NCBI RefSeq assembly: GCF_015207665.1
Contig: NZ_JADEWL010000060.1
Location: forward strand, 1-39,539
Direction of reading: 5' to 3'
Length of the DNA stretch: 39,539 nt
Source: Plectonema cf. radiosum LEGE 06105
GTDB taxonomy: Bacteria > Cyanobacteriota > Cyanobacteriia > Cyanobacteriales > Nostocaceae
Shown: positions 1 to 39,539 of the stretch, piece after piece
Numbering within the stretch: the stretch's first letter is position 1
How the letters are laid out: each line of letters begins with the position of its first letter
Notes under the pieces: model-generated
Told to the model about the DNA's origin: nothing
The model's database searches: none
Seen by the model: only the letters and a program-made list of their open reading frames with translations
Made by a program: the position numbers and the translations under genes

Positions 1-29
1 GGATGGGGGATGGGGAGAAAATAAATATT

Positions 30-69
30 AACTGTCAACTGTCAACTGTCAACTGTCCACTGTCAACTA
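30..69. repeat. Heptamer tandem repeat (AACTGTC-type)
   Basis: About five near-perfect copies of a 7-base unit (aactgtc, one copy reading cactgtc) lie at the left edge of the window. They match the class of short tandemly repeated repetitive sequences known from heterocystous cyanobacteria. No gene overlaps them in the window. The same motif recurs near 10.6, 11.7, 14.3, 18.8 and 19.0 kb, so this is a dispersed family. Confidence 0.9.
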
Positions 70-110
70 ACTCCAAACTGTCGCTTCACTTCTACAATAA
101 ATCCCCACAA

Positions 111-581
111 TCAAATACAATAAATCGCGATCGCGATGCTTTGCTGCAAGTAAAACGCAAGTTCTATGGTGTAGGAGATGTCACAAATAGAAGTACTCGT
201 TTTATCCATAATCCTGCAACTAAGTTCCCCGGTCACGGGCGCTTCTCCTCTAACTACATTCAAAGAATTCTGCTGGAAATACAAAGTTACTTGTGGACGA
301 TGCCTACGTTCTACAGCAAAAGTTGTAACAGGTATACCGTATACAGGCTGTTGCAATGACCGCAATTGTCCGATAGTTATTTGGAATAGCCACTGACGTT
401 GCAGGGCTACTAATAGCGGGTCATCATCTTTGATCAAGCAAGCGTGCTTTAATCTGCTGATTGGAGTCGCAACGTCATCATCAGGTGAATCCTTAAACCA
501 TTCCTTGACTTCTCGGTTATGTTCCCTACGGACAATATCTGTGAGGTTTTCAATTTCATTAAAATCTGCGGGGATTGTCAT
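111..581 (-). CDS. Hypothetical protein, second gene of a coupled pair
   Basis: I do not recognise this 156-residue protein. The N-terminal half is acidic and probably helical. The middle (around residues 65-115) is richer in beta-type residues, and the last ~25 residues are hydrophobic and AT/HIP1-driven in codon content, so the natural C-terminus may have been altered by sequence drift near the heptamer array at 30-69. Its ATG overlaps the stop of the upstream gene (ATGA at 578-581), which implies translational coupling and a shared function with that gene. A GCGATCGC octamer (127-134) lies within its last codons. No signal peptide or transmembrane segment is evident. Confidence 0.55.
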   Translation of the reverse strand: MTIPADFNEIENLTDIVRREHNREVKEWFKDSPDDDVATPISRLKHACLIKDDDPLLVALQRQWLFQITIGQLRSLQQPVYGIPVTTFAVERRHRPQVTLYFQQNSLNVVRGEAPVTGELSCRIMDKTSTSICDISYTIELAFYLQQSIAIAIYCI

Positions 582-1018
582 TCTAAAATTGATTTAAAGT
601 CTTCAAGAGTAACTGGAGGAAGGGACGGAGTAGTACTAGCGGCTTTATCAGATGCTTTCTTGTCGGCAATAGGTTTATTGTCCTTACGCTCCTTGGGTGT
701 TAAGTCTTCAATACCTTTATTGAATTCTTCTGATTGTTTGTTAATTTCGTTAACATTCTCTGTAATGCTGAGAATTTCACCTGTTACCATCTCTATACCA
801 CTAGCGGCTTCCTCTAAATTTTCTAGCCGCTGCATCCATACTGATTGGGCATTAACTCTTTCTGGTAGCCAGTTGTAGGCATCCGGAGCGATTACCTGAT
901 AAGTTTTTAAAGCGTTACCAATTTTCCCTGTGTTTTCTGCTGTAAATTCGGTGACATTGCGTACTGAGTCAGTCATGCTACGAACTGAGCTTTGACTAGT
1001 AACCTTTTTTGTAGACAA
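578..1018 (-). CDS. Hypothetical helical protein, first gene of a coupled pair
   Basis: This is an unrecognised 146-residue protein with a polar, Ser/Thr/Glu-rich composition. Around residues 60-100 it has a probable coiled coil, with repeated hydrophobic spacing in the SITENVNEINKQ stretch, followed by a Lys/Asp-rich segment and a Pro-containing tail. The longest reading starts at TTG (1018); an in-frame ATG at 976 would remove 14 residues. Neither start has a convincing Shine-Dalgarno sequence. The stop codon overlaps the start of the next gene by four bases, so the two are very likely co-transcribed and coupled. The family is unknown, so no function is assigned. Confidence 0.5.
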   Translation of the reverse strand: MSTKKVTSQSSVRSMTDSVRNVTEFTAENTGKIGNALKTYQVIAPDAYNWLPERVNAQSVWMQRLENLEEAASGIEMVTGEILSITENVNEINKQSEEFNKGIEDLTPKERKDNKPIADKKASDKAASTTPSLPPVTLEDFKSILE

Positions 1019-1423
1019 GCAATGTCAATTCGGGACAATTGTCTATATTTTTTTGATGTATTTTATGCTTCGTTTTTTGCTAAAATCTTAGAAAAGCTTT
1101 CTTGATTGATATGCAAAAACCGTAGCTACATCAAGATGTTTAACAATCACGCGGATGGCTTAACCGTGTAAGCTTGTTGAGGGTTAACCGCTCCCATGCC
1201 CCCGTTGAAACAAGAAATAAAAGTCTAGACTTGTCTAGTTTTTATATAGCAGTCGATTATATTAGCCCCAGCTTGATAAATACGATTCGCTTTCTTGAAG
1301 TTAGCATTAAGCGCTGCAACGTTTTCTGCTCCAAATCAGGTATTAGCAAAGTCAGCACAGAAAGACGTAGCAGTGCTACGTCTCTCCAAGGATTTGGGGT
1401 TTTATCCGAAATAAGGGCGATTA
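1019..1423. other. Intergenic region with two palindromes
   Basis: There is no convincing gene here. Two palindromes stand out. CTAGAC-tt-GTCTAG (1225-1238) is followed on the minus strand by a T-rich run and could be a weak terminator for the 1028-residue protein gene. AGACGTAGCA-g-TGCTACGTCT (1363-1383) is a perfect 10-bp inverted repeat of a kind common between cyanobacterial genes. The promoter of the 578-1018 gene should lie at the left end of this stretch. Confidence 0.6.
1363..1383. repeat. Perfect 10-bp palindrome
   Basis: The arms AGACGTAGCA and TGCTACGTCT are exact reverse complements around a single G. The palindrome sits 40 bases beyond the stop codon of the minus-strand membrane protein gene. 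It could act as an RNA hairpin at the 3' end of that transcript, but no T-run follows on that strand. Confidence 0.75.
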
Positions 1424-4400
1424 CTAGTATATGCTTCTGACGGCTAAGACTCCGGCGATCGCACTTCCGACAAGTGAGGTTAAAGCTGCACCAAACAACC
1501 ACCATGCGGCACTTGCAGCAGCAGCTTTCGCATCGATGGCTTGTTTTTTGGCTTGTTGTTTGATGGCTTTTAATCTTTTCTGAGTTTCTTTTTGGATGCG
1601 TTCTCCTCTTTGTAAAACACTATCTCTGGCTGCTTCTATTTGACTAACTATACGTTCAGCGTCTTTTTGAGAAACATCTTCGCGGGAACTCAGAACAGCA
1701 ATTAAACTATCACGGTCAAATTCTGATAGGCGATCGCGCAAGGCTTCAAATCCCATTTGTGGGTCGTCAAATAATTTGGCGAAGTCTTGTTTGATTCCTT
1801 CGTAATTTAACTCTGGACGCTCCAAGGAGTTGAGGTAATTGCGAATTTTGTCTAAAGTTTCGTCAACCGCAGATTGTACCTTCTGCTGCACCTGCTGGTA
1901 CTGTTGTACAATTGAGTCGCGGGTTGATTCGATTTGGTCTGCAATTTGGTTGGCTTCTTCTTCGGAAATATCTTCTCTTTGAGAAAGCACTGATACTAAT
2001 GTATCTCGGTCAAACTGAGAAATGCGTGAGCCTAAGTTTTCAATTCCAGAGCGTGGGTCTTGCAATAGTAATTGTAAATCGCGTTTGATTCCTTCGGGGT
2101 TGAGTTCTTGTTTATCGGTAGAACGTAAATATTCTTCGATATCAGCTTGGAAGTTAGCTACTCGTTCACTAGTACGCTTTGCTAACCGACGCGGTGCTTT
2201 TACAATGTCGGTAATTGTATCTTGTAGGTTGTCAATTACTTGGTTAACTTGTTCTTCGCTCAAATCTTGACGTTGAGAAAGCAGTTTAACTAAGGTTTCT
2301 CTGTCTATTTGAGAAAGGCGATCGCGCAGTGCTGAAGCTCCTTGTTTGGGTTCGTCGAGTAGTTTTTGCAAATCGCGTTTGATTCCTTCGGGGTTGAGTT
2401 CTTCTTGATCAGTATTACGTAAATACTCTGAAAGTTTTTCTACTGTTTGTTCGTATTGCTGTTTGGTCTTTTCTGCAACTTTTTGTGGTGCTTGTAAGAC
2501 GTTATCGCGTACTGAGAATAATTGGTCGATTTTTTGATTTACCTCTTCTTCGCTTAAATCTTGACGTTGAGAAAGTAGTTTAACTAAGGTATCGCGGTCA
2601 AATTGTGCAAGCCGTTGACGCAATAATTTGGCTCCGAGTTCTGGCTCGTCTATAAGTGCTTTAAAATCGCGTTTGATTTCTTCAGGATTGAGTTCTTCTT
2701 TATTGGTATTGAGTAGATAGTTTTCTACTTTTTCTTGCAATTCATTAGCTTTATTTGTAGCTTGTTGTTGCAGTTCTTGAGCGCGATTTAACACGTTATC
2801 GCGGGTATTTTCCAGTTGACCAACTATATTATCAGCTTCTTCCTGACTAATATCTTGACGTTGGGAAAGCACTTTGACTAAATCATCCCGGTTGAATTGT
2901 TGTAAACGATTCTTCAACTCGTCAAAATTGGCTTGGGAATCTTCTAATAATTTACTAAAGTCCTGTTTTATAGCTGAGGGGTTGAGTTCTTCTTTACTTG
3001 TTGAATTTAGATATTGTTCAATTTGGCTGCGGAGATTTTTTGATGTTTCTTTCTCTGCTGCTTCCCCTAAAGTTTGTAATACTTCGCTACGAATTTCTTC
3101 CATTTGTTGGACAATTTCTTTTACTCTTACTTCGCTAAGTTCTTGCCGTTGTTTGAGTAAGTTGTTTAAGTATTCTCGATCGATTTCTTCGAGTTGTTGT
3201 TTAACTTTTGTGGGGTCTGCACTAGTATCATAGATGACTTCTTTGAATTCATCTTTGAGCGTTAAGCGATTAAAATGCCAAGGAAAAGAATTCAAAATGT
3301 ACTCTTGCACATCTGCTTTAATAGGATTAGTAGATGCTTGAGATATTTTCTGAGTGGCTTGTTTTCTCAGATTTTGCAATTGTTGAGTAATCTCCTCAAT
3401 ATCTATTTCGGGAAGTTTGTGCTTCAGTTTTTGCAATTGAGGTTTAATCTTCTCAACATCCAAATCGGATAAATTTAGTTTACTCATCATTGCTGGAACA
3501 GCCGCACCCAAGCCATATTTAACCGCTTGCTGCATTAATAAGCCACTACCACCACCTGCTAAAACTCCAGCCAATTGTTTTTGTAACTGCGAGCCTAGCT
3601 CTTCGGAATTTAGTTGATCGGGAGTAGCTTTTGCAATCAAATCTATTACCTGCTGTGTGGGATTTTGACCGTTTACAGCTTGATTCCAAGCTCCTTCAAG
3701 TTGATCTGCAACTTGATTGATATCTTCTTGAGAAAAATCGGTACGATTGCTAATCAAATTAACAAAAGTATCGCGGTTGACGCTTTTGAGTAAGTTGCTA
3801 TTACCAAGAGATTGTAAATTGCCGTCTTGAAGAACTTGATCGAATTGAGTGCGAATTTCGTTGAAATTTAGTTTAGGTAAATTTACAGTTTTTAAGGAAT
3901 TTTCTACAGTGTTTTTAATACTATCACCATCAAAACCAGAAGTTAATTCGCGACGGACTGCGGCGGTAATATCTTCTGCTGTGGAAACCATTTGATTTTT
4001 AGCAGCATTCGCTCCCAAAACACCTGTCGCCGTACCCATAATACCTTGAATGCCAGAACTAGCAGTATTTATAAGAGAACCAATCAGCGCTCCCGCAGCC
4101 GATGAACCCAGCCATACAATTACTGAAAAGTATGTAGACCAGATGACAACACCAATAATTGCTCCTAAAACCGTGCTTTCGATTAAACTTAGTTTCACCG
4201 CTAAAAAGCAAGCGATAAATAAAGCGATAGTCGCCGTAATTAATGCCCAAATACCCACCTTGGCTTCTACCTTACTAATCGTTCCACCGACTGTATCAGA
4301 ATTATCGTCATCAGAAAAATCTCCTCCTAAAGAAGAAATACCTACAGCGATTGACAAATTAGTCAGCAGTAATTGAAAGGCGATCGCCATTACTATTCCA

Positions 4401-4510
4401 GATACCAAAGCAACTAAAAATTGCGGTCCGGAAAAAATTAGTGATGCTTCTTGGGGAGTAACATATCCTTGCATTGGTACTTGTCCAACAATATTTGCGA
4501 TTGGAAACAT
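1424..4510 (-). CDS. Large membrane protein with ~98-residue charged helical repeats
   Basis: This 1028-residue protein has no function I can name. Hydrophobic segments at about residues 28-52, 87-110 and 113-150 and a last one at about 1000-1022 suggest that both ends are anchored in a membrane. The region between carries about seven copies of a repeat built around (D/N)RDxLVxxLSQRxDxS, then a Glu-rich helix ending near RDxVLQ. Copies fall near residues 257, 453, 548, 648, 746, 845 and 942, a spacing of about 98. The double gap between the first two holds a Gly/Ala-rich hydrophobic stretch, so one copy may have been replaced there. Start: ATG at 4510. It is divergent from dnaK, with 727 bases between them. 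A scaffold or membrane-organising role is possible but only a guess. Confidence 0.85.
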   Translation of the reverse strand: MFPIANIVGQVPMQGYVTPQEASLIFSGPQFLVALVSGIVMAIAFQLLLTNLSIAVGISSLGGDFSDDDNSDTVGGTISKVEAKVGIWALITATIALFIACFLAVKLSLIESTVLGAIIGVVIWSTYFSVIVWLGSSAAGALIGSLINTASSGIQGIMGTATGVLGANAAKNQMVSTAEDITAAVRRELTSGFDGDSIKNTVENSLKTVNLPKLNFNEIRTQFDQVLQDGNLQSLGNSNLLKSVNRDTFVNLISNRTDFSQEDINQVADQLEGAWNQAVNGQNPTQQVIDLIAKATPDQLNSEELGSQLQKQLAGVLAGGGSGLLMQQAVKYGLGAAVPAMMSKLNLSDLDVEKIKPQLQKLKHKLPEIDIEEITQQLQNLRKQATQKISQASTNPIKADVQEYILNSFPWHFNRLTLKDEFKEVIYDTSADPTKVKQQLEEIDREYLNNLLKQRQELSEVRVKEIVQQMEEIRSEVLQTLGEAAEKETSKNLRSQIEQYLNSTSKEELNPSAIKQDFSKLLEDSQANFDELKNRLQQFNRDDLVKVLSQRQDISQEEADNIVGQLENTRDNVLNRAQELQQQATNKANELQEKVENYLLNTNKEELNPEEIKRDFKALIDEPELGAKLLRQRLAQFDRDTLVKLLSQRQDLSEEEVNQKIDQLFSVRDNVLQAPQKVAEKTKQQYEQTVEKLSEYLRNTDQEELNPEGIKRDLQKLLDEPKQGASALRDRLSQIDRETLVKLLSQRQDLSEEQVNQVIDNLQDTITDIVKAPRRLAKRTSERVANFQADIEEYLRSTDKQELNPEGIKRDLQLLLQDPRSGIENLGSRISQFDRDTLVSVLSQREDISEEEANQIADQIESTRDSIVQQYQQVQQKVQSAVDETLDKIRNYLNSLERPELNYEGIKQDFAKLFDDPQMGFEALRDRLSEFDRDSLIAVLSSREDVSQKDAERIVSQIEAARDSVLQRGERIQKETQKRLKAIKQQAKKQAIDAKAAAASAAWWLFGAALTSLVGSAIAGVLAVRSIY

Positions 4511-5237
4511 ATCGTTTAGCCCTTTATCTAGATCAATGAGATATTGTTATTTCTTGAGTCGGAATAACCTGTTCTCAGGCTAGCTAGCAGATAGGATACC
4601 TTTTACTTCCCAAAGAAATATATGTTGATATCAAAAGTATTAAATTGTAATTATCTCAAAATAATCGTTAATTACTACTAAGAATTTTCAAATTGATTTG
4701 GAAGTTGGTATAAAAATGATGGAAATATTAATTAGGGCAAACTTACACTGGGAATAATCAACTTTCAAAATATGTTCAAAATATATTTTATGGTTTAAAA
4801 TCGGGAAAATTTTTCAAATCAAAGCCAAAAGTTTGTTTCTCAAGTCAACTTCTCGGCAGATTTATTAGAAATAAGGCAATTTAAATCCTATTTTTGATCG
4901 AAAAGACGGCAAACACCACTCTAATATTACGGTTCACCCGAATTACTCATAGTATTAATTCTCATACATTAGACATTATGCAAGCAAACACTGATTGAGC
5001 CATAACTAAGCCATTAAAAATTTATGAAGCATGACCGTCCAAGTACGGGTTCGGGAAACCACCCTTCATTCACAGGCTGCATAGGCTCAGTATATATAAC
5101 AGTGTAAGCGGGATAATGCCCAATTTACATTGACTATTGATGTCTTACTGGCTGCTTTTTTTAAGCCAGTTACCTCAAAATTAAATCTTTTATATTCCCA
5201 TTCATTGTTTTTGTAGTTATACGGAGCCAAGATTAAA
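4511..5237. other. Divergent intergenic region upstream of dnaK
   Basis: This 727-base AT-rich stretch lies between two divergent genes and must hold the promoters of both. I see no gene and no CIRCE-type inverted repeat (TTAGCACTC/GAGTGCTAA). A TATATATAAC tract at about 5091-5100 is a possible -10 region for dnaK, leaving a leader of about 140 bases. That promoter call is weak. Confidence 0.45.
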
Positions 5238-7151
5238 ATGGCAAAAGTAGTTGGAATTGACTTAGGTACAACTAATTCCTGCGTAGCAGTCATGGAAGGT
5301 GGTAAACCCACGGTTATTGCTAATGCAGAAGGTTTTCGTACCACTCCTAGTGTTGTAGCTTTCGCGAAAAATGGGGATCGCCTTGTCGGACAAATCGCCA
5401 AGCGTCAAGGGGTAATGAACCCTGAAAACACTTTTTATTCGGTTAAGCGTTTCATCGGACGCAAGCACGAAGAAATTACTCACGAAGCGACTGAAGTTTC
5501 TTATAAAGTAGTTCGCGATAGCAACGGAAACGTTAAGGTTGATTGTCCCCAAGCGGGTAAACAATTTGCTCCGGAAGAAATTTCCGCGCAGGTTCTTCGT
5601 AAGCTAGTTGAAGACGCTAGTAAGTATACCGGCGAAACTATCACCCAAGCTGTAATTACTGTTCCTGCTTATTTCAACGACTCTCAGCGTCAAGCAACTA
5701 AAGATGCTGGTAAGATTGCCGGTATTGAAGTATTGCGGATTATCAACGAACCTACCGCCGCTTCCTTGGCGTATGGTTTGGATAAGAAGAGCAACGAAAC
5801 TATCTTGGTATTTGACCTTGGTGGTGGTACCTTCGACGTATCTATTTTAGAAGTAGGTGACGGTGTATTTGAAGTTCTTTCAACTTCTGGAGATACCCAC
5901 CTCGGTGGTGACGATTTCGATAAACAAATTGTTGATTACTTAGCTCAAGATTTTCAAAAGCAGGAAGGTATCGACCTCCGGAAAGACAAACAAGCTTTAC
6001 AGCGTTTAACCGAAGCAGCAGAAAAAGCTAAAATCGAGCTTTCCAGCGTTACTCAAACCGAAATTAACTTACCATTTATTACCGCAACTCAGGATGGTCC
6101 CAAGCATTTGGATACAACCCTGACTCGCGCTAAATTTGAAGAAATTTGCTCGAAATTAATCGACCGTTGTCGCATTCCGGTTGAAAACGCACTGCGCGAC
6201 GCAAAATTAAATAAAGACAATATTGACGAAATTGTATTAGTTGGTGGTTCTACCCGGATTCCCGCAGTCCAAGAAGTTGTTAAGCGGGTATTAGGAAAAG
6301 AACCCAATCAAACCGTTAACCCCGACGAAGTTGTAGCAGTCGGTGCTGCTATCCAAGCTGGTGTACTTTCTGGTGATGTTACCGGAATCTTACTTTTAGA
6401 TGTAAGTCCGTTGTCCTTGGGTGTGGAAACTCTTGGTGGAGTCATGACCAAAATTATTCCCCGCAACACCACCATTCCTACCAAGAAATCAGAAGTATTT
6501 TCTACCGCTGTAGATGGTCAAACTAATGTGGAAATTCACGTTCTCCAAGGTGAGCGTGAAATGTCCAACGATAACAAGAGTTTGGGAACCTTCCGTCTTG
6601 ATGGAATTCCTCCCGCACCTCGTGGAGTACCTCAAATTGAAGTTACCTTCGATATCGACGCTAACGGTATTTTAAACGTTACCGCTAAAGATAAAGGTAC
6701 TGGTAAGGAACAATCCATCAGTATTACTGGTGCTTCTACTTTGGATAAATCCGAAGTCGAGAAAATGGTTCAAGAAGCCGATAAATTCTCTTCTACTGAT
6801 AAAGAACGTCGGGAAAAAATCGACCGTAAGAACCAAGCTGATTCCTTAGCATATCAAGCAGAAAAGCAGTTGCAAGAATTGGGAGATAAAGTTCCCGCAG
6901 ACGATCAAACCAAAATCAAAGGTTTAGCCAAAGATTTGAAAGATGCTGTCACCAAAGAAGACGACGAGCAAATTCAAAAGCTAATGCCAGAATTGCAACA
7001 AGCACTGTTTACCGTTGGTAGCAATATGTATCAACAAGCCGGTGATACTGCTCCTGATGGTGCTGGTGCTGGTGCCGGTGCTGCTGGAGATACAGGTAGC
7101 GCTTCTACTGGCGATGATGTCATTGATGCTGACTTCACTGAGTCTAAGTAA
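5238..7151 (+). CDS. dnaK: Hsp70 chaperone DnaK
   Basis: This is a cytoplasmic ATP-dependent Hsp70 chaperone that binds exposed hydrophobic peptides and works with DnaJ and GrpE. The 637-residue length is normal for DnaK. The actin-like ATPase domain shows [10 protein letters not shown] at residues 6-15, [10 protein letters not shown] in the phosphate-2 loop and LVGGSTRIP in the adenosine loop. The substrate-binding domain follows, then a helical lid, a Gly/Ala-rich linker and an acidic tail containing DDVIDADF, like the EEVD-type end of bacterial DnaK. Cyanobacteria usually carry several dnaK genes; this one resembles the essential DnaK2 type, but I cannot prove which paralog it is. No grpE or dnaJ is adjacent. 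A terminator follows at 7224-7255. Confidence 0.97.
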
Positions 7152-7184
7152 TCCGGCGCTTTGTTACCGCTGTTACATTTACAA

Positions 7185-7202
7185 AGTCCGCCTGTGCGGA
7201 CT
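7185..7202. repeat. AGTCCGC hairpin repeat
   Basis: The inverted repeat AGTCCGC-ctgt-GCGGACT is preceded by TTACATTTACA. Related hairpins with the same AAAGTCC start and a similar preamble occur at 9373-9391 and 29308-29328, so it belongs to a dispersed family in gene 3' regions. Confidence 0.8.
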
Positions 7203-7223
7203 AGATTATAATCAGATTTCTTG

Positions 7224-7255
7224 TCCCCGCAATTCTTGGAATGTGGGGATTTTTG
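7224..7255 (+). terminator. Rho-independent terminator of dnaK
   Basis: The stem TCCCCGCA / TGTGGGGA (7224-7231 with 7242-7249, one G-T pair) is followed by a run of five T. It lies 73 bases after the dnaK stop and just ahead of the convergent toxin gene, whose stop codon is at 7258. Confidence 0.85.
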
Positions 7256-7257
7256 AT

Positions 7258-7587
7258 TTATAAAGCCAGCCATAAACGAAGAGATGTATCTATTGTTTGT
7301 GCATCTTGAGCAGATAATTTGCCGATGAACTTAATAATTAAACTTTGTTCAATAGTATAAATTCCTCTTTTTACGGCAGTAGGAACATTTAGTTGAGCAG
7401 CTTCCCAATCAGTTAAAATAAACTCTCCAGGGAAAAGAGAATCTATTCGACTAGTAAGCGGAACTATAAGATAATCTTGGGAAGAAGATTCAGAATTTAC
7501 AACAACAGCAGGACGTACTTTTATTGCTGAAAGGTCGGAACAAGGATAGCGCACTAAAATTACACTATTTTTTGAGTAATTCGGCAT
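7258..7587 (-). CDS. MazF/PemK-type endoribonuclease toxin
   Basis: This is a growth-inhibiting toxin of the MazF/PemK family, whose members cleave mRNA at short motifs. The ~109-residue length and the pattern VILVRYPCSDLSAIKVRPAVVV, with an early strand, the conserved K-x-RP-x-V-V segment and a later VPLTSR strand, fit the family. I prefer the ATG at 7587 (MPNYSKN); another in-frame ATG lies at 7596. The start overlaps the end of the upstream antitoxin gene by 23 bases, the usual arrangement of toxin/antitoxin pairs. Expression is expected to be autoregulated by the complex, but no operator was identified. Confidence 0.85.
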   Translation of the reverse strand: MPNYSKNSVILVRYPCSDLSAIKVRPAVVVNSESSSQDYLIVPLTSRIDSLFPGEFILTDWEAAQLNVPTAVKRGIYTIEQSLIIKFIGKLSAQDAQTIDTSLRLWLAL

Positions 7588-7771
7588 AAATCTCATCCTC
7601 TTGATTATCCCAAACCTTATTTAAAGATTTTTCACTTGTTGTTAACCAAAATTGCTGCTCATCTTGATCAGAAATCAAAGTAATTAAAACTTTAGTACCT
7701 TCCGATAGTTGAATATCTTCCAATAACTCAATTTTGCCATTACGAACAGTAGCCCAGACACTTTTCAGCAT
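7565..7771 (-). CDS. Antitoxin of the MazF-like pair
   Basis: This 68-residue protein is encoded just before and overlapping the MazF-like toxin gene. Its N-terminus (MLKSVWATVRNGKIELLEDI) has the short beta-rich form of small DNA-binding or toxin-neutralising proteins found before PemK-like toxins in cyanobacteria. The acidic C-terminus (VWDNQEDEIYAELL) would be the toxin-binding part. The ATG at 7771 is chosen because GGAG lies about 9 bases upstream; an in-frame TTG at 7795 would add 8 residues without a ribosome site. The antitoxin role follows from context. Confidence 0.8.
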   Translation of the reverse strand: MLKSVWATVRNGKIELLEDIQLSEGTKVLITLISDQDEQQFWLTTSEKSLNKVWDNQEDEIYAELLKK

Positions 7772-7901
7772 TTTATTAGCTCCAAAAAATCCCAATTAAA
7801 CAAATTACTATCTAATTATTTGATAATTTTCCCAATATCATCGCCTAGGTTACGCTTTGCTACAGTAAAGTTATAGTTAAACGAGAAAGCTATAAACGAT
7901 T

Positions 7902-8167
7902 ATGTCTTCCCGAACGGTAAATGAAGCCCAAAATAATTTACAAAGTTAATTGACCAAGCAGCACAGCAGGGTAAACCGATTATTATCGAAGGCGATTCTC
8001 GTTCCGAGAGGCTTTGCCAACGCGGTAATGCGATACTGCTGGCAGAAAAAGACTGGTCTGCAATTCAGGAAACGCTTTATTTATTATCTATCCCAGGAAT
8101 GCGAGAATCTATTAAAGAAGGTTTGGCAACCCCAATTAAAGATTGTGATGGCGATTTGGATTGGTAA
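7902..8167 (+). pseudogene. Broken YefM/Phd-type antitoxin
   Basis: The reading starts MSSRTVNEAQNNLQS, stops at TAA (7947-7949) and resumes in another frame as IDQAAQQGKPIIIEGD, then GNAILLAEKDWSAIQETLYL and the end GDLDW. Together these match the cyanobacterial YefM/Phd antitoxin pattern, so one frameshift has split the gene. Within the second part an extra ~8 residues (RSERLCQR, around 8001-8025) sit between IEGDS and GNAIL. This looks like a small repeat insertion that kept the frame. The stop at 8165-8167 directly precedes the ATG of the toxin remnant. Confidence 0.75.
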
Positions 8168-8442
8168 ATGGAACAAGAGAGTGCTTGGCAAATACTTTAC
8201 ACAAATCTTGCAAAAAAAGACGCAAAGAAGTTAGCTTCTAGCAACTTAAAGGATAAAGCAGAAGAATTGCTTGCTATTTTTGCAGAGAATCCGTTTCAAA
8301 ATCCCCCTCCTTATGAGAAATTAGTTGGCGATTTAGAGGGGCATATTCTCGCAGGATAAATGTCCAACATCGATTGGTTTATGAAATTATTGAATCTGAA
8401 AAAATAGTTAAGGTAATTCGGATGTGGACGCATTACGAGTAA
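8168..8442 (+). pseudogene. Frameshifted YoeB/Txe-type toxin
   Basis: The first frame reads MEQESAWQILYTNLAKKDAK through PPYEKLVGDLEG and then runs to a stop at 8359. Another frame continues at once with YSRRINVQHRLVYEIIESEK and ends VIRMWTHYE at 8442, exactly the C-terminal pattern of YoeB-family mRNA interferases. A single lost base near 8338-8341 explains the break. The catalytic C-terminal His-Tyr pair of the family is present in the second frame (THYE). The toxin is presumably inactive, in line with its broken antitoxin partner. Confidence 0.8.
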
Positions 8443-8572
8443 GTTTCCAATTATCTAATTATTTCATTTTCCTCTTAATTGATGCCACGGCGCAATCCTA
8501 TATAAGGGGATGCGGAAAAAGCTTTTGCTGCTTAAACTTGTGAAAGTGTAATTTCCCTTATTCTTGATTATT

Positions 8573-9301
8573 ATGCCATCTTTATTTAAAAGGATTCCCC
8601 TAAATTCGTCTGAATCTAATATTAAAGAGCAAAGATTATTACTTATACCTCGTTCCCAACGTCAAGAATTCTTTTTGTTGTTTACTTTTATGACAACTTT
8701 GGGATGGATTGGAGGAGGAATTGCTAGTCTTGCTTTAGAAAAAATTCTCCGAGAGAATATACCCGCTGATTTCGCTCAAAATGAACTGTTATGGTATCGG
8801 ATTGCAAAATTAATTGCTACTAGTTTATTTGCACTAATTTTTGCAGCCGATCAATCTATTCCTCTGCATAAATATATATCTGGTTGGTGGTGGACTTTTG
8901 CAACCGCAATCGGTTGGTTAGTTGCTAATACTGTTTCTAATGCATGGATTGCTTATATTTCATCTGTTGCTGCATCAACAAATCAAATATCGTCACAAAC
9001 AGTTATATTTTTGGGAATCTTATCAAATGCTGCTTATATTTTTTCTTGGCTTTGGTTGGGTTTATTACAATATTTGGTGTTAAGAAAATATGTAAAAACT
9101 GGATGGTGGTGGATTTTTGTACCGTCTATTTCCTATTTATTTATTAGTATCTCAATGCTATTAGTTTCCTGGGGAGAAAACTTGATTCCAGTAATACATC
9201 GTCATGTAATTTTATATTTAATAAAACAAGGATTAACAGCATTTATTTTGGCTGCTATTCCGGCTATTAGTTTTTGTCGTTTGCACAGAAAAAATATTTA
9301 A
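8573..9301 (+). CDS. Integral membrane protein, unknown function
   Basis: This is an unrecognised 242-residue protein. After a polar N-terminal ~40 residues with a PRSQRQEF segment come five to six hydrophobic helices, at approximately residues 35-57, 80-100, 108-130, 143-168, 172-195 and 215-233. Two GWWW motifs begin helices. It resembles the many small multi-pass cyanobacterial proteins that have a Trp-rich WxxxxxxGW pattern and no known role. ATG at 8573 is taken as start; a TTG three codons upstream is also in frame. The gene stands alone, with the decayed toxin pair before it and a block of hairpins after it. Confidence 0.7.
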   Translation: MPSLFKRIPLNSSESNIKEQRLLLIPRSQRQEFFLLFTFMTTLGWIGGGIASLALEKILRENIPADFAQNELLWYRIAKLIATSLFALIFAADQSIPLHKYISGWWWTFATAIGWLVANTVSNAWIAYISSVAASTNQISSQTVIFLGILSNAAYIFSWLWLGLLQYLVLRKYVKTGWWWIFVPSISYLFISISMLLVSWGENLIPVIHRHVILYLIKQGLTAFILAAIPAISFCRLHRKNI

Positions 9302-9339
9302 GAGGCTCTTGCTTCAATTCAATTAGAATGGAGGCAGTA

Positions 9340-9452
9340 TCCGGTGGTTTAAACCGCAACTACACCTTCCAAAGTCCACCTACGGTGGACTAGTTAATTG
9401 ATAACCCGCGCAGGCGGGTGCCGGTTTGTGTAGACGCGACTTATAGTCGCCA
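9340..9452. repeat. Compound block of four hairpins
   Basis: Four separate inverted repeats lie in about 110 bases between convergent genes: GGTTTAAACC (9346-9355), AGTCCACC-tac-GGTGGACT (9373-9391), ACCCGC-gcag-GCGGGT (9404-9419) and GCGACT-tat-AGTCGC (9436-9450). No coding sequence is present. The second belongs to the same family as the hairpins at 7185 and 29308. The block ends about ten bases before the stop codon of the minus-strand carboxypeptidase gene and may serve as a bidirectional transcript end. Confidence 0.8.
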
Positions 9453-9462
9453 GGTACAGTTG

Positions 9463-10443
9463 TTAATTAAAACTCAAAATTCCTTCATCTGCATCCAAAG
9501 TTGCCATTACACCTACAGGTAAAGCTGCATTGGGTGCTTCATGTCCAAAAGGTAAGCCCGAAACAACAGGAATACCTAAATCACCAAGGCGATCGCGCAA
9601 TACTTCCTCTACGGTGAAGCTGGGTATATTTGGTGGTGCTTCGCAGCGGGTAAAGCTACCTACCGCAATTCCGACTATTTTTGCTAAAGCTCCACTCATC
9701 CGCCATTGAGTTAACATTCTATCGATGCGATAAGGTGCTTCTGTGACATCTTCTATTGCCAAAATTACACCATCAAGTTCTGGTTGCATCGGTGTACCCA
9801 ACAGATGAGTCGCGACGGTAAGGTTTGCTGGTAATAATTTACCGCTAACAATACCACCTCCCCATCCCCTACCTTGTAAAGGTTCTAGGGATTTACCTTC
9901 TACTAAATCAAATAATCTTTGGATTGACCAAATTGGTTCTTCCGCTAAAGTGGTCATTACAGGTGCATGAACCCCACAAATTCCCGCTTTGTAAAGACTC
10001 CATAATAAAGCTGTGATATCGGAGAAACCAATTAACCATTTTGGTGATGGGACATCGGCAGTTTCTTGGTTTTGCAACATCCACGTCCATGCTTCTAAAA
10101 TCCGTGTAGTGCCAAAACCACCTCTAGCACAAAGAATACCACGACATTCGGGGTCTTGCCATGCTGTTGCTAAGTGAGTGCGGCGTTTTGCGTCATTACC
10201 GGCTAAATATCCCCATCTATCCTCTATTTCCGGAATTACCTCCACTCGATAACCACGCGATCGCCAAATTTCTACACCACTATGGAATACTTCAATTTCT
10301 CGTAAAGCGCCACTCGGGGCAATTACCCTCAATAAGTCTCCAGGTTGCAACGGTTGCGGTACTAGTAAGGTTTTGGGGTGTTGAATTTTGATTTGCATTG
10401 ACTGCTGGTTATTTGTAATGGATGGTAATGGGGAAGTTGTCAT
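9463..10443 (-). CDS. Peptidase S66 LD-carboxypeptidase
   Basis: This is a serine carboxypeptidase of family S66, which includes LdcA, the enzyme that trims the L-Lys/DAP-D-Ala bond of recycled peptidoglycan peptides in the cytoplasm, and MccF, which degrades microcin C. Seen in the 326-residue sequence: IAPSG near residue 41, CARGGFGTTR near 105, the nucleophile Ser141 in GFSDITALL, the Glu segment IEDVTEAPYRIDRML and the His segment LPFGHEAPN near the end. All three triad positions appear present. No signal peptide is seen. The start is ATG at 10443. The glycosyltransferase and the peptidoglycan-binding protein gene upstream lie on the same strand, so a cell-envelope context is plausible. 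MccF-type immunity cannot be excluded. Confidence 0.88.
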   Translation of the reverse strand: MTTSPLPSITNNQQSMQIKIQHPKTLLVPQPLQPGDLLRVIAPSGALREIEVFHSGVEIWRSRGYRVEVIPEIEDRWGYLAGNDAKRRTHLATAWQDPECRGILCARGGFGTTRILEAWTWMLQNQETADVPSPKWLIGFSDITALLWSLYKAGICGVHAPVMTTLAEEPIWSIQRLFDLVEGKSLEPLQGRGWGGGIVSGKLLPANLTVATHLLGTPMQPELDGVILAIEDVTEAPYRIDRMLTQWRMSGALAKIVGIAVGSFTRCEAPPNIPSFTVEEVLRDRLGDLGIPVVSGLPFGHEAPNAALPVGVMATLDADEGILSFN

Positions 10444-10470
10444 TTGATTTTAGATTTTAGATTTTGGATT
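10444..10470. repeat. GATTTTA heptamer tract
   Basis: About three copies of gatttta/gattttg follow each other directly upstream of the carboxypeptidase start. The same word recurs at 20796-20812 and 20896-20906. It is a short, AT-rich member of the heptamer repeat class. Confidence 0.6.
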
Positions 10471-10605
10471 GCTTTATTCTTTTAAAAACAAGCTCATAGT
10501 TTGGAGATTTTTGATTGTCTTTCCTATTTCAAGATTCATAGGTCTTTATCCGTAAACATGAGGTAAAAAAATGATTAACTATCCTAAAATTTCTGCAATT
10601 TTAAA

Positions 10606-10625
10606 CACTGTCAACTGCTAACTGT
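10606..10625. repeat. Heptamer repeat overlapping the GT4 stop codon
   Basis: The tract reads CACTGTCAACTGCTAACTGT. The stop codon of the glycosyltransferase (TGA, 10611-10613 on the minus strand) and its last codons Val-Ser-Ser lie inside the repeat, so the repeat supplies the C-terminus. Confidence 0.75.
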
Positions 10626-11672
10626 ATTAATAAACCATTGTTCAAAACGTTCGCCTAATATTTCTAAGGAAAATTCTTTTTGTGCTGTATCCCTACAAGT
10701 TTGACGGTTTATTTGATCTAATCGGTTTGTTGCTTCTATTAATCCAGTAACACTATCCGGTTCTACTAAAAAACCAGTTTTACCATCTTGAATAATAGAT
10801 GCAGGGCCACCCCGACTATAGGAAATTACTGGAACTCCACAAGCTAAAGCTTCAATTGCTACATTCCCAAATGCTTCCACCCAACGGGGTGTCATAATTA
10901 ATGCCCGACATTCGCGGACAATTTGCTGCATTTCCTTAGTAGACAAAAACCCTAGATATTCAATCGGTGCATTTGGGTAATCTTGCTGAATTTTCTGCCA
11001 GTAAGATTCATCTTGAATTTTACCCATAATCTTGAGTGGAATGTTAGTACTTTCTGCTACAGCAAAGGCATCTTCTAAACCTTTTTCTGGAGAAATTCGA
11101 CCCAACCAAACTAATTGTTGTTTGGGCTGACTGCAAAATTCATACAAGGATAAATCTATACCACTGCTTAAATAATATATCGGTGGAGTTAATTGGGGAA
11201 AAGTCGCAGCTTGAGCGGGGGTATAAAAACCAATCGTACCGGGAAATTGTTGTGATATTTCTACGATAATCCCGTCGAGAGCATCAGCAAGAGAACCCAT
11301 ACTGACGAAATGAGCTACAGGACCATTTAAAAAAGGTGTCAAGTAAAAAGGCAACCAATCGTAAGCAAAATTAACAATCAAGTCATATTTATTCTCCACT
11401 TGACGAACGCAATCCCACATATTCCCTAAAACAGAATTTTTTGGCATTGTAATAGGCGTTGTACGTTCTAAACTTTGGGCAATAATTTGTAAATTTCCCG
11501 AAATCTGCATTATCGGTAAGTTATCCCATGTACAACCAGCAGGAGCAACAATTTGCAAATCGTGTCCCCGACGGATCATTTCTTGAGCAATATTGTACAA
11601 ACTTAATTCCACACCACCACCAAGTCCAGAACCAAGTGGCCCAACAGGAGTAGAAACGAAGAGTAATTTCAT
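10611..11672 (-). CDS. Family 4 glycosyltransferase
   Basis: This 353-residue GT-B fold enzyme transfers a sugar from a nucleotide-sugar donor to an unknown acceptor and is presumably cytoplasmic or membrane-peripheral. The N-terminal domain opens with FVSTPVGPLGSGLGGGVE, a Gly-rich acceptor-side loop. The C-terminal domain has WLGRISPEKGLEDA near residue 190 and the donor-binding E-x7-E motif in EAFGNVAIEALACGVPVI, followed by GGPASIIQDGKTGFLV. The start is ATG at 11672. It lies between the PGB/HEAT protein gene (58-base spacer made of heptamers) and the carboxypeptidase gene, all minus strand. The substrate cannot be predicted. Confidence 0.9.
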   Translation of the reverse strand: MKLLFVSTPVGPLGSGLGGGVELSLYNIAQEMIRRGHDLQIVAPAGCTWDNLPIMQISGNLQIIAQSLERTTPITMPKNSVLGNMWDCVRQVENKYDLIVNFAYDWLPFYLTPFLNGPVAHFVSMGSLADALDGIIVEISQQFPGTIGFYTPAQAATFPQLTPPIYYLSSGIDLSLYEFCSQPKQQLVWLGRISPEKGLEDAFAVAESTNIPLKIMGKIQDESYWQKIQQDYPNAPIEYLGFLSTKEMQQIVRECRALIMTPRWVEAFGNVAIEALACGVPVISYSRGGPASIIQDGKTGFLVEPDSVTGLIEATNRLDQINRQTCRDTAQKEFSLEILGERFEQWFINTVSS

Positions 11673-11687
11673 TAGTAATTATTAATG

Positions 11688-11738
11688 GGTAATTGGTAAT
11701 TGGTAATTGGTAATTGGTAACTGTCAACTGTCAACTAT
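11688..11738. repeat. TAATTGG and AACTGTC heptamer arrays
   Basis: About four TAATTGG units are followed by two to three AACTGTC units. The array fills the whole spacer between the glycosyltransferase start and the preceding gene, and includes that gene's stop codon (TGA at 11731-11733 on the minus strand). Confidence 0.9.
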
Positions 11739-12960
11739 CATCTTGCCACTCTTGTGGATATTGAATCTGCGTTTGTGGTCCCTCGGATGGTAGGATACGA
11801 ATACGATTCATTTGTGAAATTGCATATCTTGCTGTTTCCTGTACTTCTGAATCTTCATCTTCCATTGCCATGGATAACATTTGACTAATTTGAGCCATCA
11901 TGTCGTAAACGCGAGTTAAGTCACGGATAGCGTTTTTACGCACGTCGGGACTTTCATCTTGCAGGGAAACTGCTAAAGCGCGATTCATTGGTTTAAGGGT
12001 ACGGGTACCAATTTCTGCCAGAGCTGCTAAAATCAAACTACGTTGCTGGGAATCACTTTCAACCATCTGTTCTACTAATGGCTGAATTGCTCGCGAATCT
12101 CCTTTTTGTCCTAATTCCCAAATTGCTTTACGTCGCTTTGTAGGGTTGGAACTTTCTAAATCTTTGATTAATTCATCTACAACATTGACTTTGATCAGAC
12201 GAGAAGTCTTTTCTGCTGGAAGTAAGTCTGAAGATGGTGTCACTGTAGATAATTCACCATCAAAAGCATCACTGGGCAAATATTCTTGAGTACCTTGAAG
12301 CTTGGGTAAAGATGGTTGAACTAAATCTGTATCTTCGATATATTCTTCGCGATCGCCATTTTCTAGTTTATCTGGGAATGGTTGAGCTATTTCAGTATCA
12401 TCATCTACGTAAGTATCAGCATTATTCAATTGTCTGGAATATCTAAACCATTGAATGACATAAAACAATATTCCTACACCCGCCAATATTCCCACAGCTA
12501 TCAAACCAAACCGAATCAAATCACTTTGTAAAAATTTTACCTCCTCCTCATCATTTGGTTCCGAAACAGCTTCTGGGGTGGGAGTAGAAGTAAAACCGCT
12601 TTGTTTGGCGATTTCTGTTTGTAGCAGTTGTCTAGTTCGACTACCTGCAATCCCATCCGCAAATAAACCCTTATCTTGCTGAAACTTAATTACAGCGTTG
12701 CGTGTAGTTGTACCAAATTGTCCGTCTGTAATGCCGTCATAATAACCCAATTTTTTCAACTGGTTTTGTAAAACCTTTACATTTTCTCCCGCACTACCTA
12801 CTCGCAGGTTAGAGGGTAAAATCGTATCTGAGGAATTAACTTGAGCAATTTCTAATAAAAATGGTTTGTTCTTATAATTAGTTGCACCCGTAGAATTGAT
12901 GTCAATTCCCAGACAACTCAGATAAGTAAATATAACTATAGGGTAATAACATCGCCTCAT
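11731..12960 (-). CDS. Peptidoglycan-binding and HEAT-repeat membrane protein
   Basis: This 409-residue protein joins two modules across a membrane. Residues 1-25 look like a signal sequence. Residues 53-115 form a PG_binding_1 domain (LRVGSAGENVKVLQNQLKKL, then the DGQFGTTTRNAVIKFQQDKG pattern), which would sit in the periplasm on cell wall. A transmembrane helix spans about 150-170. Residues ~258-400 contain HEAT/PBS-lyase-type repeats (SNPTKRRKAIWELGQKGDSR, DVRKNAIRDL), presumably cytoplasmic. The design suggests coupling of cell-wall contact to a cytoplasmic partner, but this is inference. ATG at 12960 is the start. The last residues Asp-Asp-Ser and the stop fall where the heptamer array begins. 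Confidence 0.85.
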   Translation of the reverse strand: MRRCYYPIVIFTYLSCLGIDINSTGATNYKNKPFLLEIAQVNSSDTILPSNLRVGSAGENVKVLQNQLKKLGYYDGITDGQFGTTTRNAVIKFQQDKGLFADGIAGSRTRQLLQTEIAKQSGFTSTPTPEAVSEPNDEEEVKFLQSDLIRFGLIAVGILAGVGILFYVIQWFRYSRQLNNADTYVDDDTEIAQPFPDKLENGDREEYIEDTDLVQPSLPKLQGTQEYLPSDAFDGELSTVTPSSDLLPAEKTSRLIKVNVVDELIKDLESSNPTKRRKAIWELGQKGDSRAIQPLVEQMVESDSQQRSLILAALAEIGTRTLKPMNRALAVSLQDESPDVRKNAIRDLTRVYDMMAQISQMLSMAMEDEDSEVQETARYAISQMNRIRILPSEGPQTQIQYPQEWQDDS

Positions 12961-13112
12961 ACAGCAAATTTCGGCAAAATAGTATTGTAAAAGTTACCGA
13001 CACAACGATAACTTTAATTTACTTATTAATCTACTTAAAATGTTAACTTTTATCTTGACAAAAAGTTTAATGACTAGATGAAGAAGTACTCTATTATAGC
13101 CAATATCTTTAT

Positions 13113-14201
13113 TTAGTGTAAAATCTCTGTTTCTGACTCCATAACTTTAATTTTTAAAGGATTCAGCTTGTTTTGAGATATTTCTAAAGTAGATTGCGTA
13201 GTTGTCTGAGGTAGAATATCGCCATCGATGTGCAACGGTTGCAGCTGATTGCGTTTGTCTAAAACATCCCGTTGATTAATTAAATAAATACTGGCTAGAG
13301 TGATTGCAACTCCTACCCACTGCAAAGCACTCAAAGATTCATTCAACAAGATACTACCAAATATCAAAGCAAATATCGGAGTTAAGAAGGTTAGAGAACT
13401 TAAACTGGTAAGATTTCCGCTAGAAGCAAAGTAGAAAAACATCCCATAGGCGATCGCGCTACCGAATATTGTCGCATAACCTAAAGCTAGCCAGTCTGAA
13501 GCAATCAAATTCTGTATCTGTTGAGATTCTGTAGTGGCAGAAATTCCCCATAATGGTAAACCACCCAATATCATATGCCATCCGGTAGCGGTGATTGGAT
13601 CTACATGGCGAATCACAAATCGAATCATTACAGTTCCCACAGCCATACTCAACGCAGCTAGCAGCATCAATAATTCACCGCTTTGGAAAAATGATTGAGA
13701 TATCGGAAATACGAAGTCGCTATTACTAGAGAAAATACTTAAAATTAGTTCGTCAGGTAAACCGATGATACTAATACCCAAAATTCCTAATATTAATCCA
13801 AAATATCCATATAAGCCGATTCTTTCGGCAAACAACCATGAACACATCAGTGCCACAGCTAAAGGCTGAGAATCAATCATTACTGAACCTAAACCCGCAC
13901 CAGTCCTGACTAATCCTGCCGCTAAAAAGCCTTGAAACAGCGCTCCATCAACTAATCCAAATAGAGCAATCCATAGCCAAGCTTTCCAACCTTTGGGTTG
14001 AGGTTTACCCATAATTGCAGCCGCAATCAAAATCAATATCCCCGCCGGTAATATTCGCATCCCTGCCAGGAAAAAAGGCGTAGTATGGGGAATGACTCCT
14101 TTCATCGCTACCATCGCCGTACCCCAAAGGAAGAATGGCGAAATTAATAATAACGGTTTTAAAAGGGAAGAATCTACAGACGCACTTTTATTTAACTGCA
14201 T
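13113..14201 (-). CDS. EamA-family drug/metabolite transporter
   Basis: This is a ten-helix inner-membrane transporter of the DMT superfamily. Two EamA halves are visible: the first begins with PLLLISPFFLWGTAMVAMKG and the second with LMLLAALSMAVGTVMIRFVI and ends with the typical FGSILLNESLSALQWVGVAI. A ~50-residue polar tail follows. The substrate is unknown; relatives export amino acids, purines or small metabolites. I choose ATG at 14201 (MQLNKSAS, ~362 residues); an in-frame TTG at 14234 would add 11 residues. Neither start has a clear ribosome site. The gene is divergent from chaC with heptamers between them. Confidence 0.88.
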   Translation of the reverse strand: MQLNKSASVDSSLLKPLLLISPFFLWGTAMVAMKGVIPHTTPFFLAGMRILPAGILILIAAAIMGKPQPKGWKAWLWIALFGLVDGALFQGFLAAGLVRTGAGLGSVMIDSQPLAVALMCSWLFAERIGLYGYFGLILGILGISIIGLPDELILSIFSSNSDFVFPISQSFFQSGELLMLLAALSMAVGTVMIRFVIRHVDPITATGWHMILGGLPLWGISATTESQQIQNLIASDWLALGYATIFGSAIAYGMFFYFASSGNLTSLSSLTFLTPIFALIFGSILLNESLSALQWVGVAITLASIYLINQRDVLDKRNQLQPLHIDGDILPQTTTQSTLEISQNKLNPLKIKVMESETEILH

Positions 14202-14330
14202 GAGATTACAAAGGCTTTGATTTACGCAGGTCAAGATTTTATATTAATCAATCTTAACTAATTATTGCGTTTTATGAAGGAAATAATACTTATTTATTTT
14301 GGAGTTGATAGTTGATGCAGAATGAGTAAT

Positions 14331-14366
14331 TGTCCATTGTTAACTGTCCACTGTCAACTGTCAACT
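14331..14366. repeat. AACTGTC-type heptamers before chaC
   Basis: Four to five imperfect copies of the unit (tgtccattgttaactgtcca and following) end 11 bases before the chaC start codon. They occupy the place where a leader and ribosome site would be. Confidence 0.85.
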
Positions 14367-14376
14367 TTTTCAAGAT

Positions 14377-15042
14377 ATGTCTCTAACTCGCGCTGATTTA
14401 GAATCTAGCCGGTTGCACAACATGATTTTGCAATCTGGTTTAGGAATGCAACTATTAAGTGAAAGCCAGTTGCAAGAGTCTATTCGCGTTACTTTAAAGT
14501 CCCATAAAGCAGATACGGATGTTTGGCTGTTCGCTTACGGTTCGTTAATTTGGAATCCTATATTTAAATATACTGAGCGTCTTGTGGGAACTGTTTATGG
14601 TTGGCATCGCCGCTTTTGCTTGCGAGCGCTGGTTGGTAGAGGAACTCCGGATAATCCCGGTTTAGTACTGGGTTTGGATTGTGGAGGTAGCTGTCGCGGC
14701 GTTGTTTATCGTATCCCTGCTGCTGAAATACATTCAGAATTGTTGCTGTTATGGCGGCGAGAAATGGTCATTGGTTCGTATATTCCCCGATGGGTTAAGG
14801 TACTATCTGGTACAAACGAAATCATGGCGATCGCCTTTATTATCAACCGACATCATCCAGATTATGCGGGTAAAATGTGCTTTGAAAGCACTGTTAATAC
14901 TATCGCTACAGCCAAAGGTGAACTCGGTTCGAGTGCTGAATATTTAATGCAAACTGTTGAGGGTTTAAAAACAGTGGGAATAGAAGATAAACACTTGTTG
15001 CAATTGCATTCTAGTGTATTAGAACAACAGAATAATTGGTAA
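14377..15042 (+). CDS. ChaC-type gamma-glutamylcyclotransferase
   Basis: This cytoplasmic enzyme family splits glutathione into 5-oxoproline and Cys-Gly. The 221-residue length is in range. Seen: the substrate loop YGSLIW at residues 54-59, followed by NPIFKYTERLVGTVYGWHRR; the catalytic Glu is probably Glu129 in LLWRREM. The GVVYRIP strand is also typical. An ~45-residue N-terminal extension precedes the core. The start is ATG at 14377, with a heptamer array directly upstream and no Shine-Dalgarno. The last two Asn, Trp and the stop TAA are encoded by the first units of the TAATTGG array, so the C-terminus is repeat-derived. The neighbours give no pathway context. Confidence 0.88.
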   Translation: MSLTRADLESSRLHNMILQSGLGMQLLSESQLQESIRVTLKSHKADTDVWLFAYGSLIWNPIFKYTERLVGTVYGWHRRFCLRALVGRGTPDNPGLVLGLDCGGSCRGVVYRIPAAEIHSELLLLWRREMVIGSYIPRWVKVLSGTNEIMAIAFIINRHHPDYAGKMCFESTVNTIATAKGELGSSAEYLMQTVEGLKTVGIEDKHLLQLHSSVLEQQNNW

Positions 15043-15109
15043 TTGGTAATTGGTAATTGGTAATTGGTAATTGGTAATTGGTGGTTGGTAGTTGGTAATT
15101 GGTAGTTGG
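15033..15109. repeat. Eleven-unit TAATTGG heptamer array
   Basis: Eleven consecutive 7-base units run from 15033 to 15109: seven exact TAATTGG, then variants TGGTTGG and TAGTTGG with one further exact copy among them. The second unit contains the chaC stop codon. The array fills the gap to the convergent gene that ends at 15116. Confidence 0.95.
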
Positions 15110-15115
15110 TAATAG

Positions 15116-15397
15116 TTATTTAGAATTACTAGTCAATTTACTTTTTTGATTTAGTAATACTTTGATATCGGTAGGTAGTTGTTCAAAGTTTGGATTTTGA
15201 ATGGCATTTTTTGCAAGTTCTACCTGTATTTCGATTGCGATATCTTCAAACTTAGTTTCTTCATGATGGTACATTTGTGTATTGGGAATCCACCATTCAA
15301 AAATGACATCTAAATTTGAGTATAGTCGGCATTTAACGATTTTTTCGTATTCTTCGCCAAATTTTCCTAAGTATCTAGCAATTTCGGTTTTTGACAT
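15116..15397 (-). CDS. Small hypothetical protein
   Basis: I do not recognise this 93-residue protein. It is soluble and acidic to neutral, with a helical start (SKTEIARYLGKFGEEYEKIV), an aromatic middle (FEWWIPNTQMYHHEETK) and a Lys/Ser-rich tail. The start is ATG at 15397, with no evident ribosome site. It lies between a heptamer array and an IS630 remnant, so it may itself be a mobile-element passenger or a decaying gene. Codon usage looks ordinary for the window. Confidence 0.5.
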   Translation of the reverse strand: MSKTEIARYLGKFGEEYEKIVKCRLYSNLDVIFEWWIPNTQMYHHEETKFEDIAIEIQVELAKNAIQNPNFEQLPTDIKVLLNQKSKLTSNSK

Positions 15398-15550
15398 TAT
15401 TTTATGTTTTTAGTTGTTTTTGAGATATAGCGGTCGTATATTAGTTTAAATAATTTTAGGTGTTGAGAAACTCGTTCTTTTGGAATAATCTAATTTTTTA
15501 TTCGACTTCCATCTGATCCGCCTGGGGATGAAATTCTCAGTCTAATAGCA

Positions 15551-15572
15551 TCAGTCCATTTTAATGGACTGA
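15551..15572. repeat. Perfect 10-bp hairpin
   Basis: TCAGTCCATT-tt-AATGGACTGA is a perfect inverted repeat with a 2-base loop. It lies just outside the recognisable IS630 fragment. AGTCC-starting hairpins occur at 7185, 9373 and 29308, so it may be a distant relative of that family. Confidence 0.8.
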
Positions 15573-15609
15573 GAGAGTATATTTATGTTTTACAATATTT
15601 TGATATAGA

Positions 15610-15835
15610 TTTATTAATTAAATTTCTAATCTTAAAAGATGAATAATATATTCAACTAAATTAAAATTAGGGGAATAAGTTGGAGTGTGAATAAAATCTA
15701 CAGCTATTTTATTTTCTCTTATGCATTGAATTATTGTCTAAAATAATTGACTCTGGTACATCTACCGTAATTGAATCTTTATCCTGAGATACAAGATAAT
15801 ATCTTGGTATTTTGATTAACGGCACTTTTTTATCC
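15610..15835 (-). pseudogene. IS630-type transposase remnant
   Basis: Reading the minus strand, one frame gives DKKVPLIKIPRYYLVSQ through SIILDNNSMHK. After a one-base shift near 15720 the next frame gives KIAVDFIHTPTYSPNFNLVE followed by YIIHLLRLEI and a stop. The LDNxSxHK and TPxYSPxFNLVEY motifs mark the catalytic Asp and Glu segments of IS630-family DDE transposases. Only about the C-terminal third remains. A related inverted pair GCATAAAACAGC (near 15855) and GCTGTTTATGC (near 15918) may be the edge of another relic, but I could not define element ends. Confidence 0.75.
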
Positions 15836-15912
15836 TAATATTCCTAATCATATGGGCATAAAACAGCAATGCTTGACGGCAAGAGAAGGGTTTCGCACTC
15901 TGATCTCATTCC

Positions 15913-16359
15913 TTAGCTGTTTATGCTATTAGGGTGAACAATAGTAATTCCTTCAACTTCTACAAAGTCTTTTGGGTTTAAAGTCAAAATATGGCTGATG
16001 TTACGGGCAAGCACTACTGCCTGTATACGTAAATCGTGGGTGCGTTTTCCGGAAATCTTGTGAGTTGTAGCGAGACTTAACCAAATGGGAAATATATCTG
16101 GTGTTTCTTCCAGCAAATCAAATTGGTTTATCAGGATTTGCACCGCTCGTTCGGTTTCTTCTGGTGTCCATCCCAATCCATTTACAGCAACGGGACGAGT
16201 GGCTACAACCCAAAATTCAATTAAAACTTGAGGTGTGATAAAACATTGACCACCCTGTAGCAAGATTTGAGAAATAGCATTGCTAATAATTTCGTACTCA
16301 GAGGAGTGAGTATCAGCAAACCTAAGAATAATATTTGTATCCAACAAATAGCTTGTCAT
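15913..16359 (-). CDS. PIN-domain toxin (VapC-like)
   Basis: This is a 148-residue PIN-domain ribonuclease, the toxin class that cuts RNA with a metal-binding acidic cluster. Asp7 in SYLLDTNIIL is the first acidic residue, the Glu of VLIEFWVV the second, and the Asp of KRTHDLRIQA the third. The later LTLNPKDF and IVHP segments also match the family ending. The ATG at 16359 overlaps the stop of the upstream antitoxin gene by four bases. Function is supported by both the motifs and the pairing. Confidence 0.88.
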   Translation of the reverse strand: MTSYLLDTNIILRFADTHSSEYEIISNAISQILLQGGQCFITPQVLIEFWVVATRPVAVNGLGWTPEETERAVQILINQFDLLEETPDIFPIWLSLATTHKISGKRTHDLRIQAVVLARNISHILTLNPKDFVEVEGITIVHPNSINS

Positions 16360-16598
16360 ACACCGCGATCGCTATAAATATTCTCACGCAGGCTGGCTTC
16401 AGCAGGCAAATTTACATTACTTTTTGGGAATTGAGCCAGCCAATGACGAAATTGTTCGGCTTTTTCGGTTGGTGTCAATTTTTTGTGAGTTGCTTTCTCT
16501 AGCTGTCTGGTGTGGAGTCTAGATTGAAAAAGTTCCTGGTCTTCGGGGGAGAGGTTGAGTACCACTTCTACCAAAGAGTTTACAAGTTGTACATTCAT
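16356..16598 (-). CDS. Antitoxin partner of the PIN toxin
   Basis: This 80-residue protein is coupled to the PIN toxin by a four-base overlap. It begins MNVQLVNSLVEVVLNLSPED, a short helical opening often seen in cyanobacterial antitoxins of unnamed type, and has a basic middle (HTRQLEKATHKK) and a C-terminal segment rich in Pro and acidic residues that could wrap the toxin. I cannot place it in a named antitoxin family. The start is ATG at 16598. Confidence 0.75.
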   Translation of the reverse strand: MNVQLVNSLVEVVLNLSPEDQELFQSRLHTRQLEKATHKKLTPTEKAEQFRHWLAQFPKSNVNLPAEASLRENIYSDRGV

Positions 16599-16636
16599 GA
16601 TTGTATATGGTATTTATTCTTTGATCGCGCTATGCA

Positions 16637-16888
16637 ATGGCGACAAGAACTCCTACAGAATATCGACTTATTATAATTCTATTATTTTCTAGCCGTGCAA
16701 ACATACCTAAGCATCATTCAAGTAAAAAATGGGCGAAACGGAAGATAACACTTGAAACGTGTCAAAATAAATGGCTCTTGCGTACTTTACGTGCTAAAAT
16801 GTTAGGCTATTTGCAAAAAATGAAAGGCTACGATGATAAATATAAAATTCGCGTAGGTGATTACAGAATAGGTTTACGCACTTATTAA
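16637..16888 (+). pseudogene. RelE/ParE-type toxin remnant
   Basis: The last ~25 residues of this open stretch, MKGYDDKYKIRVGDYRIG (about 16818-16872), match the conserved C-terminal part of RelE/ParE toxins. The preceding ~60 residues do not resemble the family and contain no core helix pair, and the frame ends right after DYRIGLRTY, before the usual final strand. I read it as a decayed toxin. A short in-frame-looking start (MQWRQELLQNIDLL, 16633 on) in another frame may be a further fragment. No partner antitoxin is left. Confidence 0.55.
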
Positions 16889-16908
16889 CCCGGAAATTGA
16901 TTTCCGGG
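16889..16908. repeat. CCCGGAAA hairpin
   Basis: CCCGGAAA-ttga-TTTCCGGG is a perfect 8-bp inverted repeat directly after the RelE-like remnant. A further imperfect repeat, GCGTTAGGCGCTCTACGCTAAC, follows at about 16985-17006. Both lie downstream of ppx on the opposite strand. Confidence 0.75.
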
Positions 16909-17011
16909 CGGTTATGGGCTTCTACTGTTACCTACGAAAAATAATTTAGTGTTCCCCATACAACAATACAAACCGTATAATGGTGCGTTAGGCGCTCTAC
17001 GCTAACACAAC

Positions 17012-18631
17012 CTACAAACTCGCAATTAATTTAACTCCAAATTGCTCCTCAAATATTAATTTGCTATAACTCAAACTCCAAAGTTCTATCGCACAATCAT
17101 CATTTTTAGCAGATGGAATAACTTTTAAATATAGCTCTTTATCATCTTTATTAAAATGGCATTCGATTCTGGATATTGCTCCATTTTGTCTTCTATCAAG
17201 GGATGTTGCTAATCTCAACAACGGACTTAATTGTTCTACTATTAACCTTTGCTCTTTTGTCACAAGGTTTTTATAGTTCTCATGCTTTTTCTTCGGCTGA
17301 GATTTACGATGATAACGCGCTAAATTGGCGATAATTTCGATTTCTGTTTCGTTATAACCGAGCAATCCGCTATTACGAATTAGATAATATGAGTGTTTAT
17401 GATGAGAAGAATGATTTATATAATGTCCGCAGTTGTGTAACTCTGAGGCAGCCCATAATAAAAATCTTTCTTGATTCCCCCATTGGTGCAAATGATCTTT
17501 AGTTTGGTCAAATAGTGATAAAGCAAATGCTGCTATTCGTTCGCTATATTGTAAATTAACTTGATATTTCTTAGCTACTTTTAAAACACTTCGCTGTCTG
17601 ATTGTGCTTTGGAAGCGCAGACGATTATCGATCAAATCGTGCGCTAACATCCAATCTACAATTACTCCTTCTCGTAACGCCCGCCCGCAGGTGGTTATAG
17701 ATTCTACACCTAAAAGTGTCATCGCTTCCTGTAGTATTACTGCACCTGCTAGTATAACTTCTGACCTTTTATCCGGCATAGCGGGTATATTTGCTCGTTG
17801 CTCGTTAGTCATTTTCCGCAACCGCGTTACCCATTCTCGTAAATGTTTTAAAGTAAAATTGTAACCGTTCAATGTTGAAGGATTAGAATCGGATATTGCT
17901 TTGGCATGGATGGTAGCTAAAGTTTCAATTGTACCGGAAGTTCCCACTAAACGGGCTTGTTCGCCAAAATTAAGGTTTGATAACACTTCTTCTGCTGCAC
18001 GTTCGAGCATTCCCCTGGCATAAGCTTGGAGGTAGTTAAATTCTTGGTCGCTTATAGGATCGGTTGTGATTAATTCGCTGGTTAATCTTACTGCTCCAAC
18101 TTTGCTACTAGTAAGACAGCGCTCATAATGGGAATCACCTAAAATTAACTCTGTGGAACCACCACCAATATCAATGATAATATGTGGTTTATTATTGAAC
18201 TCCATCCCCGAAAGCACACCCAAGTAGATCCGTCGGGCTTCTTCTTCTCCGGAAATTAGGTCAACATCTAAATTTAACTCTTCTTTGATCCAGGATAAAA
18301 AATATTTACCGTTGGGTGCTTCCCTGACAGCGCTGGTTGCGACTGCGATTATTGTTTCAGCATTTAAAGTTTTGGCAATCTCTTGAAAACGACTTAAAGC
18401 CGCAATCGCTTTAGTCATTGTTTCAGGTTTGAGGTTTCCTGTGTCAATATCGCGATCGCCAAGTCTAACGGTGTCTTTTTCTTTACCGATAATACTAAAA
18501 GATGGTAAGCGCGGTTCAATTTTGACAATTACCATGTGTACCGAGTTGGTACCTAAATCAATCGCTGCAATTATCCGCTCGGAATTAAAGTTTTGGTTGG
18601 AAACATCTGTTGTCATCACTGAATTAACCAT
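17012..18631 (-). CDS. ppx: Exopolyphosphatase / pppGpp phosphohydrolase (Ppx/GppA)
   Basis: This enzyme removes terminal phosphate from polyphosphate and, in related GppA, from pppGpp. The 539-residue protein has the actin-like two-domain core: AAIDLGTNSVHMVIVKIEP near residue 22, ATSAVREAPNG near 130, the catalytic-Glu loop ISGEEEARRIYLG near 150 and IDIGGGSTEL near 180. An HD-like C-terminal domain includes ASELHNCGHYINHSSHH. The combination is typical of cyanobacterial Ppx. ATG at 18631 gives the full length; ATG at 18616 is an alternative. The gene is divergent from ubiA, and the spacer between them holds a long inverted repeat. Phosphate-dependent control is not visible in the sequence. 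Confidence 0.93.
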   Translation of the reverse strand: MVNSVMTTDVSNQNFNSERIIAAIDLGTNSVHMVIVKIEPRLPSFSIIGKEKDTVRLGDRDIDTGNLKPETMTKAIAALSRFQEIAKTLNAETIIAVATSAVREAPNGKYFLSWIKEELNLDVDLISGEEEARRIYLGVLSGMEFNNKPHIIIDIGGGSTELILGDSHYERCLTSSKVGAVRLTSELITTDPISDQEFNYLQAYARGMLERAAEEVLSNLNFGEQARLVGTSGTIETLATIHAKAISDSNPSTLNGYNFTLKHLREWVTRLRKMTNEQRANIPAMPDKRSEVILAGAVILQEAMTLLGVESITTCGRALREGVIVDWMLAHDLIDNRLRFQSTIRQRSVLKVAKKYQVNLQYSERIAAFALSLFDQTKDHLHQWGNQERFLLWAASELHNCGHYINHSSHHKHSYYLIRNSGLLGYNETEIEIIANLARYHRKSQPKKKHENYKNLVTKEQRLIVEQLSPLLRLATSLDRRQNGAISRIECHFNKDDKELYLKVIPSAKNDDCAIELWSLSYSKLIFEEQFGVKLIASL

Positions 18632-18830
18632 TGGTTTTTTTTATAAAACGTAGTAATAGTTAGTTTTGAGGATTCTTATCGGTGCAGTACTTGTACTGAG
18701 GGGAACTCTATACAAGTCAATCTCAAAAAATTTAAAAGTTAGCTTATACTATTTTTCTACAGTGTCACCTGAAAGTATCCAGAATTAGTTTAATTTTTAT
18801 TTGGTTTTTTATGATGTTTTCTAGATATCA

Positions 18831-19063
18831 AATCAGTTGACAGTGAACAGTAAACAGTTGACAGTGAACAGTAAACAGTTATCAGTAAACAGTGAAGCGC
18901 GAAGCTTGTCCTTTATGACATATATTTATCTATTGAATGCTTCCTCTTTTATCTCCCACCATACATCGAGGAGTGAAGAAGCTTCAGAAGAACACCGTAT
19001 TAAACAACTTCGAGTTCGGTAACTGATAACTGTCAACTGTTTACTGTTCACTGTCAACTGATT
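18831..19063. repeat. 35-bp perfect inverted repeat with 163-base interior
   Basis: Bases 18831-18865 and 19029-19063 are exact reverse complements over 35 positions, starting AATCAGTTGACAGTGAACAG. The arms consist of heptamer units (ACAGTGA, ACAGTAA, ACAGTTG). The interior has no convincing gene. The right arm ends three bases before the ubiA ATG, so the element takes the place of the normal leader and could be transcribed as a large hairpin. No transposase or target duplication was recognised. Confidence 0.9.
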
Positions 19064-19066
19064 ACT

Positions 19067-19948
19067 ATGGTTACTCAATCAGAACAACAAATTGAATCTA
19101 CGTTTAGCAAAATAATCCGACTTCTACGGTGGAATAAACCAGAAGGAAGATTAATCTTGATGATTCCTGGTTTGTGGGCTGTATTTTTAGCAGCACAAGG
19201 AAAACCTCCTTTACCATTAGTCGGAGTGATCATTTTAGGGACTCTTGCTACAAGTGCTGTGGGGTGCGTTGTCAATGATTTATGGGATAAAGATATAGAT
19301 CCCGAAGTCGAAAGAACCAAAAACCGTCCCCTTGCTTCTCGTACACTATCCATCAAAGTAGGGGTAGTTGTAGCGATAGTCGGGATGGTTTGTGCTGCGA
19401 TTCTCGCTTTTTATCTTAACCCGCTCTCGTTCTGGTTGTGCGTCGCAGCGGTTCCGGTAATTCTGCTTTATCCCGGTGCGAAACGAGTATTTCCCGTACC
19501 TCAGTTAGTACTTTCTATTGCTTGGGGTTTTGCCGTATTAATTAGCTGGAGTGCGGTAACACAGAACCTTTCACAACCAACTTGGTTGCTTTGGGGTGCC
19601 ACTGTATTATGGACTTTAGGATTTGATACCGTTTATGCTATGAGCGATCGCGATGATGACAAACGCATCGGTGTCAATTCCAGCGCTTTATTTTTTGGTA
19701 ACTATGTTCAAGAAGCAATTGCTGTCTTTTTTATCGCAACTGTCGCCTTATTATTTTGGTTGGGAATTGTCACACATCTTCATATTGCATTTTGGATCAG
19801 TGTTGCGATCGCATTTGCTGGTTGGATATGGCAATATTTACGTTTGAAACAACCAGATTTACCTACAGCAGCTTATGGTGAAATGTTCAGAGAAAACGTC
19901 TGGATTGGTTTTATTCTCCTCGCTGGAATGATGATTGGGAGTTTTTAA
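19067..19948 (+). CDS. ubiA: 4-hydroxybenzoate polyprenyltransferase (UbiA family)
   Basis: This integral membrane prenyltransferase is expected to attach a solanesyl chain to 4-hydroxybenzoate, the committed step to plastoquinone-9 in cyanobacteria. The 293-residue length and about eight to nine hydrophobic helices fit. The two Asp-rich prenyl-diphosphate sites are visible: NDLWDKDID at residues 70-78, followed by RTKNRPLAS, and YAMSDRDDDKRIG near 190-202. The start is ATG at 19067, with no Shine-Dalgarno because the inverted repeat ends three bases earlier. The stop TAA is the first three bases of a TAACAGT heptamer array. The gene diverges from ppx. Confidence 0.93.
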   Translation: MVTQSEQQIESTFSKIIRLLRWNKPEGRLILMIPGLWAVFLAAQGKPPLPLVGVIILGTLATSAVGCVVNDLWDKDIDPEVERTKNRPLASRTLSIKVGVVVAIVGMVCAAILAFYLNPLSFWLCVAAVPVILLYPGAKRVFPVPQLVLSIAWGFAVLISWSAVTQNLSQPTWLLWGATVLWTLGFDTVYAMSDRDDDKRIGVNSSALFFGNYVQEAIAVFFIATVALLFWLGIVTHLHIAFWISVAIAFAGWIWQYLRLKQPDLPTAAYGEMFRENVWIGFILLAGMMIGSF

Positions 19949-20077
19949 CAGTTAGCAGTGAGCAGTTAACAGTTAACAGTGGAAGGTGAGCAGCAAATAG
20001 TTAACGTTAAAAACAAACACGCTTATATCGTAAAGCCTTCCACCAACATAGGACACTAAACTGCTAACTGCTCACTG
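19946..20077. repeat. Heptamer array and imperfect inverted repeat after ubiA
   Basis: Five heptamers (TAACAGT, TAGCAGT, GAGCAGT, TAACAGT, TAACAGT) run from 19946 to 19980, the first containing the ubiA stop codon. Bases 19956-19974 are the reverse complement of 20059-20077 with one mismatch in 19, so the tract and its partner can fold into a hairpin with an 84-base loop. Confidence 0.85.
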
Positions 20078-20199
20078 TAAACCGAAATTTTACTGATTTT
20101 ATATAAAAATTTAGTAAATATATCTAAGGCTAGATGTGTAAATATACGATATTTATTACTAGTTGAATATATATCTATTGAATTGAAGTCATTGATTCG

Positions 20200-20778
20200 A
20201 TGAAGCAAGCACATTTATTGAAACTTACCACGATAGCTTTATTATCTTTGGGAAGCATGGCAGTTGTCGGGGGAGGTTTCTTTTTTACACAAGCTTTTAG
20301 TAATAAAAAACAAGTTGAGGTAGTAACAAATAATTCAAATTATCAAGATATTCGTCATAATATTTGGTCTAATCAAACACAAGTAAAACATTTTCCCGCC
20401 GTTGTTCCCAACTTTGCTACAGATGTGCGGGTTATTTATTATCCAGGTTCTCCACAATACGGCAGAATTTTTCAACTCAGAATGAAACTACCAGAAATGC
20501 AGATCAAAAAAGCACTGAATGAATACAGAGATATAGCTAAATATAAATATCAAGGTGGTGATACAAATGACCATGCTAATCAGGAAAATGGCGTACCTAC
20601 CACTTTTTTATATACCAGTGATTTGCAACCAGGAACTTTTCCAACAACCTATGAAATATTAGTATTAAATGCTAATAATCGGGGAACTACCAATTTTCCT
20701 TGGAATCATGGAGATAGTTATGGAGTTGCAGTTGATAAAATCGCTTCAGAAATTGTTTATTGGGCTGAAGAATGGTGA
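20200..20778 (+). CDS. Secreted or membrane-anchored hypothetical protein
   Basis: This is an unrecognised 192-residue protein. Residues 7-31 (LKLTTIALLSLGSMAVVGGG) form a signal peptide or anchor with no lipobox Cys, so the remainder is likely periplasmic or exported. The mature part is neutral and rich in Tyr, Asn and Gly, with a helical KKALNEYRDIAKYKYQGGD stretch and a C-terminal Trp. The start is ATG at 20200. It lies between ubiA and a convergent coq4-like gene but shows no sequence link to quinone enzymes. Confidence 0.7.
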   Translation: MKQAHLLKLTTIALLSLGSMAVVGGGFFFTQAFSNKKQVEVVTNNSNYQDIRHNIWSNQTQVKHFPAVVPNFATDVRVIYYPGSPQYGRIFQLRMKLPEMQIKKALNEYRDIAKYKYQGGDTNDHANQENGVPTTFLYTSDLQPGTFPTTYEILVLNANNRGTTNFPWNHGDSYGVAVDKIASEIVYWAEEW

Positions 20779-20814
20779 AACCATTTTGGATTTTAGATTT
20801 TGCAGAAAGTTGAG

Positions 20815-20854
20815 CCACTGCTCGGCTATGGTTTCCCGACTTGTAGCAAGTGGC
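20815..20854. repeat. Imperfect hairpin, GCCACT type
   Basis: GCCACTGCT and AGCAAGTGGC form a stem with one bulge around a 21-base loop. It lies between convergent genes next to the hairpin at 20909-20941. Confidence 0.55.
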
Positions 20855-20908
20855 ATTGGGGTATAGATTCTCTTCCCCCAAAACTTTTCAAGACGGATTT
20901 TAGATTGA

Positions 20909-20941
20909 AGAAGTCTGGTTTTTTAGAAAAACCCGACTTCT
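20909..20941. repeat. AGAAGTCGGGTTTTT hairpin
   Basis: AGAAGTCTGGTTTTT and AAAAACCCGACTTCT pair with one mismatch over 15 positions and a 3-base loop. The same arms occur at 37638-37700 with a longer loop, and a single arm lies at 21894-21907. T-runs on both strands make it a possible bidirectional terminator between the convergent genes 20200-20778 and 21046-21651. Confidence 0.85.
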
Positions 20942-21045
20942 AATTGTAGTTATGATTGTGGGATTATATTTGTCGTAGTTTACTTTCCCAAAGTCAAAGG
21001 AGTAATCATGTTAATCAATATTAAAATAAAATATGATCGAAATAA

Positions 21046-21651
21046 TTAAATTTGCGGTAATCCCAAATTTTTTCTAACTCTATTTAAAGATTCTTCCCAA
21101 TGTTCTTCAAAGCGATATCCCAGCAAAAAGTTTGCATTCTCACCTAATTCTTGTCCTTTTTTACGATTTATAATAATTGCTTGAATTTGTCGGGGTGCAA
21201 TAATTGGATAAAGCAATTTTGCAAACCACAAGCTAATTTTTAACGATTTACTATAATTTTGTGCCGCAGCGAATGCTAACACTCCGATTTCACCTGCATA
21301 ACTGGTATCAAAATTTAGTAAAACATGAAAAATATCATGAGTGATAACATATCGTAAAGCGAAAACATTACGTTGAGCAACTTCTTCTAATTCAGAACTA
21401 ATATTGAGTGGTTGAAGATTGTTTATCTTCATATGTTTAGCATACTCTCGTCCAAATGTACCTTGTGGATATTCAATTAATTTATCTAAATCAATTTTTG
21501 GGTGATATCCTACTACATTTTGCAATTTATCAGCGACTTCCGTCGAAACTTTTGCACCCAAAACATCCGATTTAAGAATAGCAAAATCACCGTAGTTTTG
21601 TGAGTTCTTATAAGCTAAAGCCGCTTGAATTTGTTTGAATTTATTCAGCAT
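21046..21651 (-). CDS. Coq4-family protein
   Basis: This 201-residue protein has the hallmark of Coq4, a ubiquinone-biosynthesis protein: His105-Asp106-x-x-His109-x11-Glu121 in the THDIFHVLLNF and GEIGVLAF region, the motif that holds a divalent metal. The preceding PQGTFGREYAKHM is also typical. In yeast and human, Coq4 acts in the mitochondrial CoQ complex and has been linked to removal of the ring C1 carboxyl; the role of bacterial members is poorly defined. Cyanobacteria make plastoquinone rather than ubiquinone, so its substrate here is open. The gene is about 1.1 kb from ubiA, which prenylates 4-hydroxybenzoate, but on the opposite strand. The start is ATG at 21651. Confidence 0.85.
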   Translation of the reverse strand: MLNKFKQIQAALAYKNSQNYGDFAILKSDVLGAKVSTEVADKLQNVVGYHPKIDLDKLIEYPQGTFGREYAKHMKINNLQPLNISSELEEVAQRNVFALRYVITHDIFHVLLNFDTSYAGEIGVLAFAAAQNYSKSLKISLWFAKLLYPIIAPRQIQAIIINRKKGQELGENANFLLGYRFEEHWEESLNRVRKNLGLPQI

Positions 21652-22004
21652 ATAACTACAACCTCAAAATCCCGATAAAACACTCATTTTTATAATAATA
21701 ATGATATGTTTATATCTATTCTATTTATTTACGTTTACGTTCGCTGATTGGATGCTCAAAACTTATCTAACAAAACCAAATTACTCCGCGCTACTCTGCT
21801 TTTAACTTAGCGTTATTCTGCGTTACGATGATTAATCCTCGATTACTAAATCCCGATGAAAAGAAGCTGTAAAACCTGAATTTTTCGTGGGTAAGAAGTC
21901 GGGTTTTGAACAGGATTTTCTGGTGTTACCAATAGAATACCGTAAAAACCCCTACTCCCTACTCCCTTGTCCTAATTACAAACCTCAGCTAAACTGGAGA
22001 ACAT
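21652..22004. other. Intergenic region without a gene
   Basis: I see no coding sequence here. A single AGAAGTCGGGTTTT arm at 21894-21907 matches the hairpin family at 20909 and 37638. A region of ctctgc/gcgttac-like words near 21790-21828 resembles common cyanobacterial spacer repeats. Confidence 0.6.
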
Positions 22005-23708
22005 TTATTCTTCAATTAATTCTCTAGTTGGTTGCTCAGTTAGTGGCAAATCTTGAGGTATTTCAACTTCAGGAGAAACTTCGGGAACTGTACGTCGAGG
22101 AAGATTGAAATATTCTTTTAATTTCTTAGTTGTGGACTGTTTTGCTTCTGGACTTATTTCTATTTGTGGTTTGTTTTTCAAAGGTTGAATAATTTCAGGT
22201 AATGTCGGTGGTAATTCCGGAGTCGGTTCTATTTTTGGTTCCAATTTAGTATTTGTTGGTGTTTCTTTTGTTGGAAATTCTGGTGTAATTTCTGGTATTG
22301 GGGTTTCAATTACTTTTGGGATTGTTTCTTCTAAATCTAAATTAGTTTCCGCTTGCGGTGTTTTGATTACTTCCGGAATTGTTGTTTTATCTTCTTTGCC
22401 GCGCTTAAATCTATCAAAAAATCCTCTTGGTTGTTCTGATTTTTCTTCTAAATTAGTTTCCGGTTGTGGTGTTTCAATTACTTCTGGAATTGTCTCTTCT
22501 AAATTAGTTTCCAGTTGTGGTGTTTCAATTACTTCTGGAATTGTCTCTTCTAAATTAGTTTCCGGTTGTGGTGTTTCAATTACTTCTGGAATTGTCTCTT
22601 CTAAATTAGTTTCCGGTTGTGGTGTTTCAATTACTTCTGGAGTTGGTGTTTTTTCCGCTTCACCACGCTTGAATCGCTTGAAAAATCCACCTTCTGATTC
22701 TTCTGATTCTTTTACTTGCTTTTCACTAGGTATTTCAACTGCATAATTTGCATCTACAATTCCACGTAAATCTTCAGATACAAGTTCTCCTCGAACAATT
22801 TTTGCAAGAGTATCTTTACCTTTAGATTCGTAATTAATTACTCTAACTGTACTATTAAAAACATTTTTTACAGGATTACCTTGATTATCTATAAATTCTA
22901 GTTTTACCCAGTTTTTACCCGGATTAAAACCTTTAAGATATAACGATTGCCACCTATCAATAATAAAACTTTCACCATTAATTGTGCAGCGAATTCGCCA
23001 ATCTGCGATCGCGCTGTCTGGATTATCTTTAGCTAAAAGATGTAAGGGAGCGTTAGTCAGATAAAAATCAAGTAAAATCGGCTCTGCACCATAACTACCT
23101 TGGGGATGATTGTAAGTTAATATTGGCAGATTGCTATCTGGATTGTTATCATCGCTTTTAGTGAATACATGAAATTTAGTTTGAGCATAGGCACCTTCAT
23201 TTTTAAAGCTTTCATGCCAAGGACGAGAAGCAAATACACGCAGAGTATGAGTACCCGGTGATAAATCTACTAACTCTAACGGTTGACTTAAGTCATAAAC
23301 TTCTAATTCTGGTTGATTATCTAAAATTACTTTTAAATGTGAACCAAGTCCATATTTTACGTTTTTAAATATTGGTAAATCTTTAACTTGTAAGCTAACT
23401 TGTAATTTATCTTCTTGTAATACTTCTTCTGGTTGAGGATTAAGTATTTTTACCTGGGGCTGATATACTTCTAAAGTTTGACGCAATTCTTGAATAATTT
23501 CGGGAGGAGCAACTTCGGAAATTTTTCTCGAAAGTTGAGCGTCCTTTTGCTCTATTGGTTCAGATAATTTAATCGATACATCTTGACTAACCGCTTTACC
23601 TCCGCAAGCAGTTAAACTTAATACCAACATCGATACTATCAAGGTCTTAAATAGCGCGTACCTGTTCCGAATCAGCTTTGTTAAAGCCCTAGTAAGCAAT
23701 GAATTCAT
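22005..23708 (-). CDS. Lipoprotein with Pro/Glu/Thr repeat tail
   Basis: This protein of about 567 residues is predicted to be lipid-anchored: the signal region LIVSMLVLSLTAC ends in a lipobox with Cys35. Residues ~85-340 form a beta-rich part with LPGTHTLR-type segments (DLSPGTHTLRVFASRPWHES), perhaps an Ig-like or carbohydrate-contact fold, but I cannot name the family. The rest is low complexity, including four copies of a 17-residue unit (PEVIETPQPETNLEETI) and two copies of a longer GFFxRFKRG block. The start is ATG at 23708, because AGG-type bases lie about 8 upstream and the signal peptide begins there; an ATG at 23762 would add 18 residues. It is probably located in the cell envelope. 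Confidence 0.8.
   Translation of the reverse strand: MNSLLTRALTKLIRNRYALFKTLIVSMLVLSLTACGGKAVSQDVSIKLSEPIEQKDAQLSRKISEVAPPEIIQELRQTLEVYQPQVKILNPQPEEVLQEDKLQVSLQVKDLPIFKNVKYGLGSHLKVILDNQPELEVYDLSQPLELVDLSPGTHTLRVFASRPWHESFKNEGAYAQTKFHVFTKSDDNNPDSNLPILTYNHPQGSYGAEPILLDFYLTNAPLHLLAKDNPDSAIADWRIRCTINGESFIIDRWQSLYLKGFNPGKNWVKLEFIDNQGNPVKNVFNSTVRVINYESKGKDTLAKIVRGELVSEDLRGIVDANYAVEIPSEKQVKESEESEGGFFKRFKRGEAEKTPTPEVIETPQPETNLEETIPEVIETPQPETNLEETIPEVIETPQLETNLEETIPEVIETPQPETNLEEKSEQPRGFFDRFKRGKEDKTTIPEVIKTPQAETNLDLEETIPKVIETPIPEITPEFPTKETPTNTKLEPKIEPTPELPPTLPEIIQPLKNKPQIEISPEAKQSTTKKLKEYFNLPRRTVPEVSPEVEIPQDLPLTEQPTRELIEE
22450..22641. repeat. 51-base minisatellite in lipoprotein gene
   Basis: Copies start at 22450, 22501, 22552 and 22603, each 51 bases with only one or two changes, and encode 17 residues each. 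The near identity at DNA level points to recent expansion and probable length variation among strains. Confidence 0.95.
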
Positions 23709-23785
23709 TTTTTCTACCTGGTAGATTACTGTTGGTTCTATATAAATATTAATCATAGGCATAAAACCATTATTCAGTTAAATAG

Positions 23786-23861
23786 ACATCTCCGATAAAG
23801 ACGCGAACCCTTGCGTCTCTACAAGGGTTTCGATTGACGCATATTTCATTTCCGGAGATGT
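23786..23861. repeat. Nested inverted repeat
   Basis: Outer arms ACATCTCCG (23786-23794) and CGGAGATGT (23853-23861) are exact complements. Inside, CGAACCCTT and AAGGGTTTCG pair with one bulge, giving a branched fold of about 76 bases. It is divergently placed upstream of the lipoprotein gene and may be a mobile non-autonomous element. Confidence 0.75.
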
Positions 23862-24371
23862 TTAATCAACCATAAATGCAGGATTAAATGAGTTGATCGC
23901 AAAAACTGAATATTTAATAATCCAATACATACAATATGTATATCAAAAGATATATTTACAATATTTTACATAGTAATTTGAAAGTTTGATTAAAGTTTGA
24001 TTAATACCTATATATCGTAGATAAGCATTAATCTTTACCTAAAAATTTTCTGAATGCTGTTTATAGTACCGATACTTAATCACTATTTCAAATATTGTGA
24101 CCATAAGATAAAGCAATGTAAAGGTAATAGCGATGCTACCCGGTTGTATGGTAAGCACAGCAAGAAAGATATCAATTGTTACTATTTGTAAAAAAAATAT
24201 ATAAACTATTGACTTTTGAGCCAAGGCTAAAGCCTGAAAGTACGATCAAGTAAAAAATTAGAGAAGTTTTAATTATTGTTAATCAGACGCTCACAATGTG
24301 GGATAAATGACCTTATAATTCAACGAGAAAGCAATATTCACATAGAGTCTTTGCTGCTGAAAAAGCATACA

Positions 24372-24457
24372 AATGTAAACGCGAGTCGCGTAACATTTAT
24401 TTGTAAAGACAACTAGTGGAAAAGTTCCTCAGTCCTTTTTATTAGAGAGGAGGTCGA
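24372..24457 (+). promoter_or_regulatory. psaA leader with strong ribosome site and candidate RpaB half-sites
   Basis: GAGGAGG at 24447-24453 lies four bases before the psaA ATG, a much stronger ribosome site than its neighbours have. Upstream, AATGTAAA (24372-24379, reverse TTTACATT) and TTTGTAAA near 24400-24407 resemble half-sites of the HLR1 element bound by the light-stress regulator RpaB, but their spacing is not the standard one. A palindrome ACGCGA-g-TCGCGT lies at 24379-24391. The regulatory reading is tentative. Confidence 0.4.
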
Positions 24458-26716
24458 ATGACAATTAGTCCTCCGGAGCGAGAGGAAAAGAAAGCAAGAG
24501 TCATCGTTGATAAAGACCCGGTACCAACCTCATTTGAACGATGGGGCAAGCCAGGACATTTTGATAGAACCCTTGCTAAAGGTCCAAAAACCACTACATG
24601 GATTTGGAACCTGCACGCACTCGCCCACGATTTTGATTCGCATACAAGTGATTTAGAAGATGTATCCCGCAAGATATTCGCAGCCCACTTCGGACATCTA
24701 GCCGTAGTGTTCATCTGGCTGAGCGGGATGATATTTCACGGGGCTCGTTTTTCCAACTACGAAGCTTGGTTAATGGACCCGTTGAATATCAAGCCAAGCG
24801 CTCAAGTTGTTTGGCCTATAGTTGGTCAACAAATTTTAAATGGTGATGTAGGTGGTGGATTCCACGGAATTCAAATCACTTCTGGTTTATTCCAGGTATG
24901 GCGTGGTTGGGGTATTACTAACTCATTCCAGCTATACTGCACAGCCATTGGTGGCTTGGTAATGGCAGGATTAATGCTATTTGCTGGTTGGTTCCACTAT
25001 CACAAACGCGCTCCCAAATTGGAATGGTTCCAAAACGTGGAGTCGATGCTCAACCACCACTTATCAGTGTTGTTGGGTTGTGGTTCCTTGGGCTGGGCTG
25101 GTCATATAATCCACGTCTCTGCACCAACTAACAAATTGTTAGATGCGGGAGTAGCCCTCAAAGACGTGCCACTGCCTCATGAGTTCATTCTGAACAAAGA
25201 CCTGTTGACCGAGCTTTATCCCGGTTTTGCCAACGGATTAGCGCCTTTCTTCACCTTGAACTGGGGTCAATATGCAGATATTTTGACCTTCAAAGGCGGT
25301 TTAAACCCCGTGACTGGCGGTTTGTGGATGTCAGATATTGCCCATCACCACTTGGCGATCGCGGTAGTATTTATTGTCGCCGGTCATATGTACCGTACCA
25401 ACTGGGGTATCGGTCACAGCATTAAAACAATTTTGGAAAATCATAAAGGACCCTTCACTGGTGAAGGTCACAAGGGTATTTATGAAAACTTGACCACATC
25501 TTGGCACGCCCAATTGGCAGTAAACCTAGCAGCGCTGGGTTCATTGACCATCATCGTGGCGCACCATATGTACGCGATGCCTCCCTATCCATATTTAGCA
25601 ACTGACTATGCAACGCAGTTGTGTATCTTCACCCATCATATGTGGATTGGCGGCTTCTGTATCGTCGGTGGTGCAGCCCACGCAGCCATTTTCATGGTGC
25701 GTGATTATGACCCAGTAGTAAACCGAGATAACATTGTGGATCGGATGATTCGTCACCGAGATGCGATTATCTCCCACTTAAACTGGGTATGTATATTCCT
25801 CGGCTTCCACAGCTTTGGACTGTATATTCATAACGACACAATGCGTGCTTTGGGTCGCCCCCAAGATATGTTCTCGGATACGGCGATTCAATTGCAGCCA
25901 GTATTTGCTCAGTGGGTACAAAACCTCCACACCTTGGCACCTGGCGGCACTGCACCGAATGCATTGGAACCTGTTAGCTATGCTTTCGGTGGCGGTATTC
26001 TAGCTGTAGGCGGAAAAGTCGCAATGATGCCCATTGCTTTGGGTACAGCCGACTTCTTGGTTCACCACATCCACGCCTTTACAATTCACGTTACCGTTTT
26101 GATTCTGTTGAAAGGCGTACTGTTTGCTCGCAGTTCTCGCTTGATTCCAGATAAAGCAAACTTAGGCTTCCGCTTCCCTTGTGACGGTCCCGGACGTGGT
26201 GGTACTTGTCAGGTATCCGGTTGGGATCACGTATTCCTCGGATTATTCTGGATGTACAACTCCCTATCGATTGTAATTTTCCACTTTAGTTGGAAGATGC
26301 AGTCAGATGTATGGGGAACCGTAGACGCAGCAGGCAACGTATCGCACCTGACTGGTGGTAACTTCGCTCAAAGTGCAATTACTATCAATGGTTGGTTACG
26401 GGACTTCTTGTGGGCGCAAGCTTCACAGGTAATCAACTCTTACGGTAGTGCGCTTTCTGCCTATGGTTTACTGTTCTTAGGCGCTCACTTTGTATGGGCA
26501 TTCAGCTTAATGTTCCTGTTCAGCGGTCGCGGCTACTGGCAAGAATTGATTGAGTCCATTGTTTGGGCGCATAATAAACTGAAAGTAGCACCATCAATAC
26601 AGCCTCGTGCTTTGAGTATTATTCAAGGTCGTGCTGTTGGAGTCGCTCACTATTTATTAGGTGGTATCGTTACTACCTGGGCATTCTTCCATGCCAGAAT
26701 TATTTCGTTAGGTTAG
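24458..26716 (+). CDS. psaA: Photosystem I core protein PsaA
   Basis: This 752-residue thylakoid membrane subunit forms, with PsaB, the heterodimer that binds P700, most antenna chlorophylls and the F_X iron-sulfur cluster. Eleven transmembrane helices are evident from repeated hydrophobic segments with many His ligands (for example [20 protein letters not shown]). The F_X loop [10 protein letters not shown] is intact, with Cys575 and Cys584. N- and C-termini ([20 protein letters not shown] and HARIISLG) match the family. The start is ATG at 24458 with a strong Shine-Dalgarno sequence. It forms an operon with psaB, but the spacer is enlarged by heptamers. Confidence 0.99.
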
Positions 26717-26726
26717 CAAGCTCAAT

Positions 26727-26914
26727 AGTTAGGAGTTAGGAGTTAGGAGTTAGGAGTTGAAAGTTAGGAGTTGAAAGTTAGGAATAAAAATCAACAAGAT
26801 TAGTAGTTAAGAGTAAAGAGTCAAGAACTTATAACTCGCAACTCGAAATTAACTATCTCTCAATTCATAACTCATAACTCATAACTCATAACTCATAACT
26901 CATAACTCATAACT
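26727..26914. repeat. Two heptamer arrays between psaA and psaB
   Basis: AGTTAGG units run from 26727 to about 26783 (four uniform copies, then variants with GAAAGTTAGG). Seven exact CATAACT units run from 26866 to 26914. The reverse complement of the second is AGTTATG, which differs from AGTTAGG at one base in seven, so the two arrays can form a long imperfect stem in the psaA-psaB message. Confidence 0.9.
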
Positions 26915-26963
26915 CTCAACTCAAATTATTAATGGCTCTCATGTCAGAGGATTTATAAAACCT

Positions 26964-29180
26964 ATGGCAACAAAATTTCCAAAATTTAGCCAAGACCTCG
27001 CACAAGACCCGACTACTCGTCGGATTTGGTATGCGATCGCGATGGGAAATGACTTTGAAAGCCACGATGGAATGACCGAGGAGAATCTTTACCAAAAGAT
27101 TTTCGCTACTCATTTTGGTCATTTGGCAATCATTTTCTTATGGGCATCTAGCCTTTTATTCCATGTAGCTTGGCAAGGTAACTTTGAACAGTGGATTAAA
27201 GATCCTCTTCATATCAGCCCTATCGCTCATGCGATTTGGGACCCCCACTTTGGTAAACCAGCGATCGACGCATTTACTCAAGGTGGCGTAGATTATCCGG
27301 TTAACATTGCTTACTCTGGTGTCTACCACTGGTGGTACACCATTGGGATGCGGACAAACAACGACCTTTATTCTGGTTCGGTGTTTCTCCTATTGTTAGC
27401 AGCGGTATTCCTGTTTGCTGGTTGGTTGCATTTACAACCCAAGTTCCGCCCCAGTCTTTCTTGGTTCAAGAGTGCAGAACCTCGTTTAAACCACCACTTG
27501 GCAGGTTTATTCGGTGTTAGCTCCTTGGCTTGGACTGGTCACTTGGTACACGTAGCTATTCCCGAATCTCGTGGACAACACGTAGGTTGGGATAACTTCC
27601 TCAGCACCCTACCGCACCCAGCAGGATTACAACCCTTCTTTACGGGAAATTGGGGAGCTTATGCAGCTAACCCCGATACTGCTAACCATATATTTGGAAC
27701 ATCTCAAGGTTCCGGTACGGCGATTCTCACCTTCTTAGGTGGTTTTCATCCCCAAACAGAATCCTTGTGGTTGACCGATATGGCTCATCACCACTTGGCG
27801 ATCGCGGTAATCTTTATTGTTGCCGGTCATATGTACCGGACAAACTTCGGCATTGGTCACAGCATCAAAGAAATGCTCAACGCCAAGAACTTCTTTGGCA
27901 CCAAAACTGAAGGACAATTCAACTTACCCCACCAAGGGTTGTACGACACCATCAATAACTCGCTACACTTCCAGTTGTCCTTGGCACTGGCAGCATTAGG
28001 AACAATTACTTCCTTGGTAGCGCAGCATATGTACGCACTGCCGCCTTATGCCTTCATGGCAAGGGACTACACAACACAGGCAGCGTTGTACACTCACCAC
28101 CAGTACATTGCAGTCTTTTTAATGACTGGTGCCTTTGCCCACGCCGCTATCTTCTGGGTACGCGATTATGACCCAGAACAAAACAAAGGCAACGTATTAG
28201 ACCGCGTGTTGAAGCATAAAGAAGCGATTATCTCCCACTTAAGTTGGGTATCCCTTTTCTTAGGTTTCCACACCTTGAGTCTGTACGTACATAACGACGT
28301 AGTTGTAGCTTTTGGTACACCTGAAAAGCAGATTTTGATTGAGCCAGTATTTGCTCAATTCATTCAAGCTGCTCACGGAAAAGTGTTGTACGGCATGGAT
28401 ACATTGCTATCCAACCCTGACAGTATTGCTTCCACAGCAGGTGCTGCTTGGTTGCCTGGATGGGTAGATGCCATCAACAACACTACCAATTCATTATTCT
28501 TAACCATCGGTCCTGGGGACTTCTTGGTACACCACGCCTTCGCATTGGCAATCCACACCACCGTATTAATTTTGGTTAAAGGTGCTTTGGATGCTCGTGG
28601 TTCCAAATTGATGCCCGATAAAAAAGACTTTGGTTATGCATTCCCTTGCGACGGTCCCGGACGTGGTGGTACTTGTGATATCTCCGGTTGGGACTCCTTC
28701 TACCTAGCATTATTCTGGTCATTGAATACAGTGGGATGGGTAACATTCTACTGGCACTGGAAACATCTGGGTATATGGCAAGGAAACGTAGCTGCGTTTA
28801 ATGAAAACTCCACATATCTCATGGGATGGCTCAGAGATTATTTGTGGAACTATTCAGCATCACTGATTAACGGTTACAACCCCTACGGTATGAATAACCT
28901 GTCCGTCTGGGCTTGGATGTTCCTCTTCGGACACCTTGTTTGGGCAACTGGCTTCATGTTCCTCATCTCCTGGAGGGGTTACTGGCAAGAATTGATTGAA
29001 ACACTTGTATGGGCTCACGAGCGCACACCTTTAGCGAACTTAGTTCGTTGGAAAGATAAGCCCGTTGCTATGTCCATTGTTCAAGGTCGTTTGATTGGGT
29101 TAGCTCACTTTACAGTGGGTTATATCCTTACCTATGGCGCATTCCTGATAGCCTCAACGGCGAGTAGGGTAGGCGGATAA
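26964..29180 (+). CDS. psaB: Photosystem I core protein PsaB
   Basis: This second large subunit of the photosystem I core has 738 residues and eleven membrane helices. The N-terminus [40 protein letters not shown] and the F_X loop [10 protein letters not shown], with Cys562 and Cys571, are all as expected. The protein ends SRVGG instead of the more usual short Gly-Phe-type end, a minor difference. AGAGGA about 14 bases before the ATG at 26964 may be the ribosome site. A strong terminator at 29216-29246 closes the psaAB unit. Confidence 0.99.
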
Positions 29181-29215
29181 CATGAAGACGAAGTAAGTAA
29201 ATTTTTAGAAATATA

Positions 29216-29246
29216 AAATCCCTCACCTGATGGTGGGGGATTTTTT
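29216..29246 (+). terminator. Rho-independent terminator of psaAB
   Basis: AAATCCCTCACC-tgat-GGTGGGGGATTT forms a 12-bp stem with one G-T pair, followed by a run of T. It starts about 35 bases after the psaB stop. This is the clearest terminator in the window and separates psaAB from the HerA-NurA-methyltransferase cassette. Confidence 0.95.
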
Positions 29247-29582
29247 GTATGTGGGGTATTGAAGTCCCCTAAAATCTGGCGAATAGAATTCACGGCTACA
29301 CAGGCAAAGTCCGCCGTGCTAGCGGACTCAATAATAAAAAATATCTTGTAGGTTGGGTTAGACACGAAAACCAAATTTCGCTTTTGATGTAGAATCTATC
29401 AAATCGTGTCGTAACCCAACATCATGATTTTGGATAAATAAAAAAATCCTTCGTTGTAATTTGGTAGATTTTTTGTATCAAGTATCAAATAGATATAAGA
29501 TATTCACAAGAAAAAATACAGTATTGCTTTGTCAATAAATTATTTACAGACTTATAAAATATTAGCGATTTTGTAATTAAAT
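29247..29582. other. Spacer between psaAB and the HerA cassette with two hairpin repeats
   Basis: No gene is seen. AGTCCGC-cgtgcta-GCGGACT (29308-29328) belongs to the dispersed AGTCC family. GTTGGGTTAGACACGA (29352-29367) pairs with TCGTGTCGTAACCCAAC (29404-29420) with one bulge, a form of the common cyanobacterial GTTGGGTT repeat. The AT-rich stretch 29480-29580 must hold the promoter of the cassette, but no clear -35/-10 pair is visible. Confidence 0.65.
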
Positions 29583-31601
29583 ATGAGCATCAGTAGAGAA
29601 TTAACCCAAATTAAGCTTTTTAAGCGAAGAGAAGATGGAGAATGGGACACAGGTATTTTTGTTGCTCGCCCTTTTCGTTTTAGTTATAGCAAGGCAGAAA
29701 TCCTTGTAGCTGATGCCTGGAAACAAAGAGCTAAAGGTATTCCACAGGGATGTTTCTTGCTCGCATATTATGATAATGAATTGGATGACAAGGCAAATAT
29801 TGAAGCAATTTTACTTCGTGTCATCCAACCAACAAAGCTACCTACGGATCAAGAAGTTATCAGTAGTATGGTTGAATACTACAAAGATAATATCCGTACA
29901 GGCACTAATCAAAAGTCTCAATTAGATTCATTCACGCGCTATGAATTTTCTTTCAGCGGTTTGGAATGCTCTGTATTAGGTTCTTTCTATCTTGATAACG
30001 TAGGCAAAAGCCGTTTCGGTGCGGATTTAGAAAATTTCTATAGCGCACATAATTATTCGGTTATTAAACCATCCACTGATATATTAAAGGCTATTGTAAA
30101 CTACAGGGAGAATGGTGTTCCAGGAGGAACGGGAGATATTAAAATAGGGAAAGTTCGCTATAGTTCTAGTAGACGCTTTCAGCAAACTGAGACTGATGTC
30201 CCTGTATATGTTAAAGCTCCTGATTTTGCGGGAAAAAGAACTGCTTTGTTTGGTATGACGCGAACAGGTAAATCAAATACTCTTAAAAAGATAATTCAAG
30301 CTTGCGTTGAAATGAGTGACAATGCACAATTTCAACTAGATAAAGATCAGGAAAATGTTGACGAAATTTTAAACGCTTTCACAGAGGACAATAATCCAAA
30401 GTATCCAATTGGTCAAATCATTTTTGATATAAATGGTGAATACGCTAATCCAAACCTTCAAGATCAAGGTACGGCTATTTTTGATTTATACAAAAAACAA
30501 ACAGTTAGATATTCAACTGTAGCAAAGCCAGATTTTTTGGAAATGAAGGTTAATTTTTATAATGAAATAGAAAATGGGTTCGATCTGATAAGAACCTATC
30601 CTACTATTGCAAACGATAATACTCGATTTGTAACGGGCTTTAAAACAGTCGATTTGGCTAAGCCTGAAGATTATGCTACAAATCGTTCGGCTGCTGCTCG
30701 TCACGACCGCAGAATTGCTGTTTATCTTTGCTGTTTATATCGAGCGGGTTTTCAAGCTCCATCAAATTTCAAAATAAAATTTACTGCAAATCAAGAGGTT
30801 CGCAGTGTTGTGAGTCAAGGTATTAATCCAAGCCAAGGAATCTCTCTTGATGATGCAGCCAATTGGTGGGAGTCTTTATGGGATATTTACGACAATAATG
30901 ATATTGAAGTTTTTAGAAATTATAAACAACAAAATGATCGTGAATGGGCTGATGATGATTTAAAAGCTTTATTAGTAATGCTCACTCGTAAAAGCCGATC
31001 CGGTAAGAGAGCTGATTGTTCTGGCTTCAGAGTTCTCAAACCAGTAATTGAGCAACATACCAGTACTGCTCAGGAACCTTTTGACCTAGATATTTTAAAT
31101 AATCTTAGGCAGGGGAAAATTGTAATTATTGACCTTTCGCTTGGTAATCCTGAGATTCAGCGTATGTTTAGTGAAAGAATTTGCAATCGCATTTTTGCAG
31201 ATGCTATCAGCCGGTTTACTAGCACTCAAGCGAATAATTTTATCCAGTTTTATTTTGAAGAAGCACATAATCTTTTCCCCAAAAAAGAGGATACAAATTT
31301 ATCTCAAATCTACAATCGTTTAGCGAAAGAAGGAGCTAAATTGAATTTAGGTTTAATCTACGCAACCCAAGAAGTTAGCTCAATCAGTAGTAATATTTTG
31401 AAAGCAACACAGAACTGGTTTATCTCGCACCTTAATAATGAAGATGAGATCAAAGAACTGCGGAAATATTATGATTTTAGCGACTTTACTGAAGGCTTGA
31501 TTCGCTTTAGCCAAGATACGGACAAAGGCTTTGTTCGTATGAAAACTTACAGTAATCCATTTGTAATTCCCGTTCAAATTGACCGCTTTCCTCCCGAATA
31601 A
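29583..31601 (+). CDS. HerA/FtsK-superfamily DNA translocase ATPase
   Basis: This 672-residue protein is related to HerA, a hexameric ATPase that pumps double-stranded DNA and in archaea feeds NurA during end resection. Residues ~1-210 form an N-terminal beta-rich domain and linker. The ATPase core begins with Walker A GMTRTGKSNT (residues 224-233, Lys230), followed by IIFDINGEYANPN near 279, typical of HerA. Walker B is FYFEEAHNLF with Glu559-Glu560 where many relatives have Asp-Glu. The C-terminal part has the ATQEVSSIS and LKATQNWF segments. The start is ATG at 29583. The NurA-like gene follows 19 bases after the stop, so co-transcription is likely. The sequence looks more AT-rich than psaAB. 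A defence or repair role is inferred from its partners. Confidence 0.92.
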   Translation: MSISRELTQIKLFKRREDGEWDTGIFVARPFRFSYSKAEILVADAWKQRAKGIPQGCFLLAYYDNELDDKANIEAILLRVIQPTKLPTDQEVISSMVEYYKDNIRTGTNQKSQLDSFTRYEFSFSGLECSVLGSFYLDNVGKSRFGADLENFYSAHNYSVIKPSTDILKAIVNYRENGVPGGTGDIKIGKVRYSSSRRFQQTETDVPVYVKAPDFAGKRTALFGMTRTGKSNTLKKIIQACVEMSDNAQFQLDKDQENVDEILNAFTEDNNPKYPIGQIIFDINGEYANPNLQDQGTAIFDLYKKQTVRYSTVAKPDFLEMKVNFYNEIENGFDLIRTYPTIANDNTRFVTGFKTVDLAKPEDYATNRSAAARHDRRIAVYLCCLYRAGFQAPSNFKIKFTANQEVRSVVSQGINPSQGISLDDAANWWESLWDIYDNNDIEVFRNYKQQNDREWADDDLKALLVMLTRKSRSGKRADCSGFRVLKPVIEQHTSTAQEPFDLDILNNLRQGKIVIIDLSLGNPEIQRMFSERICNRIFADAISRFTSTQANNFIQFYFEEAHNLFPKKEDTNLSQIYNRLAKEGAKLNLGLIYATQEVSSISSNILKATQNWFISHLNNEDEIKELRKYYDFSDFTEGLIRFSQDTDKGFVRMKTYSNPFVIPVQIDRFPPE

Positions 31602-31620
31602 TAATTTCCTGAATAAGAAT

Positions 31621-32973
31621 ATGGGCTACAACAGCAGAAATAATCGCCGTCCTTTTGAAACAGCAAGCAAAGCTTCTCATCATCATATTATTAATGACCC
31701 AGAAGTGCAGGCATTGATGGAGCGTATTTATCAACCTCCTCGTGCAGAAAATATTCCGTTAACAGATTTGACCGTAAAATTTACTCCACCTGATAACAAT
31801 CCTGTAGAAGCTATTATTGCTGTTGATGGGGGTTATACAGAGGCTATTCTAGAAAAAGATTTTCCTTCTAGAAGTATTCACTTTTTACAATTTGGGGCAT
31901 TATTTTTTAAACAGGAAGATTTAGCCCAAATTCATTCTAGCGCCTTTATTGCACCAGAAGATATGGCCAAGCTTAAAAATATTAACCGGCTGAAATTAGC
32001 TTTACCCACTAAGAATATTCGACTTAAAGATGAGAATACACTCAAAAATAGTGTTCTTACAACAATTTTTGAATTTTTTAGGAAAAACACATTAGACGAA
32101 GATAAAAGCTTGATTGATACTTTAGCTTGGTTTGTTTTTCGTCGTTATAAAGGTGGACAAAGAACTGAGGAAGATAGGCTTTGGAAACTGGCTACAAATC
32201 CTCTCAGTTCAGAAGGCAATTCAGTCAAGCTCTTAGAGCAAGATATGGATAGGGAATATAGTTTTCCTTGTCCAGAAACAGGAGGAAGGATTCACCTTAC
32301 CGATATTTTCCGTTTACATGAAGTAATAGATGAGGAAACAGGAGCTGCTGGAATATTAGGTTATTTAGTAAATGTTGTCGAACATCTCATCATTGTTCAT
32401 TTAATTCGCCAATTATTGAATCGTCAGCCAGATATACTCACAAAGATACTTTTTATTAAAGATGGTCCACTAGGCTTTTTTGGTCAAACTGCTGGTTTAC
32501 ATAAACCAATGCGCGACCTTATAAACTTTCTTTTAAGTAAACAGAACATTCTCTTGGCAGGTTTGGAAAAGAGCGGTGCATTTGTAGATCATGCCCACGA
32601 CCTCCAGAAAACCTTGGATTTTGGAACAGCTGTTGTTCTAACAGATAAATATATTTATCGGTATATTTTGCCTGGTTCGGGAGACCCTAGCAGCCCATAT
32701 GCATCTACTAGCAATTATGGTCATAAAGTTATCTTTAAAACTCACAGTGGACAGATGCACGTAATTTCATTACCAGTCGAAGAATTAAAAAAGACCCCTA
32801 TTGATAAAGATTTACCAAATTTACAAGTCATACTAGCAAATGTGGAAGCATTACATTGTGATATGTATGATTCAGCGCTATTTCCTGTAGCCCTTGTAAA
32901 TAAATTAGTGAGCCTCTCGGCTCATCCAAGTCAGCGCATCCTTCAAAAATTCGCGAGCCAGACAGTTAAATAA
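31621..32973 (+). CDS. NurA-like nuclease
   Basis: NurA proteins are Mn-dependent nucleases with an RNase H-like fold that act with HerA. Seen in this 450-residue protein: Asp69 in AIIAVDGGYTEAI, matching the first acidic metal site; FIKDGPLGFFGQTAGL with Asp281, matching the second; then GLEKSGAFVDHAHDL, and near the end a LHCDMYDSALFPVALV segment like the Pro/Leu-containing NurA finish. The protein is larger than archaeal NurA (about 340), with extra sequence at residues 80-250. I choose ATG at 31621; a TTG at 31579, inside the end of the ATPase gene, would add 14 residues. The nuclease call rests on motif pattern, not alignment. Confidence 0.82.
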   Translation: MGYNSRNNRRPFETASKASHHHIINDPEVQALMERIYQPPRAENIPLTDLTVKFTPPDNNPVEAIIAVDGGYTEAILEKDFPSRSIHFLQFGALFFKQEDLAQIHSSAFIAPEDMAKLKNINRLKLALPTKNIRLKDENTLKNSVLTTIFEFFRKNTLDEDKSLIDTLAWFVFRRYKGGQRTEEDRLWKLATNPLSSEGNSVKLLEQDMDREYSFPCPETGGRIHLTDIFRLHEVIDEETGAAGILGYLVNVVEHLIIVHLIRQLLNRQPDILTKILFIKDGPLGFFGQTAGLHKPMRDLINFLLSKQNILLAGLEKSGAFVDHAHDLQKTLDFGTAVVLTDKYIYRYILPGSGDPSSPYASTSNYGHKVIFKTHSGQMHVISLPVEELKKTPIDKDLPNLQVILANVEALHCDMYDSALFPVALVNKLVSLSAHPSQRILQKFASQTVK

Positions 32974-33012
32974 AAGTTTATAAATAGTATGAATCTGGTG
33001 TTCAAAAGAAGC

Positions 33013-33019
33013 TATAAAT
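33013..33019 (+). promoter_or_regulatory. Possible internal -10 box before methyltransferase
   Basis: TATAAAT lies 36 bases before the TTG start in the 81-base gap after the nuclease gene. It could give the methyltransferase its own transcript so that protection precedes cutting. No good -35 element is visible, so this is a weak call. Confidence 0.25.
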
Positions 33020-33054
33020 ATAAAGTTGAGATGAACTTATAGTAGTCAAAGCTC

Positions 33055-33993
33055 TTGCGAGAAAAAATTATTAAGCATAGAAAAGCCAAAGCAATTAACT
33101 TTAAACCATACTATTCCCAGAAATGCGGTCAAGCATATTTGGGCGATAGTTTGAAATTGATTGAACACATATCAGATAACAGTATTAATTTAATACTTAC
33201 CTCACCTCCATTTGCATTGACACGTCAAAAAGAATATGGCAATCAACGTGAGGAAGATTATATAGAATGGTTTCTACCTTTTGCCAAAGAGTTTAAAAGA
33301 GTATTAGCCGAAGATGGTTCTTTTGTATTAGATTTAGGCGGCGCTTATCTTCCAGGCTTGCCAGTTCGTAGCCTTTATCAATATGAACTTTTGCTGACAT
33401 TATGTAAAAAACTCGGCTTTTATCTTGCCCAAGAATTATATCACTACAATCCAGCTCGATTACCGACTCCTGCTGAATGGGTTACTGTTAGACGAATTCG
33501 TGTAAAGGATTCAGTAAATGTAGTTTGGTGGTTATCTAAAACGCCTCATCCTAAAGCTGATAATACCAAAGTGCTAAAGCCTTATAGCAAAAGCATGAAA
33601 AATTTGCTTGAGAAAGGCTATGAAGCAAAATTACGTCCTAGCGGACATGATATTTCCAATAAATTCCAAAAAGATAACAAAGGAGCAATTCCACCAAATT
33701 TTTTAGAAGCGCAAAACTTTTTAAAAATAGGTAACACTGAATCAAATAGTGCTTATATGCGACGCTGCAAACAAGCGGGAATCAAACCTCATCCAGCGCG
33801 TTTCCCTCGTGGTTTTGCGGAGTTCTTTATTAAATTTCTTACAGATGAAAACGATACTATTTTAGATCCCTTTGCGGGTTCAAATACTACGGGTTTCGTT
33901 GCAGAAAGCTTACAACGTCGTTGGGTATCGTTTGAAATTAACGAAAATTATCTTGTCGGAAGTCAGTATAGATTTGAAGATAGCAAGCCCTAA
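33055..33993 (+). CDS. Beta-class DNA methyltransferase (probable N4-cytosine)
   Basis: This is an S-adenosylmethionine-dependent DNA methyltransferase of 312 residues. The catalytic motif IV, TSPPF (residues 49-53), comes before the cofactor-binding motif I, DPFAGSNTTG (271-280), which is the beta-class order. The stretch between, including a Lys/Pro-rich region near 160-220, should be the target-recognition part. SPPF occurs in N4-cytosine enzymes such as M.PvuII, but N6-adenine cannot be excluded. The start is a TTG at 33055: in-frame stops lie at 33040-33045 and the YLGDSL motif follows at residues 28-33, so no upstream start fits. It lies 81 bases after the nuclease gene on the same strand. 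The target sequence is unknown. Confidence 0.9.
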   Translation: MREKIIKHRKAKAINFKPYYSQKCGQAYLGDSLKLIEHISDNSINLILTSPPFALTRQKEYGNQREEDYIEWFLPFAKEFKRVLAEDGSFVLDLGGAYLPGLPVRSLYQYELLLTLCKKLGFYLAQELYHYNPARLPTPAEWVTVRRIRVKDSVNVVWWLSKTPHPKADNTKVLKPYSKSMKNLLEKGYEAKLRPSGHDISNKFQKDNKGAIPPNFLEAQNFLKIGNTESNSAYMRRCKQAGIKPHPARFPRGFAEFFIKFLTDENDTILDPFAGSNTTGFVAESLQRRWVSFEINENYLVGSQYRFEDSKP

Positions 33994-34279
33994 GTAAATT
34001 TAGATAAGTATTACTTCGCAGTTGCAATCAAGGCGCTCTCTTACAAAGTTGGCGTTTTTTTTATGTAAAACTCTTAAAACAAGATGTAATCGTAAAAACT
34101 TCATCAAGTCTCCGAATATACCGATAATTCTTTGTGGAGAATTTAATTAATACTGCTAAAAATAGCTTTACATGACTATAGAATGTATTTAAAAATAAGA
34201 AAAATAATCATTTGACACAAGCTAATTCCACAAGAACACAGCAGTCATTTGACTAAGTATGGAGTAAAGTACAAACTAC
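33994..34279. other. Intergenic region after the methyltransferase
   Basis: No gene is seen here. An eight-base T-run at about 34056-34063 follows GGCG, but no complementary CGCC stands upstream, so I do not call a terminator. The promoter of the GDSL hydrolase gene presumably lies within. Confidence 0.5.
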
Positions 34280-35263
34280 ATGAGAGACTTGTATCTACTG
34301 ACAACAAGCTTGTTAATCGGATTGACAATACCAACATCGATTTTACCAAAGTTACCAACAGTCAAACCACAACATTATCAGCTTTTATTAAACCTAGAAA
34401 AGCAAGCAACAAAAGTAGAGAATACAATCTCCGACTCAGAAATGCCTTTATCGGACTTTATATCTCAAAGAGTTTCACCACCGACAAAATTCTCTTTTAA
34501 TTCTCCTCAAGTTGTAGAAAAAAGATTAATCTCTGGAAGTCAACTTTATCATCAAAGGTTAGCTGCTCTCAAAGCAGGTTATATTTATACAAGATTACCT
34601 AGCGAACAGTTGCAATCGCTCTTAATTACTAGAAGAAAATCCAAGCTAACATATCAAGATTGGAAAAATTTATTGGCTTTAGAAGCCGTGGCAATCGCTA
34701 AAGGACAAGGTAACAATCGCTTAAGTATTATGTTAGGTGATTCTTTGAGTCTCTGGTTTCCCATAAATCAACTTCCCAGTCAAAAGTTGTGGTTAAATCA
34801 AGGTATATCGGGTGATACTTCCACGGGAGTATTAAGAAGAATATCTGCATTTTCTTCTACAAAGCCAGAAATAATTTATATCATGGCTGGTATCAACGAT
34901 TTAAGAAAAGGTACGTCAGATACTGTGATTTTAAACAATCATCGTCAAATGATTCGGAGTTTAAAACGTACTCATCCCAATAGTTATATTATTATTCAAT
35001 CAATATTACCAACTCGTTTACCAACAATTCCTAATACTCGCATTCGCACTATCAATACACAATTAGCAAATATTGCTAAACAAGAAGGTGTTAATTATAT
35101 TAACCTTCATAAATGGTTTGCTGATTTTCAAGGAGATTTACGACAAGACTTGACTACCGATGGTTTACATTTAAGTTTAGAAGGTTATCAAGTTTGGCTA
35201 GCTGCAATACAGCAAATAGAAGAAAAGTTAGCTATTTCTAAATCTACAACTACTCTACAATAG
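34280..35263 (+). CDS. SGNH/GDSL-family hydrolase with signal peptide
   Basis: This is a predicted exported esterase or lipase of 327 residues. Residues 3-22 form a hydrophobic signal segment. After a ~125-residue variable region the SGNH fold begins: Ser155 in MLGDSLS (block I), Gly in NQGISGDTS (block II), Asn in AGINDLRKG (block III) and Asp/His in DGLHLSLEGY (block V). All catalytic and oxyanion residues are present, so it should be active. Family substrates include acylated sugars, lipids and peptidoglycan O-acetyl groups; the actual one is unknown. The start is ATG at 34280. It lies after the defence-like cassette and is convergent with the kinase gene. Confidence 0.9.
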   Translation: MRDLYLLTTSLLIGLTIPTSILPKLPTVKPQHYQLLLNLEKQATKVENTISDSEMPLSDFISQRVSPPTKFSFNSPQVVEKRLISGSQLYHQRLAALKAGYIYTRLPSEQLQSLLITRRKSKLTYQDWKNLLALEAVAIAKGQGNNRLSIMLGDSLSLWFPINQLPSQKLWLNQGISGDTSTGVLRRISAFSSTKPEIIYIMAGINDLRKGTSDTVILNNHRQMIRSLKRTHPNSYIIIQSILPTRLPTIPNTRIRTINTQLANIAKQEGVNYINLHKWFADFQGDLRQDLTTDGLHLSLEGYQVWLAAIQQIEEKLAISKSTTTLQ

Positions 35264-35410
35264 CAGTTCATCACTAATAAAGGCACTCAACATGAAAATT
35301 TTTTGTTCATTGCCATGAATGTAAGCGTTTTTCTCACTACTGCCTACTCACTTACAAGTCAGTATGCAGTAGGGAATAATTATACAAATATAACAAGTCG
35401 AGTTTTTTAA

Positions 35411-37123
35411 TTAATTACTATTTTGTGAATCACTTCCAACCTGTTGAGTCGGTACTATTACGGATTGAACTGGAGGATTAGAGCTTGATTGTTTTGCTGG
35501 TACTGTCGGTACTATTACAGGTTGAATAGGTTTTTTCTCCGGTTTTACTTTGACGCTATTTTTAGGAGATGAACCACTATTACGAGAATCTCTTACTTCT
35601 CTAAGTCTTTCTACTAAAGACTGTGAAGGAACTGCTTTCTGAGATGAACTCGAAGCTGCTTTGGGTGGAATCGTAGTATTTATTACTGATGTACCTGAAG
35701 AATCACTGTTATTTCTCGAACTGGGTTTCGACGATCGCGATGTAGATTGATTATAATCGGCTGATTGTTGGGTTTTCTGAGAAGATGAAGATGATTGAGA
35801 GTTACTGCTTGAACTTGAAGCAGTACTATTACGTCTGCGTCTTCTAGGAGTATAAGTTGTCGATTCTTTTGTGGTTCTAGTTCTCGTTACTCTTCTTTGA
35901 GGAGTGTTATTACTGTTTGAAGAAGTTTCCCTTTGTTTTGCAGCTTCAGTTTCTTGAGGTGAAGGTGAAACTGTAGGAGATGATTCTACAACAGGAATTT
36001 CTGCTGCTGTTTCTACCGATTGTTCGATAACTGGTACAGCTTGCTGTTGTCTTTCTGTTGTCGAAGCAATCTTTGTTAAACCAAAACCTAATGTCACACC
36101 AAAAATTGCTACACCCGTACTAATCAAAACTTTGGGTGAAGGTACTTTTTTAAACCAAGTTTCTTTAATATTGCTAGTTACTTTTCCTGAAATTGATGTC
36201 GGTGCTAAATCTGGATCGATCGCAACAACTGCTGGTGGTACAGGTTCGTAATTTTGGGTTGATAAATCAATCGTTGGTACTGCATGAGTCGGTACTGCTT
36301 GAATAATAGTTCTTCCCCGAACAGGTAGCAAGTCTAACCATGACTCTACTGTTTGCGGACGAAAACGCGCTTCTACAGCCATACCGCGCATTACCGCTTG
36401 ATTTACCGCAGCACTCAAATGGGGCTGTAATTCGCGAGGAGCAGGCATTTTTTCCCTATCCCGCAATAATACCGGCATCGGTACTTGTGCTGTTAGTAAT
36501 GCATATAGAGTAGATGCCAAACCGTATATATCGGTAGCTGGCGATCGCGGTGCGCTGGTTAGATATTGTTCGATTGGAGAATAGCCTTCGGATACCATTC
36601 CGGTATGAGTTTGTCTGACCCCGGTGTTAAATTCCCTTGCAATACCAAAATCAATTAAAATAACTTCATTGGTATTTTGCCGCAAAATAATATTATCTGG
36701 CTTAATATCTCTATGCAATAAACCTTTTTGATGTACTACCCCCAAAGCCGCACCAATTTGACGAATATAATGAATCGCAATTTCTTCTTTTAAAGGTATT
36801 CCCGGCATCACAAATGCTTCACCCAAGGTATCACCAGGAATATACTCCATTACCATATAAGGTAAATTCGCTTCTACGAAGAAGTCGCTCACCCGCACAA
36901 TGTTGGGATGAACACAACTCGCTAATCTTCTAGCTTCATCTTGAAATTGAGATTCAAATTTCGCAAAATCTGGATGCTTTTGAAGTTTATGGTTAAGGGT
37001 TTTGATCACCACCTCTTGATGCAAGAAATGATGAGTTGCTTTGTAAGTGACACCAAAACCACCCCTTCCAATTTCCTGGTTGATAGTATATTTACCACCC
37101 TGTAAGGTTTTACCAGTTAGCAT
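35411..37123 (-). CDS. Membrane-anchored Ser/Thr protein kinase
   Basis: This is an Hanks-type kinase of about 570 residues. Residues 12-270 form the kinase domain: [11 protein letters not shown] glycine loop (from Gly19), Lys41 in [14 protein letters not shown] with catalytic Asp139, DFG at 158-160 and the [10 protein letters not shown] activation/P+1 region. All essential residues are intact, so it should be active. A transmembrane helix ([20 protein letters not shown]) follows near residue 335. The rest is a Ser/Thr/Pro-rich, probably disordered domain on the far side of the membrane. The start is ATG at 37123; an in-frame TTG at 37165 would add 14 residues. Such kinases act in cell-envelope and stress signalling in cyanobacteria; the target is unknown. 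Confidence 0.93.
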
Positions 37124-37735
37124 AGTGATTTTATTTTGGGATTTTACAATTGGCGAAAGCGACAATCTAATTTATCATTTTAAACTAGGACTGACTTGTT
37201 ACCTGGATGCTTAGAAAACTAAAGCTCTCAAATAGTAACAAATAATACGTTAATATCGTTTATTTTAATTTATTGCTTTTCCAGCATTACATATTAATTT
37301 TTAATATGTGATTTTGAGTAAGTATAAATCATCAACAGTGAAAAATCATTAATTAAATTAAATCAGTTATCAATCGTGAGGGGCATGGTGTTCTATTTAA
37401 ACCCGCCACCAACCCCTGCCACTAATCAGCTTTCCCTAGGGGAACGCTTCGCGTACAGTTGTCAGTTGACGCTGATATAGTGGGACTTAAACCCAATTAT
37501 CTTGACTGATAACTGTTAAATATTTTTTCTATTTCAATTACTTATTAATTTTTTAATAAATAATTTTATCAAAAAAATAAATCAGAGGCTAATTATACCA
37601 TATTTGAGTTATGATGTCTAGTTTTTTGCCGACAATCAGAAGTCGGGTTTTTAAAATAACTCTGTTGTATCGTTGATATTTGAGAAAAAACCCGACTTCT
37701 CATTTTGACCTTTGACCTATGACTTTTGACCTATG
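37124..37735. other. Intergenic region with repeat copies
   Basis: No gene is seen here. A spacer repeat containing GGGGAACGCTTCGCG (37438-37452) is a common cyanobacterial word. AGAAGTCGGGTTTTT (37638-37652) and AAAAACCCGACTTCT (37686-37700) are exact complements around a 33-base loop. A run of TTTGACCTATGAC-like units (37704-37735) lies next to the Omp85 stop codon. Confidence 0.65.
37638..37700. repeat. AGAAGTCGGGTTTTT inverted repeat with 33-base loop
   Basis: The two 15-base arms are exact reverse complements and match the hairpin at 20909-20941 except for one base. The position downstream of the Omp85 gene suggests a role in its transcript end, with T-rich tracts on either strand. Confidence 0.9.
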
Positions 37736-39538
37736 TTAAAATCGATGACCGATACCAAAATGAACTTTACTTTCGCCTTGATCATTAAGACCGTAGTCAG
37801 CACGAATTAATCCTAAAGGTGAATTTAACCGTAAACCAGCACCGTAACCAAAACCTTCACCTGGTTTACCTCTAACTCCCGCAGGATTGCCGATTACTGT
37901 ATCCCCAGAACCTAAATCTGTGGCAAAATCAGCGAATAAGACTCCTCCTAAAGAATCTAAAATGGGGATGGGAAAGCGATATTCTGCGGAAGCTAATACG
38001 TAAGAGCGACCGCTACCAACATCACCAGCATCATAACCGCGAACGGAATTGGAACCACCTAAATTAAAGGTTTCATAAGGAGGTAAATCTCCTATTATTG
38101 TACCCGCTTGGACGTTAAAGGCAAATACTTGACTTTGAGAAGATTCAAATAATTTTACTGGTACATATTGTGTATAATCAGCCCGCAAACGGTTCATTGA
38201 GATTTCCCCTTGTCCGAAGGGAAGGGATTGTTCTGTACTTAATTTGAGAACAGAACCTTGGGTAGGATTAAAAGCATTATCGCGCATATCTTTAGTCGCG
38301 TTTAGAGATACAGTTGCTAAATCATCAATACCAGTACCACTTTTTGTTAATGGATTATTTTGAACGTCATTTGCGGTAATTTTACCTTCTCTATCACTGA
38401 TACTAACGCGAGTGTAGTTAAACCCTAAACTAGTATTCCATCCGTCAATTGGACGCTGAAAACTGACGCTACCACCAATTTTGCCTTCTCGGACTTTATC
38501 ACCGTTGGCTAATTTGATATCGCTGTCAAAAGTATCAGAAATTTGACGTTTGCGAAAAGCACTTATACTGTAACCTAGACGGTCAGGCTCATTTTCTCGA
38601 TAAGGACTAGTAAATCTACCATCAAAGTTGATATCCCGTTGAGAAAGTTGGAGATTAACATTTAAATTTTCGTTGATACCGCCAATATTGCGATCGCTAT
38701 AATTTAATGTACCGATAATTCCTTGGTCAGCACTATAATTACCACCGACATTTACAGAACGCGCTCCAGTTTCTTTAATGTAGTAAACTACATCAAGGTT
38801 ATTTGCATCACCTTCGAGTTCCAAATTAACTCTTTCAAATAACCCCGTAGCATACAACCGCTGAATATCTTGTCTAATCTTACTTTCTTGAAATACTTGT
38901 CCGGGTTGAAGTTGTATTTGCTTGTTTAAAAATTCCGCTTGAGTACGTCCCTGTATCGGTTTACCTTTTTTATCAACCGTTTGATTATCATCATTAATAA
39001 AGCGGAATTTTATATTTTCAATCGTACCTTCGGCTACATTTACATCCAATACCCCTTGACGATTAGGTTTAATTGCAATTACCCGTGCCAAACTATAACT
39101 ATTTTCGGTATACCATTTATTAATATTTTCTACTGCTGTTTTCATCTCGCTTGGGCTAATCGGTTTACCAATTTGCGATTGAAAAATTGTTTGAGCAACT
39201 TCATAAGAAAGCGCTTTCGCTCCAGTTAATTGCAGCGAATTTACGATTAGAGGTTTTACCTGAAATACCACACTCAAACCTTGCTCGTTACTGCGACTGT
39301 TGACAGTAGCACCCGCGAATAAACCAGTATCTAAAATAGCCGTTACATCTTGTTCTAGTTGAGTTTGACTAGTTTCCCCACCCGGTTGTGTTTTAATTAC
39401 ACCTTGAATAACGGACTGTAACTCCGAAGTAACCCCTACTATCCGCACATCAGTAGCAGGAACTACGAAATCATTTCCAGTTTTTACCGGAATCTGAGAA
39501 GGAGGAAGGGGGGGAGATTGAGAGATGGGGGGATTAGG
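37736..39538 (-). CDS. Omp85 outer-membrane assembly protein, N-terminus beyond window
   Basis: This is an Omp85/BamA-Toc75-type outer membrane protein that inserts or exports other proteins. Only the C-terminal ~600 residues are inside the window: the frame stays open to the right edge with a Pro/Ser-rich stretch (PPISQSPPLPPSQIPVKTGN), so the true start is outside. Three POTRA-like modules are likely (VTAILDTGLFAGATVNSR, IKPLIVNSLQLTGAKAL and the FRFINDDN/RLYATGLFERVNLE region). The beta-barrel domain follows, with typical FNLGGSNSVRGYDAGDVGSG and ending HFGIGHRF, whose terminal Phe is characteristic. Cyanobacteria keep several paralogs; this one has the Pro-rich N-terminal region usual for them. 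Confidence 0.93.
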   Translation of the reverse strand, partial: PNPPISQSPPLPPSQIPVKTGNDFVVPATDVRIVGVTSELQSVIQGVIKTQPGGETSQTQLEQDVTAILDTGLFAGATVNSRSNEQGLSVVFQVKPLIVNSLQLTGAKALSYEVAQTIFQSQIGKPISPSEMKTAVENINKWYTENSYSLARVIAIKPNRQGVLDVNVAEGTIENIKFRFINDDNQTVDKKGKPIQGRTQAEFLNKQIQLQPGQVFQESKIRQDIQRLYATGLFERVNLELEGDANNLDVVYYIKETGARSVNVGGNYSADQGIIGTLNYSDRNIGGINENLNVNLQLSQRDINFDGRFTSPYRENEPDRLGYSISAFRKRQISDTFDSDIKLANGDKVREGKIGGSVSFQRPIDGWNTSLGFNYTRVSISDREGKITANDVQNNPLTKSGTGIDDLATVSLNATKDMRDNAFNPTQGSVLKLSTEQSLPFGQGEISMNRLRADYTQYVPVKLFESSQSQVFAFNVQAGTIIGDLPPYETFNLGGSNSVRGYDAGDVGSGRSYVLASAEYRFPIPILDSLGGVLFADFATDLGSGDTVIGNPAGVRGKPGEGFGYGAGLRLNSPLGLIRADYGLNDQGESKVHFGIGHRF

Positions 39539-39539
39539 G

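Follow-up and report, generated by a model that had tools for sequence, protein, structure and literature searches.

Three genes lie in succession between psaB and the gene of a GDSL-like lipase in the window, which is the whole stretch of 39,539 nucleotides of DNA that was analysed, and they encode a HerA-type ATPase, a NurA-like nuclease and a DNA methyltransferase (MTase) (Table 1). The original prediction had described three genes on the same strand with spacings of 19 and 81 bases, and the list of open reading frames (ORFs) bears this out, with 19 bases from HerA to NurA and 81 bases from NurA to the MTase. The mechanical ORF call for NurA begins at a TTG at position 31579, inside HerA, and the ATG at 31621 was taken instead; it is uncertain where the MTase starts, and matches to its orthologues begin at residues 2-17. 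In comparison with the copy in a genome of the same genus (G598), the dN/dS values were 0.061 for HerA, 0.113 for NurA and 0.113 for the MTase, which reveals that all three genes are under purifying selection. We also observed that psaA and psaB are both on the contig of the window.

Table 1. Positions in the window of the HerA-NurA genes, the methyltransferase gene and their surroundings
Feature	Position	Strand	Remarks
HerA-type DNA translocase ATPase	29583..31601	+	672 aa; ORF call
NurA-fold nuclease	31621..32973	+	450 aa; ATG start
PvuII-type methyltransferase (MTase)	33055..33993	+	312 aa; TTG start
HerA+NurA-bearing segment, absent from same-genus genome G609	29425..33110	.	blastn of window vs L200
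psaB, left flank (context)	26964..29180	+	identified by eye
GDSL-like lipase, right flank (context)	34280..35263	+	PF13472 E 3.8e-25

The HerA protein matched PF01935 (DUF87; E 1.6e-13). Its best match among PDB sequences was TdpA (8wet; E 2.5e-19), and TdpA was also matched by its monomer model (pLDDT 84) in the Foldseek search (E 7.9e-29). The Walker A motif reads GMTRTGKSN, and a second motif reads EEAH. Among 59 aligned HerA proteins, G224, M225, T226, R227, G229, K230, S231 and N232 were invariant and T228 was nearly invariant, while E559, E560, A561 and H562 of the second motif did not vary. Together with the Pfam match, this confirmed the proposed HerA-type ATPase with an intact Walker A; its DUF87 domain has both Walker A and Walker B.

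For the NurA-like protein (P0002), searches of Pfam, PADLOC and the PDB sequences gave no match at the limits used, and a NurA profile also found no match among PDB sequences. We call it NurA because 27 of 74 aligned relatives match PF09376 (NurA) at E <= 0.01, the best at 9.8e-12, and because its predicted fold is closest to TdpB and NurA structures. The best Foldseek match of the monomer model (pLDDT 88) was chain G of TdpAB (8wfd; E 2.6e-9), followed by the NurA of D. radiodurans (7f6d), and, apart from one RNase H-like nuclease, ranks 1-15 were all chains of TdpAB, HerA-NurA or NurA. Two acidic motifs, at Asp69 and Asp281, had been noted in this nuclease. Neither was lost in the alignment of 80 near-complete NurA rows, which left out partial and split rows; D69, D228, E254 and D281 were all invariant and are putative conserved catalytic acids.

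The third protein carries the motifs SPPF and DPFAGSNTTG, as had been stated, and matches the M.PvuII structure 1boo (E 7.6e-106) with an identity to M.PvuII of 52-53%; it is a PvuII-type, probably N4-cytosine MTase. M.PvuII is specific for CAGCTG, and the sequence comparison indicated that the target-recognition region of the window MTase resembles that of M.PvuII. We saw no gene for a PvuII endonuclease next to this relative of M.PvuII. An identification with the GGCC methylase M.Ssp6803II was rejected on a basis other than direct sequence comparison.

A genome scan with one peptide pattern gave 121 stretches and 83 relatives, and 80 were kept. These 80 were joined with the window and with further loci that were fetched separately, and 81 blocks were obtained after the exclusion of duplicates (L001, L002, L003, L035, L064, L076), of two loci fetched as MTase loci that have no NurA (L012, L013), of one locus in which no HerA or NurA ORF was called (L087) and of four loci with no HerA ORF (L021, L057, L060, L065). 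Among the NurA matches that were obtained later (L179-L191 in part, L192-L193, several genomes of the taxonomic family and G598), G598 was the one whose neighbours were examined. Pfam tallies of the neighbours of HerA-NurA were diffuse. PADLOC was run on 95 neighbour ORFs of 150-700 aa, hand-picked out of 153 candidates with no more than two from any locus, and the 25 of 233 families listed included PtuA 4 times, PtuB 3 times and AriA 3 times in a tally made without a control set; an AbiTii match on member 1 was also among the families listed. Several copies of the HerA-NurA family are on plasmids, and the family also occurs in Vibrio phages. A scan of viral_contigs with A5 found no relative, and a search of the viral fold library likewise returned nothing at E <= 0.001.

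With MTase profiles built from the neighbours of the same census loci, mechanical ORF starts and no merging of near-identical copies (L010, L037 and L039, for example), an MTase was found within 300 bp in 69 of the 81 HerA+NurA blocks, against a background of 10 MTase matches among 741 ORFs further away. Outside the 12 Nostocales blocks, the proportion was 67 of 69 (L009 was counted there by inference), and one of the two blocks without an MTase sits at a contig edge. The three kinds of gene thus do stay together in unrelated taxa, and HerA-NurA as a family is strongly linked to MTases. The search that yielded these loci used NurA alone, so the presence of an MTase played no part in their selection. 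Sixty-six of the 69 linked MTases are on the same strand, and 59 are at a distance of 30 bp or less, overlaps included. Their types are PvuII-like (41), rearranged (13) and D12 (15); where tested, the first two belong to PF01555 and the D12 enzymes to PF02086. The presence of three MTase types from two Pfam families illustrates that the pairing is independent of any one MTase. This family-wide linkage supports a modification-gated degradation system resembling TdpAB, and the original prediction of a module made of a motor, a nuclease and a modification enzyme therefore fits the family; the part of it that took the window MTase for the dedicated partner was not supported, since this MTase is a resident gene of the locus. 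Likewise, the linkage of an MTase to the nuclease, as in Type II-like restriction-modification, was found across the family (69 of 81 blocks), and a dedicated MTase was not found in the window.

The resident status of the window MTase was revealed by phylogeny and synteny. In the MTase tree, which left out two HerA-NurA-family MTases shorter than 270 aa (L034, L062), the window MTase grouped with the gene sited between psaB and the lipase in relatives and fell outside the clade that contains 36 of the 37 HerA-NurA-family MTases of its type. In addition, relatives of the window show the order psaB-MTase-lipase without HerA-NurA at that place, and in a genome of the same genus (G609) about 290 bp stand in place of the HerA+NurA segment (blastn, L200). 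psaB is also present in L130-L133, L136, L200, L201 and L016; a lipase match (E <= 1e-40) was found in 57 of 60 genomes of the window's taxonomic family, and an MTase is present at 17 of 29 lipase loci. Judged from the tree and the gene order, the window MTase is a resident gene of this taxonomic family, and its candidacy as the cognate enzyme of HerA-NurA is ruled out. The reservation made at the outset, that the MTase could be an unrelated neighbour, applies to the window. Moreover, an insert and the GGSIxHN motif, both present in the target-recognition region of the cognate enzymes shown, are missing from that of the window MTase, which may therefore act on a different site.

HerA-NurA occupies the same place in G598 as in the window. 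In G325, which is a close relative as judged by psaB and the lipase, HerA and NurA are missing jointly with the initial three quarters of the resident MTase. HerA-NurA may have entered the psaB locus once, in the lineage of the window, G598 and L016, with later moves in L014, L015, L017 and L018; alternatively, it may have entered this locus more than once. No remnants of the window MTase were found beside HerA-NurA in L014, L015, L017 and L018.

In the NurA tree, built from near-complete rows by a quick search with no bootstrap, the window NurA belongs to a Nostocales clade that is nested among relatives with a tight 5' MTase. This nested position implies loss of the cognate MTase, and parsimony on the tree suggests that it was apparently lost in the window's Nostocales lineage. 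Ten Nostocales HerA-NurA blocks have no solo MTase beside them, and for most Nostocales blocks examined the MTase is elsewhere in the genome.

The distribution of HerA-NurA is patchy: it was found in 17 of 291 genomes of the order and in 14 of 145 genomes of the taxonomic family. A close NurA is present in 10 of the 145, one of them with a NurA fragment, and these ten represent two NurA groups; all ten have the resident MTase, compared with 88 among all 145 (p = 0.0055, with no correction for kinship). Four further genomes of the family have a divergent NurA (27-31%), and in these the resident MTase is near full length in two, truncated in one and absent from one. As many as 76 of the 145 genomes have the resident MTase and no NurA match at all, so this gene has a life of its own. 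That the resident MTase may have taken over a protective role for HerA-NurA is only suggested.

Among known systems, TdpAB of Thermus (8wet, 8wfd) likewise joins a HerA-type ATPase with a NurA-type nuclease, and it is the best Foldseek match for both proteins of the window, as monomer models with an identity of 13-19% over the fold alignments. Tdp self-marking is phosphorothioation by TdpC, whereas in the present HerA-NurA family the modification gene linked to the pair encodes a DNA methyltransferase; no TdpC-type phosphorothioation gene adjoins the pair, the neighbours of which are psaB, the MTase and the GDSL lipase. The archaeal and Deinococcus HerA-NurA systems share the motor and nuclease folds (NurA fold matches at about 9-12% identity). 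Archaeal herA-nurA genes cluster with mre11 and rad50, and neither gene was seen among the window ORFs read by eye, in agreement with what had been noted before. Five scanned D12 MTases (L011, L074, L079, L080, L089) match PD-Lambda-5_B best among PADLOC models. Membership in PD-Lambda-5 was rejected: the scanned HerA and NurA of those loci match no PD-Lambda-5 model, and the MTase of the window belongs to a different class. The DUF4297-HerA (PMC11291478) and SIR2-HerA defence systems also combine a HerA motor with an effector, but the effector of the window's family is a NurA-fold nuclease, with a modification gene linked to it. The ICETh1 operon of Thermus, as described in PMC5365140, comprises genes for the Type IIG enzyme Tth111II, a NurA-like protein, the HerA-like TdtA and an N4/N6 methylase; mutation of tdtA brought transfer below detection, and mutants of the nurA-like gene and of Tth111II showed a strong reduction. 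Compared by description, it resembles the window's family in bringing NurA-like, HerA-like and PF01555 methylase genes together, and differs in its Type IIG enzyme, its location on an ICE and its NurA-like protein of 377 aa.

The reading that we put forward, and to which we give an even chance, is that the window carries an intact HerA-NurA pair of a widespread MTase+HerA+NurA family, a motor-run system akin to restriction-modification, of which the cognate MTase was lost here and a resident MTase supplies the mark. A HerA ring would thread double-stranded DNA into a NurA dimer, which would degrade it, while the host would keep HerA-NurA off self by methylating its own DNA. In most lineages, the dedicated MTase of the same gene block would supply this mark. 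In this Nostocales lineage, the cognate MTase would have been lost, leaving HerA-NurA adjoining an older resident PvuII-type MTase that probably now provides the protection. We infer in this way the assembly of HerA with NurA, the degradation of unmethylated DNA, self-protection by methylation and the stand-in part of the resident MTase. This reading is favoured by the best fold matches of HerA and NurA, which are the two subunits of one solved complex, and by the joint loss in G325; the place of the window MTase in the resident clade, its target region unlike that of cognate enzymes and the ten Nostocales blocks without an adjacent solo MTase argue against it.

Those ten blocks, and the residence of the MTase at this locus in related genomes, would also suit a HerA-NurA that works without any MTase, for instance by processing DNA ends or taking part in recombination, with the resident MTase as a mere neighbour. 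Solved D. radiodurans and T. kodakarensis HerA-NurA complexes are among the best fold matches, and the abstract of the T. kodakarensis paper speaks of DNA end resection. However, an MTase within 300 bp of nearly all non-Nostocales blocks (67/69) argues against such independence, and a housekeeping repair gene would not be expected to show such a patchy distribution or to be carried on plasmids and by Vibrio phages; we consider this explanation rather unlikely. It is improbable, in our judgement, that the MTase forms part of the complex itself and locates the target site for HerA-NurA in the Type I or single-chain style, such that a swap of MTases would shift both methylation and restriction specificity. 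The blocks are indeed very tight, with 33 overlaps, 18 of them of four bases (mechanical ORF starts), and different MTases are paired with related NurA proteins in the NurA tree. However, the MTases come from two Pfam families and may stand on either side of the block, which speaks against a single conserved docking surface. A further point against the subunit role is the location of the MTase elsewhere in the genome for most Nostocales blocks examined. Service in DNA transfer of a mobile element, as for the ICETh1 operon in transjugation, would agree with the same kinds of genes in that operon and with the several plasmid copies of the family. The window copy, however, is on the psaA/psaB contig, at the same place as in G598 and under purifying selection, and inspection by eye of the ORF lists of the window, with minimum lengths of 80 or 110 aa, revealed no transfer gene, which makes this role very improbable.

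Beyond the system with a stand-in resident MTase, we tentatively propose, at somewhat less than even confidence, that MTase-HerA-NurA may represent a hitherto undescribed class of modification-gated systems for DNA degradation that extends across phyla and in which enzymes of three or more MTase types can replace one another as the marking enzyme. The Nostocales motor-nuclease half would then have dropped its own antidote and would depend on a resident chromosomal MTase, which would be conditionally essential. If true, bacteria and haloarchaea would possess a methylation-marked counterpart to TdpABC-type defence, many orphan-looking MTases adjoining HerA-NurA genes would be easier to explain, and the window's lineage would offer an example from nature of a nuclease that relies on a methylase already resident in the genome.

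The three genes lie between psaA and psaB (identified by eye) on the left and a GDSL-like lipase gene (PF13472) on the right, and the window is cyanobacterial chromosome. The original prediction had described a HerA ATPase, a NurA-like nuclease and a methyltransferase (MTase) as one restriction-modification-like module, and the open reading frames (ORFs) bear out all three genes, with gaps of 19 bases between HerA and NurA and 81 bases between NurA and the MTase.

Genes of the locus and the basis of their assignment
Gene	Coordinates	Strand	Basis
HerA	29583-31601	+	PF01935 match
NurA-like (P0002)	31621-32973	+	predicted fold; PF09376 matches of relatives
MTase	33055-33993	+	N6_N4_Mtase; PADLOC MTase_II PDLC03323 (E 4.3e-122); M.PvuII 1boo (E 7.6e-106)

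PADLOC and Pfam named HerA and the MTase separately and left the window NurA unrecognised; by its own sequence this protein had no Pfam, PADLOC or PDB match. PF09376 was matched by 27 of 74 aligned NurA proteins (E ≤ 0.01), and the model built from this 74-row alignment (pLDDT 88) had as its best fold match the NurA-like chain of TdpAB (8wfd, E 2.6e-9), followed by the NurA proteins of D. radiodurans and T. kodakarensis. The HerA model (pLDDT 84) best matched TdpA (E 7.9e-29), with other anti-phage HerA complexes, T. kodakarensis HerA and SIR2-HerA ranked below. Eight residues (E13, D69, D228, E254, D281, G314, K317 and G319) were invariant in 80 aligned near-complete NurA proteins; since Asp69 and Asp281, whose loss had been named as evidence against the module, are among them, both withstand that test. 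The Walker A and EEAH residues were invariant in 59 aligned HerA proteins, and T228 nearly so. By eye, the minus strand of the window also encodes a VapC-like PIN protein (15913-16359) and a MazF-like protein (7258-7596).

In the same-genus genome G598, HerA-NurA-MTase is continuous, with 86% DNA identity over 29593-33974, and the dN/dS values between the two copies were 0.061 for HerA, 0.113 for NurA and 0.113 for the MTase. NurA matches were found in 3 of 292 phylum genomes (E ≤ 0.001) and, at E ≤ 1e-10, in 17 of 291 order genomes and 14 of 145 family genomes. HerA-NurA is a maintained pair, though patchy.

A genome_contigs scan of 84,980 species with the NurA alignment as query returned 83 relatives, of which 80 were kept. 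Their record titles point to Cyanobacteriota, Bacteroidota, Actinomycetota, Pseudomonadota, Bacillota, Chloroflexota, Planctomycetota, Campylobacterota, candidate phyla and further groups, with two haloarchaea among them. Plasmid records held five NurA hits, including Deferribacter and three Nostocales, and phage records held matches in two Vibrio phages. After removal of duplicates and of stretches without a HerA and/or NurA ORF, 81 blocks with both genes remained. An MTase ORF lay within 300 bp in 69 of them: 66 on the same strand (51 on the 5' side, 15 on the 3' side), 59 at ≤30 bp with overlaps included, and 33 overlapping; the comparison set of 741 ORFs (at least 100 aa, >300 bp from the blocks) held 10 MTase hits. 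These adjacent enzymes were PvuII-like (41), D12 (15) or rearranged (13), three types from two Pfam families, because the PvuII-like and rearranged members tested matched PF01555 and the one tested D12 member PF02086. Twelve blocks had no MTase alongside: 10 from Nostocales, L022, which begins at a contig edge, and the actinomycete L090. When the 12 Nostocales blocks (those 10, the window and L016) were excluded, an MTase adjoined 67 of 69. The three-gene arrangement is real and conserved, and the linkage beyond relatives that the original prediction called for is thus upheld for the family; it does not extend to the window MTase, which falls in a clade of resident genes and is not the family's own enzyme.

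Several loci showed further features. In L015, L017 and L018 the place of the stand-alone (solo) MTase, immediately upstream of HerA-NurA at ~30-70 bp, is occupied by a Type III-like Res gene (PADLOC REase_III, E 1.8e-7, in L015, the one scanned), preceded by an ORF of 594-669 aa with MTase motifs. The MTase-less Nostocales loci L004, L005 and L006 (annotated) and L059 (by eye) have a small helix-turn-helix regulator gene ahead of HerA-NurA, and in L005 (Nostoc plasmid pANSO36C) AbiTii (9408-10466; PF18864, E 2e-42) directly follows the pair. An IS200/IS605 TnpA-TnpB element splits the HerA of the MTase-HerA-NurA block in L007 (Deferribacter pDF308, 4126-7924). In L011 (Vibrio phage 10N.286.55.C4_PE001, 1-5750) HerA-NurA has an integrase on one side and, on the other, a D12 MTase in convergent orientation that matches PD-Lambda-5_B (E 5.5e-120); PADLOC placed five scanned D12 MTases of the family with PD-Lambda-5_B. 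Nine Bacteroidota loci (L036, L040, L041, L043, L044, L047, L048, L066 and L073) have a common cluster downstream of NurA (19 ORFs), which begins right at the NurA end in L036 and whose proteins are HNH nuclease-like by eye. In the Helicobacter copies L071, L072 and L078, MTase or NurA frames are short or split, which may reflect decay, phase variation or sequencing error.

Of the 37 PvuII-like family MTases in the 72-row MTase tree, 36 formed one clade (100/100), the sole family row outside it being L029, on a long branch. The MTases of the window and L016 joined 15 resident genes, PvuII-type genes located between psaB and the lipase gene, in a clade of 17 (100/97). In the NurA tree, the window grouped with L014-L018, within a group also holding L009, L067, L019, L020 and L021; a tight 5' MTase is present in L009, L067, L019 and L020, and the L021 stretch is without HerA. 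The next branch, two Burkholderiales, has a 5' MTase too. Because the window NurA is nested among relatives with a tight 5' MTase, loss of the cognate MTase, the family's own enzyme, in the window's Nostocales group is the most parsimonious interpretation.

Members of the window's family f1 reached via named loci were Nostoc, Calothrix and Westiellopsis. A lipase match was present in 57 of 60 f1 genomes searched, and a window-MTase match in 17 of 29 lipase loci of relatives (short stretches), G325 among the 17 having a remnant only. The MTase, whole or as a remnant, was present in six of seven wider stretches (L130-L136); in L133, psaB and lipase are there but the MTase is missing. Across the lipase-locus stretches, HerA or NurA occurred solely in L016 and the window's own L094. 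Genes for psaB, MTase and lipase without intervening HerA-NurA were found in L131, L132, L136 and the same-genus genomes G609 (L200) and G581 (L201); the L132 and L136 genomes have NurA elsewhere, and G609 and G581 have no NurA match. G609 has ~290 bp in place of window 29425-33110 and a further ~630 bp insert closer to psaB, and G581 has ~2.2 kb of other DNA at the HerA-NurA position. The window MTase is an older resident gene, possibly adopted by HerA-NurA. In G325, which shares 98.9% identity with the window in psaB and 94.8% in the lipase, the psaB-lipase locus contained no HerA or NurA, and MTase residues 233-312 alone are left there. HerA-NurA-MTase has the same position in G598 and the window, and the lipase places G325 closer to the window (dS 0.12, against 0.66 for G598); G325 therefore likely underwent joint loss of HerA-NurA and most of the MTase.

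The resident MTase might stand in for the lost enzyme. It was near full-length (at least 69% identity) in 88 of 145 family genomes, 76 of the 145 having it without any NurA match. Among the 14 family genomes with a NurA match, 10 reached at least 50% identity to the window NurA (G617 being a fragment), and all 10 were among the 88 (hypergeometric p = 0.0055, or 0.009 without the fragment, kinship uncorrected); of the four with divergent NurA (27-31%), two were among the 88, one had a truncated MTase match and one a 64% partial match only. Eight of the 88 MTases, two of them in close-NurA genomes, have one stop within the matched stretch, probably near an end because the frames stay open for 302-348 aa. 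In a comparison across 18 hand-picked genomes, eight with HerA-NurA lacking an adjacent solo MTase had the resident gene at 75-79% identity (partial in L025; L015, L017 and L018 also have the Type III-like genes), as did the NurA-fragment genome L065; genomes with a tight 5' MTase (L019, L054, L067, L069 and G056), plus L021, had a match of only 45-48% to it. In its target-recognition region the window MTase resembles M.PvuII (IPPN), and both the insert and the GGSIxHN motif present in the family enzymes compared are missing. This difference counts against a stand-in role, which would need the same target to be reached by another route or a nuclease not reading one motif.

The nearest printed gene set found is a Thermus operon (PMC5365140); apart from it, no MTase-HerA-NurA system was described in the titles and opening abstract lines searched or in the passages of PMC12977600 and PMC11291478 covered. 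Within this literature, MTase-HerA-NurA is undescribed. By analogy with the solved TdpAB and HerA-NurA complexes, the HerA ring would feed double-stranded DNA into a NurA dimer, and methylation would keep self DNA from degradation. TdpABC uses phosphorothioation. The pairing of several MTase types with one motor-nuclease family points to modification gating as a general design more than to an MTase built in as a fixed subunit. At the family level, the novelty is a new form of modification-gated HerA-NurA.
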